A stretch of DNA of 64,000 nucleotides, taken from Patescibacteria group bacterium. GTDB taxonomy: Bacteria > Patescibacteriota > Microgenomatia > UBA8517. The stretch covers positions 558,001-622,000 of the forward strand of contig DASZQR010000010.1 of assembly GCA_035549555.1 (NCBI GenBank), read 5' to 3'. Position numbers and translations under genes: made by a program. The notes below the pieces were generated by a model. It saw only the letters and a list, made by a program, of their open reading frames with translations, was not told the origin of the DNA and ran no database searches. Positions 1 through 64,000 of this stretch are shown here, one piece after another; the stretch's first letter is position 1; every line of letters starts with the position of its first letter.

Positions 1-432
1 TTCTTAGCAAAAAACAAATTTAAAGTTACAAACATTGATGTAGACAAAGAAGCGCTAGAAATTCTATCAAAAGAATCTAAGTTACAAAATTTAAAAATTG
101 AAACAATAAACGCAGATCTAAATAATTTCCAAATAAATAATAATTACGACAACATTATCTGCTTTTATGTTTTACATTTTCTTGAAAAAGAAATTGCAAT
201 TAATTTAATTAAAGACATTAAAAATCACACAAACAAAAACGGAATTAATATAATTATCACCTTTACAAATAAAGGTGAATTTGAAATCAATAAAAAAAGA
301 TTTTATCCAACTTCAGAAGAATTTATCGAGTTTTACAAAGATTGGGAAATACTTTATAAAAATAATTTTATTGGTCAAACTAAATCAGGTAAAAACCAGC
401 AAAGAATTATTTTAGTTGCAAAAAAGAATTAA
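1..432 (+). CDS. SAM-dependent methyltransferase, TehB-like (5' partial)
   Basis: The window opens inside this gene; the visible 143 residues are its C-terminal part. The opening stretch FLAKNKFKVTNIDVDKEAL matches the motif following the SAM-binding glycine loop in TehB-type class I methyltransferases, including the acidic residue that binds the SAM ribose. The pattern YDNIICFYVLHFL further on matches motif IV, and a strand-rich C-terminus closes the fold. Substrate is unknown; TehB relatives detoxify tellurite or thiopurines, but the family call is by pattern only. Its stop overlaps the convergent rpsI stop by 3 bases. Confidence 0.75.
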   Translation, partial: FLAKNKFKVTNIDVDKEALEILSKESKLQNLKIETINADLNNFQINNNYDNIICFYVLHFLEKEIAINLIKDIKNHTNKNGINIIITFTNKGEFEINKKRFYPTSEEFIEFYKDWEILYKNNFIGQTKSGKNQQRIILVAKKN

Positions 433-857
433 CGTTTTGGAGATTGCTTACGACGTCTCGCTTTTCCACCAGTGTTCATCTTTCTTCTTTCGCGTTCTCT
501 TGAATCTCTTTTCAAGAGTCCTGCTTTTTTAAGAGGCTGACGGTGTTCTGTTTTTACTTTTGAAAGAGCTCTTGAAAGCCCATGAACTACTGCATCAAGT
601 TGTCCTTCTTTTCCTCCTCCAGTAACTCTTGCTGTAAAGAAATATTTATCAGTTAACATCAGTAGTTCAAGCGGTTTGCTCCAGGAAACTCTTGCAGCAT
701 CTCCTGGAAAATATTTTCCGACAACTTGTCCGTTTACTGTATTTTCCTCGCTTCCTTTACCGGCATCGCCGTGCAAGCTTTGCTTATAAAGTCGCACTCT
801 TGCAGAAGCGTTTTTTCGCTTACCTACTCCATAAGTGTAATTCTTTTTAGTTGCCAT
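429..857 (-). CDS. rpsI: 30S ribosomal protein S9
   Basis: S9 contacts 16S rRNA in the 30S head, and its basic C-terminal tail reaches the P-site tRNA. The N-terminal GVGKRKNASARVRL block, the central TGGG-KEGQ segment and the C-terminal QSPKR tail (family usually Q-F/Y-SKR) identify it. At 142 aa it is longer than the roughly 130 aa norm because of an insertion at about residues 24-37, just before the conserved TVNG motif. The start of that insertion (KQSLHGDAGK) is encoded by one copy of the double-hairpin element described elsewhere. It is the last gene of the ribosomal array, adjoining rplM, and converges on the methyltransferase. Confidence 0.97.
   Translation of the reverse strand: MATKKNYTYGVGKRKNASARVRLYKQSLHGDAGKGSEENTVNGQVVGKYFPGDAARVSWSKPLELLMLTDKYFFTARVTGGGKEGQLDAVVHGLSRALSKVKTEHRQPLKKAGLLKRDSRERERRKMNTGGKARRRKQSPKR
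757..787 (-). repeat. double-hairpin element, copy 1 (inside rpsI, translated)
   Basis: In the gene's sense the copy reads ATAAGC-AAA-GC, then a hairpin TTGC-(A)-CGGC / GCCG-GTAA with loop GAT and one bulged A. It is read in frame as Y-K-Q-S-L-H-G-D-A-G-K and lengthens an S9 surface loop. It is the most diverged copy: the usual TTGT is TTGC here, still able to pair with the closing arm. Confidence 0.7.
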
Positions 858-1285
858 TATTTAAACATTTCCTTCTTTGGATTATTACTATCATTGCTTA
901 TAAAAAGTCTTGCCATTCTTTTATCTCTCAAACGATTTTCAGGTAACATTCTTTTTACAGCTAATTCAATTATTCTTTCTGGATGAGTTGCCTTCATATG
1001 AGCATAAGATATATCTTTAAATCCTCCAGGATATCCTGAATGTCCGTAATATCTCTTTTGTTCAGCTTTTTTGCCTGTTACAGTAATTTCTGCTGCATTA
1101 ATTACAACCACATTATCTCCATTGTCCATATGTGGGCTGTAGGTAGCTTTAGTTTTACCCATAAGAGACATTGCTATTTGAGTTGCAAGTCTGCCAAGTA
1201 CTTGATCTTTTGCATCAAATAGCTTCCAGTCTCTTTTTACTTCTTTTGCTTTAGGTTGGTATGAAACAAACAAATTCTTCATCAT
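857..1285 (-). CDS. rplM: 50S ribosomal protein L13
   Basis: L13 is an early-assembling 50S protein that binds 23S rRNA. Diagnostic stretches are W-x-L-F-DAKDQVLGRLA near residue 20, NAAEITVTGKK and YYGHSGYPGG, followed by the P-E-R-I-I-E-L-AVKRMLP block. Length 142 aa is normal. The start is ATG in an ATGA overlap with the rplQ stop, indicating translational coupling. A second in-frame ATG directly follows and could be used instead. Upstream rplQ and downstream rpsI give the common order rpsM-rpsK-rpsD-rpoA-rplQ-rplM-rpsI. Confidence 0.98.
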   Translation of the reverse strand: MMKNLFVSYQPKAKEVKRDWKLFDAKDQVLGRLATQIAMSLMGKTKATYSPHMDNGDNVVVINAAEITVTGKKAEQKRYYGHSGYPGGFKDISYAHMKATHPERIIELAVKRMLPENRLRDKRMARLFISNDSNNPKKEMFK

Positions 1286-1632
1286 ACAAATTCCATTCGC
1301 ACCATTGGTGCATTATCTCCTCTTCTATTAGGAAGTACAGTAATTCTGGTAAATCCAGATTTCCTTTCTTCCGTTTTCTTTTTCAAAGAAAAGATCTTTT
1401 CCATAGCGACACTATCATTAGCAAGCTTTGATAAAACGAGTCTTCGATTTGCAACATTGTCTTTAGCTACAAGTGTAAATAGTTTATCTACATCAGCCTG
1501 AATAGCTTTCGCTTTAGTCTTTGTTGTCTCAATTTTTCCATTAAGAATCAAAGAGACAATCAAAGACCGAAAAAGAGCTTGTCTTGTATCAGTATCGCGG
1601 GAAAGTTTTTTCCCGTAAACTTTTTTATACAT
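1282..1632 (-). CDS. rplQ: 50S ribosomal protein L17
   Basis: L17 sits near the peptide exit of the 50S subunit. The sequence has the family's N-terminal pattern KLSRDTDTRQALFRSLI followed by TTKTKAKA and ends in a short R-x-G-D-x-A-P-M-V-R-M-E-F-V tail. At 116 aa it is a normal bacterial L17. It starts inside the end of rpoA (8-base overlap) and ends in TGA within the rplM start, so it is tightly coupled on both sides. Its TGA stop is one of several showing that UGA is a stop in this genome. Confidence 0.97.
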   Translation of the reverse strand: MYKKVYGKKLSRDTDTRQALFRSLIVSLILNGKIETTKTKAKAIQADVDKLFTLVAKDNVANRRLVLSKLANDSVAMEKIFSLKKKTEERKSGFTRITVLPNRRGDNAPMVRMEFV

Positions 1633-2539
1633 TAAACTCCACTCCTTTCTCCATTAATGCTGCGCGGATTATCTTCAAAGATTTCTCTCCAAGATTTCGT
1701 ACATGCATTAAATCTTCGCGTTTGGCATTAACAAGTTTTTCAACTGTTTCATAACCGGCTTTTGCAAGAGCATTAGCTACTCTTGTTGGAAGTCCGATTT
1801 CTTCAACTGAAAGTTTTCCAACTTGTCCAAGTCCGGAAACTGTCTTTACTTCAGCATCAACTTTTTTGCTAACTTCTTTAGGGTTAACGATTTGATTAAA
1901 GCAAGAAACTAAAATATTTGATGCAGCTTTTACTGCTTCATTTGGTTTAATTGTTCCATCAGTCCAGACTTCCATTGAAAGTTTATCGTAATTGGTAATT
2001 CGTCCAACACGAGTTTCTTCAACTTTGTAGTTAACTCGAACAATTGGTGAAAAAAGCGCATCAAGAGCAATAACTCCAACGCCCTCTTTGACTCTTTCTT
2101 CAAATGGAGAATATCCAACTCCACTTTCAATAGTTAAGGCTGCTGATAATTTTGCTCCTTTTGAAAGGTTTGCCAAAACTAAATCAGGATTTGCTACTTT
2201 AACTCCTCCTGAGACTTTAATGTCGCCTGCTTTCACTTCACCGCTTGTTGTTACATCAAGTGTTGCTTTCGCAGTTTCGCTTACATTAGTAAATCTCACT
2301 TTTTTAAGATTAAGCAAAAAGTCTAAGACATCTTCTTTCATTCCTGTAAGGCTTGAAAATTGATGTTTAACTCCAGCAATCTTAACTTGAGTAATAGCTG
2401 ATCCTTTAAGACTCGAAAGTAAAACCCTGCGAAGGGCTACTCCCAAAGTATTTCCATAACCATATGGAAGAGGAGAAATTATAAATTTAGAATAATTATC
2501 TCCTTGTTTTTCTTCTGTAATTTCAAACATTGGCTCCAT
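1625..2539 (-). CDS. rpoA: DNA-directed RNA polymerase subunit alpha
   Basis: This 304-aa protein is the RNA polymerase alpha subunit, which dimerises to nucleate assembly with the fused beta-beta' chain encoded at 21580-28581. The N-terminal domain carries the GYGNTLG-ALRRVLLSS dimerisation/assembly motif at about residues 25-45. A flexible linker near residue 230 leads to the C-terminal domain, with helix-hairpin-helix pattern GLPTRVANALAKAGYETV and VRNLGEKSLKII that binds promoter UP elements and activators. I chose the ATG preceded at 7 bases by AGGTGA; GTG 9 bases upstream and ATG 9 bases downstream are alternatives. It lies between rpsD and rplQ as in most bacteria. Confidence 0.97.
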   Translation of the reverse strand: MEPMFEITEEKQGDNYSKFIISPLPYGYGNTLGVALRRVLLSSLKGSAITQVKIAGVKHQFSSLTGMKEDVLDFLLNLKKVRFTNVSETAKATLDVTTSGEVKAGDIKVSGGVKVANPDLVLANLSKGAKLSAALTIESGVGYSPFEERVKEGVGVIALDALFSPIVRVNYKVEETRVGRITNYDKLSMEVWTDGTIKPNEAVKAASNILVSCFNQIVNPKEVSKKVDAEVKTVSGLGQVGKLSVEEIGLPTRVANALAKAGYETVEKLVNAKREDLMHVRNLGEKSLKIIRAALMEKGVEFNV

Positions 2540-2554
2540 AAAATTCACCTCTTT

Positions 2555-3157
2555 TCATCTAGAGTAAAACTCTATTATATCAGATTCATTAATTAATTCC
2601 TTAATATCGTCTCTTTTTACTGTTCTCTCGACTTTTCCAGCTCCTGCTTTTCTATTTAACCAGCCTGGAATTGTTGGTTCCTTATCAGCAAGTAACTTAG
2701 AAACATTAGGCACAGTCATTGCAGACTGATCAAGTGCAACTGTATCTCCAGGTTTCAATTGATATGATGGAATATTAACAGTTTTTCCGTTAACTAACAC
2801 ATGCCTATGTGATACAAGCTGGCGGGCCTGTGGGCGGGTCTTTGCAAATCCAAGTCTGTATACTACATTATCAAGTCTACTTTCAAGTAGCACGAAAAGT
2901 TCATTTGCAGAGTTTCCTTTAAATTTAAGTGCTGCCTCCATATATTTTGCAAATTGACGTTCCAATATTCCATACATTCTCTTTACTTTCTGTTTCTCGC
3001 GAAGTTGGCGTCCAAATTGAGATTGCGCTCTCATTTGTCCTTTTGGTCCGTGCATTCCAGGGGTCTGTGAAAGGCGAGTTAATTTAGCTCCCTTACTAAA
3101 CAAATCGAAATTCTCTCGTCTGCTTAATCTGTCGAGTGGTCCTGTATAACGTGCCAT
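2555..3157 (-). CDS. rpsD: 30S ribosomal protein S4
   Basis: S4 is a primary 16S rRNA binder that nucleates 30S body assembly. The 200-aa product starts MARYTGPLDRLSRRENF, contains the GMHGPKGQ block, and has the S4 RNA-binding domain RLDNVVYRLGFAKTR-ARQLVSH-H-LVNGK at residues 95-140. The N-terminal cysteines of the zinc-binding S4 form are absent, so this is the zinc-independent paralogue. I chose the ATG preceded by GGAGAAGAGGG; an upstream frame extension would run into rpsK. It follows rpsK by 1 base and precedes rpoA. Confidence 0.97.
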   Translation of the reverse strand: MARYTGPLDRLSRRENFDLFSKGAKLTRLSQTPGMHGPKGQMRAQSQFGRQLREKQKVKRMYGILERQFAKYMEAALKFKGNSANELFVLLESRLDNVVYRLGFAKTRPQARQLVSHRHVLVNGKTVNIPSYQLKPGDTVALDQSAMTVPNVSKLLADKEPTIPGWLNRKAGAGKVERTVKRDDIKELINESDIIEFYSR

Positions 3158-3158
3158 A

Positions 3159-3533
3159 TTACCCTCTTCTCCTTTTCTTTGGTCTCGGTCCGTCAAATGG
3201 CTGTGGTGTAAGATCAGCTATCATAGAAATTTTCATGTTAGCTGCTCGAATTGCTCGAAGTGCTGCATCTCGCCCTGGTCCAGGTCCTTTAATATAAACT
3301 TCAACTTCAGAAATTCCTTTATCTTTTGCTGTTTTTGTAACACTCTCAACTGCAGTTGTTGCTGCAAATGGTGTTGCTTTGCGTGTTCCTTTAAATCCGC
3401 TTTTACCGCTACTTCCCCAAGAAAGTGTTCTTCCTTCATCATCAGTAATAGTTACAAGTGTGTTATTAAACGAAGCATAAATATATGCTTTACCTTTATC
3501 TTGCGATAAACGCTTATCATTACTTCTTGGCAT
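3159..3533 (-). CDS. rpsK: 30S ribosomal protein S11
   Basis: S11 forms part of the 30S platform next to the mRNA exit. Conserved blocks are AYIYASFNNTLVTITD, the W-G-SSGKSGFKGTRKATPFAA segment and the VYIKGPGPGRDAALRAI loop, ending in DLTPQPFDG-RPKKRRRG. The usual HNGCR near the end reads FDGPR. I place the start at the second ATG, because AAAGGAGG lies 6 bases before it and directly abuts the first. It overlaps the end of rpsM by 14 bases. Confidence 0.97.
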   Translation of the reverse strand: MPRSNDKRLSQDKGKAYIYASFNNTLVTITDDEGRTLSWGSSGKSGFKGTRKATPFAATTAVESVTKTAKDKGISEVEVYIKGPGPGRDAALRAIRAANMKISMIADLTPQPFDGPRPKKRRRG

Positions 3534-3939
3534 TTGCATCCTCCTTTGCGGTTGTGTCCATCTTTGTTAAAACTTCTTTCTTAAATGCTCCAACAGTCTT
3601 ACGTTTTCCTCGCTTTGTACGTGCGTTTGTTCTTGTTCGCTGTCCTCGTACAGGAAGCGCTTTTGCATGTCTTGTTCCGCGGTACGTTCCAATTTCTCGA
3701 AGTCTTGCTATATTTCCTCTTATCTGTCTTACTAAATCTCCCTCAGTTGTATATTCATCAAGTTTTGTTGTAATTACAGAAAAATCATCAGGACCTAAAT
3801 CTTTTAATCTTTTGCTTTCATCCATTTTTAAAGCTTTCATAATTTCCTCTGATTTGCTCCAGCCAATACCATTAATACGCGTTAACGCGTATGCGAGTCT
3901 CAAATTGTCGTTCATTTCTATTCCAGCTAGTCTTGCCAT
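3520..3939 (-). CDS. rpsM: 30S ribosomal protein S13
   Basis: S13 lies in the 30S head and contacts L5 and the P-site tRNA across the subunit bridge. The start MARLAGIEM, the [15 protein letters not shown] helix-hairpin-helix block near residue 20, and the [25 protein letters not shown]-type motif at residues 90-112 are diagnostic. At 139 aa it has a roughly 15-residue C-terminal extension rich in Lys, Asp and Ala (ending KEDANAKK) beyond the usual GKRKTVG ending. Its tail overlaps the start of rpsK, so the pair is coupled. Confidence 0.97.
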   Translation of the reverse strand: [139 protein letters not shown]

Positions 3940-3945
3940 ATTTTT

Positions 3946-4059
3946 TTAACCCTGTCTTTGTTTGTGCTTAGGATTTTTGCAAATCACATACAGAAATCCT
4001 TTACGTTTAACAATTTTACAATCTTTACACATTACTTTTATTGACGATTTAACTTTCAT
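3946..4059 (-). CDS. rpmJ: 50S ribosomal protein L36
   Basis: A 37-aa protein found by reading the gap between infA and rpsM. It begins [15 protein letters not shown] and ends NPKHKQRQG. The four zinc ligands of the classical L36 ribbon are present: Cys11, Cys14, Cys27 and His32. L36 binds 23S rRNA late in 50S assembly. A GGAAAATAT sequence precedes the ATG. The order infA-rpmJ-rpsM is the standard bacterial arrangement. Presence of all four metal ligands shows the zinc-dependent form rather than the zinc-free paralogue. Confidence 0.95.
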
Positions 4060-4071
4060 ATATTTTCCTTT

Positions 4072-4287
4072 CTATCTCTTCCAAACTATACGTCCTCGAT
4101 CTTTATCGTAAGGCGTCATTTCTACTTTCACTCTATCTCCCGGAAAAACTCTCACAAACCCTCTTCTCATTTTTCCAGTAAGTGTTGCCAGAATCACACG
4201 ACCATCTGCCAAAACTATCCTAAACATTGTATTTGGCAGCGCTTCTCGTACTTCCCCTTCAAAAATTTCTGTATTAGTCGTTTTCAT
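4072..4287 (-). CDS. infA: translation initiation factor IF-1
   Basis: IF-1 binds the 30S A site during initiation. The 71-aa product is a single OB fold; LPNTMFRIVLADGRVILATLTGKMR-type pattern spans residues 17-41 and the FVRVFPGDRVKVEMTPYDKDRGRIVWK block ends it, matching the family almost end to end. Its ATG overlaps the map stop (ATGA), so the two genes are coupled. The map-infA-rpmJ order is conserved in bacteria. Confidence 0.97.
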   Translation of the reverse strand: MKTTNTEIFEGEVREALPNTMFRIVLADGRVILATLTGKMRRGFVRVFPGDRVKVEMTPYDKDRGRIVWKR

Positions 4288-5039
4288 TCAGTTAACACAA
4301 TAGGACCGCGGCTAGTTATCGCTACGGTCTCTTCCCAAAGTCCTGCTATTGTACCATCTTTTGTGCGTAGTGTCCACCCGTCTTTATCCTGCCGAATTTC
4401 GCCATCTCCAGGCGTATACATCACCTCAACTGCAAGCACCATTCCCTCTCCTATAACCAAATCCATAACAGGATCATCGCTAAAATAATTAGGAATAGAA
4501 GGCTCTTCGTGTAATTCATGCCCCACACCATGTCCTGTAAGTACCCAAATCGGCCTCAAATTATGTGCAATTAGTTCCTTCTCAATAGCTTTCGCTATAT
4601 CTCCAATAGTTTTCCCTTTTTTCACTTGGGCAATCCCAGCTAAATCCGCCTTTCTTCCGTAAGCCAAAAAATCCTTTTTGCCCTGATCTTTACCTAAATA
4701 TACAGTCAAAGCTGTGTCAGTATGAAATCCTTTATAATAAATTCCCACATCAACGCTCACAACATCTCCTTCTTTAAAAATAGTTGTTTCTTTTGGAATG
4801 CCATGAACAACTCCGTCATTTACATTAATACAAGTCACCCATTTATAGTGAGGTACTTTATCAAAGCTTCCCTTAGCCCCTTCTTCTTTAATAAGTTTGC
4901 GGGCTAGGTTTTCAATTTCCATGGCATTAACTCCAGGTTTTACTGCTTTACCCAATGCTTTTTTAACTCTTCCAAGTTTTTTGCCTCCTTCAAGCATTAT
5001 TTGCATTTCTGCCTCTGTTTTTAAACTAATTTTTCGCAT
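4284..5039 (-). CDS. map: methionine aminopeptidase type I
   Basis: Removes the initiator methionine from nascent proteins. The 251-aa product has the pita-bread fold pattern. The conserved ligand blocks are visible: the His before GIPKETTIF, VSVDVGIYYKGFHTDTALT with the two metal Asp residues, LTGHGVGHELHEEPSIPNY with the catalytic His region, and the late Glu in VLAVEVMYT and LWEETVAI. No N-terminal zinc-finger extension exists, as in type Ia enzymes. The ATG was preferred over a TTG 6 bases upstream. It overlaps the end of adk by 14 bases, and adk-map-infA is a classical spc-operon segment. Confidence 0.97.
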   Translation of the reverse strand: MRKISLKTEAEMQIMLEGGKKLGRVKKALGKAVKPGVNAMEIENLARKLIKEEGAKGSFDKVPHYKWVTCINVNDGVVHGIPKETTIFKEGDVVSVDVGIYYKGFHTDTALTVYLGKDQGKKDFLAYGRKADLAGIAQVKKGKTIGDIAKAIEKELIAHNLRPIWVLTGHGVGHELHEEPSIPNYFSDDPVMDLVIGEGMVLAVEVMYTPGDGEIRQDKDGWTLRTKDGTIAGLWEETVAITSRGPIVLTE

Positions 5040-5574
5040 TTTCAATTATTCTTTCCAAATCTTTTTGTATTGCATCAACTGTTCTTTCTCCATCAACTTC
5101 AACAACTTTAGTATCTTTTCTTAATTCATCAATTAAAGGCACAGTCTGGTCATTATAAAGTTTTAATCTTTCTTTTATAGATTCTTCTGTATCATCTTCG
5201 CGCTTTCGCAAACTTAATCTATTAAGTGTTGTCTCTTCACTGATATTCAAAACTAAAACAAGATCTATTTTTACTTTTTTATCAGAAAGCCATCCCTTTA
5301 CAAATTTATACTGTTCAAGCTGCCTTGGAAATCCATCAAAAAGAATATTGTCATAAACTTGTTTTTCATCCAAATATGCTTCAATATAAGCTACCAGCTC
5401 TTCGCTTGGGACCAATTTCCCTTCATCCATCATATTGCGAAGCACTTCATTATTTTCGGCTATCTGCCTTAGAAATTCTCCGCTCTCAAAATAAAAAAAA
5501 CCAAATTTTTCAACAAGTAATTTTGCTTGTGTTCCTTTTCCGCTTCCTTGAGGTCCAAGTATTACTATATTCAT
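5026..5574 (-). CDS. adk: adenylate kinase (short-LID form)
   Basis: Catalyses ATP + AMP = 2 ADP. The P-loop GPQGSGKGT is at residues 7-15, the AMP-binding segment with FESGEFLR follows, and DGFPRQLEQ (about residue 80) is the AMP-binding arginine motif. At 182 aa it is shorter than the roughly 214-aa bacterial enzyme: the LID region after LRKREDDTEESI is reduced and no zinc-binding cysteines are present. It sits between secY and map, its usual position. Confidence 0.95.
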   Translation of the reverse strand: MNIVILGPQGSGKGTQAKLLVEKFGFFYFESGEFLRQIAENNEVLRNMMDEGKLVPSEELVAYIEAYLDEKQVYDNILFDGFPRQLEQYKFVKGWLSDKKVKIDLVLVLNISEETTLNRLSLRKREDDTEESIKERLKLYNDQTVPLIDELRKDTKVVEVDGERTVDAIQKDLERIIENAKN

Positions 5575-5579
5575 AAAAT

Positions 5580-6872
5580 TTATTCTGCCACAAATCTCTC
5601 ATATTTCTTCATAGAAAGCTGCGCCTGAAGATCTCGAACCATTTCAAGAATTACTGAAACAACAATCAATACTCCAGTTCCTCCAATAACCAAATTGGAA
5701 ATTTGTAATGTTGATTGAAGTATTGATGGTAAGATTGCAATAAATCCCAAAAATACCGCTCCAGCAAGAGTAACTCTGTTTACCACATATCCTAAATATT
5801 TCTGAGTCTGCATTCCAGGCCTTTTCCCGGGAATAAAAGCACCATTTCGCTGTAATCTTTCAGTAACTTTTTCAGGATTAAAAACAACTGTCGCAGTATA
5901 AAAATAAGTAAACCCAACCACCAAAAGAAAATAAAACACATTGTAAAGAATTGTATTTGGGTTCATATAAACCAGAAGCTGCGTAAAAAACTTCGAGACA
6001 GCTCCATGTGCAATTCCTCCAGCAAATTGAGCAATCAAAGAAGGCGCCGATACAAGTGCAATTGCAAAAATTATTGGAATTACTCCAGCTTGGTTTAGTT
6101 GTAATGGAATATAAGACGCCTGCGCAATTGGAGAAGAGCCGTTATTTCGTCTTGCATATTTAATCGGAATGCGCCTAACAGCTTCAGATACATAGACAAC
6201 TAAAGTAATAATAAGAAGCGCAACTACTACAAATATTCCCACTTTTGTTAAGTCAGTTTTTGTAATTGTTCCAATTGAAGTTCCAAGTGCTACAGGAAGC
6301 CTTGAAATAATTCCTGCAAAAATAAGAAATGAAACTCCGTTTGTAACCCCGTATTCAGTAATAAGTTCCCCAAGCCAGACAGCAAACATTGTTCCAGCAA
6401 CCAAAGTTAAAATAAATGCAAGCAACTGTACTGGTCCCAAAGTCCCAATAATTCCTTGTCCTTTAAGAAGCAAATAAGCACCCATTCCCTGAAGCGCAGC
6501 CAAGGGTACAGTTAAAAATCTTGTGTATTGATTAATTTTATCTTGTCCATACTCTCCTTCTTCTTGTAATTCTTCAATTGATGGAATCACATATCCAAGA
6601 AGTTGCAAGATAATCGAGGCATTAATATAAGGGTTAAGTCCAAGCGCCATAATAGAAAAATTTGCAAGTGTTCCTCCAGAAAAAACATCAAGAAGAGATA
6701 AAAGCGGGCTTCCATTAAAAAGTTGTTGAAGTGAAGTTCTATCAATTCCTGCAACAGGAACATGAGCTATAAAACGAAATACAACCAGAAGTAGGGCTGT
6801 TATAAAAATTTTCTTTCTGACGACGTCAGACTTTGCGCACTTTACAAAAAAATCTGCAATAGACTTAAGCAT
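5580..6872 (-). CDS. secY: protein translocase subunit SecY
   Basis: SecY forms the protein-conducting channel in the cytoplasmic membrane. The 430-aa sequence has ten hydrophobic segments. The N-terminal [20 protein letters not shown] region, a plug region after TM1 ([23 protein letters not shown]), the cytoplasmic [10 protein letters not shown] loop and the [19 protein letters not shown] loop before the last helices are all characteristic. Length is normal. Its ATG lies within the last codons of rplO (8-base overlap). No secE or secG is in this window. Confidence 0.97.
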
Positions 6873-7287
6873 TTATTCGTTTAGCAACTGATTTAGACAT
6901 CGGTAATTCTATTTTAAGTTTCTTCTTGAGTTCTCCTTTACCCAAAATTTTGACCCCAAATCGTTTTGCATCTTTAATGTCTACTATTCCAGCTTTTGCA
7001 AGCGTTTCAATTGTTACAGTTTCTCCATCTTTCATTAAATTAAGCACTTCTAAATTAATAATTAATGGCTTATCGTTAGCTTTAAATTTGCTTCTTCCTC
7101 TCTGCATTGGAAGACGACGAAGCAATGATTTCTTTACTTTATATCCTTCAAAAAGCACATTGATCGTTCTTCTTGTTTTTTGTCCTTTTTGTCCGCGCCC
7201 TGCAGTATGAAATCCCTTTCCACTTCCCCCTCCACGTCCAACTCTTTTATGGCGAGGCTTTACTAATTTTTGCAAATCATTTTGCAT
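6865..7287 (-). CDS. rplO: 50S ribosomal protein L15
   Basis: L15 is a late 50S assembly protein. The N-terminus has the glycine-rich [25 protein letters not shown]-like segment typical of the family. The middle [13 protein letters not shown] and the C-terminal globular part ([17 protein letters not shown]) complete it. Length 140 aa is normal. It overlaps rpsE upstream and secY downstream. rpmD (L30), which lies between rpsE and rplO in most bacteria, is absent; rpsE and rplO overlap by 11 bases, leaving no room for it. Confidence 0.97.
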
Positions 7288-7789
7288 TTATGTTTTTCCT
7301 TTCTACAATATCACTTATTTTCTCAAGTGCCGAGATTGTCGCATATACATTACTAATTTTATTTTTTGTTCCCAAAATTTTTGCACTTGCGTCGCGCACT
7401 CCTGCGGCATCAAGTACAACTCGAATTGCTCCTCCTGCAATAATTCCGCTTCCTTGTGGTGCCGGCTTCAAAACTATTTTTGCTGCTCCATATTTCACAT
7501 TAACTTCATAGGCAACTGTTGTTCCGCGAAGCGGAACTACAATCAATTTACGTTTTGCTGCAGTTATAGCTTTTTGGACTGCACTACGCACGTCTTTTGC
7601 TTTTGCAAGTCCGACTCCAACTTTTCCTTTTTTATCTCCAACAACTACAAGAGCTGCAAATCTCATTTGGTTTCCGCCTTTTGTTTTCTTGGAAATTCTA
7701 TTTATTTGCACAACTGTCTCAGTAAATTCTTTTTCAGCCTGATAAAAATTATTATTTCTTCTATTGTTGTTTCGGTTATTGTTTTGCAT
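7277..7789 (-). CDS. rpsE: 30S ribosomal protein S5
   Basis: S5 lies at the 30S mRNA entry and helps set decoding fidelity. The double-stranded-RNA-binding-like N-domain (VVQINRISKKTKGGNQMRFAALVVVGD) and the C-domain pattern GSGIIAGGAIRVVLDAAGV-DASAKILG are diagnostic. The first 14 residues are an unusual Asn/Arg-rich stretch (MQNNNRNNNRRNNN), a low-complexity tail outside the conserved fold. 170 aa total. It is preceded by rplR with a 1-base gap and overlaps rplO. Confidence 0.97.
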   Translation of the reverse strand: MQNNNRNNNRRNNNFYQAEKEFTETVVQINRISKKTKGGNQMRFAALVVVGDKKGKVGVGLAKAKDVRSAVQKAITAAKRKLIVVPLRGTTVAYEVNVKYGAAKIVLKPAPQGSGIIAGGAIRVVLDAAGVRDASAKILGTKNKISNVYATISALEKISDIVERKNINAK

Positions 7790-7790
7790 A

Positions 7791-8060
7791 TTAAAATTCT
7801 AATCCTTTCGCACGAGCTGCATCAGCCAAAGCTTTAACTTTTCCATGATATCTATATTTGCGTCTGTCATATGTAATCTTTTTAGCTTTTGCCTTAATTG
7901 CTTTTTCTGCAACTTCCTCTCCAACTTTTACTGCATCAGTTCCTTTTGCTGCTGCAATTGTATGTCCTTTAATATCATCAATCACTTGAGCATAAATAAA
8001 TTTATTACTTCTAAATACACTAAGTCTAAATCTTTGTTCAGTTTTGTTAGTTTTTTTCAT
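7791..8060 (-). CDS. rplR: 50S ribosomal protein L18 (short)
   Basis: L18 carries 5S rRNA into the 50S subunit with L5. The [18 protein letters not shown] block at residues 12-29 and the C-terminal [25 protein letters not shown] block are clear. At 89 aa it is shorter than the usual 115-120 aa: the basic N-terminal tail is cut to about ten residues and the central segment before VGEEVAEKA is reduced. The ends are clean and the neighbours (rplF, rpsE) are standard, so this is a compact L18 rather than a broken gene. Confidence 0.95.
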
Positions 8061-8070
8061 AGTATTAAAT

Positions 8071-8622
8071 TTAAGCTGCTGTCTTTGCTGCCTGTTTTCC
8101 AGGTTTCAACTTCAAAACTTCTCCCAAATATCTTATTCCTTTTCCTTTGTATGGATCTGGTTCTTTTGCACGTCTTATATTTGCTGCAAGTTGTGTAACT
8201 GTATTAAGATCAATTCCTTCAACAGTAACAACATTTTTTTCTACTACAAATTTCACATTAGTTGGTGCAGTAAAAGTAACTGGGTGAGAAAATCCAATTG
8301 TCAAAACCAAATCATTTCCTCTTACTTCCGCGCGGTATCCTGTTCCTTGCAATTCAAGCTTTTTATTAAATCCATTAGTAACTCCCTCAATCATGTTAAC
8401 TACATGGCTTTTTGTAGTTCCAAGTATGCTTCTTCCAAATTTAGTTTCTGTCTTTTCTTTTGAACCAAAACTTAATTCATTTTCTTTCATAGAAACCTGA
8501 ACAGTTTCTGGAATTTCTCTTTCAAGATTTCCTTTTGCTCCGGTTACTTTAATCTTATTGGAATCCAATTGAATTTGAACTCCTGCTGGTATTGTTACTG
8601 GTCTTTTTGCAAATTTTGACAT
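8071..8622 (-). CDS. rplF: 50S ribosomal protein L6
   Basis: L6 sits near the factor-binding stalk base. Two tandem L6 folds are visible. The N-terminal repeat begins [15 protein letters not shown]; the C-terminal repeat has [10 protein letters not shown] and the signature [22 protein letters not shown]. Length 183 aa is normal. It lies between rpsH (1-base gap) and rplR in the standard spc order. Confidence 0.98.
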
Positions 8623-8623
8623 A

Positions 8624-9004
8624 TTACCAAATCTCCGCGATTACTTCTCCACCAACATTCTCTTTAATTGCTTTTTTATTTGAAATAATTCCTTTTGGTG
8701 TCGTTAAAATTAATATTGACGATCCTTTCTTTCTAAGTTTTAGTTCATCGATATTGCGATAAACGCGTAGTCCTGGTTTTGAAATAAGTGTAAGATCCAT
8801 CAAAACTGGTTTCTTATGAGAAATTGCAATTTTTGCTGTTAATTTTCCTTCATTTACAGAAACCTCGCTCAAAAATCCTTCAGTTTTTAAACATTCTGCA
8901 ATTGCTTTTACAAGCTTTGTCGAATTAACTGTTAAATCAGTGCGATCAGCTCTTGCTGCATTCTTTACTCTAATTAAAAAATCTCCAACTGTATAATTTA
9001 CCAT
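8624..9004 (-). CDS. rpsH: 30S ribosomal protein S8
   Basis: S8 binds the central domain of 16S rRNA and, in E. coli, represses the spc operon. The 126-aa protein begins MVNYTVGDFLIRVKNAARA, and ends with the conserved STPKG-type loop, here TTPKGIISNKKAIKENVGGEVIAEIW. I chose the internal ATG because MVNYTVGDF matches the family start; an upstream frame extension of 16 residues would overlap rpsN. It directly follows rpsN. Confidence 0.96.
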   Translation of the reverse strand: MVNYTVGDFLIRVKNAARADRTDLTVNSTKLVKAIAECLKTEGFLSEVSVNEGKLTAKIAISHKKPVLMDLTLISKPGLRVYRNIDELKLRKKGSSILILTTPKGIISNKKAIKENVGGEVIAEIW

Positions 9005-9005
9005 A

Positions 9006-9191
9006 TTACCAAGACGCCTTTCTAACTCCTGGAATTTCGCCTTTATTGGCAAGTTCCCTAAAACAAAGTCTGCAAATTCCGAATTTTCTCATATAACCAC
9101 GGCTTCGGCCACAAAGCCTACATCGGTTTCTGTATTGAACCTTGTACTTTAATTTTTTATGTTCTCTTACTTCTTTAGCTGTTGTTGCCAT
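9006..9191 (-). CDS. rpsN: 30S ribosomal protein S14, zinc type
   Basis: S14 is a small 30S-head protein. This 61-aa form has the type Z zinc ribbon C-R-L-C-G, then 12 residues, then C-R-L-C-F, and the [16 protein letters not shown] ending. I chose ATG giving MATTAKEV; an ATG 12 bases upstream would lie inside the double-hairpin element. The obvious Shine-Dalgarno (AAGGAG) lies 42 bases upstream inside the end of rplE. Only 6 of those 42 bases are outside the element, so start selection may depend on that structure. Confidence 0.96.
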
Positions 9192-9193
9192 AA

Positions 9194-9229
9194 TTGTAAT
9201 CAATTACAAGCAAATTCTTATTTGCTTAT
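9194..9229 (-). repeat. double-hairpin element, copy 2 (rplE-rpsN junction)
   Basis: Gene-sense order: ATAAGC, an extended first hairpin (AAGCAAAT / ATTTGCTT, loop AAGA), then a second hairpin TTGTAAT / ATTACAA with a 2-base loop. The rplE stop codon TAA lies in the first loop, giving the C-terminus I-S-K-stop. The rpsN ATG follows 2 bases after the element and its SD lies 4 bases before it. Confidence 0.8.
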
Positions 9230-9778
9230 ATTTCTCCTTTCAAGTTTTTCAAACGGCATTCCCATTAATTCCAATAATTTTCTCGATTGCTCTACATTTT
9301 TTACATTTGTTACAAAAGTGATTTCCATTCCTCGTGGATTTGTAACTTTTGCCAAATCAATTTCAGGAAAAACTGTATGCTCTACAATTCCCAAAGTATA
9401 ATTTCCTGCCTGATCAAAACTTTTCAAAGGCACTCCTCTAAAATCTCTTAGTCTTGGAAGCACTATTTTAACCAATTTTTCGTAAAAATCATACATTCGC
9501 TTTCCGCGAAGTGTCACAACCATTCCCACATTCATTCCAAGTCTCAAATTAAATCCTGCAATCGAAACTCTTGCTTTAGTAATTTTTACTTTTTGCCCAG
9601 TAATTGTTGCTAAATCTTCTGCAATTTGTGTTGCAATTTCTTTACTCTTCAAAGCTTCTCCAGTTCCGCAGTTCACAACAATTTTAGTCAATTTTGGAAT
9701 TGCCATCACATTTTTAATAGCAAATTCTTTAACTAACTCATCTTTAATTGTTTTTTTATAATCTTCTTGTAAACTCAT
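9218..9778 (-). CDS. rplE: 50S ribosomal protein L5
   Basis: L5 binds 5S rRNA in the central protuberance and contacts S13 and P-site tRNA. The 186-aa product has IPKLTKIVVNCGTGEA near the N-terminus, the KARVSIAGFNLRLGMNVGMVVTLRGKRMYDF core, and the RDFRGV and EIDLAKVTNPRGMEITFVT blocks. The start ATG overlaps the rplX stop (ATGA); a longer frame would run into rplX. The last three codons (I-S-K) and the stop are contributed by a double-hairpin element. Confidence 0.97.
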   Translation of the reverse strand: MSLQEDYKKTIKDELVKEFAIKNVMAIPKLTKIVVNCGTGEALKSKEIATQIAEDLATITGQKVKITKARVSIAGFNLRLGMNVGMVVTLRGKRMYDFYEKLVKIVLPRLRDFRGVPLKSFDQAGNYTLGIVEHTVFPEIDLAKVTNPRGMEITFVTNVKNVEQSRKLLELMGMPFEKLERRNISK

Positions 9779-10086
9779 ATAGTTTTCCCGCACTTTCTAC
9801 AAATTCGAACCTTCTTACCATCAACAATCTTTACTCCAACTCTTGTAATTTTTTTACAATTTGGGCAAATTAAAGCAATTTTTCCAAGTGTTAAAGGTCT
9901 GGAAAGTTCATAAACTCCACCTTTTCCGTCAGCTGTAAGCTGCGCTTTAACATGTTTCTTGTAAATATTTACTCCAGGAACTAAGACAGCAGATTTTTTT
10001 GGCATTACTTGTTCAATTTTTCCCGTCTTTCCTTTATCTTTTCCAGCTGTAATTTTAACTTCGTCTCCTTTTTTAAATTTAAACAT
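9775..10086 (-). CDS. rplX: 50S ribosomal protein L24
   Basis: L24 initiates 50S assembly at the exit-tunnel side. The KOW motif FKKGDEVKITAGKDKGKTGKI opens the 103-aa protein. The C-terminal extension has ICPNCKKITRVG and VRICRKCGKTI, giving a CxxC-CxxC zinc ribbon as in many bacterial L24 proteins. It is directly adjacent to rplN and overlaps rplE by 4 bases. Confidence 0.97.
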   Translation of the reverse strand: MFKFKKGDEVKITAGKDKGKTGKIEQVMPKKSAVLVPGVNIYKKHVKAQLTADGKGGVYELSRPLTLGKIALICPNCKKITRVGVKIVDGKKVRICRKCGKTI

Positions 10087-10452
10087 TTAAATAACCTCCC
10101 TTGCTAAAGATGCAATTTTTGTATATCCAGCTTCTTTAACTTCTCTTGCAATAGGCCCCAAAATTCTAGTCCCTCTTGGTAATCCGTCTTTATCAATAAC
10201 AACCCCTGCATTATCATCAAATCGTACATAAGTCCCATCAGCTCTTCTTGTTTCTTTGTGTGTTCGTACAATCACAACATTTACTTTTTCCTGATCAAGA
10301 ACCACTCCGGCAGAATCAGCTCCATGGACAACACATTTCACAACTTGTCCTAAATGAGCTTTCTTTCCAAGTCTTCCAGGAACTCCCATTACCATTAATT
10401 TTTTAGCACCGCTATTGTCAGCTGGATTTAAAACTGTTCTTAGATATATCAT
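10087..10452 (-). CDS. rplN: 50S ribosomal protein L14
   Basis: L14 is at the subunit interface and forms an intersubunit bridge. The start MIYLRTVLNPADNSGAKKLM, the VVIVRTHKE-RRADGTYVRFDDNAGV block and the terminal EVKEAGYTKIASLAREVI are textbook. 121 aa, normal length. Its ATG overlaps the rpsQ stop by 4 bases, and rplX follows immediately. Confidence 0.98.
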   Translation of the reverse strand: MIYLRTVLNPADNSGAKKLMVMGVPGRLGKKAHLGQVVKCVVHGADSAGVVLDQEKVNVVIVRTHKETRRADGTYVRFDDNAGVVIDKDGLPRGTRILGPIAREVKEAGYTKIASLAREVI

Positions 10453-10679
10453 TTCTTACCCTCCACATAAATTTCCCACTTTTTTGTCTTGCTATGTGGT
10501 TTACTCGCTATAAAATTCACAACATCCCCAACATTTACTCCAATTTCATCATGAACTTGGAAAGTTCGTGATCTTTTAATTTTCTTGTCATATATTGGAT
10601 GCGTTACAAAACGTTCAACTTCAATAGTTGCCGTCTTTGCATTCTTAGTTGCTACTACTTTTCCTGTAAATATTTTCAT
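10449..10679 (-). CDS. rpsQ: 30S ribosomal protein S17
   Basis: S17 is an OB-fold primary 16S rRNA binder. The 76-aa sequence has the FTGKVVATKNAKTATIEVERFVTHPIYDKKI pattern in its first half and the HDEIGVNVGDVVNF block typical of the family. It lies between rpmC and rplN as usual. The lysine-rich end (KTKKWEIYVEGKK) takes the place of the common RPLSKTKRW motif. Confidence 0.97.
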   Translation of the reverse strand: MKIFTGKVVATKNAKTATIEVERFVTHPIYDKKIKRSRTFQVHDEIGVNVGDVVNFIASKPHSKTKKWEIYVEGKK

Positions 10680-10682
10680 ACT

Positions 10683-10892
10683 TTATTTTTTCTTTACCTC
10701 CTTCATCTCTTTTGCAATTGTTAATAATTGTGCAATTTCTTTTCTCATATTTCTAGTTTTCTTTAAATTCTTTTCTTTTCCTGCATACATTTTTCCTGTT
10801 AAATTAATAAGTTCCATTTTTGCGCTCCTAACCATTTTCAATAATTCGCTTTTTTCTTTTGTTCTCAAATCTTTTAATTCTTTTGCTTTCAT
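10683..10892 (-). CDS. rpmC: 50S ribosomal protein L29
   Basis: L29 lies at the nascent-peptide exit and helps dock trigger factor and SRP. The 69-aa all-helical protein begins MKAKELKDLRTKEKSELLKM and has the R-x-I-A-Q-L-L-T-I pattern late in the chain. I chose the ATG preceded by GGGAGAA at 12 bases; a frame extension of 8 residues upstream would overlap rplP. The order rplP-rpmC-rpsQ is standard. Confidence 0.95.
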   Translation of the reverse strand: MKAKELKDLRTKEKSELLKMVRSAKMELINLTGKMYAGKEKNLKKTRNMRKEIAQLLTIAKEMKEVKKK

Positions 10893-10896
10893 ATCT

Positions 10897-11310
10897 TTAA
10901 AGTTCTCCCTTCGCAATAATTCTTGATTTAAAAGGCATTTTATAAGTTGCGCCTCTTAAAGCTTTGCGTGCTGTTAATTCATCAACTCCTGCAACTTCCA
11001 AAATCATTCTTCCTGGTCTTACAACCATAACATACCTGTCAATCTCTCCTTTTCCGCTTCCCATACGTTGTCCTGCAGCGCGTGCAGTAACTGGCTTATC
11101 AGGAAAGACTCTTAACCATACTCTTCCTTTTCTCTTCATATCTCCTGTTACAGTGCGCCTTACTGCTTCCATCTGTGCTGCACTCATCCAAGAATGTTCT
11201 AATGCTTTAATTCCAAATTCTCCAAAAGCAAGTGTCGATCCTCTTGAGGATAATCCTCTTCTTCTTCCTCTAAATGCTTTTCGATATTTACTTCTTTTTG
11301 GCTGTAACAT
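10897..11310 (-). CDS. rplP: 50S ribosomal protein L16
   Basis: L16 lies next to the A site and is needed late in 50S maturation. MLQPKRSKYRKAFRGRRRGL opens it, and GEFGIKALEHSWMSAAQMEA, RVFPDKPVTARAAGQRMGSGKG and the ARKALRGATYKMPFKSRI segments follow. 137 aa, normal length. A strong GGAGG lies in the end of rpsC, 30 bases before the ATG. Twenty-six of those bases belong to a double-hairpin element that ends immediately before the ATG. Confidence 0.98.
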   Translation of the reverse strand: MLQPKRSKYRKAFRGRRRGLSSRGSTLAFGEFGIKALEHSWMSAAQMEAVRRTVTGDMKRKGRVWLRVFPDKPVTARAAGQRMGSGKGEIDRYVMVVRPGRMILEVAGVDELTARKALRGATYKMPFKSRIIAKGEL

Positions 11311-11336
11311 TTATGTTTACACAAGCTTTCGCTTAT
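11311..11336 (-). repeat. double-hairpin element, copy 3 (rpsC-rplP junction)
   Basis: Gene-sense order: ATAAGC-GAAA-GC, then hairpin TTGTG / CATAA with loop TAAA. The TAA of ATAAGC is the rpsC stop. GGAGG lies 4 bases before the element and the rplP ATG directly follows it, so the only unfolded spacing between SD and ATG is 4 bases. Confidence 0.8.
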
Positions 11337-11983
11337 TTTTCCTCCTTATAAATCCAAACCTTAACTCCTACATATCCTCTTTTCAAAAGCGCTGGCATTT
11401 CTGCATAATCAATTTCTTTTCTTAATGTTTGAGTTGGGACGCTTCCTACATGATAAGCTTCAGTACGTCCGATATCAGCTCCATTAACACGTCCTGCAAA
11501 AACTATTTTTACTCCCTTAGCTCCAGATTGCATTACTTTTTCCATCGCTTTTGTAGCAACTCTTCTTGATGGCATACGGCGTTCAAGATCTGAAATAACT
11601 CTGCCAGCTACTAAATAAGCGCTCAAATCTGGATTTTTGATTTCATTTACATGTAAATCAATTTTCGTTTGTACTGCTTTTCCGCCCCTTAATGTTCTCA
11701 TCAAAGCAACAACTTGCTTTTTAATCTCTTCAATTCCGCTTCCGCCTCGTCCGATAACAACTCCAGGTCTTGCTACATAAAGAGTTATAACAATTGCCTT
11801 TGGCAATCTTTCAATTTCAACGGTTTCTATTCCAGCAAGCTTCAATTTTTCCATTAACATTTCGCGTAGTTTTACATCCTCAACCAAAAAGTTCTTATAA
11901 TCAGTTCCCTCATCAAACCATCTTGATTTCCAGGATATAAATCTTCCTGTTCTAAATCCTATTGGATTAACTTTCTGTCCCAT
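11333..11983 (-). CDS. rpsC: 30S ribosomal protein S3
   Basis: S3 is at the mRNA entry of the 30S head and has helicase activity with S4 and S5. MGQKVNPIGFRTG opens the 216-aa product. The KH-domain GRGGSGIEEIK pattern is at about residues 80-90, and the C-terminal domain includes RVNGADIGRTEAY and the YAEMPALLKRGYVGVKVWIY ending. Length is normal. It lies 1 base after rplV. Its stop codon is the TAA of a double-hairpin element. Confidence 0.98.
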   Translation of the reverse strand: MGQKVNPIGFRTGRFISWKSRWFDEGTDYKNFLVEDVKLREMLMEKLKLAGIETVEIERLPKAIVITLYVARPGVVIGRGGSGIEEIKKQVVALMRTLRGGKAVQTKIDLHVNEIKNPDLSAYLVAGRVISDLERRMPSRRVATKAMEKVMQSGAKGVKIVFAGRVNGADIGRTEAYHVGSVPTQTLRKEIDYAEMPALLKRGYVGVKVWIYKEEK

Positions 11984-11984
11984 T

Positions 11985-12401
11985 TTATTTTTTTCCTTTC
12001 TTTACTGTTTTCTTAACTTCTTTCTTTGGCTCTTCAACTTTTTTCTCTTCCAATTTCTTAACTTCAACTGGCTTTGTTTGCAACACGACTCGAATATGGC
12101 TCATGCGTTTCATAATCGGATGATATCGTCCGCGAGGAGCTGCCATACCTCGCTTAAGTGTTGGCCCTTGTCCAATTTGTATCTCTTTAAAAACCAATTC
12201 CTCAACATTTGCTCCCTGCATTCGTGCATTGGCAATTGCTGTCTTTATAGTTTTTTGTACAGGCTCGCTTGCTCTTTTATTTACATAAAGCAAGACTTCA
12301 ACAGCTTGGGTTGGTTTCATCTTTTTAACTGCATCAACTACTATCCTAATTTTCTTAGGACTCATTCTTAAAAATTTTTGTGTTGCTATATATTCTGCCA
12401 T
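11985..12401 (-). CDS. rplV: 50S ribosomal protein L22
   Basis: L22 lines the peptide exit tunnel. The core has RMSPKKIRIVVDAVK near residue 12, the long beta-hairpin region with RGMAAPRGRYHPIMKRMSHI at about residues 80-100, and VVLQTKP. The last 25 residues are a charged Lys/Glu tail (KKLEEKKVEEPKKEVKK region) beyond the usual end, of unknown role. 138 aa. Between rpsS and rpsC as usual. Confidence 0.97.
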   Translation of the reverse strand: MAEYIATQKFLRMSPKKIRIVVDAVKKMKPTQAVEVLLYVNKRASEPVQKTIKTAIANARMQGANVEELVFKEIQIGQGPTLKRGMAAPRGRYHPIMKRMSHIRVVLQTKPVEVKKLEEKKVEEPKKEVKKTVKKGKK

Positions 12402-12409
12402 ATTTCTCC

Positions 12410-12691
12410 TTATGTCTTATCCATTGTTCTCTTCACAATTTGTCCATGTCCATGGAATGTACGTGTTGGTGAAAATTCACCAAGGCGATGTCCTACCATA
12501 TCTTCGCTTATAAATACTTCAATAAAAATATGACCATTATGTACTTGGAAATACTTTCCAACAAATGCTGGTGGGATTTGGCTATCACGGCTCCAAGTCT
12601 TAATTGCATTTCCTTTTGTTCCCATACCCTTGTCGACCTTCTTTAAAAGTCTATCGTCTACGTATGGTCCTTTTTTACTACTTCTGCTCAT
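12410..12691 (-). CDS. rpsS: 30S ribosomal protein S19
   Basis: S19 pairs with S13 in the 30S head. [41 protein letters not shown] and the [17 protein letters not shown] motif are diagnostic. 93 aa, normal length. It follows rplB by 1 base and precedes rplV, the conserved S10-operon order. Confidence 0.98.
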
Positions 12692-12692
12692 A

Positions 12693-13460
12693 TTAATGAT
12701 GTTTTCCTAACTTTCGTCCTGAAACAACAAGTTTATCAGAATATTTACCATGTCGTCTTGTTTTTCCAACAGCTGGCTTTCCCCAAGGGGTCTTTGGATA
12801 TTTAAGTCCAACTCCGCTTCTTCCTTCTCCCCCTCCGTGTGGATGAGAATGAGGATCTTGAGCAACTCCTCTTACTGTCGGTCGTATTCCTCGTCTTATG
12901 TTAATTCCAGCTTTTCGAATTCTTTGGTTTGCAACCTCAATATTTCCAACCTGTCCAATGCTCGCCCATGACTGCGGATTAAATCTTTTAATTTCCCCGC
13001 TTGGCATTTTAACCAAGACATAATAATCTTCTTTTCCTTGTAAAATCGCAACTGATCCTGCTCCTCTTACAATCTGTCCGCCTTTATTTGGACTTATTTC
13101 AATATTGTGTATTTGTGTACCAATAATGATTTTAGAAAGGGCTGTTGCATTTCCTATTTCAAGAGATGCATTTTCGCTAGCCATTACTTTCTGCCCAATT
13201 TTAAGGCCATTAGGTGCAATTATATATCTTTTATCTCCGTCTGTATAATGGACAAGTGCTATCCTTGCATTTCGATTTGGATCAACCTCAATTGCAACTA
13301 CAGTTCCCTGGACCCCTTCTTTAATATGCCTGTTAAAATCAATTTCTCTGAAAAATCTTTTGTTTCGTCCTCCTTGATGGCGAACAGTAACTTTTCCTTT
13401 AGATCTTCCGGAATGTTTCTTTAATACGAAGCGGCGCTTCGATAAACTCCCTATTATCAT
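12693..13460 (-). CDS. rplB: 50S ribosomal protein L2 (N-terminally shortened)
   Basis: L2 is required for subunit association and sits near the peptidyl-transferase centre. The core [15 protein letters not shown], the conserved N-x-G-N-I-E-type block and the C-terminal [21 protein letters not shown] with its catalytic-region histidine are intact. The protein is 255 aa instead of about 275: the N-terminal part with the TSPGRR-type motif is missing and the chain starts at [19 protein letters not shown]. The ATG overlaps the rplW stop (ATGA), so the short start appears genuine. Confidence 0.96.
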
Positions 13461-13780
13461 TTTGTACCTTCTTTCTTTGTTTTTGTTTTAGCTTTCTTTG
13501 TTACTTTCTTTTCCTCTTCAAAAAAATCAAGCTTTTGTCCTTCTTTCAAAACTACAATTGCTTTCTTGGCTGCTTTTACTTTCTGCTCTTGTCCTCTCAT
13601 ATTCCTGTGTTTGCGAGCTTTATAATTAACGGTTTTGATGTCAACTACTTCAACCTTAAAATTCTTAGCAATCAAATTTTTAATTTCTGTTTTGGTTAAT
13701 GCTACAGGCATCCAAAAAGTATAAATATTATTTTTAGATAACTTCATTGATTTTTCTGTCATTATTGGCATTATTTTCAT
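13457..13780 (-). CDS. rplW: 50S ribosomal protein L23
   Basis: L23 is at the exit tunnel and docks trigger factor and SRP. MKIMPIMTEKSMKLSKNNIYTFWM and the KNFKVEVVDIKTVNYKARKHRN block identify it; the last 30 residues are a Lys/Thr/Glu-rich tail. 107 aa. Its start codon follows a double-hairpin element by 2 bases. The plausible SD (GAAAGG) lies before that element, in the end of rplD. Confidence 0.95.
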   Translation of the reverse strand: MKIMPIMTEKSMKLSKNNIYTFWMPVALTKTEIKNLIAKNFKVEVVDIKTVNYKARKHRNMRGQEQKVKAAKKAIVVLKEGQKLDFFEEEKKVTKKAKTKTKKEGTK

Positions 13781-13782
13781 GA

Positions 13783-13816
13783 TGTAATCGTCACAAGCAA
13801 ATTCTTATTTGCTTAT
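13783..13816 (-). repeat. double-hairpin element, copy 4 (rplD-rplW junction)
   Basis: Gene-sense order: ATAAGC, the extended first hairpin AAGCAAAT / ATTTGCTT with loop AAGA, then TGTGA / TTACA with loop CGA. The first 25 bases match copy 2 exactly. The rplD stop TAA lies in the first loop, again producing an I-S-K-stop C-terminus. The SD is 7 bases before and the rplW ATG 2 bases after the element. Confidence 0.8.
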
Positions 13817-14437
13817 TTGTTTTCCTTTCTTTTCTTCTTTTCCAAAAATTGCTTTGTCCAAAACTATATTTCCTCCAAAATAAATATCATATGCATTAAT
13901 GCTTGGAAAAACATTTACTCGTGCTTTTTCTATATTTCTTAAAAACTTTTCATTTTTAAAGTTATCTTTTGCAATTACAAAAGTAACCATCTTTGTATTT
14001 TTTCCTAAAACTTTTTCAATAAAATTATTTGCGTCTTTTGTCTTAGCAAAATTCATATCACTTACTATCACTCTTTTTTCTTTAACAGCCATTGTCATCG
14101 TTACAGCAATTGCTTTTCGCTTCAAAGCTGTCGATAAAGTTAATTCTCTTTTTACTGGTCGAGGTCCTAAAGCGACTCCTCCGCCAACAAATACAGGTGC
14201 TCTTCTTGATCCATGTCTTGCTCCTCCAGTTCCTTTCTGGCTGTAAAGTTTTTTACCAGTTCTTAAAACTTCAGCTCGAGTTTTTGCTTTACGAAGTCCA
14301 ATATGATTTCGGTCATCGTAAACTCGAATTGCTTGTGCAAGTAAACTTTCGTTTGCTTCAGCTTCCCATTCTTTTGGCAAGTTTACCTGTGTTGTCCCTT
14401 TAATTCCTTTTGCTGAATATGAATCTACTTTAAGCAT
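13805..14437 (-). CDS. rplD: 50S ribosomal protein L4
   Basis: L4 lines the exit tunnel; in gamma-proteobacteria it also regulates its own operon. The 210-aa protein has LLAQAIRVYDDRNHIGLRKAKTRAEV, the tunnel-loop region KLYSQKGTGGARHGSRRAPVFVGGG and the C-terminal NAYDIYFGG. I chose the ATG giving MLKVDSYSA, 8 bases inside the end of rplC with AAAGGAAC upstream. The last residues I-S-K and the stop come from a double-hairpin element. Confidence 0.96.
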   Translation of the reverse strand: MLKVDSYSAKGIKGTTQVNLPKEWEAEANESLLAQAIRVYDDRNHIGLRKAKTRAEVLRTGKKLYSQKGTGGARHGSRRAPVFVGGGVALGPRPVKRELTLSTALKRKAIAVTMTMAVKEKRVIVSDMNFAKTKDANNFIEKVLGKNTKMVTFVIAKDNFKNEKFLRNIEKARVNVFPSINAYDIYFGGNIVLDKAIFGKEEKKGKQISK

Positions 14438-15098
14438 TTGCTTGTTCCTTTCTTTCTCCAATTCTTTCAAGAATTACTAAACCTCCGACTGTTCCTGGAA
14501 TTGCTCCGCTTACAAGTATTTCATTCTTTTCTGCATCAACTGAAACTATTTTGAGTCCTTTAACTTTTATTTGTTCTACTCCCATGTGTCCTGCCATGTG
14601 TTTGCCTTTATAAACTCTTCCTGGAGTTGTTCCTTGTCCAATTGATCCTGGTGCTCTCCAACGGTCTGATTGTCCATGAGTCTTGCTTCCTCCTCTAAAG
14701 TGCCACCTTTTAACTCCTCCAGCAAACCCTTTTCCCTTAGAAACTCCAGTAACGCTAACCTTATCTCCAGAAACAAAAATGTCGGAAGCTTTTATTTCAT
14801 TTCCGACTTTTTCCGTAGGTTCTTCTTGAGTTCTTATTTCTTTAATAAATCTTGGTAAATATTTTGGAGTTTCTTTTGCGTCTTTTGTTTTGAGAAGATG
14901 GCCTTTCATTGGTTTGGTAATATTCTTTGCTTTCTTGTGTCCTACACCAAGTTGGACTGACCAGTAGCCGTCACGGTCTTGTGTTTTGACTTCAGTCACA
15001 ACACAATTTTCAATTGCAACTTTAGTCACAGGAACTCTTACTCCTTCGTTAAAAGTAGCTCCCATTTCTTTTTTAATTCCAAGGACTTTATTTATCAT
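14430..15098 (-). CDS. rplC: 50S ribosomal protein L3
   Basis: L3 nucleates 50S assembly and reaches the peptidyl-transferase centre. MINKVLGIKKEMGATF begins the 222-aa chain; the signature KGFAGGVKRWHFRGGSKTHG and PGSIGQGTTPGRVYKGKHMAGHMG follow. I chose the ATG matching the family start; a TTG 36 bases upstream is unlikely. No Shine-Dalgarno is visible. It is the first gene of the large array because rpsJ, the usual first gene, is with tuf. A 125-base structured leader precedes it. Confidence 0.96.
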   Translation of the reverse strand: MINKVLGIKKEMGATFNEGVRVPVTKVAIENCVVTEVKTQDRDGYWSVQLGVGHKKAKNITKPMKGHLLKTKDAKETPKYLPRFIKEIRTQEEPTEKVGNEIKASDIFVSGDKVSVTGVSKGKGFAGGVKRWHFRGGSKTHGQSDRWRAPGSIGQGTTPGRVYKGKHMAGHMGVEQIKVKGLKIVSVDAEKNEILVSGAIPGTVGGLVILERIGERKEQANA

Positions 15099-15135
15099 AT
15101 TAGTCGTAACGCTAACATGCCTAGCTAGAGACAAT

Positions 15136-15158
15136 AAAAAAGGTGTCTCGTCGACACC
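15136..15158 (-). terminator. attenuator-like intrinsic terminator in the rplC leader
   Basis: On the minus strand GGTGTC pairs with GACACC around a GACGA loop and is followed by six T residues, the form of a Rho-independent terminator. It lies about 65 bases after the predicted start site and 37 bases before the rplC ATG, with no gene upstream to terminate, so it looks like a leader attenuator. Confidence 0.7.
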
Positions 15159-15235
15159 CAGTTACTGGTTTCAAATCAAGACTACCTCGAGGTTAGTTAG
15201 GCGGTTCCCCTCCTCATTTATTAAGTGAAATTATA
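15158..15235 (-). promoter_or_regulatory. structured 5' leader of the ribosomal array
   Basis: Between the -10 box and the terminator the minus strand has two further hairpins: ACTA-(A)-CC / GG-TAGT with loop TCGA (15181-15197), and CCAG / CTGG with loop TAA (15158-15168). The second shares one G with the 5' arm of the terminator. A possible six-codon reading frame (M-R-R-G-T-A) opens the leader. It is a candidate ribosomal-protein-responsive attenuator; no known leader family was recognised. Confidence 0.5.
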
Positions 15236-15258
15236 TCAAACTGAAGGCAAGCTTGCAA
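15230..15258 (-). promoter_or_regulatory. promoter of the rplC-to-rpsI array
   Basis: TTGCAA and TATAAT separated by 17 bases on the minus strand, predicting transcription start near 15223 and a leader of about 125 bases. Confidence 0.65.
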
Positions 15259-15340
15259 GCAAGGCTAAATGCTATGCGTTACAAAAAAATAAAATACTCT
15301 ATTTAAACCTATAATAATAGAATTTAAGTTCGATTTATTG

Positions 15341-15346
15341 TATAAT
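15341..15346 (+). promoter_or_regulatory. -10 box for a leaderless transcript
   Basis: TATAAT ends 6 bases before the ATG of the downstream zinc-ribbon gene, so transcription should begin at or next to the start codon. No convincing -35 box is seen. Confidence 0.6.
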
Positions 15347-15352
15347 CATCAA

Positions 15353-15772
15353 ATGTCTTCAGAAAAACTAGACAACACATCTTTCTGTCAAATATGCGGG
15401 GCATTTCTCCCAGCAGGAAGCGTCTGTCCAGATTGCAATAAAGTTGTAACTACCATGACAAAACCAAAAGAGGTTTTACCTTTTTGTGGCATAAAAGATA
15501 CAAACAGTCCGGATGAATGCATATTAAGAGATTGTTGTAGATGTGGTAAATGCTGGAAATGTACTGCCAAAGAGTGGATAGAAGGACCATGCCCTCACTG
15601 TGGAGCAGTTGGTTTTGCAGGAATTAGACCAGAGAAATCAGAACAAAGCAAGTCTGGCTTTGGAAATCTAATTTCGGACCTAAATAAAGAACAATACACT
15701 CAAGAAATAGTCAATTTTCCAATCATTAAAGAAAAAATACTTAATAAAATTAAGAAGGATTTTAAGATATAA
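15353..15772 (+). CDS. orphan multi-zinc-ribbon protein
   Basis: I do not recognise this 139-aa protein. It has two CxxC pairs near residues 12-29 (CQICG and CPDCN), a cysteine-dense block after residue 55 (C-R-C-G-K-C-W-K-C) and a final CPHCG, enough for two or three zinc ribbons. The last third is helical and charged (INFPIIKEKILNKIKKDFKI-like end). No catalytic motif is visible; nucleic-acid or protein binding is a guess. It is a lone plus-strand gene wedged between rpsJ and rplC, splitting the usual S10 operon, and appears to be transcribed without a leader. Confidence 0.8.
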   Translation: MSSEKLDNTSFCQICGAFLPAGSVCPDCNKVVTTMTKPKEVLPFCGIKDTNSPDECILRDCCRCGKCWKCTAKEWIEGPCPHCGAVGFAGIRPEKSEQSKSGFGNLISDLNKEQYTQEIVNFPIIKEKILNKIKKDFKI

Positions 15773-15778
15773 GCAATC

Positions 15779-16090
15779 TTACATCTTAATCTCAATGGAG
15801 ACACCTGCTGGAAGATCTAAATTAGATAATGAATCAATTGTACGATCAGATGGATCCACAATGTCAATTAATCTTTTATGAACTAACATTTCATAATGAT
15901 CTTGATGATTTTTAATTCCTCTTGAGGTTGATGGCACAATAGAAACTATACTTCTTTTTGTAGGTAAGGGGATTGGTCCAACGATTTTTGCGCCGGTTGC
16001 AATAGCAGTCTCAAGTATTTTACTTGCTGCTTCATCTAGAACGCGAGCATCATATGCTTTTAATTTGACTCTAAGTCTTCCAACTGGCAT
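15779..16090 (-). CDS. rpsJ: 30S ribosomal protein S10
   Basis: S10 is in the 30S head and, with NusB, acts in transcription antitermination. The 103-aa protein has VKLKAYDARVLDEAA, the VGPIPLPTKRSIVSIVPS loop and the HKRLIDIVDPSDRTIDSLSNLDLPAGVSIEIKM ending. It follows tuf by 17 bases, so the str-type end tuf-rpsJ is kept. The rest of the S10 operon is separated from it by the convergent orphan gene and a new promoter. Confidence 0.98.
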   Translation of the reverse strand: MPVGRLRVKLKAYDARVLDEAASKILETAIATGAKIVGPIPLPTKRSIVSIVPSTSRGIKNHQDHYEMLVHKRLIDIVDPSDRTIDSLSNLDLPAGVSIEIKM

Positions 16091-16107
16091 AAATCGTTTT
16101 AAAGTGC

Positions 16108-17304
16108 TTAGGCTATAATCTTGGTGATAACACCAGCGCCTACTGTTTTGCTTCCTTCTCGAATTGCAAAGCGTAGTCCCTCTTCCATAGCTACAGGGAC
16201 TATTAATTTAACTTTCATTTTGGCATTATCTCCAGGCACTATCATTTCAACCCCTTCATTAAGTGTGACTTCTCCAGTTACATCAGCTGTTCTAATGTAA
16301 AATTGTGGTTTGTATCCTGTAAAGAATGGTGTATGGCGTCCGCCCTCTTCTTTACTAAGAATATAAACTTCAGCATCAAATTCTGTATGAGGTGTAATTG
16401 AGCCTGGCTTTGCCAAAACTTGTCCGCGTTCTATATCATCTTTTTCAATTCCTCGAAGTAAAAGTCCTGTGTTATCTCCAGCTTGTGCTTCATCAAGTGT
16501 TTTGCGGAACATTTCAATTCCCGTAACAACTGATTTTGCAGTTGCTTTAATTCCAACAATCTCAACTTCTTCATTTACTTTAAGCATTCCACGTTCAACG
16601 CGTCCGGTAACAACTGTTCCTCGCCCCTTTATAGAGAAGACATCTTCAACAGGCATTAAGAAAGGTTTATCTGTTTCTCGAACTGGATCTGGAATATATT
16701 CATCAACTGTATCCATTAATTTCATGATCTGCGCTTCAGCATCTTTATCTCCTTCAAGTGCTTTAAGAGCTGAAACTCTAACTATTGGAGTATCTTTTGG
16801 ATATTGATATTTCTCAAGCAAGCTTCTGATATCATCTTCAACCAATTGTACAAGCTCTTCATCTTGAACCATATCAATTTTGTTAAGTGCTACAACAAGT
16901 GCTGGAACGTTGACTTGTCTTGCAAGGATTACGTGTTCTCTTGTTTGTGGCATTGCTCCATCTGGTGCTGAGACAACCAAGATTGCTCCGTCCATTTGAG
17001 CTGCACCTGTAATCATGTTCTTAATATAATCTGCATGTCCTGGAGCATCGATATGAGCATAATGTCTTTTCTTTGTTTCGTATTCGACGTGCGTAATGTT
17101 AATGGTGACGCCTCTTGCTTTTTCTTCAGGAGAAGAATCGATTTGGTCATAAGCCATAGCTTTTGATGTGTTTCCTGGTTGCTTTGATAAAACTGTAGCA
17201 ATTGCTGAAGTTAAAGTTGTTTTTCCGTGATCAACGTGGCCAATAGTACCAATGTTGACATGTGGTTTGCTGCGATCAAAATGTTGTTTTACATCTCCTG
17301 CCAT
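16108..17304 (-). CDS. tuf: translation elongation factor Tu
   Basis: EF-Tu brings aminoacyl-tRNA to the ribosome. P-loop GHVDHGKT at residues 19-26, switch I with [14 protein letters not shown] (G3), NKID (G4, near residue 135) and SALKALEGD (G5 region) are all present, followed by beta-barrel domains II and III with the [18 protein letters not shown] stretch. 398 aa, normal. A consensus promoter and a leader with two hairpins precede it, while rpsJ follows. Its own promoter is consistent with EF-Tu being needed in excess over EF-G. Confidence 0.99.
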
Positions 17305-17378
17305 ATTTATTTATTCTTGTATATTACCCTAATTCTAGGGAAAAGTAAATCCCGACATTTGCCGAGATAACTGTAGGT

Positions 17379-17407
17379 ATTATATGAGGCTAGTTTAAGC
17401 CTGTCAA
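17379..17407 (-). promoter_or_regulatory. consensus promoter of tuf-rpsJ
   Basis: TTGACA and TATAAT with a 17-base spacer on the minus strand, the best sigma-70-type promoter in the window. The roughly 70-base leader can form CTCGGC / GTCGGG and CCCTA / TAGGG hairpins before the tuf ATG. Confidence 0.85.
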
Positions 17408-17418
17408 CAGGCAATTAA

Positions 17419-17919
17419 TCAACTTAATTTTCTTGGTGAAACCCAGTTATTAACAAACCCTCTGCCTTTTGTAGTCAAACGATATTCTTTAGCAGAAGGA
17501 ATACCGGAAAGTATAACTCCACTATCCTTACCTGAAGGAACTAATAATCCATCTCTCAATAAATACATTAATAATATATCCAATCCTCCAACAACCCAAA
17601 CAAATTCATCATTTGGACTTTCAGCAAAAAGTGTAAGTATTCTTTTCTCTAGGTCGCCATATCTATTATTAATTACCGAAAGATTAGCTTTATATCGAAG
17701 CATAGATTTCCTATCAATTTCATGTTTTTTATCATATCTATCATGACAATTTGGACAAAGAGCAATCAAATTTTCAAATCTATGCTCTTTCACTTTAAAC
17801 CATGGATCTATATGAGCTATTTCTACGGGAGTTCTCTGACAAGTAGGAATCGCACATCTGTGACCAGCTTCAACTAGAACTTCACGTTCTAATTCCTTAG
17901 GAATTGAAGATCTTTTCAT
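17419..17919 (-). CDS. HNH endonuclease-domain protein with winged-helix-like tail
   Basis: The N-terminal half is an HNH domain: C-A-I-P-T-C, then AHIDPWFKVKEHRFENLIALC with the catalytic His and Asn, and CPNCHDRYD as the second zinc pair and last His. Residues from about 90 to 166 look like a winged helix (LLRDGLLVPSG, YRLTTKGRGFVNNW). Family members include restriction, homing and phage nucleases, so DNA cleavage is likely but the target is unknown. It ends the rpoBC-to-fusA gene run, just before the tuf promoter. Its position inside a translation-gene cluster is unusual and may reflect insertion. Confidence 0.75.
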   Translation of the reverse strand: MKRSSIPKELEREVLVEAGHRCAIPTCQRTPVEIAHIDPWFKVKEHRFENLIALCPNCHDRYDKKHEIDRKSMLRYKANLSVINNRYGDLEKRILTLFAESPNDEFVWVVGGLDILLMYLLRDGLLVPSGKDSGVILSGIPSAKEYRLTTKGRGFVNNWVSPRKLS

Positions 17920-17945
17920 TTATTTTATGCTTTAGCTTTTCCACG

Positions 17946-18218
17946 TTAGAAATCTTCTTCAGAAAGACCTATAAATGAAGTTTTAACTGGTACGGCTGCC
18001 GTACCTCCGCCAAGATAAAAACCACTACCACCCTGATTCGCAAACCTCACCTTAATCATGGGATTACCTGGTTGTTTTTTTGAATCTTTACGATCCACAA
18101 CCAAGACAACATAATTCATTGTCAATTGATCAACACTTCTTGGAACAATAGTAACTTCTTCGCCAATTTTGCGACTATCCAATCTAAATCCGACTCCTCT
18201 TCTAGAAATATTTTCCAT
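17946..18218 (-). CDS. orphan 90-aa protein after fusA
   Basis: I do not recognise it. The sequence is mainly predicted beta strand (GEEVTIVPRSVDQ, NYVVLVVDRKD, MIKVRFAN) with a glycine-rich loop (QGGSGFYLGGGTAAVP) near the C-terminus; there is no signal peptide, membrane segment or cysteine. It lies 2 bases after fusA and before the HNH gene on the same strand, so it is probably cotranscribed with the translation genes. Confidence 0.7.
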   Translation of the reverse strand: MENISRRGVGFRLDSRKIGEEVTIVPRSVDQLTMNYVVLVVDRKDSKKQPGNPMIKVRFANQGGSGFYLGGGTAAVPVKTSFIGLSEEDF

Positions 18219-18220
18219 AT

Positions 18221-20401
18221 TTAGTTTATAGCTTTTCCGCTCTTCGCAACTATCTGTGCAGTAATATTTGCAGGAACTTCCTCGTAGTGAGAAGGCTCGA
18301 TATAAGCTGAAGCTCTTCCTTGAGAAATTGATCTCAACTGTGTCGCATATCCGCTAAGTTCCATCAAAGGAGCTGTTCCATTAATTACAGTCATCATTCC
18401 TTTTTCTTCAGTTCCGCTAATTTGTCCACGTTTACTTGAAAGGCTTCCAATAATATCTCCCATAAACTCAGCTGGAGTTGAAACTTCAACTTTTACAATT
18501 GGTTCAAGAAGAATCATATCAGCCTTACGGCACGCAGCTTCAACTGCCATGCTTCCAGCAATCTTAAAAGCCATTTCTGAAGAGTCAACATCATGATAAC
18601 TTCCGTCATAAACTGTAACTTTTATATCTACTAGTGGAAATCCTGCCAAAATTCCGTTTTCAAGCTTCTCTTTAACTCCTTTTTCAATTGGAGCAATAAA
18701 CTCAGCTGGAATTGCTCCTCCTTTAATTGCATTAACAAACTCAAATCCTTCTCCTCTTCCCTTTGGCTCAACGCGAAGCAAACAGTGTCCATATTGTCCG
18801 CGGCCTCCAGTTTGCCTGACATATTTCCCTTCTCCTTCTCCTTCTTTCTTAATAGTTTCTTTGAAAGCTACTTGTGGAGCTCCGGTTGTCGCAACAACAT
18901 TAAATTCACGTTTCATACGGTCAACCAAGACTTCAAGCTGAAGTTCTCCCATTCCTGAAATAATTGTTTGCCCAGTTTCAGGATTGCTTTTTATATGGAA
19001 AGTTGGATCTTCGTCAGAAAGTTTTGAAAGTGCAATTCCCATTTTCTCTTGATCTGATTTTGTAGCAGGTTCAATTGCCAAAGACACCACTGGCTCAGGA
19101 AAAGTAATTGATTCCAAATGAAGTGGATGTGCTGGGTTTGTTATTGAGTCTCCTGTGGTTGTATCTTTAATTCCAACAACAGCAACAATTTCTCCAGCAT
19201 AAGCTTCGTTAATAAGTTCTCTCTGGTCTGCATGCATTAAAACCAATTTTCCAATTCTCTCTCCTCGAGATTTTGTAACATTATAAACTTCATCTCCAGG
19301 TTTCAAGGTTCCTGAATAAATACGGACATAAACAAGTCGTCCAACATGTGGATCTGTAATAACTTTAAATGCAAGCCCTGAAAAAGGTTCACTGTTTTCT
19401 GGCTTTCTTTCTTCTTCCAAACCAGTTTTTGGATTAATTCCTTTGACAGGAGGGACATCGTTTGGAGAAGGTAAGTATTCAACAACTGCATCAAGTAAAA
19501 GTTGGACAGTTGCCATACGATTGTCTCCGCCCAAAATTGGGAAGAATTTTCCTTGTACTGTTCCTTTTCGAATAGCTCGTTTTATTTCAACTTCTGTAAG
19601 TTCTTGTCCTTCCAAGTATTTAGAAAGTACTTCATCATCAAACTCCGCAACAGCTTCAATAAGTTTTGTTCTAAATTCTTTTGCTTTGTCCATTAAATCT
19701 CCTGGGATTTCTTCTTCGGTAAGATCTTTATCTTCAATTCCTTTGTATGTGTAAGCTTTCATTTTAATAAGATCAACTGCTCCACGAAGCTCGTGTTCAT
19801 TGCCTATTGGAATATTAATTGGGCTTGCGTTTGCTCCAAGTCTTTCATGAATGGATTTTATGCTTCCTTCAAAGTCAGCTCCAATTAAATTTAATTTATT
19901 AAGAATACAAACACGCGGCACGTTATATTTATTAGCTTGCCTCCAAACAGTTTCTGATTGTGATTCAACTCCAGTTCGTCCATCAAAAACCATTACAGCT
20001 CCATCAAGTACACGAAGCGATCGCTCTACTTCAGCCGTAAAATCAATATGTCCTGGAGTATCGATAATATTAATTCTGTATTTACCGCCCTCTACTGCAC
20101 TCTTGAAATCTTTAATTCGCTCGCTTGGATCCCAAAAAGTTGTGATAGCAGCAGAAACTATTGTAATTCCTCGTTCTCTCTCTTGAGGCATCCAGTCAGT
20201 TGCTGTTGTTCCGTCAGTTACATCTCCTTTTTTGTAAACTCTGCCTGTTTCAAAAAGAATTGTTTCAGTAGTTGTAGTTTTTCCAGCGTCAATATGGGCA
20301 ATAATCCCGATATTTCGGATTTTTTCCATTGGAAGATTACGATCAGTAGTCGTACTCATCACCATCGCTGCCTTTTTCTTTGTTGCTTGTACCTGTGCCA
20401 T
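18221..20401 (-). CDS. fusA: translation elongation factor G
   Basis: EF-G drives ribosomal translocation and, with RRF, ribosome recycling. P-loop AHIDAGKTT lies near residue 36, RGITI in switch I, DTPGHIDF for G3 and LNKLN for G4 (usual NKMD/NKID changed to NKLN). Domains II-V follow, including the domain IV GRGQYGHC-type loop and the C-terminal SLSSKRGQISG. The 726-aa length is slightly long because of about 24 extra N-terminal residues (MAQVQATKKKAAMVM). AGAAGGAAG precedes the ATG. Downstream of rpsL-rpsG as in the str operon, with one orphan gene between. Confidence 0.97.
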   Translation of the reverse strand: MAQVQATKKKAAMVMSTTTDRNLPMEKIRNIGIIAHIDAGKTTTTETILFETGRVYKKGDVTDGTTATDWMPQERERGITIVSAAITTFWDPSERIKDFKSAVEGGKYRINIIDTPGHIDFTAEVERSLRVLDGAVMVFDGRTGVESQSETVWRQANKYNVPRVCILNKLNLIGADFEGSIKSIHERLGANASPINIPIGNEHELRGAVDLIKMKAYTYKGIEDKDLTEEEIPGDLMDKAKEFRTKLIEAVAEFDDEVLSKYLEGQELTEVEIKRAIRKGTVQGKFFPILGGDNRMATVQLLLDAVVEYLPSPNDVPPVKGINPKTGLEEERKPENSEPFSGLAFKVITDPHVGRLVYVRIYSGTLKPGDEVYNVTKSRGERIGKLVLMHADQRELINEAYAGEIVAVVGIKDTTTGDSITNPAHPLHLESITFPEPVVSLAIEPATKSDQEKMGIALSKLSDEDPTFHIKSNPETGQTIISGMGELQLEVLVDRMKREFNVVATTGAPQVAFKETIKKEGEGEGKYVRQTGGRGQYGHCLLRVEPKGRGEGFEFVNAIKGGAIPAEFIAPIEKGVKEKLENGILAGFPLVDIKVTVYDGSYHDVDSSEMAFKIAGSMAVEAACRKADMILLEPIVKVEVSTPAEFMGDIIGSLSSKRGQISGTEEKGMMTVINGTAPLMELSGYATQLRSISQGRASAYIEPSHYEEVPANITAQIVAKSGKAIN

Positions 20402-20402
20402 A

Positions 20403-20672
20403 TCAAATTCTTCCTTCTTTCACTTCTGTACCGTACACTTTATCTTGTCTAATACTTACATTAACAACTAAATATCTATTAGTAGAACTACCTCTATTTC
20501 CAAATATAACACCATAAACTTCATTCAAAATTAAAGGTTTAACCACCACATCGGAATCTGGATAATCATCTTGTAAACTATCTAATACTCTAGATACATT
20601 CGGTTCATTCATTTTAGCAACCCAACCTGCTGCTTCTTCTTCGTCAGGATTTAGTCTTAAATTCTCAGCCAT
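20403..20672 (-). CDS. orphan 89-aa protein between rpsG and fusA
   Basis: I do not recognise it. The start MAENLRLNPDEEEAAGWVAKM suggests a helical N-terminus; the remainder is strand-rich (VVVKPLILNEVYGVIFGN, NRYLVVNVSIR). No cysteines, membrane segment or known motif. I chose the ATG overlapping the rpsG stop over a further upstream alternative that runs deep into rpsG. It ends 1 base before the fusA ATG, so it is part of the operon; the position between S7 and EF-G is not a standard one. Confidence 0.65.
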   Translation of the reverse strand: MAENLRLNPDEEEAAGWVAKMNEPNVSRVLDSLQDDYPDSDVVVKPLILNEVYGVIFGNRGSSTNRYLVVNVSIRQDKVYGTEVKEGRI

Positions 20673-20676
20673 ATAC

Positions 20677-21153
20677 TTACCACTTGAAGTGAGCAAATGC
20701 TCTATTTGCTTCTGCCATATTTTCAACGTCTTTCTTTTTCTTCATTGCCATTCCTTCACCTTTATATGCATCCATTAATTCTGAAGCCATCTTTTCTCCA
20801 AAACTATGAAATTCAGTGTTTGATTTTGTACGAGCTACAGTCACAAGCCATCTTATTGCAAGAGTTTCTCGTCTTGTTCCTCGTACACTCATTGGGACTT
20901 GATAAGCAGCTCCTCCAATTCTTCTTGGTCGCACTTCCATGTTTGGAGAAATATTTTCCATAGCAGCGTGGAAAATTTTCATTGGATCCTCTTTTGTTTG
21001 TTCTTTAATAATTTCAAAAGCTTTATAAATTTGAGTTTGGGCAACACTTTTCTTTCCATCGCGCATTGAACGATTAATAAGTTTACTTACTAAAACGTCA
21101 TTATAAATTGGATCAGGGTTAAGCTGTCGCACTCGCGCTTGCTGTCTTCGCAT
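20677..21153 (-). CDS. rpsG: 30S ribosomal protein S7
   Basis: S7 nucleates assembly of the 30S head. The 158-aa chain begins [19 protein letters not shown], then [14 protein letters not shown], the [22 protein letters not shown] block, and AIRWLV with the C-terminal helices. I chose the ATG preceded by AAGGAGGAT; a longer frame would lie inside rpsL. The start lies 35 bases before the rpsL end. Confidence 0.97.
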
Positions 21154-21571
21154 TGGCGGATCCTCCTTCCCTCTTTGTACCATATCGGCTTCTTGCAGTC
21201 TTTCGTCCAACAACTCCTGTTGTATCGTTTTTGCCTCGTACTATATGATATTTAACTCCTGGTAAATCTTTGACACGGCCTCCGCGAACTAAAACAATTG
21301 CATGTTCTGCAAGCTCATGTCCTTCACCCATAATATAAGCTGTAACTTCTTGTTTATTTGAAAGTCGAACTCTTGCCACTTTTCTAAGAGCTGAATTTGG
21401 TTTCTTTGGAGTCATTGTACGCACAGATAGCACCACTCCTCTTTTGAAAGGAGAAGACTCTCTTTTAAATTTTCTGTCCTTTGCATTAAACCACCATTTT
21501 AAAGACGTTGCCTTTTGCTTTGTTGGTTTTTTGCTTCTTGGTTTTCTAATTAATTGTGCAATCGTTGGCAT
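21119..21571 (-). CDS. rpsL: 30S ribosomal protein S12 with internal insertion
   Basis: S12 lies at the decoding centre and controls fidelity. [15 protein letters not shown] opens it; the [20 protein letters not shown] block (streptomycin-site lysine included) and [23 protein letters not shown] are intact. At 150 aa it is longer than the usual 124-137. About 13 extra residues ([13 protein letters not shown]) precede SPFKRGVVL, and there is an Ala/Ser/Thr-rich C-terminal extension of about 16 residues. It follows rpoBC by 8 bases. Confidence 0.96.
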
Positions 21572-21579
21572 AGGCTAAA

Positions 21580-24500
21580 TTATACAGCAGCAGGCTCAGC
21601 TTGTCCATGAAGAGCCGCTCTCTTTGGATCAATTGGAATTAGGCGGCCAATAATAACATTCTCTTTAAGTCCAAGTAAGCGATCTTTGCTTCCTTCTAGT
21701 GCTGACTCGGCCAAAACATCAGTTGTCTGTTCGAAAGATGCGCTAGATAGCCAGCTGTTTGTGTACAAAGCTCTCTTTGTGACTCCAAGTATAATTTGTC
21801 TTGCAGTTGCTGCTTCTCCGCCTGATGCGATAACTTTTTCAACTTCTTCTTCAAATGTTGATTTATCAGTAAGCTCTTCTGGCAAGAATCTGCTGTCTCC
21901 GCTTGTCAAAATGCGGACTGTATCACACATCTTGCGGACAATGATTTCAAAATGGCGATCATTAATTGAAATTCCCTGTGATTCATAAACTGCCTGTAAT
22001 TCATTTACCAAATATTCTTGTGCTGCTCCAAGTCCTCGTACTTGTAATATTTCTTTAATATCAAGGTATCCGCTAGCTAGTTGTGTTCCTGCATCGATAA
22101 GTTGTCCATCCTCAACACTAATCTTGTTTGTCTTTGCGATAATATATTCTCGCTCTTCTTTTGGTTTGGTATTAACACTTGTGACTTTAACAACATTCCC
22201 GTCTTCGCTCTCTTTGATAGATACTTTTCCAGCTATTTCAGAAATTGGCGATACTGTTTTTGGAATACGAGATTCAAATAACTCTTCAACTCTTGGAAGT
22301 CCTTGTGTAACGTCAGCTCCAACAACTCCTCCGCTATGTTTGGTTCTAAGTGTAAGCTGAGTTCCAGGTTCTCCAATTGATTGTGCCGCAATAACTCCAA
22401 TTGGCATTCCAAGTTCTACAACCTGTTTATTTGAAAGGTCCCATCCATAACACTTCTGGCAAACTCCAAATCTTGTCTTACATGTAAGAGGGGAACGAAC
22501 TACAAATTCTGTAACATTTGCATCATCTGCCAGTTCTTTTGCTCGCTTTTCATCAATAAGTTCTCCGTTTGTATCAAATCTTCCAAAAATTCTCTTGTAG
22601 AAACTTCCTCCTCGTACTGATTTTTTAATAAGAATTCCGTCTTTTGTTCCGCAGTCTTCTTCACGAATTAATACATCATGAGTTACATCAACTAATCGAC
22701 GTGTAAGATATCCTGCATCAGCTGTTTTCAAAGCTGTATCAGTAAGTCCTTTACGAGATCCGCGTCCTGATGCAACATATTCAAAAACTGAAAGCCCTTC
22801 TCTAAAGTTGCTTTTGACAGGAAGTTCAACGATTTTTCCAAGCGGATCAACGACCAAACCTCTCATTCCACCAAGCTGCTTAATCTGGTCACGGGAAGTG
22901 CGTCCCACTTTAGCATCAATAACTGTGCGAATTGGTGAATCAGCAGGTATTACATTCCAGGTTTTGTCAGCAATTTCTTCAGTTGTTTCAATCCAGATTT
23001 GTTGAATGCTTCTTTTCTTTTCTTCGTTTGTAATAAGACCTTGATGGAAACTTTTTTCAATTTCGTCGACTTTTTTATCTGCTTCCTTAATAATTTTTGC
23101 TTTTCCTTCAAATATTGCAGCATCCGACACCGCAAATGAAAGTCCTGAAATTGTTCCTCCAACAAATCCAAGGTTCTTAATATCATCAATAAGTTTTACA
23201 AGTCTCTCTTGAGATACTTTTGTATAAGCTTCAGTGACTAAATCTTTAATAATTCCAGAAGAAACGTTTTCGTTTACAAATCTAAATCCTTCTGGAAGTA
23301 TTTCATTAAATAAAATGCGTCCAACAGTTGTTTCATTTACTTCATTATCAACTTTGACCTTGATTTGTTGTCTTAAAGCTACTTTTCCAATTTGATAAGC
23401 AAATATTGCTTCAGCTTTGTCAGCAAAAATTGTTTCAGAAGCTTTCATTCTTGTATCTAAACTTGTGAAATAATAAACTCCAAGCGCCATTTCCTTTGAA
23501 GCGGGCGTTGCAACAGGCGATCCGTCAGATGTCTTAAGTAAATTCTTATCAGACATCATAAGAGTCTTAGCTTCTTCGATTGCTTTCTTAGAAAGTGGGA
23601 CATGTACTGCCATTTGATCTCCGTCAAAGTCAGCTCCAAACCCAGAACATACTGCTGGATGAAGTCTGATAGCGCTTCCTTCAATTAAAACTGGGTAAAA
23701 TGCCAAAATTCCAAGTTTATGAAGTGTTGGTGCACGATTAAGTAACACTGGATGATCTTTTGTAATTTCTTCCAAAATATCAAACACTTCTGGTGGTCGG
23801 CGTTCAAGTAAATTCTTTGCAGATTTCACATTAGGTGCAATTTCTCGCTTAATAACTTCTCGAAGTACAAATGGCTTAAACATTTCCAGCGCCATTTCCT
23901 TTGGAAGTCCACATTGATTCAAATTAAGTTCAGGCCCAACAATAATAACTGAACGTCCGGAGTAATCCACACGCTTACCCAAAAGATTTGCTCTAAATCT
24001 TCCTTGCTTTCCTTTAAGCATGTCAGAAAGTGATCGAAGTGCAAGTCTTCCTCGTCCACGTCGCATAGCTTTTCGCTGAGATGCATCAATTAAAGAGTCA
24101 ACAGCTTCCTGCAACATTCTTTTTTCATTCCTTAAAATAATATCTGGTGCACCAAGGCCAATAAGATGCTTAAGTCTGTTATTTCTATTTATTACGCGTC
24201 TATATAAATCATTCAAGTCAGAAGTTGCAAATCTTCCTCCAGCAAGTTGGACCATTGGTCGTAAATCTGGTGGAAGTATTGGGATTACTTTCAAAATAAC
24301 GCTTGTTGGGCTTACTTTTGCCTCACGAAGTCCGTCAATAAGCTTAAGTCTTTTTGCAACTTTCAAATATCTTGCACCTTTTCCTTGCAATCCTTCAAGT
24401 TCTGCTCGCAAACTCTTTGAAAGTTCATCCAAATTAAGTTTGCTTAAGGCTATAAGAAGAGCTTCTGCTCCCATTTTTACTTCAAGAAAATCAGATACAT

Positions 24501-27500
24501 CATAAGTTGAAAGCTGATCGTATTCATCCTCAGATAAAAATCCAAAAGGACTAATTTTCTTAACCAAATCAGTCATGCGATCAAAAAGTTCGGTTGTTTT
24601 CTCAATAGTTGCTTTTTCTTCTTCAACCAAAGTAGTTTCTTTCTTACGTACATCAAGATCAACTTCGCTGATTGCAAGAGCTGCTTGTTCTTTATCTTTG
24701 ATTCTGTTTGCTATCTTTCCTTTACGATCTTCTCCGTCTTGTTTTATAAGTTCTCGGCGTTCTGCAGAAATCTCTCGAGTTTCTTTAATTTTTTCTTCTC
24801 GAGTCTTTATTAAGACATCAATTGCTTCTTTTCTCTTTTTATCATCAACGCTCATAACAATATATCTTGCAAAATAGACAACTTGCTCAATAGCGCGAGG
24901 AGGCAAATCAAGAAGTAAAGATACTTTGCTTGGTGCTCCTTTGAAAAACCATACATGAACTACAGGAGCTGCAAGTGCAATATGTCCCATTCTCTCTCGT
25001 CGAACTCTGCTTTCTGTAACTTCAACTCCACATTTATCGCAAATTACTCCCTTATAACGAATTCTTTTATACTTTCCACAGTAACATTCCCAGTCGCGTG
25101 TTGGACCAAATATTCTCTCATCAAAAAGTCCGTCTTTTTCAGGTTTAAGTGTTCTGTAGTTTATAGTCTCTGGTTTTGTAACTTCTCCTCGGCTCCAGGA
25201 TCTTATTTCACCTTCGCTGGCAAGTTTAATTTGCAAAGATTTAAGATCTTCGAGTTCGCGAAGCTTTAAAAGTGGATCAGTAACTGGTTGTTTCTTTTCT
25301 TGGATTACTACTCCGTCATCAGTTGTGTGCTCTTCAGTAACTGCTGCCATTGTTCCATCAACATCAATTGCAAGTCCAAGTGCATTAAGTTCTCGAACCA
25401 ATACTTTAAAGCTTTCAGGTATTTTAGCTTCAGGAATTTCCTGTCCTTTAACAATTGCTCCAAATGCTGCAGCGCGTCCTACAATATCATCAGATTTTAT
25501 TGTCAACATTTCCTGCAAAGTATGAGCTGCTCTATGTGCTTCAAGTGCCCAGACTTCCATTTCTCCAAGTCTTTGTCCTCCCATTTGTGCTTTTCCTCCA
25601 AGTGGTTGTTGTGTAACAAGAGAATATGGACCAGTGCTACGTGCATGTGTCTTATCTTCAATCATGTGCTTAAGCTTCATGATGTATCCAATTCCAACAA
25701 CTGTATCTTCAGAAAGTGCCTCTCCAGTTCTTCCATCAATAAGTCTTGTTTTTCCAGAAACTGGAAGTCCAGCCTCTTTAAGTTCATCGTGAATCTTGCT
25801 TTCTGGAATCTTATCAAAGACAGGTACGCTTGCTTTCGAATGATTCTTATCAAGTGCCCATCCCAAATGACATTCGAGTAATTGTCCAAGATTCATACGA
25901 GCAAGTACCGAAAGAGGTGATATAACCAAATCAACTGGAGTTCCATCTGGCAAGTAAGGCATATCAGCTTCAGGCATTATTTTTGAAATAACACCTTTGT
26001 TTCCATGTCGCCCTGCAATTTTGTCTCCTACAGTTACTTTACGAAGTTGTGCAACTTTAACAATTACAGAAGATATTACTCCAGGTGCAAGTTCATCTCC
26101 TTTTTCTTTGCTAAGTACTTGTACATCAATAACAATTCCTTCTTCTCCGTGTGGCACTCGAAGTGATGTATCTCGGACTTCTCTTGCTTTCTCTCCAAAG
26201 ATAGCACGAAGAAGTCTTTCTTCTGCAGTAAGTTCCATTTCACCTTTTGGTGCAATTTTTCCGACCAAGATGTCATTTGGATGAACTTCAGCTCCGACAA
26301 CAACAATTCCATCACTTGCCAAATTAGCTAATTGGTCTTCAGAAACGTTTGGAATATCTTTTGTAACAACTTCAGGTCCAAGTTTTGTTTCAACAACGTC
26401 AGCTGTATATTCACGAATGTTAATTGAAGTAAGTAGGTCATCCTTAACTATTCTGTCAGAAATCAAAATTGCATCTTCAAATCCGTATCCGGAAATTGAT
26501 GCATAAGCTACAACTAAATTTTGACCCAGTGCAAGTTCTCCGTCTTCTGTAGCAGGTCCATCAATTATTAAGTCTCCAGGGTTTAATTTCTGTCCGAGAA
26601 CTACTTTAGCTTTCTGGTTATAACAAGTTGATTGTGAAGTTCTCCAGAATTTAGTCAAATAATAAGTAATTGTTTTACCATCTCTAGACAAAACAGCATC
26701 GTCAGGCAATTTTTTATCAGCTTTAGCTGACAAGCTTTGCTTATCAAGTTTAATTTCAATTTTGTCTGCATCAACAAAAGAAACAGTTCCTGGATATTCA
26801 GCTTTTACAACTCTTCCCATTGAAGAGGCAACAGTCGCTTCCATTCCTGTTCCAACAACTGGTGAGCTTGGCGCAACAAGTGGAACAGCCTGACATTGCA
26901 TGTTACTTCCCATAAGAGCACGGTTTCCTTCATCGTGGTCAAGGAAAGGAATTAAAGATGCAGATGCTCCAAATACCTGCCTTGGTGTCAAATCGATATA
27001 TTGAACCAACTTTGAAGATCCTTCTGTAAAGTTTCCTGCATATCGGATAGCAACTCTGTCGTCTGTTATTTTTCCGCTGTCATCAATATTAATTCCGTTG
27101 TGAGTAATGTAATATTTCTCTTCATCGTCAGCAGTTAAATAAACAATTTCATTAGTAATTTTTCTATTATCAACTTTTTTGTAAGGTGTCTCAATAAATC
27201 CAAATTCGTTTACACGTGCATAAAGAGTTAAATAAGTAACAAGTCCAATGTTCATTCCTTCTGGAGACCTGACAGGATCAATTCTTCCATATTGAGAAGG
27301 ATTAACGTCTCGGATTGAAAAGCTCGCACGTTCTCGATTAATTCCTCCAGGTCCTAAAACAGATACTCTTCGTAAATTATCTATTTCTGAAAGTGGATTT
27401 GTATTATCAAGTATTGTTGAAAGCTGATTGCTTCTGAAAAATTCATTCAAAGAAGCGATTAATGGTCTTGCGTTAATTAAAGCTGATGGATTTGGTTTTT

Positions 27501-28581
27501 CTTCTTGAGAAACCAAAGACATTTTCTCTTTTATAGATCTTTCAAGTCTTAAAAGTCCTGTACGAAATGCATGAGTTGCAACAAGTTCCCCGACACATCG
27601 AAGGCGTCTGTTTGAAAGATGGTCAATATCATCAACTCGTCCAATTCCATTTTGAAGTCCAATTAAATAATGAAGTGTTTGGACAATATCATCTTTTGTA
27701 AGTACCCAGTTTTGTTTATTATTTTCAACATTAAGTCCTAATCTCTTATTAATTTTATATCTTCCAACTTTTCCTAAGTCGTAATGGCGGTTATCAAAGA
27801 AAAGGTTATGGAAAAGTGTTTCTGCATTATCCAAAAGAGCTGGTTCTCCAGGTCGAAGTTTCTTGTAAATTTCAAGAAGTGCATCTTCTCTTGTTCTTGT
27901 TGGATCTTTTTCAATAGTCTTTTGTACATAATTATGATTTCCGTCTTTATTCACATCAGCAAAAATTCTTGTAATTTCATCATTTGAATAAATTCCAAGA
28001 GCGCGAAGTATGGTTGCGGCATTTACCTTTCGGCGTCGATCAATGCGAGCTGAAATAACATCGTTTCGTCCAGTTTCAAATTCAAGCCAGCTTCCGTGAT
28101 GAAGTGGTCTTATTTCTGCTTTATAAAGCATACGGCCGCTTGCTGCATCCAAAGTTCCTGAGAAATATGCTCCTGGGCTTCGAACGATTTGGTTAATAAC
28201 AGTTCTTTCAATTCCATTAATAATAAATGTTCCAACAGTTGTCATTTGTGGAATATTTCCAAAGAAAACTTCCTGTGTGACAGATGCTCCTGTTCTTTTA
28301 TTTGTGAGTGTTGTTTCGACTTTAAATGGAGTTGAGTATGTTATTCCTTTTTCTCTTGCTTCTTTTGGGGTAACTTGAGAGGCTTCAAGAGTATGTTTAC
28401 CAAAAGAAAGTTCCCAATTTTTTCCTGCAAAATCTTCAACTGGAGAAATATTTGTAAGTTCTTCCGAAATTCCTTCTTTTAAAAACCAATCCCAAGATTG
28501 TCTTTGAACCAAAGACAAATCAAGCTCAGGTAAATTGTTTTCTGTTCTGCCAAAATTGCGGCGATTTTGTTTATTTGCCAT
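21580..28581 (-). CDS. rpoBC: RNA polymerase beta-beta' fusion
   Basis: A single 2,333-aa chain holds both large RNA polymerase subunits. Residues 1 to about 1,085 are beta: the start region [18 protein letters not shown], the fork region with [10 protein letters not shown], and the C-terminal [21 protein letters not shown] roughly 25-residue acidic linker follows ([15 protein letters not shown]). From about 1,110 comes beta': [17 protein letters not shown], the first zinc site CYCGKYKR...CDKC near 1,165, the catalytic [14 protein letters not shown] near 1,650, and the second zinc site C-G-T / C-x6-GVCQKC. There is no stop or start signal between them. Fusion is known in Helicobacter and Wolbachia. 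A double-hairpin element is translated near residue 612. rpsL follows in the same operon. Confidence 0.97.
26714..26744 (-). repeat. double-hairpin element, copy 5 (inside rpoBC, translated)
   Basis: Gene-sense order: ATAAGC-AAA-GC, hairpin TTGTCAGC / GCTGATAA, loop TAAA. It encodes [11 protein letters not shown] in the beta part, near residue 612. It differs from copy 9 (rpsO-pnp) at a single base over 31. Confidence 0.85.
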
Positions 28582-28595
28582 CAGACGAGAATTAT

Positions 28596-28614
28596 GTCTA
28601 CACTCCAAGTAGAC
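28596..28614 (-). promoter_or_regulatory. leader hairpin holding the rpoBC Shine-Dalgarno
   Basis: On the minus strand GTCTAC pairs with GTAGAC and the loop TTGGAGT contains GGAG. An alternative pairing of AGAC (28596-28599) with GTCT (28583-28586) excludes this hairpin. It would leave GGAG free and about 4 unpaired bases from the ATG. Confidence 0.4.
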
Positions 28615-28623
28615 CTAAGGTCG

Positions 28624-28651
28624 ATTATACATGTATTTTGAAGTCTGTCAA
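28624..28651 (-). promoter_or_regulatory. promoter of the rpoBC-rpsL-rpsG-fusA run
   Basis: TTGACA and TATAAT with a 16-base spacer on the minus strand; the -35 box begins 5 bases before the mltG stop codon. Predicted leader of about 37 bases. Confidence 0.75.
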
Positions 28652-28655
28652 CACC

Positions 28656-29609
28656 CTATTGTAAATACTTCTGTATATTGGCATTATGCTCTTCCAAGGT
28701 TTGAGCAAAATGAAGTTTTCCATCAGAATCTGACAAATAATATAAATACGAAGTGTTCGGTGGGTTTGCTGCTGCTTCCAAAGCAACCAATCCTGGATTA
28801 CTTATTGGTGTCGGCGGAAATCCGGCATTCGTTCTTGTATTGTAAGGCGAATCTAAAGCCAAATCGTCAACTGTTAGATCTTTTTTCCACCAGCCTCCGT
28901 CCGGTTGTTGTCCAAGTGCATATTCCAAGGTCACATCAGATCCAAGCGACATTCCAGAGTTGTAACGGTTCATTAGAACTGATGCAACTCCTCGCATATC
29001 CTCGGCAGTTATCGCTTCTCTCTGAACAATACTGGCCAAAATCACGATATCATTTTTAGAAAGGGGATTGGTTTTATTTTTTGCTGCCTCTGTGTATTGT
29101 TTATTAAAATTATCCGTCATTATCTTCACAATTGTGCTTGCTGTAGCATCTCTTGGAAGTAAATATGTATCAGGGAATAAATATCCCTCATCATTTTTAG
29201 TCAAATTTAAAAATTCCTGTTTATTAAATTTATCAAAGTCAGTAAACTTCTCAGCAATCTCTTCTTTACGAAGTCCTTCAGGAATTGTTACCCAAATTTC
29301 TGTCGGCCCATTTAAAAGCTTGGCAATTATTTGTGGCACCCACTGATTACTGCTCAAATCATAAGATCCAGGTTTAATTTTTCTGGCAGTTTGGGTAACT
29401 TGCGAATAAATTCTAAATGCCGTCGCGCTTTTTATTAAGTTATTTTTGGCTAAATCAATTCCTATTGCACTTGCTGTTTCTCCCTGATCAATCACAAATC
29501 TTTTTGTTTGCGAATTATTATCTTTTGGAGTAAGACCATTAACAAACCAGAAACCGGCAATAACAATTACAATTATAAAGGCCAAAAAAAGTAGAATTAA
29601 CTTCTTCAC
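28656..29609 (-). CDS. mltG: endolytic murein transglycosylase MltG (YceG-like)
   Basis: MltG cuts nascent peptidoglycan and sets glycan-strand length. The 317-aa protein has one N-terminal membrane helix (LILLFLAFIIVIVIAGFWF), a LysM-like region with VIDQGETASAIG, and the YceG catalytic domain with ASIVQREA (the catalytic Glu), VASVLMNRYNSGM and SDVTLEYALG, ending with the SPYNTR...GFPPTPISNPG block. It starts with GTG, and a TATACT box ends 6 bases before it, so it is probably leaderless. Confidence 0.92.
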   Translation of the reverse strand: MKKLILLFLAFIIVIVIAGFWFVNGLTPKDNNSQTKRFVIDQGETASAIGIDLAKNNLIKSATAFRIYSQVTQTARKIKPGSYDLSSNQWVPQIIAKLLNGPTEIWVTIPEGLRKEEIAEKFTDFDKFNKQEFLNLTKNDEGYLFPDTYLLPRDATASTIVKIMTDNFNKQYTEAAKNKTNPLSKNDIVILASIVQREAITAEDMRGVASVLMNRYNSGMSLGSDVTLEYALGQQPDGGWWKKDLTVDDLALDSPYNTRTNAGFPPTPISNPGLVALEAAANPPNTSYLYYLSDSDGKLHFAQTLEEHNANIQKYLQ

Positions 29610-29615
29610 GATAAG

Positions 29616-29621
29616 AGTATA
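29616..29621 (-). promoter_or_regulatory. -10 box for leaderless mltG
   Basis: TATACT on the minus strand ends 6 bases before the GTG start codon of mltG. No strong -35 box is visible. Confidence 0.45.
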
Positions 29622-29627
29622 AACTAT

Positions 29628-29831
29628 TTAAACTTCAGAAAGAAGTGCTCGGCGATATTTGTTTGTTTTTGTTTCATGAACATAAATACGTCCACATTTC
29701 TTGCAAGTTACCTGCTCATTATCCCCTTTAAATTTTTTCTTTGAGCCTTCAGAAAGCGGAGTTCCGCATCCCACACATTTCCCTTGAGAAAGGAGCCATG
29801 CTTGTATTGGAGCAATTACATTCTTAAACAT
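29628..29831 (-). CDS. small zinc-ribbon protein
   Basis: A 67-aa protein with CVGCG near residue 19 and CKKCGRIYVHETKTNKYRR near residue 43, a four-Cys zinc ribbon followed by a basic tail. The function is unknown; such ribbons often bind nucleic acid or ribosomes. I chose ATG giving MFKNVIAPIQAWLL; a TTG 36 bases upstream is an alternative. It lies between the HELGH protein gene and mltG. Confidence 0.75.
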   Translation of the reverse strand: MFKNVIAPIQAWLLSQGKCVGCGTPLSEGSKKKFKGDNEQVTCKKCGRIYVHETKTNKYRRALLSEV

Positions 29832-29878
29832 ATTAATGTAGTTTAACAAATTGAAATCCTTATGCAACCATTAAACTT

Positions 29879-30403
29879 CTATGGGAATCTCTTAGACTCC
29901 CGAGCTTTTGCAAATAACTTTTGTCTCTCTTCTCTATTCATAGATAATGCCCAATCCCAAGCATCCGAATAATATTGAGGATTAATTTCTTTATCTCTTT
30001 CAACATGTTGCCTTGCAATCTCCTCATCACCGTTATAAAACTCACAAAAAATATCAAATAAAACCAAATCAAGAAGTTTGTGATTTACAAAACTCAAGTC
30101 TTCATCATTATCCGCTAGCACATCAATTTCATTATCATCCAAAATAATATGTCCTAATTCATGCATTAATGTTCTTTTTCTTCCCTTATCAATACCAAAA
30201 CAAGAAAGTTGTAAAGGATGAGAATGACTAGTTGGCCCATCAATGATAGTAGCTTCTAAATGATCTTTTGAAAATTTAAGCCCAGTAACTTTTTCTATTG
30301 AAGAAATAATTCTATAACCATCTTTATTCCAAATGTCTTTATAGCTTTCAAATGCCTCAACAATTCTACGATCTTGAGATTTAGGTGTAAAGCTAATCTT
30401 CAT
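29879..30403 (-). CDS. HExxH metallopeptidase-like protein
   Basis: This 174-aa protein has HELGH at residues 81-85, the zinc-binding and catalytic motif of gluzincin/ImmA-type peptidases, followed about 36 residues later by CEFYNGDEE as a possible third ligand. No signal peptide or membrane helix is seen, so it is cytosolic. The C-terminal part (EINPQYYSDAWDWALSM) is helical. Its ATG overlaps the ruvX stop by 4 bases. Family assignment beyond the motif is open; ImmA-like anti-repressor peptidases are one possibility. Confidence 0.7.
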   Translation of the reverse strand: MKISFTPKSQDRRIVEAFESYKDIWNKDGYRIISSIEKVTGLKFSKDHLEATIIDGPTSHSHPLQLSCFGIDKGRKRTLMHELGHIILDDNEIDVLADNDEDLSFVNHKLLDLVLFDIFCEFYNGDEEIARQHVERDKEINPQYYSDAWDWALSMNREERQKLFAKARESKRFP

Positions 30404-30783
30404 AAGTTCAAATCAATAAAATTCTGTAGCATCACTGCTGCTGCATAAGCATCTTCCATTTCTTTTCTTTTTTTCCTCTTTAATCCCGCTGCAAGCGATA
30501 AATTCTGTGCATCTTGAGTTGAAAGTGTTTCATCTGAAAATCTCACCGGAATATTAAACACTTCAAAAATTTTATCTCCAAACTCTTTTGATTTCTCTTC
30601 CATTATTCCTTCAGATAAACCAACAACAACCGTTTCTGGTTTTTCCTTCTCTATTAGTTCTTTTAATTTTTTAAATAGCTCTTCCTGAGTTTCATATCTA
30701 ATCACCACAAGCGGTTCTGCCAATTTCAAAGAGGCAATTGCAACTCCAACTTTTTTTAATCCAAAATCAAAAGCTATTATCAT
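30400..30783 (-). CDS. ruvX: Holliday junction resolvase-like RuvX (YqgF)
   Basis: YqgF/RuvX is an RNase H-fold nuclease implicated in 16S rRNA 5' processing and Holliday junctions. IIAFDFGLKKVGVAIA holds the first catalytic Asp at residue 5; VVVGLSEG gives the second acidic position; RFSDETLST and the late MEDAYAAAVMLQNFI give the final catalytic Asp. 127 aa, slightly short. It lies downstream of the sortase gene, 1 base apart. Confidence 0.9.
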   Translation of the reverse strand: MIIAFDFGLKKVGVAIASLKLAEPLVVIRYETQEELFKKLKELIEKEKPETVVVGLSEGIMEEKSKEFGDKIFEVFNIPVRFSDETLSTQDAQNLSLAAGLKRKKRKEMEDAYAAAVMLQNFIDLNL

Positions 30784-30784
30784 A

Positions 30785-31447
30785 CTAATTCTCTCCTACT
30801 GGCATAATCCTTGCCTTAATTACTCCCCTATAAGTTGTAAGCCCGGGAGGTACACAAGTAACTAAAGTCAAAAACGAATCACTTTCATCCTGAGAAAGCA
30901 CTTGCACGTCAGACGGATCCACTATATATTTTTGCTCAACGCTATATTTATAGGTTATTCCATCATAATTGACCGTTATAATATCTCCTTCATTAAGAGT
31001 TGGAATTGTAGAAAAAATTGTTAAATAATTTTTAGGGTTATAAAAAGCAGGCAAGACGCTATGCCCAAAAATTGTTGTATTACCTATTTGCCCGGGAAGC
31101 GCAGTCCCTGGGTATTGAATCAAAGATTGTGACAAATCCTCTCCTCCAATCGCAACTTTTGCATTAACTATTCCAAGTCTTTGTATTGTAATTGTATAAA
31201 AAGAAACAGGATCATTTGTAAATAAATTAGAAGCTTTAGTCGGAAACCAGGTGGCAGCATCAGTATCATTAATATTTGCATCTGTGTTTATTACACCGTC
31301 AGCTTGTGCAATCGGGGACAAAAAAGTCATTAATTTTGGTGCATTAATTTGATAAGCAACAATTGGGTAGAAAATCCATGCAATCACAATGAATCCCAAA
31401 AATCCGCAAACAGCTCCAATTATTTTAATTCTTTTTTTCTTAATCAT
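30785..31447 (-). CDS. sortase
   Basis: A membrane-anchored transpeptidase that links surface proteins via an LPxTG-like signal. The 220-aa protein has one N-terminal helix (IIGAVCGFLGFIVIAWIFYPI), then the sortase barrel with catalytic His129 in IFGHSVLP, Cys198 in LVTCVPPGL and Arg207 in TTYRGVIKAR. The subclass cannot be fixed by eye (class D/E-like length). Its ATG overlaps the upstream gene's stop. A likely substrate with an LPNSG signal is encoded at 63030-63590. Confidence 0.9.
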   Translation of the reverse strand: MIKKKRIKIIGAVCGFLGFIVIAWIFYPIVAYQINAPKLMTFLSPIAQADGVINTDANINDTDAATWFPTKASNLFTNDPVSFYTITIQRLGIVNAKVAIGGEDLSQSLIQYPGTALPGQIGNTTIFGHSVLPAFYNPKNYLTIFSTIPTLNEGDIITVNYDGITYKYSVEQKYIVDPSDVQVLSQDESDSFLTLVTCVPPGLTTYRGVIKARIMPVGEN

Positions 31448-33543
31448 TTCGCCACAAACTGAATTGTAATATGATCAACTACATGGGGCAAGAAGGGCAG
31501 CTGCAATAATTTTGGAGTCCCCGTTACTTGTACATCCTCAAGCCCTTGTATATTTCCCAAAACATTTTTCAAATCATTTATATTCTTTCCTAAAATTTCC
31601 TGTTTAATTTTGTTTGCATCAGTCACAGGCAGCAAGTTAATTATAAATTGTGTCGATGTTTTACCTGGCTGATAATCAATTGCGTCATCAGTTAATGTAT
31701 AGCCGCTAGGAATTTCGCTTGCAAAAATTTGTTTTGCCAAATTATTCATATCGCTTTTTGTAAAAGTTGTTCCAGTAACTTTTGCACTTTCATTTAATTT
31801 TACAGTACTTGCCTGTGCTCCCACTTTGTTATCAAAAGTCGAAGAACTAATTGTCAAAGCTACAGAGTCAGGTATCAGTAAATTTCCTCCATTCAGTTGC
31901 GATTTCAAATTATTCGTTCCGTTTGTTGTCAGATCTTGTTTCAAATCGTTTTGAAGGCTAGTTGCATCATCGCTTGAAACAGCGGCAACTTCCTGGCTGC
32001 TTCCTCCTGCCAAATCATTTCCATTTTTTGCCTGAATAAGGCTTGATGAAAAATTTCCTACAGTAAAATAAGTTCCGCTTGCCAAATTTGAATCAGCACC
32101 AACTTGTTGGGCTGTTATATTTCCGTTTGCAGAAGAAGCCGCTGCCGCTCCCGAAGCGCTCGCTATTTGTACATCATTATCCAAACTAAAATTAAGGCTT
32201 GATGCAGAAAGAGTTGTCCCAGCAGAAATTGTTGTCGAACCTCCCACATTATAAAAAGTCACGCTTCCTTTAGATGGAGTTCCAACAACTGTCGTTCCAG
32301 TTGTGCTTTTTGTTTTTGAAGAACTGACAGAAGCTATTGCAATTTTCGCAGGAATTGTAAGTGTACTTGCATTAACTCCACTTGCATTAGTATCAAACTT
32401 CACCTGTTTTGTTTCATTTATTTTCTGTGGAGATATGAAAATTGTTACTGTTGCTTTTGGAACAAACCATACATAGCAAAATCCAATTACCAAAATAAAA
32501 AACAAAGCTATTACTCCTACAAACAAAAAGTTTTCTTTTAAAATTCTAGTGTTTTTAAATTTCGGCAATTTAAAGTCCTGCATTTTATTTTTAATTACTT
32601 GCGGTTCAAAATTCTGAATTGTATTTTGAATGTTTTCTTTTACTTCTTGTGGAGTTGTATTAAAGCCATTTCCAAATCCAAGCGATGCAGGATCAACACT
32701 GTCGAATTCGGATTCGAACAAACTCTTTTTACTTTCAGGCTCTGTCACATTATTGATGTCTTCGCTAAGCATCTCAGGCTTATTTTCTTTCGCAGTTTCC
32801 AGGGCTTGCTCAAAAACAATTTCAGTTGCAGTTCCTGTCTCGGCAGCTCCAGCAAGGCTTATTGCCGCCATTTTTGCAGTGGTATTAAAAATTTCCACTT
32901 GTGGGGTGTGTAAAAATTTAATATTTTCATTCGCACGCTCCCAGTCAGCTTTAATTAGCTCCTGTTTAAATTCTTCCAAATCCCCGTCATTACTTCCATA
33001 AACCAAAAATCTAGAAGGCAACGCATCTCCATTCTCAAATCTTGCAAGTCCTTCAGTAACATCGTCAGTAATACTCGTGCTTCTTGCAACATTGACAGAG
33101 CCTGTTAAATTTCCAAGGCGAAATATCGTGACGTCAATACTCTGCGCATAAACTCCCACCAAAATTGCCGAAAGCGGAGTTTTTTCCGTTGATTTTTCAA
33201 AATAAGAAATTGCCTCAGATAAAACTACAAATCCTGTTGGAGTTAAAGAAAGTTTATTGCAAATTAATTTTATTTTCTCAAGATGTGCTTTTTCAATTTG
33301 TCCATCAACAACCCAAGATGCTGAAACTCCAAAGACACATTTTGTCGGTTCTGCAATTTCCTCAGGAAGAAGTTGTACGCAGTTTGATAAAACTTCATCG
33401 GCAGCTTTCACCAAAGTCTCATCATCTTCATATACTACTGGATTTGAGGTACAAACAATCTGAGCACTGCCGTCTTTTACAGTCCAGATAGCAGCCTGAA
33501 GAGAGTTTATCTCCACACATAAAGACCAGAAGTACTCTTGCAT
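31444..33543 (-). CDS. PilM-like actin-fold / baseplate-J-like membrane protein
   Basis: A 699-aa protein in three parts. Residues 1 to about 240 resemble the FtsA/PilM actin-like fold (ILVGVYAQSIDVTIFRLGNL followed by a GLARFENG region). A charged linker follows, then one membrane helix near residue 350 (FLFVGVIALFFILVIGFCYV). The outer part has a baseplate-J-like beta domain (GTPSKGSVTFYNVGG, ISAGTTLSASSLNF) rich in Ser, Thr and Ala. This combination would connect a cytoplasmic ring component to an extracellular scaffold, possibly of the type IV pilus, whose PilN/PilO genes lie at 59705-60863. Those family links are by pattern only. Confidence 0.65.
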   Translation of the reverse strand: MQEYFWSLCVEINSLQAAIWTVKDGSAQIVCTSNPVVYEDDETLVKAADEVLSNCVQLLPEEIAEPTKCVFGVSASWVVDGQIEKAHLEKIKLICNKLSLTPTGFVVLSEAISYFEKSTEKTPLSAILVGVYAQSIDVTIFRLGNLTGSVNVARSTSITDDVTEGLARFENGDALPSRFLVYGSNDGDLEEFKQELIKADWERANENIKFLHTPQVEIFNTTAKMAAISLAGAAETGTATEIVFEQALETAKENKPEMLSEDINNVTEPESKKSLFESEFDSVDPASLGFGNGFNTTPQEVKENIQNTIQNFEPQVIKNKMQDFKLPKFKNTRILKENFLFVGVIALFFILVIGFCYVWFVPKATVTIFISPQKINETKQVKFDTNASGVNASTLTIPAKIAIASVSSSKTKSTTGTTVVGTPSKGSVTFYNVGGSTTISAGTTLSASSLNFSLDNDVQIASASGAAAASSANGNITAQQVGADSNLASGTYFTVGNFSSSLIQAKNGNDLAGGSSQEVAAVSSDDATSLQNDLKQDLTTNGTNNLKSQLNGGNLLIPDSVALTISSSTFDNKVGAQASTVKLNESAKVTGTTFTKSDMNNLAKQIFASEIPSGYTLTDDAIDYQPGKTSTQFIINLLPVTDANKIKQEILGKNINDLKNVLGNIQGLEDVQVTGTPKLLQLPFLPHVVDHITIQFVAK

Positions 33544-33563
33544 TTAATTCATTGTAGCAGAAC

Positions 33564-34898
33564 TTATTTAATTTTAAATTTATCCTCTGAAGATTTCCTT
33601 GAAAGCTCCTGATGTTCGCGAAGCATTTCTTCAAATTTATTTTTATCCAAATTAACTCCTTTTTTTCCAACCAACTCTTGTGTGATTTCAAATGGAAATC
33701 CCTCACTTTGCATCAAATCAAATGCAAATTTTTCATCTATATCTTTAATATCAGTTTTATTTATCCTTTTGACTCCGTTTTCCAAAGCTCTTCCAAACTT
33801 TTCAAGTTCAGAAGTTATTTCAGCTTGCACTTTTACCAAATCTTTTTTATCCAAATATAAAGAATAAATATCAAAAACTTTTTCTACAATAACAAACATT
33901 TCATTAAAATCTTTTTGAGACAAATCAATATTTAAATTTCTCATTTGAAGAGCCGCACGTCGCAGCAATCTTCTTAAAACATATCCTTGCAATTTATTAC
34001 TTGGGGTGACCCCGTTTGCAATCAAAAATGTTGAAGCCTTAATGTGATCTGTAATAATTCTCATTGAAGATTGATAATCTTCATATTTCTTACCAGAAAG
34101 CTCTTCTATTTTTTCAATGACAGGCCAAAATAAATCTGACTTAAAAATATCAGGGTCATTACTTGTTGCAGCAGTTAATCTCTCAAGTCCTCCTCCAAAA
34201 TCCACATTTTTATTTGGAAGCTCTACAAGTTTCCCGTCAACCTTTTTGTACTGGATAAAAACAGAATTCCCAATTTCCAAAAATCTACCACAGTCACAAT
34301 TAGGATGACATTCTTTACCATATTTCGGATCGTGCTTTACGTTTTCAAACTCAAAAAAGATTTCACTATCAGGTCCTCCTACTTCTCCATCTCTCATATT
34401 TTCAGGTGGCCCTGAAATACTCCACCAATTTTTATTTTTATAATAATGAATTCTTTCATCAGAAATTCCCAATTCTCTCCACAATTTATATGTTTCCTCG
34501 TCTTTAGGTACGCTTTCATTTCCTTCATAAAGTGTTACATGAATATTTTCAGGATTAAGTCCAAGTTCTTTTATAATAAATTCCCAAATCCAGGGGATTT
34601 GCTCCTTTTTGAAATAATCTCCTAAACTCCAATTCCCAAGCATTTCAAACAACGTATCGTGTCGATTGTCACCAACCTCTTCAATATCTTGAGATCTAAA
34701 ACAAGGTTGAGAATCTGTTAATCGTTTACCTTCATCATGAGCTTTACCCAAAAGATATGGAACTAATGGTTGCATTCCAGCTGACGTAAACAAAGTAGTT
34801 GGGTCGTCTTTCAAAACAAGCGGAGCAGGTTTAATTATTTTATGTCCTCGTTTTTCAAAAAACTCTAAATATTTTTTACGAACTTCGTTTCCAGTCAT
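33564..34898 (-). CDS. alaS: alanyl-tRNA synthetase, catalytic core only
   Basis: Charges tRNA-Ala. The N-terminal aminoacylation domain is complete: TTLFTSAGMQPLVPYLLG (motif 1 area), FRSQDIEEVGDNRHDTLFEMLGNWS (motif 2), ECHPNCDCGRFLEIGNSVFIQY and the FGGGLERL motif 3, then the tRNA-recognition helices with RRLLRRAALQM. The 444-aa chain ends after EEMLREHQELS, so the editing domain and C-Ala domain of the usual 850-880-aa enzyme are absent. The end is clean with the next gene 20 bases on, arguing against a frameshift. The ATG follows a -10 box by 6 bases (leaderless). Confidence 0.93.
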   Translation of the reverse strand: MTGNEVRKKYLEFFEKRGHKIIKPAPLVLKDDPTTLFTSAGMQPLVPYLLGKAHDEGKRLTDSQPCFRSQDIEEVGDNRHDTLFEMLGNWSLGDYFKKEQIPWIWEFIIKELGLNPENIHVTLYEGNESVPKDEETYKLWRELGISDERIHYYKNKNWWSISGPPENMRDGEVGGPDSEIFFEFENVKHDPKYGKECHPNCDCGRFLEIGNSVFIQYKKVDGKLVELPNKNVDFGGGLERLTAATSNDPDIFKSDLFWPVIEKIEELSGKKYEDYQSSMRIITDHIKASTFLIANGVTPSNKLQGYVLRRLLRRAALQMRNLNIDLSQKDFNEMFVIVEKVFDIYSLYLDKKDLVKVQAEITSELEKFGRALENGVKRINKTDIKDIDEKFAFDLMQSEGFPFEITQELVGKKGVNLDKNKFEEMLREHQELSRKSSEDKFKIK

Positions 34899-34904
34899 GA
34901 AGCT

Positions 34905-34910
34905 ATTATA
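34905..34910 (-). promoter_or_regulatory. -10 box of alaS, inside the repeat element
   Basis: TATAAT on the minus strand ends 6 bases before the alaS ATG. Five of its bases form the closing arm of double-hairpin copy 6, so the element supplies the promoter's -10. Confidence 0.6.
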
Positions 34911-34937
34911 ACACGCAGTGTTACAAGCTCAGCTTAT
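34906..34937 (-). repeat. double-hairpin element, copy 6 (before alaS)
   Basis: Gene-sense order: ATAAGC-TGA-GC, then TTGTAACAC / GTGTTATAA with loop TGC, a nine-pair stem. It begins 2 bases after the stop of the small membrane-protein gene and ends 7 bases before the alaS ATG. Confidence 0.85.
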
Positions 34938-34939
34938 AC

Positions 34940-35245
34940 CTATCCTAAAATAATTAATCCAATCAGTCCAATAACTGCAAAGGCAAATATACAGGCTGCT
35001 GTATACATCACAGTTTCAATTGCTTGCGTTTTCTTACCGGCAAAAAACAATAAATAAGGTTTATAAAATACAATCAAAGCACATATAAGTGCAGATGCAC
35101 AAAAAAGAGTTAAAACTACAATCGGAGTCAAAAACGAATCTTGTTTTGGCAAAAATTTATTTGCTTGTCCAAAGAAAAGTCCAACAGCTAAACAATATAA
35201 AGTTACGCCAGCAGCTTGAAGTAATCCTTGTTTCCTTGTATCCAT
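34940..35245 (-). CDS. small multipass membrane protein
   Basis: A 101-aa protein with three hydrophobic helices (AAGVTLYCLAVGLFFG; SFLTPIVVLTLFCASALICALIVFY; TVMYTAACIFAFAVIGLIGLIIL). No charged or catalytic motif within the helices; I do not recognise a family. It is upstream of alaS on the same strand and divergent from the secreted repeat-protein gene. Confidence 0.75.
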   Translation of the reverse strand: MDTRKQGLLQAAGVTLYCLAVGLFFGQANKFLPKQDSFLTPIVVLTLFCASALICALIVFYKPYLLFFAGKKTQAIETVMYTAACIFAFAVIGLIGLIILG

Positions 35246-35252
35246 TTAATAT

Positions 35253-35707
35253 ATTGTAAATCATATAAGCATCGGAGTAGTAGTTCTTTTAGTTGCAGTT
35301 TTCTAACTAGTCATATAACCTCAGAAAAACCACCAACTCAAACAAGTATCGAAACTAGTCCTAATACGCAAACAGACTCAAGCAATATTTACTTAACCAA
35401 AACTAATGCGTCATATGGAAATTACATGACAGATTTCGCAGGCATGACTCTTTATACTTATGCCAAAGATACAAACGGAGTTAGCAATTGCACAGGAGGT
35501 TGCTTGCAAGCTTGGCCAGCATATTCTTCAAAAGCAACAGCCCAAGGGAGTTTTCCAGACGGAATTACAGTCATAACAAGAAGTGATGATGATGGCAGCA
35601 AACAATTTGCGTGGCGTGGAATGCCTCTCTACTACTTTGCAAGTGATAAAAATCCAGGAGATATTACAGGCAACGGTGTCGATGGTTTCAATATAGTCAA
35701 ACTTTAG
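35253..35707 (+). CDS. secreted/lipoprotein-like repeat protein (COG4315 type), frameshifted N-terminus
   Basis: The C-terminal domain from about 35400 has the repeats of the COG4315 secreted lipoprotein family: FAGMTLYTYAKD-TNGVSNCTGGCLQAWPAY and WRGMPLYYFASDKNPGD. An expected N-terminal hydrophobic helix (ISIGVVVLLVAVF) is encoded just upstream but in another frame, ending at a TAA at 35304. One extra T in the TTTT run at 35299-35302 would join it to LTSHITSEKPP. No ATG, GTG or TTG opens the helix frame. Either the gene is decaying or the sequence lost bases here. The start coordinate is therefore approximate. Function of the family is unknown. Confidence 0.6.
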
Positions 35708-35722
35708 AACTTCAATTTCGTC

Positions 35723-35728
35723 TATAAT
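35723..35728 (+). promoter_or_regulatory. -10 box for the leaderless P-type ATPase gene
   Basis: TATAAT ends 6 bases before the ATG of the P-type ATPase. Confidence 0.6.
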
Positions 35729-35734
35729 TAATTT

Positions 35735-37564
35735 ATGAAAATAAATTTTACTATTCTTGTTTCTTTAATTCTTTCACTAATCTTCTATTATCTTTTTAAA
35801 TCCACCTGGTCAAATTCTCTAATAACTATAGTAGGCGTTATTGCAACAGTTCCAGTAATAATTAGTGCGGCAGAATCCCTGAAGGACAAAAAAGTTTCTG
35901 TAGATTTACTAGCTTCAATTGCTTTGTTTGTTTCTCTTATTCATCAGGAATGGTCATCGGTTGCCTTTATTAATTTAATGATCACCAGTGCAAGAATTTT
36001 TGGAGATTACACGAGAAGCAAAGCAGATGATGCAGTTAAAAGTTTATTAAAGCTTCGCCCCGAAAAAGTAAAAATAAAAGTTGGCCGCGATATTAAAACT
36101 GTAGACATACAAAAAGTTCAAGTCGGAGATATTGTAGTTGTTGAAGCAGGAGATAGAATTCCAGTCGACGGAAAAATTATCGAAGGTGAAGGCAGTATTG
36201 ATCAATCAAGCCTCACCGGAGAATCATTGCCAGTTACTAAAAGTGTTGGCCAGAAAGTTTTATCTTCCACTTTAAATTTATCAGGATCGCTTGAGATTAA
36301 AACAGAAAAAGTCGGCGCAGATACAACTTTTGAGAAAATCGTTTCCTTAATTAAAAATGCTCAAAACGAAAAACAGGGAATCCAGGGAGTTGCCGACAAA
36401 TTCACAACTATTTATATAGTAGTAACCTTATCTCTTTCAATTATTATTTTCACGATCACTAAAAATATTGATTTAATTTTATCCATTCTTCTTGTAACAT
36501 GTGCTGATGATATCGCAGTTTCTATTCCCATGGCTTTTTGGGGGGCTATCGCAAAAGCTGGGAAACAGGGAATAATTATCAAAGGTAGTGAATATCTTGA
36601 AGGTTTATCTAATTTAGAAACAGTTTTATTTGATAAAACAGGAACTCTTACCAAAGGCAATGTTAAAACAGAAAAAATAATTACCTTTAATAAATATAAA
36701 AGTCACGAAGCGCTCAAGCTTATCGCAGATCTTGAATCTGTTTCAGAACATCCAATAGCAAAAGCAATCATTGCTCACGCAAAAAACGATGGTCTAAAAA
36801 TAGAATCTCCAGAAAAATTTGAAGAGTATGCAGGTTTTGGTATCAAAGCAAATTTTGGAAAGCGCGAGGTTATTGCTGGCAAACTTCAGTTTATGAAGAA
36901 TGAAAAAGTAAAAATAACAAATGAAGAGATGAAAATTGCAAAAGAAAATCAAAGCCAGGGTTTCCAGGTCGTTTACCTGGCAGTTAATAAAAAATTAGCA
37001 TCAATCCTCACTCTTGCAGATCAAATTCGTCCTGAAGCAAGAATTACTATCTCAGCTCTCAAAAATCAAGGTGTTAAAAATATTGTCATGATTACAGGAG
37101 ATAATGACTTAGTCGCCGCTCGCGTTGCGAAAGTTGTAGGCATAGAAACATTTCATGCCAATCTTCTTCCTGAAGACAAATTAAATTACATCAAGTCCTA
37201 CCTGAAATCCTCTAAAGGTAAGGTTGCCATGGTTGGCGATGGTGTCAATGACGCTGCAAGTCTTAAGCTTGCCGATATTGGAATAGCAATGGGAGCAATT
37301 GGAGCAGATAGCGCAATCGAGTCAGCAGATATTGCTCTAATGCAAGATAATTTGTTAAAACTCACGACTGCAATCAATTTAAGCAAATACACTAAAAACA
37401 TTGCTCGCCAAAATTTCTTTTTATGGGGAGCAACAAACGCATTAGGGCTTGGGTTAGTTTTTGGAAATTTTATAGGTCCGCAAGGTGCTGCAGCTTATAA
37501 TTTTGCAACTGACTTTCTTCCAATTTTTAACGCCTTAAGAGTTTTCAGATATAAAATAAATTAA
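35735..37564 (+). CDS. P-type ATPase, heavy-metal-like, with altered ion-site motif
   Basis: A 609-aa membrane cation pump. The A-domain TGES motif (SSLTGESLPVTKSVG), phosphorylation motif DKTGTLTKG with Asp300, the P1B-type SEHPIAKAI motif, MITGDN and VGDGVNDAASLKLADIGIAMG are all present. There is no N-terminal metal-binding domain. The membrane motif that is CPC or SPC in P1B pumps reads T-C-A-D-D-I-A-V, with Cys256 followed by Ala and two Asp. That makes the transported ion uncertain. It follows the secreted repeat protein and has its own -10 box; its end overlaps the convergent gene's stop. Confidence 0.9.
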   Translation: MKINFTILVSLILSLIFYYLFKSTWSNSLITIVGVIATVPVIISAAESLKDKKVSVDLLASIALFVSLIHQEWSSVAFINLMITSARIFGDYTRSKADDAVKSLLKLRPEKVKIKVGRDIKTVDIQKVQVGDIVVVEAGDRIPVDGKIIEGEGSIDQSSLTGESLPVTKSVGQKVLSSTLNLSGSLEIKTEKVGADTTFEKIVSLIKNAQNEKQGIQGVADKFTTIYIVVTLSLSIIIFTITKNIDLILSILLVTCADDIAVSIPMAFWGAIAKAGKQGIIIKGSEYLEGLSNLETVLFDKTGTLTKGNVKTEKIITFNKYKSHEALKLIADLESVSEHPIAKAIIAHAKNDGLKIESPEKFEEYAGFGIKANFGKREVIAGKLQFMKNEKVKITNEEMKIAKENQSQGFQVVYLAVNKKLASILTLADQIRPEARITISALKNQGVKNIVMITGDNDLVAARVAKVVGIETFHANLLPEDKLNYIKSYLKSSKGKVAMVGDGVNDAASLKLADIGIAMGAIGADSAIESADIALMQDNLLKLTTAINLSKYTKNIARQNFFLWGATNALGLGLVFGNFIGPQGAAAYNFATDFLPIFNALRVFRYKIN

Positions 37565-37800
37565 ATTTGCTGTCCGTGGCTGCCTGTTTCCCTTTTCTTT
37601 CTAAAAAACTCCAACACTCCAGTTAATTTATCAGGTCTTATTAATCCTCCACCCAAAATTGCATCTTCAAGTAAACTATTTAATCTTCTTATCGTGCGTC
37701 TTAAATCAAGTATGACTAAAGTCACTTGAACTCCCACAAAAATAAAAAGTATCGCTAAAGCTACAACGACAATTGTTAATAAAGTTTCTACTCCACTCAT
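37561..37800 (-). CDS. small single-helix membrane protein
   Basis: A 79-aa protein with one N-terminal membrane helix (LLTIVVVALAILFIFVGVQVTLVIL) followed by a basic amphipathic segment (DLRRTIRRLNSLLEDAI) and a hydrophilic tail. No family recognised. It lies 4 bases after the rodZ-like gene and so probably belongs to the ftsK-rodZ operon; its stop overlaps that of the convergent ATPase. Confidence 0.7.
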   Translation of the reverse strand: MSGVETLLTIVVVALAILFIFVGVQVTLVILDLRRTIRRLNSLLEDAILGGGLIRPDKLTGVLEFFRKKRETGSHGQQI

Positions 37801-37804
37801 AATC

Positions 37805-38443
37805 TTATTGTAACAGGACCTTAATTGTACGCGCGACAGTGCTCACTTTTCCAGCCCTAGATTTTGCCGTAATATCAATTTCTTTTGTGTCAGTTGCAAC
37901 ATCAACTTGTGCCGCAAAGCTTCCGTCATCATTCACTATTACGCTTTGCCCATTAATAATGACAGTTGCATCAGGATCTGTCTTTCCATTTACATTCACT
38001 TCAGGTTGGTTAATTATTTCATTTTGTGTCGGATTGTTTACTATTAAATTTGGTGAACTATTAAATTTCCTATATTGAAATCCAAGGTATCCGACAACAA
38101 TTAAAATAATAATTAAAACTCCAACAATAAAAGTCATACGCGGACCCCAGCTAAATCTCCGTCTTACTTCTTTAAAATTTTTTGGCTTATCAACTATTTT
38201 TATCAAAGATGGGGGATAGCTACGGCGAAAAATTGAAACTGCTTGATTCTCATCAATATCCAAAAAATGCGCAATTGATTTTACAAATCCATTTGTAATA
38301 CTAAATGGCGGCAATTTCTCCCAGTTTGCTTCTTCAATTGCAGCAATAAATTCAGTACGTATATGAGTCATCTCTCCCAAATCGCTTCGAGATAGATTTT
38401 CTTTATAACGTGCCTGTTTTATTAAATCTCCAATAGTTTTCAT
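37805..38443 (-). CDS. RodZ-like helix-turn-helix membrane protein
   Basis: A 212-aa protein with an N-terminal HTH (TIGDLIKQARYKENLSRSDLGEMTHIRTEFIAAIEE), the NGFVKSIAHFLDID segment typical of RodZ cytoplasmic domains, a basic stretch, one membrane helix near residue 105 (MTFIVGVLIIILIVVGYLGF), and an extracytoplasmic Ig-like domain (VNGKTDPDATVIINGQSV). RodZ links MreB to the membrane during cell elongation; MreB is not in this window. It follows ftsK by 13 bases. Confidence 0.85.
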   Translation of the reverse strand: MKTIGDLIKQARYKENLSRSDLGEMTHIRTEFIAAIEEANWEKLPPFSITNGFVKSIAHFLDIDENQAVSIFRRSYPPSLIKIVDKPKNFKEVRRRFSWGPRMTFIVGVLIIILIVVGYLGFQYRKFNSSPNLIVNNPTQNEIINQPEVNVNGKTDPDATVIINGQSVIVNDDGSFAAQVDVATDTKEIDITAKSRAGKVSTVARTIKVLLQ

Positions 38444-38456
38444 GATGTCTCAGAAG

Positions 38457-40571
38457 TTATTCCGAAGCCGCTTGTCCGCCGCTTAAAAAGCTTTCTGCAT
38501 CTTTTATTTTCACCTCGCGTGGTTTTGCTCCGTCAGCAGGTCCTACAACCCCAGCAGCTTCAAGTTGATCAAGTATACGTGCAGCTCTTGCATATCCAAT
38601 TGAAAGTCTTCGCTGAAGTAACGAAGCAGAAGCTTTGTCATATTGGCAAATAAGTCTCACGCTCTCTGCAAATAAATCATCAGCATCAGCAGGTGCTCCA
38701 GGAACCGAAGAAGATGCTCCTCCAGGCCCAGCCTTAGACATCGATGTAACTTCTTCAGTATATTGTGTTGGCACTCCTTCATTTTTAATAAATGTCACCA
38801 AATCTGCAATTTCTTTATCAGAAACAAATGCTCCCTGAATACGTGCAGGCTTTGCAGATTCCGGTGGCAAATAAAGCATGTCTCCTTTACCCAATAATTT
38901 TTCAGCTCCTTGAGTGTCAAGAATAACTCTTGAATCAACTAAAGACGAAACAGCAAAAGCAATACGAGTTGGAACATTTGCTTTAATAAGCCCTGTAATA
39001 ACATCAACTGAAGGTCTCTGAGTTGCAAGGACCATATGGATTCCCACAGCTCGTGACATTTGCGCAATACGAGTTATGGAGTCTTCAACTTCTACAGGTG
39101 AAAAAAGCATAATATCAGCCAACTCATCAATAAATAAAACTATATACGGAAGTGCTTGAAATCCGCTCATTTCATTATATCCGTCAATATTGCGCGCCCC
39201 AGCTTCAGCAAAAAGTTTATATCGCCTGTCCATTTCTGCCATCAGCCAACGAAGCGCCGAAACAACTTTTTCCGGCTCAACAATCACTGGCGTAAGCAAA
39301 TGGGGAATATTATTATATCCAGTAAGCTCAACCCGTTTCGGATCAACAAGAATTAGTTTAAGTTCTGCTGGTGATGCTCTAAAAAGTAATGATGCCAAAA
39401 AAGTATTTATACAGACAGATTTTCCGCTTCCTGTTTGTCCAGCAATAAGTACATGTGGCATTTTTCCAATATCAGCAATTATTGGTTTTCCAGTCACATC
39501 AAATCCAAGAGCAACAGCAAGTTTGCTTTTAGCGTTTTGCATAGTCTCGCTATCCATCATTTTCTTCATTGGTACAAATTCAGCCATTCTGTTTGGAAGT
39601 TCAATACCCACTAAGTTTCGCCCGGGAATTGGCGCTTCAATTCTTATTGCTCCAGTTGGAGAAGATAGTGCTCTCGCCAAATCACGCTCAAGTCCTGTAA
39701 TTTTTGCAAGTTTTGTTCCAAGAGCTACTTCAAGTGCATACTGAGTAACTGCAGGTCCCAAGTTTACTTCAACAACGCGCGCTGTCACTCCAAAAGATTC
39801 GAGTGTTTGCTCAATAATTTTTGCATTGCCTTTTATATCGCCTCGGTCAGCATGCCCTGCTTGAGTCTGAGTCAAAATAGATTTTGGAGGATACTTCCAA
39901 ACTTTGGTTTCGCCAGGAACATTACTAATAATTTTCTGTTCCATTTCTGAAGTTTTTTGAGCAGGCGCTGTGTTCTGTTTTTGTGTTTGATTCTCTGTAG
40001 AAGAAGTGGCTCCTATGACTTTCAATTCACTTTTATCTTTCAAATTTATAGTCGCCAGAGTTTTATCTCCCAAAATATAACCCTTCAACTTTATTAGTCC
40101 TTTTGCAATCAAAGCAAGTATTGTATCAAGCGAAGTATCAAATAAAATGATTATTCCAATAATCATTACTCCCAGATACATTATAAATGCTCCAATATTT
40201 GTAAGAAGTGCAGCAACTGATCCAAAAGTAGTTTCCCCAATTTGGCCTCCTTGTACAATTGCATTTAATGAAATAAAAAAAAGCAAAAATCCTACAATCA
40301 CATTTGGCTGTCCCAAAGGCCTTTTAAATTTCGATAGAAAGAAAGCGCAAGCAACAAAAATAAAAGGTAAAAAAATAGCAGTCCAGGAAAAAAACTGTAG
40401 AAGATAGTCGTTTAACTTAACAAGTATCAATCCTTCCCGAGAAAATGAAACAACAACAAGTCCTGCAAGTGCAAAAAAAAGTATCTGGGCAAGACTCTGA
40501 GCCGTCTCAGGCTTCATTTTCATTTTATAAGCGCGCTTATCCTTGCGCTTTTTTACGGGTTCACGAGCCAT
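38457..40571 (-). CDS. ftsK: DNA translocase FtsK
   Basis: Pumps chromosomal DNA at the division septum. Four N-terminal membrane helices lie within residues 25-150, followed by a short linker, then the RecA-like motor with Walker A AGQTGSGKSVCIN and Walker B LPYIVLFIDELADIM, and the C-terminal gamma winged helix (ASASLLQRRLSIGYARAARILDQLE) that reads KOPS-like sequences. The 704-aa length reflects a short linker. TAAAAT ends 5 bases before its ATG, suggesting a leaderless message. A 14-bp palindrome (ATAAGCGCGCTTAT) lies in the basic N-terminal codons. Confidence 0.95.
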   Translation of the reverse strand: MAREPVKKRKDKRAYKMKMKPETAQSLAQILFFALAGLVVVSFSREGLILVKLNDYLLQFFSWTAIFLPFIFVACAFFLSKFKRPLGQPNVIVGFLLFFISLNAIVQGGQIGETTFGSVAALLTNIGAFIMYLGVMIIGIIILFDTSLDTILALIAKGLIKLKGYILGDKTLATINLKDKSELKVIGATSSTENQTQKQNTAPAQKTSEMEQKIISNVPGETKVWKYPPKSILTQTQAGHADRGDIKGNAKIIEQTLESFGVTARVVEVNLGPAVTQYALEVALGTKLAKITGLERDLARALSSPTGAIRIEAPIPGRNLVGIELPNRMAEFVPMKKMMDSETMQNAKSKLAVALGFDVTGKPIIADIGKMPHVLIAGQTGSGKSVCINTFLASLLFRASPAELKLILVDPKRVELTGYNNIPHLLTPVIVEPEKVVSALRWLMAEMDRRYKLFAEAGARNIDGYNEMSGFQALPYIVLFIDELADIMLFSPVEVEDSITRIAQMSRAVGIHMVLATQRPSVDVITGLIKANVPTRIAFAVSSLVDSRVILDTQGAEKLLGKGDMLYLPPESAKPARIQGAFVSDKEIADLVTFIKNEGVPTQYTEEVTSMSKAGPGGASSSVPGAPADADDLFAESVRLICQYDKASASLLQRRLSIGYARAARILDQLEAAGVVGPADGAKPREVKIKDAESFLSGGQAASE

Positions 40572-40614
40572 AATTCATTTTAGCACAAAGCTACATATTC
40601 AAATCATAATTTGT

Positions 40615-40620
40615 TATAAT
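40615..40620 (+). promoter_or_regulatory. -10 box for the orphan gene at 40631
   Basis: TATAAT ends 10 bases before the ATG, predicting a leader of only 3-4 bases. Confidence 0.5.
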
Positions 40621-40630
40621 CCTTTCACAA

Positions 40631-41032
40631 ATGTTAGAAAACGAACAACTACAACAAGCAGTTGAATTAGGAAAACTACAAGAGCAAAGCAAAACAAGAG
40701 GAAACGTTTTAATTATACAGGGAATAACACAACTCTCAGAATTTATGGCACTTTTATATAACAATCAATCTCACATTCCCACCTCTACATTTATCTATGA
40801 AACTGCTGTAATTACTTGGGGACTAAATACCACTTATGAAATAATAAATTTATTCATTCAAAACAGAATAAACAGTAAAGTAAACAAACTAAAACAATCA
40901 TTAAACTATCAACCTGAAAAACCTAAACGAAAAAGTAGAGAAAAAATAAAATTAGGAGATGACGGAGAATTTCTTGAAGATTACGTTGACCCAAACAATA
41001 ATATTTCTTCATACTTCCACAATCACAGGTAA
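40631..41032 (+). CDS. orphan 133-aa protein
   Basis: I do not recognise it. The N-terminal half is helical with a moderately hydrophobic stretch (NVLIIQGITQLSEFMALLYN) and the second half has a basic segment (PEKPKRKSREKIKLGD). No cysteines or motif. It is a lone plus-strand gene between ftsK and the RNase J operon; its end overlaps the convergent RNase J stop by 24 bases. Confidence 0.65.
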   Translation: MLENEQLQQAVELGKLQEQSKTRGNVLIIQGITQLSEFMALLYNNQSHIPTSTFIYETAVITWGLNTTYEIINLFIQNRINSKVNKLKQSLNYQPEKPKRKSREKIKLGDDGEFLEDYVDPNNNISSYFHNHR

Positions 41033-42685
41033 AATCATTGGCCTTCTCTGCAGTTTCTCAAAGAAATATCTTTCAAGAAAATCAACGCTTGCATCCTTCG
41101 CCACCTTTCCATCCATCTGATTTTTCTTTTGTAAATTCTGCATCAGAGCCTTTCCTGCTTCCTGAAGTAGCCCAGTACTTTTTCCGCTGAATACAAATCC
41201 TCTTGAAATTATTTCCGGTGCATCTACAATCTTTTGCGTAGCAGAGTCTACTTGTATTATCGCAATTGCAACTCCTTCTCTCGCTAAAACATTGCGGTCT
41301 CGTAGTACTACATTTCCAACATCGCCAACTCCAAGTCCGTCAACTAAAACGCTTTTTACAGGAATATGTCCATTAATTTGTGCATTTTTGTTTATAAATT
41401 CTAAAACATCTCCTTCTTTTAATTGAAATACATTACGAATATCATTTCCCATATCTTCAGCTATTCGAGCATATTCTCTGTTATGTCTTATCGTTCCTCC
41501 AATTGGCACAAAATATTTTGGTTTAATTATTCCAAATAAAAATTTAATATCCTCAATACACCCGTGTCCTGATACATGAAGATCTTCCTGTAAATCATAA
41601 TAATGCACATCAGCTCCGTCTTCGATAATATGATCTACTACAAAATCAACATTTGTTTTGCTCCCTGGCGGCGCAGGATCTGAAGAAAATATCACCACAT
41701 CATCTTTAGCAATACTTAAAAATTCATGCTCATTTAAAGCAACACGATAAAGTGCACTTCCTGGCTGCCCATAACTTCCTGATATTATGTACATTATTTG
41801 ATTATCACGAAGTGACAAGCTCCGCTTATCATTTAGCTTTCCTGCCTGCTTGGCACTTATAACTAAACCATTTGGATAACTCAAAAACCCTAAGTTCTTC
41901 GCAATATTTGCTTTTCGATCTATCGAACGTCCCACAAAAACAACTTTACGGTTTAGTTTTTGTGCCACATTAATTGCTTGCTGCATGCGCGATATGTTTG
42001 AAGAAATAGTTGTAAAAAATATTTGCCCTTTTGCTTTCTCAGCAATATTGTAAATTTTCCCCTCAAGCGAAGCTTCGCTTTCAGTATGGCCCGGGCTCGT
42101 CGCTCCAAGTGCATCAGATGCAAGCATTAAAGTATTTCCTCCCGCAGCCAAAATAGCAGCTCGTTGTACATCAAAAGGTCTTCCGTCAACTGGGGTCCAG
42201 TCAAATTTATAATCCGGTACATGGAAAGCTTTTCCTTCGGGAGTTTCTATACAAAAACCAACGCCGTCCGGAACGCTGTGTGAAATTCTAAAACTGCTTA
42301 CTTTAAAAGGCCCTGCCGCAATCACATCTTTCTCCGGATCAATTATTGTGACTTTAGGAGCGGCAGTTTCATAGTCCTCAAATTTATCTTGAATAAAAGC
42401 TGCCACTAACTTAGTTGCATAAATCGGAGCTTGAACATCTTTAAGTAAAAAGGGGAGAGCACCAATATGATCTTCATGCCCATGAGTAATAAAAATTCCC
42501 TTCAATTTATTTTTATTTTCTTTTATATAAGTAAAGTCCGGAATAATTAAATCAACTCCGTACATTTCAGGTTCTGGAAAACCAACTCCGCAGTCAACTA
42601 CAATCATTGAGTCACCTGACTCATAGACATAGCAGTTCTCAGTAACTCCAGTTGTTCCAGATATTGGTATAAATTTAAGACTCAT
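41009..42685 (-). CDS. rnj: ribonuclease J
   Basis: A beta-CASP metallo-beta-lactamase nuclease acting in mRNA decay and rRNA processing. FITHGHEDHIGALPFLL is the zinc-binding HxHxDH motif near residue 75; further ligands lie in SHSVPDGVGF and FHVPDYKFDWTP. The beta-CASP part contains SSDPAPPG and HVSGHGCIEDIKFLF, and a short C-terminal domain ends it. 558 aa, normal for RNase J. Codons near residue 286 include a double-hairpin element reading NDKRSLSLRDN. The ATG overlaps the UDG stop. In this operon RNase J, UDG and the Lon-like ATPase are translationally coupled. Confidence 0.93.
   Translation of the reverse strand: MSLKFIPISGTTGVTENCYVYESGDSMIVVDCGVGFPEPEMYGVDLIIPDFTYIKENKNKLKGIFITHGHEDHIGALPFLLKDVQAPIYATKLVAAFIQDKFEDYETAAPKVTIIDPEKDVIAAGPFKVSSFRISHSVPDGVGFCIETPEGKAFHVPDYKFDWTPVDGRPFDVQRAAILAAGGNTLMLASDALGATSPGHTESEASLEGKIYNIAEKAKGQIFFTTISSNISRMQQAINVAQKLNRKVVFVGRSIDRKANIAKNLGFLSYPNGLVISAKQAGKLNDKRSLSLRDNQIMYIISGSYGQPGSALYRVALNEHEFLSIAKDDVVIFSSDPAPPGSKTNVDFVVDHIIEDGADVHYYDLQEDLHVSGHGCIEDIKFLFGIIKPKYFVPIGGTIRHNREYARIAEDMGNDIRNVFQLKEGDVLEFINKNAQINGHIPVKSVLVDGLGVGDVGNVVLRDRNVLAREGVAIAIIQVDSATQKIVDAPEIISRGFVFSGKSTGLLQEAGKALMQNLQKKNQMDGKVAKDASVDFLERYFFEKLQRRPMILPVIVEV
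41802..41829 (-). repeat. double-hairpin element, copy 7 (inside rnj, translated)
   Basis: Gene-sense order: ATAAGC-GGA-GC, then TTGTCAC / GTGATAA with loop TTC. Encodes D-K-R-S-L-S-L-R-D-N in the same reading frame as the rpoBC and rpsI copies. Confidence 0.8.
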
Positions 42686-43284
42686 ATTAAACTATCTTGT
42701 TTCATTTCTTCTTTTGTATTCTCTTCAATAATTTTTGGTAATTTCAAAAAATCTTCTTTAAAGCTTGTCATCATATTTCCGTTTCGAAGTGCTGCTGCAG
42801 GATGATACATCGGCACCACAACTAAATTCAAGTTATGCCATTTTATTCTTTTTTCTTTTCCATGAACAGTGCTGATTTTTACTTCAGACAAAAATTTCCC
42901 CATACTAAATCTTCCCAAAGTCACAATCACCTTTGGTTTTATTATTTCAATAATTTTATCTAAATATTTTCCATAAGCACCAAGCTCTTCAGGAAGAGGA
43001 TCGCGATTTTCCGGCGGCCGGTGATGCACCACATTTGTTACAAAGACATCTTTTCTATGTAGTCCTATAGATTCCAAAGTTTTATCAAGTAATTTTCCTG
43101 CCGCTCCCACAAACGGCAATCCTTGTTGATCTTCATTAAACCCTGGCCCCTCGCCAATAAAAAGTATTTTGCTGTTTGGTGTGCCGTTTCCAAAAACCAG
43201 ATTCGTCGCGCCATTTTTAAGTGGAAGCAGATCATCCTTAAGCATTTCCTCTCGAAGTTTAGTAAGTTCTTCTCTTTTACTCAT
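42682..43284 (-). CDS. family-4-like uracil-DNA glycosylase lacking Fe-S cysteines
   Basis: Removes uracil from DNA in base-excision repair. The active-site block ILFIGEGPGFNEDQQGLPFVGAAGKLL and the C-terminal MYHPAAALRN motif place it with family-4 UDGs. In that family four cysteines hold a 4Fe-4S cluster. Here the 200-aa protein contains no cysteine at all; the Cys of the NVVKCRPP motif is His88 (NVVHHRPPENR) and the one in the next helix is Tyr104. It overlaps the Lon-like gene and rnj by 4 bases each. Confidence 0.88.
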   Translation of the reverse strand: MSKREELTKLREEMLKDDLLPLKNGATNLVFGNGTPNSKILFIGEGPGFNEDQQGLPFVGAAGKLLDKTLESIGLHRKDVFVTNVVHHRPPENRDPLPEELGAYGKYLDKIIEIIKPKVIVTLGRFSMGKFLSEVKISTVHGKEKRIKWHNLNLVVVPMYHPAAALRNGNMMTSFKEDFLKLPKIIEENTKEEMKQDSLI

Positions 43285-44321
43285 TGTGGTAAATAATTCT
43301 TGGCATTAGTAGGGGAGATCGTGACGCTTTGCGACTTTCCTTCCACAATTTCTCTCGCAACTTTACGGACAACTCCATCAATTGTTCTCTCAAGTGTACG
43401 AATTCCGCCGTCATAGCCAAGTGGTCTTACAATTTGCGGCCAAACATTTTCATCAAACGAAAGCTGTTGATCAGTTAATCCTGCTTCTTTCATTTTATGC
43501 GGAAGGACATATTGCCTTGCAATCATAATTTTTTCCTGATCTGTATAACTTGGCATTTGTAATGGCTCAAGGCGATCCAATACTGCTGTCGCAATATTTG
43601 TTGTATTATTTGCTGTTGCAATAAAAAGCACTTCAGACAAATCAAATGGGAAATCTATGTAATGATCAACAAATGCACTATTTTGTCCAGGATCAAGAAG
43701 TTCAACCAAAACTCCCATGATCGATGAACGTCCCTCAGCAGTTACACGATCAATTTCATCAAGAAGTATTACAGGATTCTTACTGCCGCAAGTGCGAAGT
43801 GCTTTTATAATTTTTCCCGGTTCTGCTTCAGGATGAAGTCTTGATTGTCCGCGAAGATCAAGCGGATCTCCCATTCCTCCAAAGGGAATTCTTGCAAACT
43901 TTCGTCCCATAGCTTCAGCAATGCTTAAAGCAATTGTCGTTTTTCCAGTTCCAACAAGTCCCACAAAGCAAAGAATTGGAGCTCTCGCTATATCTTTCGT
44001 ATCGGCTCCTTTTAGTTTCATTACAGACAAATATTCAAAAATTCTGTCTTTAATTTCTCCAAGGCCATAATGATGTGAATCTAAAACTTTCTTTGCATAA
44101 TCTAAATCTAAAATATCTTTCGTACGATTTTGCCAAGGTAGGGAAGTGATCCAATCAACATAACTGGTTAATCTGTCTACTTCAGTTAAAAATGCATCAG
44201 TTCCACTAAGTTTATCAAGTTGATTAAGTTTCACATTTACTTGAGATCTCAGTTCTTCAGGTAAATATGTTTTATTTATTTTATCTTCTAAATTATTTAA
44301 ATCAGAATTATTGAGAGCCAT
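43281..44321 (-). CDS. Lon-type AAA+ ATPase without protease domain
   Basis: A 346-aa protein with the Lon AAA+ module: Y-G-L-G-E-I-K-D-R-I-F-E-Y before Walker A GLVGTGKTT (121-129), PFGGMGDPLDLRGQ, Walker B VILLDEID (184-191), the sensor region FIATANNTTNIATAVLDRLE and the small helical domain with LPHKMKEAGL and the GIRTLER sensor-2 motif. The N-terminal substrate domain is reduced to about 60 residues. The C-terminal Ser-Lys protease domain of Lon is missing; the stop lies in an ATGA overlap with UDG, so this is not a window artefact. It may act as an unfoldase or a DNA-linked ATPase. Confidence 0.88.
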   Translation of the reverse strand: MALNNSDLNNLEDKINKTYLPEELRSQVNVKLNQLDKLSGTDAFLTEVDRLTSYVDWITSLPWQNRTKDILDLDYAKKVLDSHHYGLGEIKDRIFEYLSVMKLKGADTKDIARAPILCFVGLVGTGKTTIALSIAEAMGRKFARIPFGGMGDPLDLRGQSRLHPEAEPGKIIKALRTCGSKNPVILLDEIDRVTAEGRSSIMGVLVELLDPGQNSAFVDHYIDFPFDLSEVLFIATANNTTNIATAVLDRLEPLQMPSYTDQEKIMIARQYVLPHKMKEAGLTDQQLSFDENVWPQIVRPLGYDGGIRTLERTIDGVVRKVAREIVEGKSQSVTISPTNAKNYLPQ

Positions 44322-44366
44322 ATTCCAACTAAGCTTACCATAATTGATAAAACTTTATAATTAACT

Positions 44367-44372
44367 TATAAT
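44367..44372 (+). promoter_or_regulatory. -10 box for leaderless orphan gene
   Basis: TATAAT ends 7 bases before a GTG start codon. A second TATAAT lies 12 bases further upstream. Confidence 0.55.
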
Positions 44373-44379
44373 CTCATCT

Positions 44380-45135
44380 GTGGGAGAAAGAATACAATCA
44401 ATAGGTAATGCCCAAAGTTCCCGTGTCAGAACTGAAGTTCAGCTTCCTTACGGTCAAGAAGATTCAATCGGCATAGACACAACTTATGCAACACAATTAA
44501 TACATTTAGCAGGATTCCGACATTTAAAAATAGTAAGTAAAAATAATGGTGACGTATCTTCTGTCGAAGCTCAAATTATAGGCAGATCTGGAAACTCTGC
44601 AATTATGGGTGCAACTAAAGTAAACGAAGTTGCAATACAATCAAATGAATTGAATCCAGATAAACATATAAAGGGAAATAGTAAACATTACTCATGGCCA
44701 GAGTTACAAGTTAACTTAAACACAAGTGAAATAAGACAAAGAATAAACGACAAAGGTTTAGCAACCAAAAATTCCTCAGAATGGTCTAATCAAATTAATT
44801 TAGCTATAAAACAGGCAATTAGAAAACAAGGCACTGAACACTTACTTCTTAGTAAGACCACTCTAACTGACAAACTGGATGGATTTCAAATTGTATTATG
44901 TTTTGGAAGTATAATAGCCGGCGAAGCTTACCCTATATATCCTACCATAATAATTGGACTAACCCAGGGTGCAAGAATCGTGCGTTCTTTTGAAAACCTA
45001 CAAGGACTTGAAAACTTCAAAGAAGGCCGTGGTTACAGACTTTCCTTAATTCCAGGAATTGAAATTGATAGATGGCTTCTTCTTCAAGCTTACTCCCGCG
45101 TTAAACCATTAGTTGCTCCTTTGAATAATAAATAA
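44380..45135 (+). CDS. orphan 251-aa protein
   Basis: I do not recognise it. It starts with GTG directly after a -10 box. Mixed alpha/beta sequence without membrane helices or cysteine clusters. A central segment (YSWPELQVNLNTSEIRQRIND) and a later hydrophobic stretch (GFQIVLCFGSIIAGEAYPIYPTIIIGL) are the most structured parts. It is a lone plus-strand gene between the minus-strand Lon-like and pnp operons. Confidence 0.65.
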   Translation: MGERIQSIGNAQSSRVRTEVQLPYGQEDSIGIDTTYATQLIHLAGFRHLKIVSKNNGDVSSVEAQIIGRSGNSAIMGATKVNEVAIQSNELNPDKHIKGNSKHYSWPELQVNLNTSEIRQRINDKGLATKNSSEWSNQINLAIKQAIRKQGTEHLLLSKTTLTDKLDGFQIVLCFGSIIAGEAYPIYPTIIIGLTQGARIVRSFENLQGLENFKEGRGYRLSLIPGIEIDRWLLLQAYSRVKPLVAPLNNK

Positions 45136-45207
45136 AATAGGGAAGTGGTAATAAATTTTTAAGGCTGAATAATTTTTTACAAAAATTTATGCAAATCTTC
45201 TGAAGTA

Positions 45208-45235
45208 TTATGCCGAAGGCACAAGCTCTGCTTAT
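45208..45235 (-). repeat. double-hairpin element, copy 8 (pnp 3' end)
   Basis: Gene-sense order: ATAAGC-AGA-GC, then TTGTGCC / GGCATAA with loop TTC. The pnp stop TAA is inside ATAAGC. Downstream there is only an AT-rich inverted repeat, so this hairpin may also protect the 3' end of the pnp message. Confidence 0.85.
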
Positions 45236-47544
45236 TTGTTTTCTTCAACAAATCTGCTAGCTGGAAAATGAGGTCCGCCTTGTTCCCCATCATTTCTTCC
45301 TCGTGAAAATCCTCTATCGTTTCTGTGAAAATCTCTCCTCTGTCCGCCAAAACTTCTTCTTGGCCCTCGATCATCTCGTCTGCCAAAACCGCCCCGTCTG
45401 TCTCCTCCTCTGAAGCCTCCACGTCCTCCTCGATCTCCGCCGTTGCGGTCAGATTTTTGTTTATCAGTCGATGGATCCATTCTCATTGAAAGATTAATTC
45501 TGCCCATTTGATCAACTTCTTTTACTCTCACCTTTACTTTATCTCCTACTTTTACTTTGCTTTCAGCATTGTCGACAAATTCTTCTGGATTCTCGCTCAT
45601 ATCAGATACATGAACCATGCCGTCTTTGCCTGGAAGTATTTGTACAAAAGCTCCAAATGGCTGAATACGAACTACTTCTCCTTCATAAATTTCTCCAGGT
45701 TGTACTTCTTTTACAAGTCCTTCAATCCAATCTACTGCTTTCTGCATTGCCTCACTGTCAATTGCAGAAATATTTACGCTTCCATCATCTTCCACTTTTA
45801 CATCAGCTCCAGTTTCTGCAACTATTTTCTTAATTGTTTTGCCTCCGCTGCCTACAACTTCGCCGATTTTTGCTGGATCAATTTTGATTGTCTTTATCTT
45901 TGGTGCATATTTTGAAACTGATTGCCTTGGTTCTGCAATTGCAGCTTTTATTTTATCCATAATTTCTTTTCTTGCTGCCTTTGATTGTTCAAGTGCTTCT
46001 CCCAAAATTTTAGGAGTTAATTGTAAAGTTTTTACATCAAGCTGAAGTGCAGTAATTCCTTTATCAGTCCCTGTAACTTTAAAATCCATGTCACCATTAA
46101 AATCTTCAAGTCCAATAATGTCAGTTAATACTGCATATTTTTTATCATCTTCAACAATTAAACCCATTGCAATTCCTGAAACTGGAGATTTTATTGGAAC
46201 TCCGGCATCCATCAAAGCAAGTGTGCTTCCGCAGGTGCTTGCCATGGAAGTTGAACCATTTGAGCTCATGACTTCAGAATTTACTTGAATTGTATATGGA
46301 AAATCTTTCATAGAAGGAACAACTGGTTGCAATGCTCGCTCTGCAAGTGCCCCATGTCCAATTTCGCGTCTGTTTGGAGATCCTACTTTTCCGGTCTCTC
46401 CAGTTGTAAAAGGAGCCATTGTGTAGTAATGCATGTAATTTTTCTCTTCTTCTCCTTCTGCTGTTTCAAGCAGTTGTGATACTTGGCTTGTTCCAAGAGT
46501 TGCAATCGACAGGACCTGTGTTTGTCCTCTTGTAAATATTGCAGATCCGTGTGTTCGTGGAAGTACGCCAACTTCAATCCAAATTGGTCTTATTTCTGTG
46601 TGGCTTCGTCCGTCTGGTCGCTTTCCAGAAAGTAAAATTTCTCGTACTGCTTTCTTAAATAATTTTTCATAAACTTCAGCAGCTTCTATTTTTTCGCTAT
46701 CTTTTTCAAAAGAATCAATTATTGCATTCTTAAGTTCAAAAAACATCCCCCCAGCCATTTCTTTTGTGGCCATTTCAGGAATAATTTCATCAAATTTGTT
46801 TCCAATTGCCTTTTTAACTTTCTCTTCAATTGTTTTATCGTATTTATGTTCAACTACAACTTGTTTTGTCTTCCCTACTTCTTTTGCAAATTCATTTATC
46901 AATTTTATTAAAACTTGTCCTTCATCCTGTGCAAAAGCAATTCCTTTTTGTACTTCTTCCTCGCTTACTTCTGCGGCGCCTGCTTCAACCATTACAACTG
47001 CTTTGTCAGTTGCAGAAACTACAAGATCAAGACTTGATTCTTGCATTTGAGAATCTGTTGGATTCAAAATGTATTGTCCATCTTTAAGTCCTACGCAGAT
47101 TGGAGCAACTGGCCCCATCCAAGGAACAGTGCTCATCGCAAGTGCTGCAGAAACTGCAGTAGCTCCAACAATTTTTGGATCATTTTCTTTATCTACTGAT
47201 AAAACTGTAACAATAACCTGTACTTCATTGCGGTATTCTTTTGGAAACAAAGGTCTAATGCTACGATCAATTACTCTTGAAGTTAAAATCTCTTCATCAG
47301 ATGGTTTTCCGTCTCGTTTTACCCATCTGCTTCCTTTTATCCTTCCTCCAGCATAAAGTTTTTCCTGATAATCAACTGTTAGAGGTAAAAAGTCTACAAC
47401 CATTTTTGGGGTTGCAGATACTACAGTCGCAAGCACTACTGTTTCGCCGTATGTAGCTAGAACTGCTCCATCAGCTTGTCCAGCTATTTTTCCTGTTTGA
47501 AGTGTAAGTTTTCGTCCGCCAAGATCAATGGACTTTTCTATCAT
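45232..47544 (-). CDS. pnp: polyribonucleotide nucleotidyltransferase (PNPase) with RGG tail
   Basis: Phosphorolytic 3'-5' exoribonuclease of the RNA-degrading complex. Two RNase PH domains (QADGAVLATYGETVVLATV; GSAIFTRGQTQVLSIATLG), a KH domain with KIGEVVGSGGKTIKKI and an S1 domain ending IQPFGAFVQILPGKDGMVHVSDM are visible. The last 60 residues are an Arg/Gly-rich tail (RGGRGGFRGGDRRGGFGRR), probably RNA-binding. I chose ATG giving MIEKSIDLGG (770 aa), the family start. A longer frame would add [14 protein letters not shown], which is a read-through of the repeat element. Confidence 0.95.
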   Translation of the reverse strand: MIEKSIDLGGRKLTLQTGKIAGQADGAVLATYGETVVLATVVSATPKMVVDFLPLTVDYQEKLYAGGRIKGSRWVKRDGKPSDEEILTSRVIDRSIRPLFPKEYRNEVQVIVTVLSVDKENDPKIVGATAVSAALAMSTVPWMGPVAPICVGLKDGQYILNPTDSQMQESSLDLVVSATDKAVVMVEAGAAEVSEEEVQKGIAFAQDEGQVLIKLINEFAKEVGKTKQVVVEHKYDKTIEEKVKKAIGNKFDEIIPEMATKEMAGGMFFELKNAIIDSFEKDSEKIEAAEVYEKLFKKAVREILLSGKRPDGRSHTEIRPIWIEVGVLPRTHGSAIFTRGQTQVLSIATLGTSQVSQLLETAEGEEEKNYMHYYTMAPFTTGETGKVGSPNRREIGHGALAERALQPVVPSMKDFPYTIQVNSEVMSSNGSTSMASTCGSTLALMDAGVPIKSPVSGIAMGLIVEDDKKYAVLTDIIGLEDFNGDMDFKVTGTDKGITALQLDVKTLQLTPKILGEALEQSKAARKEIMDKIKAAIAEPRQSVSKYAPKIKTIKIDPAKIGEVVGSGGKTIKKIVAETGADVKVEDDGSVNISAIDSEAMQKAVDWIEGLVKEVQPGEIYEGEVVRIQPFGAFVQILPGKDGMVHVSDMSENPEEFVDNAESKVKVGDKVKVRVKEVDQMGRINLSMRMDPSTDKQKSDRNGGDRGGRGGFRGGDRRGGFGRRDDRGPRRSFGGQRRDFHRNDRGFSRGRNDGEQGGPHFPASRFVEENK

Positions 47545-47545
47545 G

Positions 47546-47576
47546 TTATCAGCTTTAGCTGACAAGCTCTGCTTAT
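47546..47576 (-). repeat. double-hairpin element, copy 9 (rpsO-pnp junction)
   Basis: Gene-sense order: ATAAGC-AGA-GC, then TTGTCAGC / GCTGATAA with loop TAAA. The rpsO stop TAA is in ATAAGC, and the pnp ATG follows 1 base after the closing arm. Only one base in 31 differs from the copy inside rpoBC. Confidence 0.85.
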
Positions 47577-47863
47577 TTTTCTTCATTTTTATTTGATTTC
47601 TTTAATCCTAATCCTTGTGAGAGTTTATCAAATCTCTCTTTATCTCTTTTTTGGAGATAGCTTAAAAGTCTGCGTCGCTTTGCAACCATTGATAAAAGGC
47701 CGCGTCTTGAGTTTACATCTTTTCCATGTTCACCTAAATGTTTTACTAATTTCTCAATCTGAGAAGTAAGTAACGCAATTTGTACTTCAGGGCTTCCAGT
47801 ATCGCCTTTTTCTCGAGCGTACTTTTTAATTATAGATTGTTTCTCGTCTATTTGTAATGCCAT
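47573..47863 (-). CDS. rpsO: 30S ribosomal protein S15
   Basis: S15 binds the 16S rRNA central domain. The 96-aa protein begins MALQIDEKQSIIKKYA, then DTGSPEVQIALLTSQIEKL, HGKDVNSRRGLLSMVAKRRRLLSYL and a Lys/Asn/Glu tail. I chose the ATG matching the family start; upstream extension is unlikely. rpsO-pnp is a conserved bacterial pair. The stop is provided by the double-hairpin element. A hairpin (AAGTAGT / ACTACTT) lies between the upstream gene and rpsO. Confidence 0.97.
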   Translation of the reverse strand: MALQIDEKQSIIKKYAREKGDTGSPEVQIALLTSQIEKLVKHLGEHGKDVNSRRGLLSMVAKRRRLLSYLQKRDKERFDKLSQGLGLKKSNKNEEK

Positions 47864-47932
47864 ACATGTCATCAGTAACAAAGTAATGATATTTCAATCA
47901 AAACTGTGTTTACGATCTTAAGTAGTATATCA

Positions 47933-48295
47933 CTACTTTGTTAAATCTGCAAAAGCCTTTGCTCTCTTCAAAAACAACTCTGTCTCTACTTTTTTGTGTA
48001 GTACTGTATGGCTTTGACCAAAACTGTTTAAGTCACCAAGTCTTTGTTTGTATTCAGGAAAAAGTATAGAAAGTCTTCCAACCAAAAAGTCCAAGCCATC
48101 TAATAATTCACCCATCCTTTCAATATTCATAGGCAGTACATTTCCAAAATCACGATAATATTCAGCAATAGCGAAAAATTCTTCATCATTATCTGCAATA
48201 AACTTCGCACCAGCTTCAATCAAAAACTCTGGATTGGTTAATCTCGAATTTAATTCTGCAGCTCCTAAATTTTGTTCGTTATCCGCTTTTGACAT
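47933..48295 (-). CDS. orphan 120-aa helical protein
   Basis: I do not recognise it. It is acidic and mainly helical (NPEFLIEAGAKFIADNDEEFF, NIERMGELLDGLDFLVGRL), without cysteines or membrane segments. It sits 1 base after the degenerate DHH-family gene and upstream of rpsO, in the position where rbfA, truB or nrnA are often found; no similarity to those is seen by eye. Confidence 0.65.
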   Translation of the reverse strand: MSKADNEQNLGAAELNSRLTNPEFLIEAGAKFIADNDEEFFAIAEYYRDFGNVLPMNIERMGELLDGLDFLVGRLSILFPEYKQRLGDLNSFGQSHTVLHKKVETELFLKRAKAFADLTK

Positions 48296-48296
48296 T

Positions 48297-49124
48297 TTAA
48301 CTTACTGAAGTCCCTTTAAAAATCTTTGGTTCTGTCCATGAAGTTGGAACATCGCTTGGCATAGTTGGGATGGCTCCAGTTGGAAAATCTTCAGCTTGCA
48401 CTTGTCCTTGATTCAATCTCTTCCCTCCGTCGCGCATTAATTCTGAAATAAGTGCAAATGTATCAGCAGTTACACCAGAATTTGCAAAATGGTTTGTTGT
48501 TTCTTCAATTCCCATAAGCAAGTTTGTTGCAATATCGTTTGTAATTTCGTATCCGCTTGCTTTAATTAAATTTGCTGTTAATTCTGAAATACTTGAAGCT
48601 TGTGATGCCAAAGATGCAATTGTTTTTCCGGTCAATGTTAATGGGTTAATTCCCACATGAGCAAGTGCTACACTTGCAAGCTCTTCTTTTTTCAAAACTG
48701 GGAAACTTTCATCTCCTTTTCCTCCAATTAAAATGACATAATCAGCTGCAATTCCTTCGTAGCCCACAATTACTTGATCCTGATTTGGCGGAGCAACATT
48801 CACTTTTGGAACTATTGTCAATTTAAATTGTCCATCGTCAATATCCCAGGAAACTTTCTCAATTCCTTGAGGATTATATCCTGAAAAACTTAAAGTAAGA
48901 TTTTTATTTCCAAGTTCGCTTTTTATCTTATTTACGCCAATTAATCGGTTATATTCAACAATCATTGGGCTTGGGCAATATTCGTTTACCTCTTTATCTT
49001 TATCAGTTGTCATAGCTTGATAAAGAGCCGTAGCTGAAGCCACCTCATCAAAAGATGGATTCTCCGGTAATAAAATCAAAATAGATTTTGCTGTACTTAT
49101 AACTGATTTAAGTGAATTTTGCAT
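48297..49124 (-). CDS. DHH-family phosphoesterase-like protein, active-site motifs lost
   Basis: A 275-aa protein whose first 35 residues (SILILLPENPSFDEVASATALYQAM) follow the opening of NrnA/DHH phosphoesterases, where HxNPDGDAIGSALAL is expected. The metal-binding Asp residues of that motif and a DHH triad are not visible, so catalysis is doubtful. Later parts (ADYVILIGGKG, NLLMGIEETTNHF) keep the domain's pattern; ETTNHFANSGVTADTF resembles the DHHA1 region of NrnA. It lies 8 bases after infB, the usual place for nrnA or rbfA. Confidence 0.6.
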   Translation of the reverse strand: MQNSLKSVISTAKSILILLPENPSFDEVASATALYQAMTTDKDKEVNEYCPSPMIVEYNRLIGVNKIKSELGNKNLTLSFSGYNPQGIEKVSWDIDDGQFKLTIVPKVNVAPPNQDQVIVGYEGIAADYVILIGGKGDESFPVLKKEELASVALAHVGINPLTLTGKTIASLASQASSISELTANLIKASGYEITNDIATNLLMGIEETTNHFANSGVTADTFALISELMRDGGKRLNQGQVQAEDFPTGAIPTMPSDVPTSWTEPKIFKGTSVS

Positions 49125-49132
49125 ATTTCAAC

Positions 49133-50506
49133 TTACGCGACCGATAGTAACATATCATGAGCCTCAAAATCAAGTTGCGGCAGCATTAAGATTCCACATT
49201 CTTCTCCCTGCTTTACTTCAAGCGCTTCTACTTTTTGTTTTCTTATCGAAGTGATCTTGACTCTCCCTAATTCTTTTTCTCCTCTCATTAGTTTCACGCT
49301 TGTTCCTTTAGTAATTTTCCCGCTTATAATTTTGCATCCGGCAACTCTTTTATCATTAAACGGAAAACTTGCAATTATTTCAGCCTTCCCTAAAATTTCT
49401 TCCTTTCCCTTTTCTAAAATTTCAGAAAGTTTATCAAGCAAATCGTAAATTACATCATATCTTTCTAATTTAACGCTTTCTGTTTCAGCAAGTTTCTTTA
49501 TTTGATTTGAAAATTTTGATTCAAACAAATAAATATCAGCGTTTCCTGCTTTTGCAATAAAAATATCTGATTCAATAACATCGCCCACCCCTGACGCAAC
49601 AACTTGAACCCCTGCTGGAACATTAGCAAGAAGTGCCTCAAGGCTTCCTGCCGTTTTTGCCTTCACAAATATTTTTAATTTAGCTTCTGTGTTATTAGAA
49701 ATCTTATTTTCAACTTTCTTTTCTTCATGTACTTCAGAAGAAATAATACTACCTACTTTTGGAAGTTCATCAAATCCAAGCACCTGCGCTGGATACCCAG
49801 CAATCACTTCTTTAGTCGGTTTTTGATTGTCATCAAATAAACCTTTTACTTTTGCTTTTAAAGTATTTGCAAAAATTTCATCCCCTATTTTAATTTTTCC
49901 GCTCTTTAAAACAATTGATACAAGCTGTCCTCTTTTATCTTTTGCAGTTTCAATTACATATCCATTAAGTGGGTCATTTTCGTTCCCTTTTATTTCATTT
50001 ACTTCACTTACTAAACTGATTAAATCCAAAAGTTCATTTATTCCTTCTCCAGTCTTCGAAGAAACGCCAATATAACTCACATCTCCTCCGCGTTTTTCAA
50101 AATAGACTCCTTCTTTTTCAAGCGATTGCAATGCTATTTCAATATTAGCTGTTGGTAAATCGATTTTTGTTACAGCAACCACAAATGGTGTTTGTGATTC
50201 TTGTAAAAGCTTTATTGCTTCTTTAGTTTGCGGTTGCGCTCCGTCATCCGCTGCAACAACCAAAATCGCAATATCTGCCATATTTACTCCCCGCGATCTC
50301 ATGTTTGCAAAAAGTGCATGCCCTGGAGTATCAATAAAAGTTATTTTTGAATCGTTCGAAGTTGTAGCTACGCTTGCTCCAATTGATTGTGTAATTCCTC
50401 CAGCTTCCCTTTTTGTTACAGATGTTTTGCGTATTGCATCAAGCAGTGAAGTTTTTCCATGATCGACATGGCCGACTACAGTTACAATGGGAACTCTTGT
50501 ATTCAT
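49133..50506 (-). CDS. infB: translation initiation factor IF-2, short form
   Basis: IF-2 delivers initiator tRNA to the 30S subunit. P-loop [12 protein letters not shown] at residues 12-23, GGITQSIGA (switch I), DTPGHALF (G3), VTKIDLP (G4, near 115) and SSKTGEGI (G5) are present, followed by domains II and III and the C-terminal GKITKGTSVKLMRGEKELG. At 457 aa it lacks the long variable N-terminal domains of the common 700-900-aa form. It lies 12 bases after nusA as in most bacteria. Confidence 0.96.
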   Translation of the reverse strand: MNTRVPIVTVVGHVDHGKTSLLDAIRKTSVTKREAGGITQSIGASVATTSNDSKITFIDTPGHALFANMRSRGVNMADIAILVVAADDGAQPQTKEAIKLLQESQTPFVVAVTKIDLPTANIEIALQSLEKEGVYFEKRGGDVSYIGVSSKTGEGINELLDLISLVSEVNEIKGNENDPLNGYVIETAKDKRGQLVSIVLKSGKIKIGDEIFANTLKAKVKGLFDDNQKPTKEVIAGYPAQVLGFDELPKVGSIISSEVHEEKKVENKISNNTEAKLKIFVKAKTAGSLEALLANVPAGVQVVASGVGDVIESDIFIAKAGNADIYLFESKFSNQIKKLAETESVKLERYDVIYDLLDKLSEILEKGKEEILGKAEIIASFPFNDKRVAGCKIISGKITKGTSVKLMRGEKELGRVKITSIRKQKVEALEVKQGEECGILMLPQLDFEAHDMLLSVA

Positions 50507-50518
50507 AAATTGCGCCTA

Positions 50519-51607
50519 TCATTTCTCTTGAGTTTCTTCTTTTGCTAAAAACTCTTCTTTTTTCTCATCGCTTTCTTTTGGTTTTTCTTCTTTTAGCTCT
50601 TCATGTACCTCTTCAGCTTTCTTCGTTTCGTCAGCTTTTATGTCTATCTCGTATCCAGTTAACTTCGATGCAAGGCGTACATTTTGCCCGTTTGCTCCAA
50701 TTGCAATTGAAAGTGCATCGGCAGCTACTTCAACAGTAGCTTTTTTCTCTTTCTTCTCAAGTTTAATTGAAATTACTTCAACTGGAGAAAGTGATGCTTT
50801 TACAAAATCTTTTTCTTCATCAGTCCAAGCTATAATATCAATTCGCTCTCCTCCAAGTTCATTTGTAACAGCCTGTACACGCACTCCTTTTTGCCCAACA
50901 CAGCTTCCAACTGGATCAACGCCGCTTTGATTTGAATAAACGGCGATTTTAGTACGAATTCCAGCTTCTCTTGAAATTGCTTTTATCTGTACATTGCCTG
51001 AGGAGATTTCAGGAACTTCTCGTTCAAATAATTTCTTTACAAACTCTTCAGAATTGCGCGATAATATTATTTCTTGTCCTCGTGGAGTTTCTTTTACTTC
51101 TTCAAATAAAAAAGTTAATCTTTGGTTAAGATTTAATCTTTCGTTTGGAATCCTTTTGTCATAAGGCATTATTCCTTCAGCTTTCCCAATTTCAACTCGC
51201 ACATCTCCGCCATCAAAGCGAAGAACCATTCCTGAAACCAAAGTTCCCACTTTCCCTTCAAATTGTGCAATAACTGCTCCGTGTTCTGCTTCTCGAAGTT
51301 TCTGATGAATTACTTGTTTTGCAGTTTGTGCAGCAATACGTCCAAATCCAGGAGGAGTTACGTCTTCTTTGTTTTCTCCAGTTTCGACATCTGATGCAAA
51401 AATTCTCATTTCACCGCTTACTGGATGAATCTCGACATCATAATTTTTAATTTCTGTATCAATTCCTTCTTCTCTTGCATCTCGCTTATATGCAGCAATT
51501 ATTGCTTGCTTTACTTGTTCAATAATTACATCTGCATCAAGCCCTGTTTGGGTAGCAACTGCTTTAAGTGCTTGTGCAAATTCTGTTCTAGCTGTTTGTG
51601 CTGGCAT
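50519..51607 (-). CDS. nusA: transcription factor NusA
   Basis: NusA modulates pausing, termination and antitermination. The 362-aa protein has the N-terminal RNAP-binding domain (LDADVIIEQVKQAIIAAYKRD), an S1 domain (VGTLVSGMVLRFDGGDVRVEIGKAEGIMP region), and KH1/KH2 domains (DPVGSCVGQKGVRVQAVTNELGGERIDII; ALSIAIGANGQNVRLASKLTGYEIDI). It ends with a Lys/Glu-rich tail and lacks the acidic repeats of E. coli NusA. The first gene of nusA-infB-..., with an intrinsic-terminator-like hairpin in its short leader. Confidence 0.96.
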   Translation of the reverse strand: MPAQTARTEFAQALKAVATQTGLDADVIIEQVKQAIIAAYKRDAREEGIDTEIKNYDVEIHPVSGEMRIFASDVETGENKEDVTPPGFGRIAAQTAKQVIHQKLREAEHGAVIAQFEGKVGTLVSGMVLRFDGGDVRVEIGKAEGIMPYDKRIPNERLNLNQRLTFLFEEVKETPRGQEIILSRNSEEFVKKLFEREVPEISSGNVQIKAISREAGIRTKIAVYSNQSGVDPVGSCVGQKGVRVQAVTNELGGERIDIIAWTDEEKDFVKASLSPVEVISIKLEKKEKKATVEVAADALSIAIGANGQNVRLASKLTGYEIDIKADETKKAEEVHEELKEEKPKESDEKKEEFLAKEETQEK

Positions 51608-51618
51608 AATGTGTTAAT

Positions 51619-51642
51619 AAAAAAGGCGGGAACTTTCCCACC
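51619..51642 (-). terminator. terminator-like hairpin in the nusA leader
   Basis: On the minus strand GGTGGGA pairs with TCCCGCC around AAGT and is followed by six T. It begins about 5 bases after the predicted start site and ends 11 bases before the nusA ATG. With no gene upstream on this strand, it is a candidate attenuator or 5'-protective hairpin. Confidence 0.65.
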
Positions 51643-51653
51643 TAACTAAAAGT

Positions 51654-51682
51654 AGTTTACGCTTATTACTTTTTGAAGTCAA
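51654..51682 (-). promoter_or_regulatory. promoter of the nusA-infB-rpsO-pnp operon
   Basis: TTGACT and TAAACT with a 17-base spacer on the minus strand; start site predicted near 51647, giving a roughly 40-base leader. Confidence 0.55.
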
Positions 51683-51699
51683 ACAAATGTTTTTTGTTT

Positions 51700-51705
51700 T
51701 ATAAT
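51700..51705 (+). promoter_or_regulatory. -10 box for leaderless orphan gene
   Basis: TATAAT ends 5 bases before a GTG start codon on the plus strand, divergent from the nusA promoter. Confidence 0.55.
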
Positions 51706-51710
51706 TAATT

Positions 51711-52730
51711 GTGTCAGAAACAGAAATCAATAACCGTGAACAGAGTTTTATATACTTTAAAGAGGGCCCAAAATTAAAACAAGTCCTCGACCATCCCGTT
51801 CCTCGAACCAATATGATCACATCAATTCCAGAAGGTGTTCCATTCAATCGAGGGTATGAAAATAAAATAACTGAAGCAGAAGGAATTAATCAAATTTCCA
51901 ATTATATAAATGAGGTCAAAACAATTTCACAAAAAAATAGTAACAAAAATTCGCAGGAAACTCTCCAACTCGCAACATCGTTCGGAGAAAACTTAGTATT
52001 TCTTGGCGAACACGAACTCCAAGAAGCATCATATGGACTAGCACGACACATTATTGAAACCGCACAACAAGGAAAAACAGTCTACTTATATCCCTATCAA
52101 GACAGAAGCCCGCAATACATAACACTTAGAATTCTAGAAGAGATAGATTCACAAACAGAACAATTCCCTGAAATAAGAGGAAGGATTAAATTAGAAACAG
52201 ACACTTCAGCAATAGCTAGGCGCTGTGCAATAGATCCAGACCATTCAAAGGTTCTCATACCAGACGATTTCATATTAAGTGGAACCAAACTAAAAGGAGC
52301 TATGGGTCAAGTTAACAGTGAACTTTTAAAAAAGGAGTTGGATCCTAAAAAAATAATTGAAGGAGTAGTTATAGCAAGCCCGATAAGAGATAACGAGAAT
52401 CTTAAATCACTTACAGAATATGGCAATATTATCTCTTATTATGGAATTCCAGAAGTCAAAAATCCTTCAGGTGGATGGATGTTTGACTCAGGAGTTGCAA
52501 TGACGGGAAGCTGGTGTTCTGTTGATTACGGATTCCAAACAACAATAAAGCGACTTCATGATTATCTGAGTAAACAAAACGATAATCTTCCAACACCAAA
52601 ACTTTACAACATTCAAAGACCATACGAAAAAGATGAAAAAAGAACTACTGAATACAAAGATCTGGATTTACAACGAATGTGGGAAAAAGTGAAACGAAAG
52701 TATGCTCTTTATCCAGGCATTCATCCTTAA
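51711..52730 (+). CDS. orphan protein with phosphoribosyltransferase-like segment
   Basis: A 339-aa protein starting with GTG. Residues near 180-200 (SKVLIPDDFILSGTKLKGAM) resemble the PRPP-binding loop of type I phosphoribosyltransferases, in which two acidic residues are followed by x-S/T-G-T-T. The upstream YLYPYQDRSPQYITLRILEEI could be the first strand-helix unit. This is a pattern match only; no full family is recognised. No membrane segment. It lies alone on the plus strand, divergent from nusA and convergent with dnaJ (gap of 5 bases). Confidence 0.55.
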   Translation: MSETEINNREQSFIYFKEGPKLKQVLDHPVPRTNMITSIPEGVPFNRGYENKITEAEGINQISNYINEVKTISQKNSNKNSQETLQLATSFGENLVFLGEHELQEASYGLARHIIETAQQGKTVYLYPYQDRSPQYITLRILEEIDSQTEQFPEIRGRIKLETDTSAIARRCAIDPDHSKVLIPDDFILSGTKLKGAMGQVNSELLKKELDPKKIIEGVVIASPIRDNENLKSLTEYGNIISYYGIPEVKNPSGGWMFDSGVAMTGSWCSVDYGFQTTIKRLHDYLSKQNDNLPTPKLYNIQRPYEKDEKRTTEYKDLDLQRMWEKVKRKYALYPGIHP

Positions 52731-52735
52731 TTTAC

Positions 52736-53590
52736 TCATAAACCTTCTCTTTTCATCTCTTCCACAATTTGTTTCTGTTCCCTTGTTAAACGCGATGGAG
52801 TTTCAATATTTATTTTTATATATTCATCTCCTCGCCCTCGTCCGCTAATTCTCGGAGCTCCTTCTCCATGCAGTCTCATCATGGTACCAGCTTGTGTTCC
52901 ATTTCTTATCTTTATTTTTATTTCCTTTTCAATTGTTGGCACTTTTATTTCTCCGCCTAAGATGGCCATCGAAAAAGGAATTTTTACATTCACCAAAATA
53001 TCATCACCATCTCGTTCAAACATTTCATGTGGTTTAACATTCACTGTGACTCTAAAGTCGCGAAAATCAATTGTATTCCCATTATTAACTCCAGCAGGGA
53101 TTTTAATTGTTCTCTTCTTTCCATCAATCTCTACATTTCTAGAAACTCCCTTCATTGCTTCCATAAAATCAATTGTTAATGAATAGCGAGGTTTTGCAGC
53201 TTGTCTTCCTCCAAACGGATTTCCCCCTCCAAAAAATTGAGAAAATATATCAAAAGGATCTCCAAAATCTCCAAAAGGGTTTTGCCCGTCAGCGGTACTA
53301 TATGTATAACTATAGCTTCCGTTTCCCCCAAAAGGATTTCCCCCTGCAAAAGGATTGCCTCCTCCTCGTGCATTTGGGTCAGCTCCAGCATCAAACATTT
53401 GTTTCTTTTGTGGATTACTCAACACTTGATAAGCTTCATTTATTTCTTTAAATTTTTTCTCTGCAGCTTCTTTGTCATTCGGATGACGGTCAGGATGCCA
53501 CTCCAAAGCAAGCTTACGGTAAGCCTTTTTTATTTCTTCTGCTGTTGCAGATTTTGATACCCCAAGTGTATCGTAATAATTAGCAGCCAT
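52736..53590 (-). CDS. dnaJ: DnaJ-class co-chaperone without zinc finger
   Basis: Stimulates DnaK ATPase. The J domain (YYDTLGVSKSATAEEIKKAYRKLALEWHPDRHPND) holds the HPD motif at residues 32-34; a long Gly/Phe-rich region (GGGNPFAGGNPFGG and repeats) runs to about residue 130, then two beta-sandwich client-binding domains. The four CxxCxGxG repeats of class A DnaJ are absent, so it is a class B, CbpA-like protein of 284 aa. A CIRCE-type operator spans its start codon. Confidence 0.92.
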   Translation of the reverse strand: MAANYYDTLGVSKSATAEEIKKAYRKLALEWHPDRHPNDKEAAEKKFKEINEAYQVLSNPQKKQMFDAGADPNARGGGNPFAGGNPFGGNGSYSYTYSTADGQNPFGDFGDPFDIFSQFFGGGNPFGGRQAAKPRYSLTIDFMEAMKGVSRNVEIDGKKRTIKIPAGVNNGNTIDFRDFRVTVNVKPHEMFERDGDDILVNVKIPFSMAILGGEIKVPTIEKEIKIKIRNGTQAGTMMRLHGEGAPRISGRGRGDEYIKINIETPSRLTREQKQIVEEMKREGL

Positions 53591-53606
53591 ATATTCCCAG
53601 TGCTAA
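53580..53606 (-). promoter_or_regulatory. CIRCE-type HrcA operator over the dnaJ start codon
   Basis: TTAGCACTG-N9-GGCTGCTAA on the minus strand, in the 9-9-9 layout of CIRCE. The right arm includes codons 2-4 of dnaJ (GCT GCT AAT) and the ATG lies in the spacer end. A TATAAT at 53606-53611 adjoins the left arm. Confidence 0.75.
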
Positions 53607-53648
53607 TTATACTACACAAACTATTCTTTTTCTGCAATAATAAAATTG

Positions 53649-54224
53649 ATGAATTTAAAAACTGCCACATTTATTTCAATTCTAATTACATTGATAATTA
53701 GTGTTCTAACTCTTCCATATATAAATTACAAAAAACCAACTCTTCAAATAAATTACACTAAAATTGAGATCAACTCCTCAAATCCGCCAAAAGGTTGGGC
53801 AAAATACGATGCAGATGATTTTTCAATTTATTATCCTGCAGATAGAATCGAAAAACATGTCCAAGATGGCGAGGATCATGATGGTTTTGCTCTCTGTTTT
53901 GTAGGCGACGCTTCATGTAGTGTTAGTGAAGTTTCTGTATACCCAACAACTTTTAGCACTACAACAGATTGGCAAATAGCTTATGAAAAAGCAAATATAG
54001 ATGCAACTTATCCACAAAAATATTTAATGATAATTTATCCAAATCTAAATTTCGACGGTAATCCAGGAATTGGAAGTATTTTTGGGCAAGCTTATAAATT
54101 TGATGGAATCCAAAATAAATTAGACACTGCAGTTATTGAAAATAAAAACAAAGTCTACGGAATCACTTATGATTCCACAAATCCTCTTGACATCCAAATC
54201 CTTTCTACTCTGAAGTTTAAATAA
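53649..54224 (+). CDS. membrane-anchored PsbP-like secreted protein
   Basis: A 191-aa protein with an N-terminal membrane helix (TATFISILITLIISVLTLPYI) and an extracytoplasmic domain opening PPKGWAKYDADDFSIYYPA, the pattern of PsbP/MogI-type lipoprotein folds in bacteria. A single Cys pair (LCFVGDASC) could form a disulphide. Function unknown. ATG chosen over a TTG 3 bases upstream. Plus-strand gene between dnaJ and dnaK groups; its stop abuts the next gene's stop. Confidence 0.65.
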   Translation: MNLKTATFISILITLIISVLTLPYINYKKPTLQINYTKIEINSSNPPKGWAKYDADDFSIYYPADRIEKHVQDGEDHDGFALCFVGDASCSVSEVSVYPTTFSTTTDWQIAYEKANIDATYPQKYLMIIYPNLNFDGNPGIGSIFGQAYKFDGIQNKLDTAVIENKNKVYGITYDSTNPLDIQILSTLKFK

Positions 54225-54458
54225 TTATTTACCAATCAGCTTAATCTCAAGTTCTCTCATTCTGTTTACAGAGTTTTCATCAAAATCTATTGCACTGCAT
54301 ATATTTATACCGAGCAATAAATATTCTTTTGATTCGTCCGGTGTTAATTTCGGATATGGATTAAATCCTCCCTCTAAAAACTTAAGATTCCTTGCATAAT
54401 ACTGATCAAGATCTAATGATAAACCAACTGGGTGCGAAGTATGATGTTCTCTACTCAT
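54225..54458 (-). CDS. orphan 77-aa protein after dnaK
   Basis: I do not recognise it. It begins [20 protein letters not shown] and ends in a helical segment ([17 protein letters not shown]). Its ATG overlaps the dnaK stop by 4 bases, so it is translationally coupled to the chaperone and may be stress-induced with it. No cysteines or membrane segment. Confidence 0.65.
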
Positions 54459-56353
54459 TCCACTACCTGTCCCTCTTCAGCTTTATCTTTTTCTGAAGCA
54501 TTCTCATCTTTCTTTTCTTCTGTGTTCTCTTCTTTTTGTTCTCCAGAAGCTGGTTGTTGACCTTTATACATTGCCTGTCCTATTTCAGATAAAGTTTCAG
54601 ACAAAGCTTTAGTTTTCTCTTCAATTTCATCTTTAGAGCCTTTTTCCATTACATCTTTAAGGTCTTTTATTTTGGCTTCAACTTTTTCTTTTACATCAGC
54701 TGGCACTTTATCTCCTCCATCTTTAAGTGCCTTCTCAGCGGTTGTAATCAAAGCATCAGCTTGATTTTTGAGCTTAATTTCTTCAGCTTTTTTCTCATCC
54801 TCTGCTTTATTTTTCTCAGCTTCTTCCTGCATTCGTTTTACTTCATCATCAGAAAGGCCTACAGCTCCAGTAATTTGAATATTTTGTGTCTTTCCAGTTG
54901 CTTTATCTTTTGCAGTCACCTTAAGAATTCCGCTGCTGTCCATATCAAAAGTAACTTCAACTTGAGGAACTCCTCTTGGTGCTGGTGGAATTCCATCAAG
55001 TGTAAATGTTCCCAAAGTTTTATTGTCATTACTGAGTGGTCTCTCTCCTTGAGTCACATGAATTTGTACCTGTGTTTGGTTATCGCTTGCCGTCGAAAAA
55101 GTTTCTGTCTTGCTTGTTGGAATAGTTGTATTTCTTGGAATCATTGGCGTTGCAACTCCTCCCATTGTTTCAATTGCCAAAGTAAGTGGTGTTACATCAA
55201 GTAACAAAATATCTTTTACTTCTCCTCCAAGAATTCCTCCTTGAATTGCAGCTCCAACAGCAACAACCTCATCTGGATTAACTGATTGGTTTGGATCTTT
55301 TCCAAAAAATTGCTTAACTGTTTCTACAACCTTTGGCATACGAGTCATTCCTCCAACCATAATCACTTCGTCAATATCTTTCGCGCTTAATTTAGAATCC
55401 TTCAAACACTCTTCGACTGGTTTAATTGTTTTTTGAATCAAATCATCAACTAATCCTTCAAGTTTGGCGCGTGTTAATTTCATTGTTAAATGAAGCGGCT
55501 GTCCGTCGTGTTGTGTAATATAAGGCTGATTAATTTCTACCTCTTCAGCAGCGCTTAATTCAATTTTTGCTTTTTCAGCTGCATCTCGAACTCTTTGAAG
55601 CGCTTGTGGATCTTTTTTAAGATCAACGCTCGTTTCTTTCTTAAATTCTTCACAAATATAATCAACTATCTTTGCATCAAAATCATCTCCTCCAAGGTGT
55701 GTATCTCCGTTTGTGGCTTTTACCTCAAAGACTCCGTCTCCAAGTTCAAGTACTGAAATATCAAAGGTTCCTCCTCCAAGATCGTAAACTGCGATTTTCT
55801 GATTTGCTTTCTTTTCCATTCCGTAAGCAAGAGCAGCAGCAGTTGGTTCGTTTATAATGCGTTCTACTTTAAGTCCTGCAATTTCTCCAGCTTGTTTTGT
55901 AGCTTGTCTTTGCGCATCATCAAAATATGCAGGGACTGTAATTACAGCGCGGTCTACAGTTTCCCCTAAATATTTCTCAGCATCTTTTTTGAGTTTCATC
56001 AAAACTCGTGATCCAATTTCCTGGGGAGTAAATGTTTTACCATCAACTTCAATATCAGCCATTTCATTTTTACCCTTAACAATTTTGTAAGGCACCATAT
56101 CGATAGTTCTTTGTACTTCTTTGTCTTCAAATCGACGACCCATTAAACGTTTTGCAGAGTAAATTGTATTTTTTGGATTAAGAATCATTTGGCGCTTTGC
56201 AACGTCCCCTACAAGATTTTTAATTGGCTCAACCACAGAAGGTGTAGTATTTTTTCCAGTATCAACTCCAGGAATAACTTTTGGTCTTCCGGCTTCAAGT
56301 ACAGCAACGCAGCTGTTTGTAGTCCCTAAATCAATTCCAATTATTTTCGACAT
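54455..56353 (-). CDS. dnaK: molecular chaperone DnaK (Hsp70)
   Basis: ATP-dependent chaperone. [17 protein letters not shown] opens the nucleotide-binding domain; [11 protein letters not shown] and [16 protein letters not shown] follow, then the [10 protein letters not shown] linker region near residue 390, the substrate-binding domain ([16 protein letters not shown]) and a helical lid. The C-terminal tail is Glu/Lys-rich and ends GQVVE rather than the common EEVD-type end. 632 aa, normal. It has its own promoter and CIRCE-type operator, separate from hrcA-grpE upstream. Confidence 0.98.
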
Positions 56354-56374
56354 ATTTATTTAATAAAGCTCTAT

Positions 56375-56412
56375 TAGCACTAATATATAACGACTGCCAA
56401 TTCCTTGTCAAG
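56375..56412 (-). promoter_or_regulatory. dnaK promoter with CIRCE-type HrcA operator
   Basis: TTGACA (56407-56412) and an AT-rich -10 (56384-56389) with 17-base spacing on the minus strand. The operator, read on the plus strand, is TTAGCACTA-N9-GACTGCCAA at 56375-56401, covering the -10 region. Confidence 0.85.
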
Positions 56413-56872
56413 AGGCTTTTTCAGCCTCATTTTTCTTAAAAACTTTTACTCTTGCATGCCTTACAACCATTCCGTCCATAAATTTCCATCCATTTGTTAA
56501 AACTTCAGCAATTTGATTATTCTTTTCTTTATCTTCAACTATTTCAATTGCCTCCATTGTATTTTCATCAAAAGTTTCATCAACTTTTGGATTTATCTCC
56601 TCAAGTCCTTCTTGTTTTAAAACATCCTTAAATTGTCCAACTGTTATTGCAAGCCCAGCATCTTTCAAATGTTTTTGTGCCATTTCAAAACCATCAAGCA
56701 CAGGAAGTAGGTTTTGAATTAATTTTTCAGTTGCAAATTTTATCCATGTGATTTTTTCTTCTTGGGTTCTCTTTTGCAGATTATCATAATCAGCAAGAGT
56801 GCGAGCAAGTTGATTTTTAAGTATCTCAACTTCAATATTTTCTTTTTTATTTTCCTGTTTCTTTTGTTTCAT
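56408..56872 (-). CDS. grpE: nucleotide exchange factor GrpE
   Basis: GrpE releases ADP from DnaK. The 154-aa protein has a charged N-terminal coiled coil (LKNQLARTLADYDNLQKRTQEEK), the dimer helix LLPVLDGFEMA, and the beta domain with NPKVDETFDENTMEAIEIV and GWKFMDGMVVRHARVKV. It is slightly short. It follows hrcA by 39 bases, a gap that contains an 18-bp perfect palindrome. Confidence 0.95.
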   Translation of the reverse strand: MKQKKQENKKENIEVEILKNQLARTLADYDNLQKRTQEEKITWIKFATEKLIQNLLPVLDGFEMAQKHLKDAGLAITVGQFKDVLKQEGLEEINPKVDETFDENTMEAIEIVEDKEKNNQIAEVLTNGWKFMDGMVVRHARVKVFKKNEAEKAS

Positions 56873-56887
56873 ATTTCTTTGCCGTAT

Positions 56888-56905
56888 CTTTCTTTTAAAA
56901 GAAAG
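56888..56905 (-). repeat. 18-bp perfect palindrome between hrcA and grpE
   Basis: CTTTCTTTT / AAAAGAAAG, a self-complementary run just before grpE. No U-tract follows, so it is not a usual terminator; it could be an RNA processing or stability hairpin. Confidence 0.55.
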
Positions 56906-56911
56906 TACGAG

Positions 56912-57637
56912 TTATACTAATAATTCTTCAAGTAAAGTTCTAAAATACCGAACACTTGGAATCATATTTGGCGCCTGTCTAAATGGTCCAATTACTCCAA
57001 TTGCACCGTGTCGTCCATTTATATCAAATCTTGTTGCAACAACTCCAAGGTCAGATAGCATTGGCCAAGAAAGCTCCTGTCCAAAAAGAATTTCAACCGG
57101 GCTCATTCCTGTAAGTCTCTCAAAAAAAAGTTCATGTACCAAATTCGCTTCTTCAATCATGGAAAAAATTCTCTGGCAAACTTCCAAAGTTTCAAATTCA
57201 GGATTATCAAAAACATTTTTCATTCCCGCTCTCCAAACATCTCCTTCGTCAGTTGCAGCTACAGCCAAGCTATGTGTTTTATTAGCTAGCGCTTGTGTTG
57301 CATTACTCATTAATTTATCAAAGTCATCCTTTGCACTTGCTACTTGTTCTTTTGCCTGCACTTCATCAACTACTCCCAGTTGTTTCTCTTCCATAAGTTG
57401 GTTTATATAAAATTTCATCGCCATTGGAGTAGGAATTCTTCCGCTTGAAGTATGAGGTTGCTTTAAATATTTCATAGCTGTCAAATTAACCATTTCAGCG
57501 CGGATTGTTGCAGGAGAAATTCCTAAATTATATTTTTTTTCAAGAGCATTTGACCCAACAGGAGTCGCAGTTGCAATAAACTCTTCAATAATCGATTTAA
57601 GTATCTGAGTTTGTCTCGAAGTTAAAGCACCAGTCAT
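56912..57637 (-). CDS. hrcA: heat-inducible transcription repressor HrcA (short)
   Basis: Represses chaperone genes by binding CIRCE. The winged-helix N-domain has LTSRQTQILKSIIEEFIATATPVGSNAL and SPATIRAEMVNLTAMKYLKQPHTSSGRIPT, very close to the family. The C-terminal GAF-like part ends in GAIGVIGPFRQAPNMIPSVRYF. At 241 aa it is about 100 residues shorter than typical HrcA, with the middle domain reduced. It has a CIRCE-type operator in its own promoter, so it represses itself. Confidence 0.95.
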   Translation of the reverse strand: MTGALTSRQTQILKSIIEEFIATATPVGSNALEKKYNLGISPATIRAEMVNLTAMKYLKQPHTSSGRIPTPMAMKFYINQLMEEKQLGVVDEVQAKEQVASAKDDFDKLMSNATQALANKTHSLAVAATDEGDVWRAGMKNVFDNPEFETLEVCQRIFSMIEEANLVHELFFERLTGMSPVEILFGQELSWPMLSDLGVVATRFDINGRHGAIGVIGPFRQAPNMIPSVRYFRTLLEELLV

Positions 57638-57638
57638 C

Positions 57639-57676
57639 TTAGCACTAATATAATACGACTGCTAGGACCTTGTCAA
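57639..57676 (-). promoter_or_regulatory. hrcA-grpE promoter with CIRCE-type operator
   Basis: TTGACA (57671-57676) and TTATAT (57648-57653) with 17-base spacing on the minus strand; operator TTAGCACTA-N9-GACTGCTAG read on the plus strand at 57639-57665. The ATG lies 10 bases after the -10, so the leader is only a few bases. Confidence 0.85.
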
Positions 57677-57678
57677 GC

Positions 57679-59358
57679 TCACGATACTCCGTTTTCAAGG
57701 TCTTCGGCTGGTTCTGTAGGTGTTCGCAAAATAAATCCTCTCTTCGACCAAATTGTCATCCATATGTCATTTAACTCCTGTGACTTCAAAACAAAAGACA
57801 ATACTATATATATAACCATCCCAATAATTGCAACAAGCCCTGTAAGCACAATCAAATTAAGAGTATATCTTGTATCAATTACAAGCGTCTGAAATGCAAT
57901 TGGTCTTGCTATTTTGATAGGATCCCATTTATCAAAAAACTTAAGTAAATAATACATTACTCCCCCTGAAACAATGCAAGCAAAGAATGTTTTTGACAAT
58001 GGCAATATTACTTTGACCAAAGAAAAGTTTTTGATTTTACGTTTCAAAACAATCAGTAAAATTATTGTTTCAATGAAAGCGCCAATCGAATAAGCAAATC
58101 CAAGTGCCCAGGAAGACATGTGAAGGCTACTTACCAAAAATATACTTGATACAATCACAAACGAATCTCCAATTACAGAAATAATTACAGGAGTTTGCGT
58201 ATCATGAAGTGCATAAAACCCTCTCGCAAGCATTGGCACAAAAGTCTGAAAGACGATCCCTACGCTAAATCCCGTTAATACCATCCCTGTCTCGACTGTT
58301 GCATCCCAATCAAATTTATAAGTTCCAAATAAAATTCTAACAATAGGAATACGAAGAACTATCAATAAAGTAACAACAGGAGCAACCAAAAAAAACATTT
58401 GGTAAATTGTCCTAAATAAAATATCGCGGAATTTTGGTAAGTTTTCATTTTCCCGAGTTAAAGTTGGCAGTGCTGCCTTTGCCAAACTTGTTCCAAAAAG
58501 CCGGACAGGCGCAGCCTGTAATGAATTGGCAAGGGTAAAATATCCATAAGAAGCAACAGAAATTAAAGATGCAAAATAAAGCACGACTGTATCAGCAATT
58601 TGTTGAAATCCCAAATCAACAAGCCTTGGAGCAGCAAGTTTTGCAATATCTTTCACTCCGTCGTTTGGTTTTATATTTTTTCCAAATCTAAATCCAAGCT
58701 GATAAGCAAGTGGTAATTGAATCAAAAAATGCGTTAATGCTCCAAGAACTACTCCAACAGCAGGTGCCATAAGCCCAAGTTGTTTATGAAGTAGCACTGT
58801 TCCAATTATTAATCCCAAATTATAAAATACAGGAGCAAGTGCAGGAATCAAAAATCTTCTCAAAGATTCAAGAACACTAGTTAATACATAACTAATCACA
58901 AAAATTCCTTGTGCAAAAAACATCACCCGTGCCAAGTTTGCAATTAAATGAATCTCAGCTCCTGTATATCCTGGTGCAATCAAAGAATAAAATTGGTCTG
59001 CAAAAATCCCAATCAGTATTGCAAAAAAGGCAAATGAAATTAAACAAATATTTACAGTGCGGCTTGCAGTCTCCCATGCTTCTTTATTCCCTCGTCGAAG
59101 TAATTTTGTAAAAATCGGTATAAAAGCAGAAGCAAACATTCCATAAACAAGAACAGAAAAAACAAGATCAGGCAATCTAAATGCTGCAGAAAAAAGCGAA
59201 AATTGGTCCTGATCAAAAAAGGTTAATATCACACGCTTTTGCAGCAATCCCAAAATAAGCGATGAAAATGTCATCACCATAATTACATTTGCAGCAGAAA
59301 GGATTGAAGTCTGCTCTGATAAAAATATTTTCTTGGACTTATTAAGAATTTGATTCAT
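57679..59358 (-). CDS. murJ: lipid II flippase MurJ
   Basis: Flips the peptidoglycan precursor lipid II across the membrane. The 559-aa protein has about fourteen hydrophobic helices with the MVF-family pattern: an N-terminal FSAAFRLPDLVFSVLVYGMFASAFIPIFTKL segment, an RGFYALHDTQTPVIIS motif near residue 390, and cationic residues in the central helices. Length is slightly above 510 because of C-terminal residues. It shares a bidirectional promoter region with rpsT. Confidence 0.93.
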   Translation of the reverse strand: MNQILNKSKKIFLSEQTSILSAANVIMVMTFSSLILGLLQKRVILTFFDQDQFSLFSAAFRLPDLVFSVLVYGMFASAFIPIFTKLLRRGNKEAWETASRTVNICLISFAFFAILIGIFADQFYSLIAPGYTGAEIHLIANLARVMFFAQGIFVISYVLTSVLESLRRFLIPALAPVFYNLGLIIGTVLLHKQLGLMAPAVGVVLGALTHFLIQLPLAYQLGFRFGKNIKPNDGVKDIAKLAAPRLVDLGFQQIADTVVLYFASLISVASYGYFTLANSLQAAPVRLFGTSLAKAALPTLTRENENLPKFRDILFRTIYQMFFLVAPVVTLLIVLRIPIVRILFGTYKFDWDATVETGMVLTGFSVGIVFQTFVPMLARGFYALHDTQTPVIISVIGDSFVIVSSIFLVSSLHMSSWALGFAYSIGAFIETIILLIVLKRKIKNFSLVKVILPLSKTFFACIVSGGVMYYLLKFFDKWDPIKIARPIAFQTLVIDTRYTLNLIVLTGLVAIIGMVIYIVLSFVLKSQELNDIWMTIWSKRGFILRTPTEPAEDLENGVS

Positions 59359-59378
59359 GCCTGAATTTATATTATACT
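59350..59378 (+). promoter_or_regulatory. promoter of rpsT (leaderless), overlapping murJ -10
   Basis: TTGATT and TATACT with a 17-base spacer on the plus strand; the -10 ends 7 bases before the rpsT ATG. On the minus strand a TATAAT (59371-59376) for murJ overlaps it. Confidence 0.6.
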
Positions 59379-59385
59379 TGAAGAT

Positions 59386-59634
59386 ATGCCAGTAACAGTA
59401 TCAGCAAAAAGAGCGTTAAGAGGTTCCACAAAAAAAGGAATCATTAATTTATCTATTATAAAAAAGCTTGAGGCAGCAATTAGACAAGCAAAAAAATCAA
59501 AAAGCGATAAAGCAATTAAATCTGCAATGTCTCTTGCAGATCGTGCTGCTAAAAAGCACACTATTCATAAAAACAAAGCTGCAAGAATCAAATCCTCTCT
59601 CTCAAAGTTAAATAAAACTTCAAAGAAAAAATAA
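59386..59634 (+). CDS. rpsT: 30S ribosomal protein S20
   Basis: A helical 16S rRNA-binding protein. The 82-aa chain has SAKRALRGSTKKG, AIRQAKKSKSDKAIKSAMSLADRAAKKHTIHKNKAARIKSSLSK in blocks typical of the family, and ends KTSKKK. Lys/Ala-rich throughout. Likely transcribed without a leader. Its stop codon lies in a double-hairpin element. It is the first of a plus-strand run that leads to the pil genes. Confidence 0.95.
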   Translation: MPVTVSAKRALRGSTKKGIINLSIIKKLEAAIRQAKKSKSDKAIKSAMSLADRAAKKHTIHKNKAARIKSSLSKLNKTSKKK

Positions 59635-59657
59635 GCGAAGCTTGTCGCTTCGCGATA
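59631..59657 (+). repeat. double-hairpin element, copy 10 (rpsT 3' end)
   Basis: Sense order on the plus strand: ATAAGC-GAA-GC, then TTGTCGC / GCGATAG with loop TTC; the TAA of ATAAGC is the rpsT stop. It is the only plus-strand copy and also the only one with a plus-strand host, so orientation follows the gene. Confidence 0.85.
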
Positions 59658-59704
59658 GTTCTTTCACATTCTTTCATATGGTATATTGAAATAACTATCC
59701 TGCC

Positions 59705-60268
59705 ATGGCTAAAAAAATCAAAGAAAAACAAATTAATCTTCTTCCCCAAGAAGAATTTGAAGCTTCAACATTCGGCCGTACTCTAAAATGGGTCTTAACT
59801 ACATTTCGTTATATTGTTATAGCTACAGAAATGATTGTTATGGCTGCCTTCTTGTCTCGTTTTGTCCTTGATGCCAAATCTTCGCAGTTGATAGACGATA
59901 TAAACCAAAAAAAAACCATTGTCTCTTCATATTCCATTTTTGAAAATAAATTTCGTCAAACCCAGTCTCAAATTGCCCTCTTTGCAACTTATAATGTAGC
60001 ATCCAATAATTTAAGCCCAATTCTAGACGAAATAAGCGGTAAAATTCCCTCAGATATTATTCTGACAGAAACAAATATTAACGGATCAAAACTAGAATTA
60101 ACAGGCACCACCCAAAACCAAAACGACATTTCTTTATTTCTTCAAAGTTTAAATTCAGGAACAAATTTCACAAGCGCTGCCGTAACTTCAGTTAACGCAA
60201 AAGAAGGAAATCCTGATTTAACTTTCATGATAACTGCGACAATTAAAGGGAGGGCAAATGGCAACTAA
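59705..60268 (+). CDS. PilN-like type IV pilus assembly protein
   Basis: Inner-membrane pilus component. The 187-aa protein begins with a cytoplasmic INLLPQEEFEAS motif, the PilN segment that contacts PilM, then one membrane helix (YIVIATEMIVMAAFLSRFVL) and a periplasm-side domain with the fimbrial PilN ferredoxin-like fold (IPSDIILTETNINGSKLELTGT). It overlaps the downstream PilO-like gene by 11 bases. The gene name is by family pattern. Confidence 0.85.
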   Translation: MAKKIKEKQINLLPQEEFEASTFGRTLKWVLTTFRYIVIATEMIVMAAFLSRFVLDAKSSQLIDDINQKKTIVSSYSIFENKFRQTQSQIALFATYNVASNNLSPILDEISGKIPSDIILTETNINGSKLELTGTTQNQNDISLFLQSLNSGTNFTSAAVTSVNAKEGNPDLTFMITATIKGRANGN

Positions 60269-60863
60269 TAGTTTTCGAGAAGTTACTTATCAAAGATATT
60301 TTGCAAATATCTTTGCCTTGTATAGACAAAGACAGGATCTGAAATCTTATCTGGAAGTCCTTCTTTCTATCACTGCAGTTGCAATCTTTTTTGTGTTCGC
60401 AATTAAACCAACTCTTGTAACAATAAGCGATCTACTTACAAAAATACAAGCAGAACAGCAAACATCCGACGCTCTTGACACCAAAATTAAAAATTTAGGG
60501 ATTGCCCAAAATCTCTTCAACCAAAACGAAGATAAAATCAAATTATTAGACCAGGCAGTTCCGTTTAATCCTGGTATACAAGATTACATTCGCCAAATTG
60601 TTGGTCTTGCGCAAAAAGAAAATGTTAGTATTCAAAGTATGCAAACATCAAATATTCCTTTAGTTGCATCATCAAGTGCAGCTCCTGCTGCTCAGTCCGC
60701 ACAAATTACTTTCTTAGCTACAGGAGATTATTCAAGTCTTGAAAACATGATAAAAGATATTGAAAATTTAAGAAGACCGGCAAACTTTATCAAATTTGAT
60801 CTTAGTATTCAAAATAATGTTTTGAATTTGACAATTACGCCACAAATTCCTTACATACAATAA
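60258..60863 (+). CDS. PilO-like type IV pilus assembly protein
   Basis: Partner of PilN. A 201-aa protein with one membrane helix near residue 40 (LLSITAVAIFFVFAIKPTLV), a coiled-coil linker, and a beta domain with SLENMIKDIENLRRPANFIKFDLSI, characteristic of PilO. It starts inside the end of the PilN-like gene with GGGAGGGCAA before the ATG, and precedes a small stalk protein. Confidence 0.85.
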   Translation: MATNSFREVTYQRYFANIFALYRQRQDLKSYLEVLLSITAVAIFFVFAIKPTLVTISDLLTKIQAEQQTSDALDTKIKNLGIAQNLFNQNEDKIKLLDQAVPFNPGIQDYIRQIVGLAQKENVSIQSMQTSNIPLVASSSAAPAAQSAQITFLATGDYSSLENMIKDIENLRRPANFIKFDLSIQNNVLNLTITPQIPYIQ

Positions 60864-60864
60864 T

Positions 60865-61197
60865 ATGAAAGCAAAAAAACCTGGAATATTAATAACAGCA
60901 ATTCTTACACTAATAACAGTGATCTTTTGGACTGGATTTGAAGTTTATCACAGCCTTACAACCAAACCTGTCCCTCCTGTTCCCCAAGCAATAATTAATC
61001 CCCTTGATCCAACTCTTGATACAAAAAGTTTAGATGCAATACAAGCAAGAAACTATCTTACAGATGATCAAATAGGAAATACCGAAGCAGTATCAGAAAC
61101 AGGAACACCAATTCCATCGCTTACGCCTTCTCCAACTCCAATATCAGTAAGTACGCCTTCAGCAAGTGTTACCCCGTCACCATCTGCAACACCATGA
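60865..61197 (+). CDS. membrane-anchored Ser/Thr/Pro stalk protein
   Basis: A 110-aa protein with an N-terminal helix (GILITAILTLITVIFWTGFEV) and a low-complexity C-terminal half of Pro, Ser and Thr (SLTPSPTPISVSTPS), which should form an extended, exposed tail. No catalytic domain. It follows the PilO-like gene by 1 base and overlaps the next gene by 4 bases (ATGA), placing it in the pilus operon; a pilus-associated role is an inference. Confidence 0.7.
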   Translation: MKAKKPGILITAILTLITVIFWTGFEVYHSLTTKPVPPVPQAIINPLDPTLDTKSLDAIQARNYLTDDQIGNTEAVSETGTPIPSLTPSPTPISVSTPSASVTPSPSATP

Positions 61198-61904
61198 AAG
61201 CAAAAATTCCAAGTGTCCTAGCAATTTTTATTTTATTAACTGCTATTACTTCGTCTGTTTTTATAATCAACGAAGCAAAAGTTTTTACTTCAAATGCAGA
61301 CACTCTCGACAATCCTCAAGATGTAAGAGTTACAAATATTGAAAGCAATTCTTTTACTGTCACTTGGCTGACAGATAATCCTTCAATTGGTTTTGTAGAA
61401 TATTCAGGAAACGGCCAAACAAACGAAAGTGAAATCACAACCAAAACTCTAACTCATTTTGTAAAAATAACCAATCTGCAAAATAATACCAATTATTCAT
61501 TTCGTATAAACTCAAGTGGTAGCTTTTTTGACAATTTGCCCGTTTCATCAGCGGTAACAAAAAATTCTTCAACAAATACTCAAATCATTTCTGGACAAGT
61601 CTTTGACAAAGATAATTTTCCAGCCAAAAACGCTTTGGTTTATATTGTCGAAGGAAATAGTAATTTTGCAAGTATTGTTACTCCAAGCGGAAATTGGATA
61701 GCAACAATTCCAAAAGTTGATGGTAATACTCTTTTACAAATCCTTGTTGAAAGCTCGGTAACTTCAATTGCATCCGCAAAAATTAATTTACAGGACGCAA
61801 ATCCAGTTCCTTTAATAATTCTTGGAAACGCTTACGATTTCAGAAATCAAACTAATAACACAGGTTCAAATCAAGTTCCATCTGTACAGATAAATCTTCC
61901 CTAA
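61194..61904 (+). CDS. secreted Fn3-domain protein
   Basis: A 236-aa protein with a signal-like helix at the N-terminus (VLAIFILLTAITSSVFII), a fibronectin type III domain at about residues 40-120 (PQDVRVTNIESNSFTVTWLTD; TNYSFRI) and a carboxypeptidase-regulatory-like beta domain after 130 (ISGQVFDKDNFPAKNALVYIV). Likely a cell-surface adhesion or matrix protein. ATGA overlap with the previous gene ties it to the pil run. Confidence 0.75.
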   Translation: MKAKIPSVLAIFILLTAITSSVFIINEAKVFTSNADTLDNPQDVRVTNIESNSFTVTWLTDNPSIGFVEYSGNGQTNESEITTKTLTHFVKITNLQNNTNYSFRINSSGSFFDNLPVSSAVTKNSSTNTQIISGQVFDKDNFPAKNALVYIVEGNSNFASIVTPSGNWIATIPKVDGNTLLQILVESSVTSIASAKINLQDANPVPLIILGNAYDFRNQTNNTGSNQVPSVQINLP

Positions 61905-61945
61905 ACTGAAATTCTGCTTGACTCCACATAAGATACTGCAATATT

Positions 61946-63028
61946 ATGAAATATATGGATAGTTCTGTTCCTCAAAACCCAACCGAGCAGGTAATTCCGC
62001 CAGTTTCTCAAATCGGCCCAACAGATCCAAATCCAGTTGTTACTTCATCTTCTACTCCAGGCCCAAAAAGTAATTTAAAAAGAGTCGTCGTAACTATGTT
62101 TAGCCTTCTACTTATGATTGGGGCATTAGTTGCAGGAGTCGCAGTTGTCAAAAATCAAAACAATAAACAATTAATTCCCCAGGAAGCAGCAGGAAATTGT
62201 TCCAATATCTGCAGTGATGCTGGATCTTGTGCGGGCAGAGGTGGATCGTGGTCTGCAGCATCAAGCAGTAATCATCCTGAATGCGCACCTCAAGGAGGGT
62301 TTTGTAATGGAGGAAACAATTGTGGCGGAGGCGGAGGAAGCGGTTCAAATTGGAATGCATCGGGAAGTTGTATTAATGTAACATCAGGCACAGTCCAGAT
62401 CCAAAGATTCAGTGGTCCAAATTGTCCTACCTCTCAAAACAATCAAGGTACCCAAACAGTTGGTACTGGTACTTATTGTACAACCCCAGCTGCAGGTTCC
62501 TGTCAACAAATAGATGTTGTCGGTTCAGGCAATGGTGTTTGCAGTTGCGCCGCAGCTCAAACTCCAGCCCCAACACCAATACCAACTCCAGTTCCTCAAT
62601 GTGGAAGTACTTGTACAACAAATGCTAACTGTGCAAATGGTATGACTTGCTCTGCAGGAGTTTGTCGAAATCCTTCTTGTATAACTTCCGCAACGTGTGT
62701 CTGTCAAACACCTACTCCAACACCATCAACAATTACTGCTTCCTGTTCAAATATACAAGCATATGACACAAACTGGGCACCTTTAACAATCGCCCAACTT
62801 TCTCAGCTTACTCCAGGTACAAACGTTAATCTTGCAGTAACCGGAACGACAACTGGTACTCTAGACATGGCAAGATTCACGATCAATGGCAGCCTCCAAC
62901 CATCAGTTACATCAACAAAGCCGGGTGACGCTTCAACTTTTTATATGGTCTATACAATTCCATCAGGAGTTTCAAGTTTCAGTATTACAGCAGAAGTTCA
63001 TGAAGCAAGCTTAAATCAATGGTTCTAA
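61946..63028 (+). CDS. surface protein with eight-cysteine module, group A
   Basis: A 360-aa membrane-anchored protein. A Pro/Ser-rich cytoplasmic segment leads to one helix (VVVTMFSLLLMIGALVAGVAVV) near residue 55. The outside part has Cys/Gly-rich stretches and, at about residues 220-255, a module PQCGSTCTTNANCANGMTC...CVCQT with eight cysteines. It ends in a beta-rich domain. The same module recurs in the next gene. No enzyme motif. Two ATGs nearly coincide at the start; the second gives MDSSVPQ. Confidence 0.75.
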   Translation: MKYMDSSVPQNPTEQVIPPVSQIGPTDPNPVVTSSSTPGPKSNLKRVVVTMFSLLLMIGALVAGVAVVKNQNNKQLIPQEAAGNCSNICSDAGSCAGRGGSWSAASSSNHPECAPQGGFCNGGNNCGGGGGSGSNWNASGSCINVTSGTVQIQRFSGPNCPTSQNNQGTQTVGTGTYCTTPAAGSCQQIDVVGSGNGVCSCAAAQTPAPTPIPTPVPQCGSTCTTNANCANGMTCSAGVCRNPSCITSATCVCQTPTPTPSTITASCSNIQAYDTNWAPLTIAQLSQLTPGTNVNLAVTGTTTGTLDMARFTINGSLQPSVTSTKPGDASTFYMVYTIPSGVSSFSITAEVHEASLNQWF

Positions 63029-63029
63029 T

Positions 63030-63590
63030 ATGCAAGATTTTTTAAAGAAAAATATTATCACAATAATAATTGTCATCGCAACTCTTGTTTTAGCAGGAAT
63101 TGCGGTCTTTACTGCTATCAAGCTTTATCAATCTCGCCAAACTGCAGTTGCACCAAATGCACCTGTCAGTGAGCCTCATGCAGCAACTCCAGCACCAGCT
63201 TGCACTGCCTTAACTTTCACTATTGCAACACCTACCCCAACAGCGTCAGCTAGCCCAACGCCAACAGTTTCTCCAACCCCCACCCCAACTCCAGTTCCCC
63301 AGTGTGGAACAACATGTTCAACCAATTCAGATTGTATATCAGGAATGGCTTGCTCAGGCGGAGTTTGTAGAAATCCATCATGTACTGATAGTACTTCCTG
63401 TGTTTGCCAAACAGCATCACCAACACCGTCACCAACGCCAACATCTACTGCAACAGCAACACCGTTTATCGCAACAGCGTCTCCAACCCCAGCCCCTCAA
63501 TTGCCAAACTCTGGTACAGTTGAACCAACAATTATCGGTATTGGTGCAGGAGCTGTACTGTTAGTTATAAGCCTTGCATTAGTACTTTAA
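63030..63590 (+). CDS. surface protein with eight-cysteine module and LPNSG sorting signal
   Basis: A 186-aa protein with an N-terminal helix (IITIIIVIATLVLAGIAVFTAI), a Thr/Pro-rich stretch, the cysteine module PQCGTTCSTNSDCISGMAC...CVCQT, another Thr/Ser/Pro region and a C-terminal LPNSG followed by a hydrophobic helix (IIGIGAGAVLLVISLALVL). LPNSG resembles the LPxTG sorting motif, so it is a candidate substrate for the sortase at 30785-31447. Unlike classical signals it lacks a basic tail after the helix. Confidence 0.75.
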   Translation: MQDFLKKNIITIIIVIATLVLAGIAVFTAIKLYQSRQTAVAPNAPVSEPHAATPAPACTALTFTIATPTPTASASPTPTVSPTPTPTPVPQCGTTCSTNSDCISGMACSGGVCRNPSCTDSTSCVCQTASPTPSPTPTSTATATPFIATASPTPAPQLPNSGTVEPTIIGIGAGAVLLVISLALVL

Positions 63591-63712
63591 TGCCAAACTT
63601 CATCAGTTACTCAGGTTTATTTGCAGCTCCTTTTTTAATCAAATTTTATTGGCTCCGGAATTTTATTTTCAACTTTCTGGGTTTTAAGTTTTTACCTTAT
63701 TAAATAAAATTA

Positions 63713-63718
63713 TATAAT
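63713..63718 (+). promoter_or_regulatory. -10 box for leaderless HExxH gene
   Basis: TATAAT ends 6 bases before the ATG. The preceding 122 bases after the LPNSG gene hold nothing else recognisable. Confidence 0.55.
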
Positions 63719-63724
63719 TCCAAT

Positions 63725-64000
63725 ATGGAATTGCCTTCTAATGTAAAAATCAAAACTTTTCCATGGACAGCTTTGCCACTTCTTGGCAAATATACAGCTC
63801 ACGCAATTTATCCAAATATTTATATTCCAAAAAATATTTACGAAAACTTAAAGTCAAAAAATCCAAATCCAGAATACGTTTCAGTTTTATTACACGAACA
63901 AACTCACATCAAAAGACAAAAACAAGCTGGCTGGTTTATTTGGGGTTTAAAATACTGTTTCTCGAGAAACTTTCGTTTTAATGAAGAATTTGAAGCAATA
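63725..64000 (+). CDS. HExxH metalloprotein (3' partial)
   Basis: The window ends inside this gene; 92 residues are visible. HEQTHIKR at residues 57-64 is a zincin HExxH motif, and NEEFEAI 26 residues later could supply the third zinc ligand. No signal peptide is seen in the first 20 residues (MELPSNVKIKTFPW). The start ATG follows a -10 box by 6 bases. The family is not resolved from the fragment; a metallopeptidase is likely. Confidence 0.6.
   Translation, partial: MELPSNVKIKTFPWTALPLLGKYTAHAIYPNIYIPKNIYENLKSKNPNPEYVSVLLHEQTHIKRQKQAGWFIWGLKYCFSRNFRFNEEFEAI

Follow-up and report, generated by a model that had tools for sequence, protein, structure and literature searches.

How is the synthesis of ribosomal proteins controlled in candidate-phyla bacteria with genomes of about 1 Mb? 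To our knowledge, ribosome-production control in these organisms is largely unknown. The question is raised here by a window of 64,000 nucleotides (positions 558,001 to 622,000 of contig DASZQR010000010.1, assembly GCA_035549555.1) from the 1.01-Mb genome of a Patescibacteria group bacterium. A sequence-only reading of this window had proposed that an attenuator-like leader upstream of rplC controls the ribosomal protein array. We compared the leader with those of relatives and modeled its folding.

Genes and signals around the leader

The genes that frame the leader are given below in window coordinates.

14430 to 15098, minus strand: rplC (L3), the first gene of the array (Pfam PF00297)
429 to 15098, minus strand: ribosomal protein array from rplC to rpsI, downstream of the leader (Pfam on 30 ORFs, each of which is the expected family)
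15779 to 16090, minus strand: rpsJ (S10), 680 nt upstream of rplC (Pfam PF00338)
15338 to 15772, plus strand: zinc-ribbon-like ORF between rpsJ and the rplC promoter (no Pfam match)

The sequence-only reading had placed rpsJ elsewhere and had assumed that no gene lies upstream on this strand. Both statements need correction, as rpsJ is found on the same strand upstream of the leader and is itself directly preceded, again on that strand, by an rpoBC fusion, rpsL, rpsG, fusA, and tuf. The interval from rpsJ to the promoter holds only the zinc-ribbon-like ORF on the opposite strand; among all collected loci, only L003 encodes a relative of it (43% over 82 aa). The rpoB-rpoC fusion is a single 2342-aa ORF (21580-28608, minus strand) in which Pfam identifies RNA polymerase beta and beta' domains. 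An HNH endonuclease ORF (17419-17919, minus strand; Pfam) sits between fusA and tuf and adjoins a 90-aa ORF (17946-18218) without a Pfam match.

Two signals delimit the leader.

15230 to 15258, minus strand: promoter, with TTGCAA (15258-15253), a 17-nt spacer, and TATAAT (15235-15230) with an extended -10 TG; the -10 position matches that of relatives
15136 to 15159, minus strand: intrinsic terminator GGGUGUC-GACGA-GACACC followed by UUUUUU (U tract, 15141-15136), from the window sequence

The terminator stem GGTGTC/GACACC spans 15158-15142 on the minus strand and is followed by TTTTTT. Transcription is inferred to start at about 15224 (minus strand), and the rplC ATG at 15098 follows about 125 nt downstream. 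The order described in the sequence-only reading, a TTGCAA-17-TATAAT promoter, a 125-base leader, a six-T terminator, and then rplC, is thus present on the minus strand. Within this region alone, neither promoter-like sites (4 versus 6.2 in shuffles) nor terminator-like sites (2 versus 1.7) exceed chance, and the fold of the leader (z = -1.28) is unremarkable by itself.

Conservation of promoter and terminator in relatives

In what follows, f1 is the family of the window, f2, f3, and so on are other families, and G000 is the genome of the window. G053, an order-mate of G000, matches “Candidatus Blackburnbacteria” RIFCSPHIGHO2_12_FULL_44_25 of the Microgenomates group and is identical to it over the stretches compared. 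The rplC gene is present in 112 of 115 relatives; 110 of the 112 loci were taken (G001 and G013, with fragmentary rplC, were left out), and the rplC start was located in 109 (L091, with no locatable start, was left out). Leaders were called by a fixed script, which accepted a -10 box matching at 5 or more of its 6 positions and located 40 to 105 nt before a terminator that itself lies at most 330 nt from rplC. A held-out set consisted of 81 further genomes of the class that had not been used before (including G142, locus L201); these are the best-scoring new ones among the matches listed and not a random draw.

A -10 box and a terminator were found upstream of rplC in 76 of the 109 class loci, leaving 33 without them by the script rule, and in 42 of the 81 held-out loci, leaving 39. 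In f1, the promoter and terminator are present in 41 of the 46 located loci, and a short upstream ORF (uORF) lies between them in 40. The same leader finder returned 0 such leaders for 45 other window ORFs of at least 150 aa. The sequence-only reading would have been refuted had relatives shown no conserved structure upstream of rplC, and the f1 loci do show one. The window-only counts would suit the reading that there is no regulatory leader and that the hairpin arose by chance or ends an earlier transcript. However, the conservation in f1 and the empty control genes already refute that reading, to which we assign next to no probability. It is the comparison with relatives, and not the window alone, that marks the leader as real on sequence grounds.

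Two members of one f1 genus (g27), L009 and L012, keep the promoter and an AUG, and a terminator hairpin was not found upstream of rplC in them. The idea that the leader is a repeated element was rejected, as a search with the leader pattern in 50 family genomes gave a single match in each of 16, and 14 of these matches are at rplC. The two matches away from rplC are G014:C3 and G008:C1. At G014:C3, only 8 nt separate a TATAAT from the start of a 225-aa ORF (L289, 545-1222, plus strand) that looks methyltransferase-like by eye, suggesting that full genes in the family of L289 may also begin almost without a leader.

A short uORF is the shared element

The leader of the window begins with the following ORF.

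15197 to 15217, minus strand: uORF AUG AGG AGG GGA ACC GCC UAA (MRRGTA*), six codons and a stop, with an internal GGAGG; its start lies 12 nt after the -10

This start follows the inferred transcript start by only about 6 nt, which makes the uORF nearly leaderless. With a uORF defined as an AUG or GUG ORF of 5 to 16 codons including the stop, starting 5 to 19 nt after the -10, one is present in 68 of the 76 leaders versus 11.6 expected from dinucleotide shuffles and in 32 of the 42 held-out leaders versus 7.1 expected. The only f1 leader that lacks it has a run of N over the site. A further leader type, f5, has it in 17 of 19 cases versus 3.2 expected (with the -10 and length criteria relaxed). 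Of 37 families, 23 include one or more leaders with a uORF.

The uORFs start 5 to 16 nt downstream of the -10, with AUG (69) or GUG (31), and end in UAA (46), UAG (43), or UGA (11). Of 100 uORFs, 51 contain GGAGG or GAGGUG versus 4.5 expected, most commonly with 14 nt between GGAGG and the stop (29 of 51); the 16S rRNA of the window's genome ends in ATCACCTCCTTT, the usual anti-Shine-Dalgarno sequence. Several features follow the reading frame. Of 28 f1 cases, 22 have the start in frame with the stop-like motif that precedes CC(A/U)C. Of the 15 f19 leaders with GAGG, 13 have a start-to-GAGG distance of either 15 or 18 nt, which shows that the frame was kept through 3-nt indels. The peptides are mostly M-E-V-V/I-... 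in f1, M-x3/4-E-V-x-x-A-T in f19, MSKLL... in three f31 leaders, and often ...SG in f5; they differ between families, with no conservation across them. The uORF is well supported by these comparisons as a conserved feature of the leaders, and we predict that it is translated.

A predicted antiterminator matched to each terminator

Folding adds three elements to the leader of the window.

15189 to 15215, minus strand: hairpin P1, GAGGAGG (15215-15209) against CCUC (15192-15189), across the uORF (MFE fold; found in relatives with shifting register)
15177 to 15188, minus strand: predicted antiterminator 5' strand, GAGGUAGUCUUG (MFE of the free leader)
15142 to 15150, minus strand: predicted antiterminator 3' strand, CGAGACACC, which is the terminator loop plus 3' arm (MFE and own-versus-other match tests)

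We calculated with ViennaRNA the predicted probability of the terminator, P(T), which refers to equilibrium rather than cotranscriptional folding. In free leaders, the preferred structure is often predicted to pair the terminator 5' arm, the loop, and part of the 3' arm with a strand that lies at the uORF end or beyond it. For the leader of the window (L002), P(T) is 0.00 when free and 0.97 to 0.98 when the segment from uORF to terminator is shuffled. Over 40 f1 leaders, the mean P(T) of 0.43 for the free leader compares with 0.80 when the 5' part is shuffled (Wilcoxon P = 5e-7) and with 0.87 when all upstream sequence is shuffled (P = 2e-7), both tests ignoring relatedness. In the held-out leaders, a free P(T) of 0.73 is weakly below the 0.91 obtained with the 5' part shuffled (one-sided P = 0.07) and below the 0.92 with all upstream sequence shuffled (P = 0.015).

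Terminator loops vary between leaders, and the upstream strands vary accordingly. The duplex energy between the post-uORF segment and its own loop beats that with exchanged loops in f1 (0/20,000 permutations) and in the other families (8/20,000), relatedness being ignored; in f19, this test is weak (749/20,000 for the uORF and 8,914/20,000 for the post-stop segment). Exchanging whole terminators raises P(T) from 0.44 to 0.77 in f1 (0/20,000 permutations as low), from 0.56 to 0.70 in f19 (238/20,000), and from 0.83 to 0.90 in other families (441/20,000), again with relatedness ignored. L033, a near copy of L032, was left out of the duplex-energy test (for f1 and for all leaders) and of the terminator exchange. 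By showing that each upstream segment fits the terminator of its own leader, these thermodynamic and covariation-type tests indicate an evolved, leader-specific antiterminator that would be mutually exclusive with the intrinsic terminator.

The position of the antiterminator strand relative to the uORF differs among leaders. In f19, the end of the uORF including the stop (CUACAUAG) serves as the predicted strand and complements the terminator loop (CUAUGUGG), and changes on the two sides match: a UAA stop in L288 (f31) goes with the loop UUAUGUAG, and GCA in place of ACA in L260 goes with the loop UGUGCAG. In an f1 group (L006, L013, L015, L030, and L090), the strand begins at or near the stop codon, while in the leader of the window and in those of the GUGGAGGUG...UAGCCAC type, it begins about 8 to 15 nt past the stop. 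RNAalifold on the f1 alignment recovered only P1 and the terminator. A pairing of GGAGG with CCUCC in the terminator loop was considered and dropped because the loop varies (UCC, UCU, UUC, UGC, UGA, and UAG) independently of GGAGG.

These matches bear on the reading that the terminator is fixed, partial, and unregulated and that the uORF protects or stabilizes the nascent transcript against Rho or RNases. It has a precedent in the rplJL leader peptide of Bacillus subtilis, which raises expression about 2-fold in a Rho-dependent manner (PMC4538822). However, an antiterminator matched to its own terminator loop is unexpected for a fixed terminator, and the uORF here lies upstream of the terminator, whereas that of rplJL lies downstream. 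We consider protection improbable. A conserved attenuator at rplC is well supported by the sequence comparisons, and both the conservation in 41 of 46 f1 loci and the leader-specific match of antiterminator and terminator bear out the earlier proposal of an attenuator-like leader controlling the array, to which the uORF and the antiterminator are new additions.

Predicted effect of a ribosome on the uORF

A ribosome at the uORF stop was modeled as a mask on the RNA up to stop+10; the toeprint edge of a ribosome lies at about stop+10. Masking any competing strand tends to increase P(T), a caveat that applies to all values below. With this mask, mean P(T) in f1 rises from 0.43 to 0.68. The effect is clear for L006, L013, L015, L030, and L090, in which P(T) goes from at most 0.33 when free to at least 0.91 with the ribosome at the stop. 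In f19, mean P(T) for the free leader is 0.59; a ribosome at the start lowers it to 0.31, and one at the stop raises it to 0.94. Because the f19 antiterminator 5' strand consists of the uORF end and stop, a ribosome that finishes the uORF should release the terminator. Leaders outside f1 and f19 have a mean P(T) of 0.81 when free and 0.93 with the ribosome at the stop, and most of them are predicted to terminate in every state.

The leader of the window responds later: P(T) stays at or below 0.05 until the mask reaches stop+16, where it jumps from 0.04 to 0.98. Since the toeprint edge falls near stop+10, a ribosome standing at the stop may not suffice there. In three f1 leaders (L019, L021, and L099), the mask does not reach the antiterminator, and P(T) drops as the ribosome approaches the stop. 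A coupling in which translation leads to termination is plausible from these folds, although the leader of the window agrees with it less well than do those of some families.

The low f19 value with a ribosome at the start implies that early stalling favors the antiterminator, which would also suit an amino acid or tRNA attenuator of the trp/his kind, in which stalling at specific leader-peptide codons turns the array on. Many f1 peptides, with the forms M-E-V-V-R-Q/H-x or M-D-K-V-R-H, lean the same way. However, no codon run or amino acid is common to the families (compare MSKLLIxSxxT, MLVGPKLxN, M(S/G)RENCQxxAPVP, and ..SG), and the peptide of the window, MRRGTA, holds just two Arg codons, so that such a mechanism appears very improbable.

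Other leader types and ribosomal protein binding

Some families have further leader elements. (i) In f5 (L064, L068, L078, L080, and 15 held-out loci), a conserved domain, CAGUAGAUCGC...GAUACGGCGA...AGCGAGAUACUG, lies between the uORF and the terminator and is a candidate new RNA element; it gave no Rfam match in the five loci tested, and those pieces of the motif that were tried are absent from Escherichia coli rRNA and from the window's own 23S rRNA. (ii) In L076, L083, and L087, and further upstream in L103, a hairpin with CUGAAGRCAUCUAAGG, which is similar to the 23S rRNA around E. coli nt 2745, is found directly before a U run; it is possibly a terminator that binds a ribosomal protein. 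(iii) Leaders of f10 and f41 (e.g., L082, L241, L211, and L223) have a conserved CCAAAAGUCUCGG after the uORF that is complementary to the terminator 3' arm CCGAGGU.

The first two types are relevant to an autogenous attenuator, in which leader binding by one of the array's own products (L3, L4, L6, S8, or another) favors the terminator, with the uORF being secondary or only structural. Autogenous control is the usual mode for ribosomal protein operons (PMC10931766 and, for B. subtilis rplJL, PMC4538822). The L076, L083, and L087 motif is like 23S CUGAAAGCAUCUAAG (E. coli 2745, present also in the window's own 23S rRNA), and the f5 leaders have their long conserved extra domain beside the uORF. 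Against this, the f1 leaders have no long conserved noncoding motif beyond the uORF/P1, the antiterminator, and the terminator; the 23S-like candidate site was found only in leaders of other families and not in f1; Rfam searches gave no family at the window leader up to E = 5 and no match to the leader in 16 other loci; and the element conserved across 23 families is the uORF. The suggestion of the sequence-only reading that the leader may sense L3, L4, or S8 finds no backing in the window leader, where no ribosomal protein site was found and the conserved feature is the short uORF. We regard autogenous control of this array as unlikely.

Proposed mechanism

We favor a ribosome-mediated attenuator of the rplC array, in which translation of the uORF to its stop would terminate transcription of the array, and assign it a probability of about 0.55. 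Sequence comparison shows the uORF, the terminator, and the leader-specific antiterminator, and the direction, translation meaning termination, is proposed from folding. Transcription would begin a few nucleotides upstream of the short, nearly leaderless uORF, and the nascent RNA would fold in one of two ways, either as the antiterminator (the strand at or just past the uORF end, paired with the loop and 3' arm of the terminator) or as the terminator. (i) With few ribosomes available, or with a ribosome stalled early, the antiterminator strand would remain free and the array would be on. (ii) When a ribosome reaches the uORF stop, it would occupy or crowd the antiterminator strand, the terminator would form, and the array would be off. 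The net result would be negative feedback of translation activity on ribosomal protein synthesis. This suggests that the cell gauges its own translation activity to set its output of ribosome parts.

A broader version is put forward more tentatively: throughout the Microgenomates, the main array may be governed by a translation gauge rather than by a ribosomal protein repressor. The gauge would be a mini-ORF, nearly leaderless and with a Shine-Dalgarno-like sequence inside it, and translating it would stop the array from being transcribed, so that working ribosomes would feed back on ribosome synthesis. One arrangement is common to at least 23 families despite their differing sequences. If the proposal is true, a uORF switch before the S10-spc-alpha genes is a solution other than autogenous ribosomal protein binding, and the question of what ribosome feedback reads, translation capacity or free ribosomal proteins, becomes directly testable with a DNA of about 130 nt.

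Comparison with known systems

A literature search, with most subscription journals and preprints outside its coverage, found no uORF upstream of rplC in candidate phyla. Eckert and Weinberg (PMC7247131) describe 20 ribosomal protein leaders; an L4 leader of Archaeoglobi is located upstream of rplC, and the excerpts available list none for candidate phyla. For hisS, leader peptides are described in a premature-terminator survey (PMC2965389), as are rpsL leaders.

In E. coli, attenuation by L4 stops transcription prematurely at a terminator in the leader of the L3-L4-L23-L2 gene series (PMC10931766). The rplC leader resembles this S10 leader (L4/NusA) in that the same gene series stands behind a leader terminator. 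Unlike the S10 leader, it precedes rplC, with rpsJ upstream of the leader; it has a uORF; and no L4 site or Rfam match was found in it (E up to 5; Rfam may not include the S10 leader). Autogenous attenuators of the rplJL and L20 kinds likewise have a terminator in the leader of a ribosomal protein operon. In B. subtilis rplJL, termination is set by the L10(L12)4 complex, and a leader peptide downstream of the terminator blocks Rho and raises expression (PMC4538822). Both leaders combine an antiterminator and a terminator with a leader peptide in a ribosomal protein operon, but the uORF of the rplC leader stands before the terminator. A uORF as a monitor of ribosome availability, the translation of which leads to premature termination, has been proposed for a DUF1127 gene of Sinorhizobium meliloti; that attenuator is presumed to be Rho dependent, is not at ribosomal protein genes, and is without such an antiterminator hairpin.

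The trp, his, and ilv attenuators and the uORF attenuators of antibiotic resistance genes share with the rplC leader a short uORF at the transcript start and a mutually exclusive antiterminator and intrinsic terminator. In the resistance attenuators, efficient translation leads to the terminator (PMC12218461). Unlike all of these, the rplC leader precedes a ribosomal protein array and is without a regulatory codon run, and its uORF is nearly leaderless, has an internal Shine-Dalgarno-like GGAGG, and encodes a peptide that varies by family.
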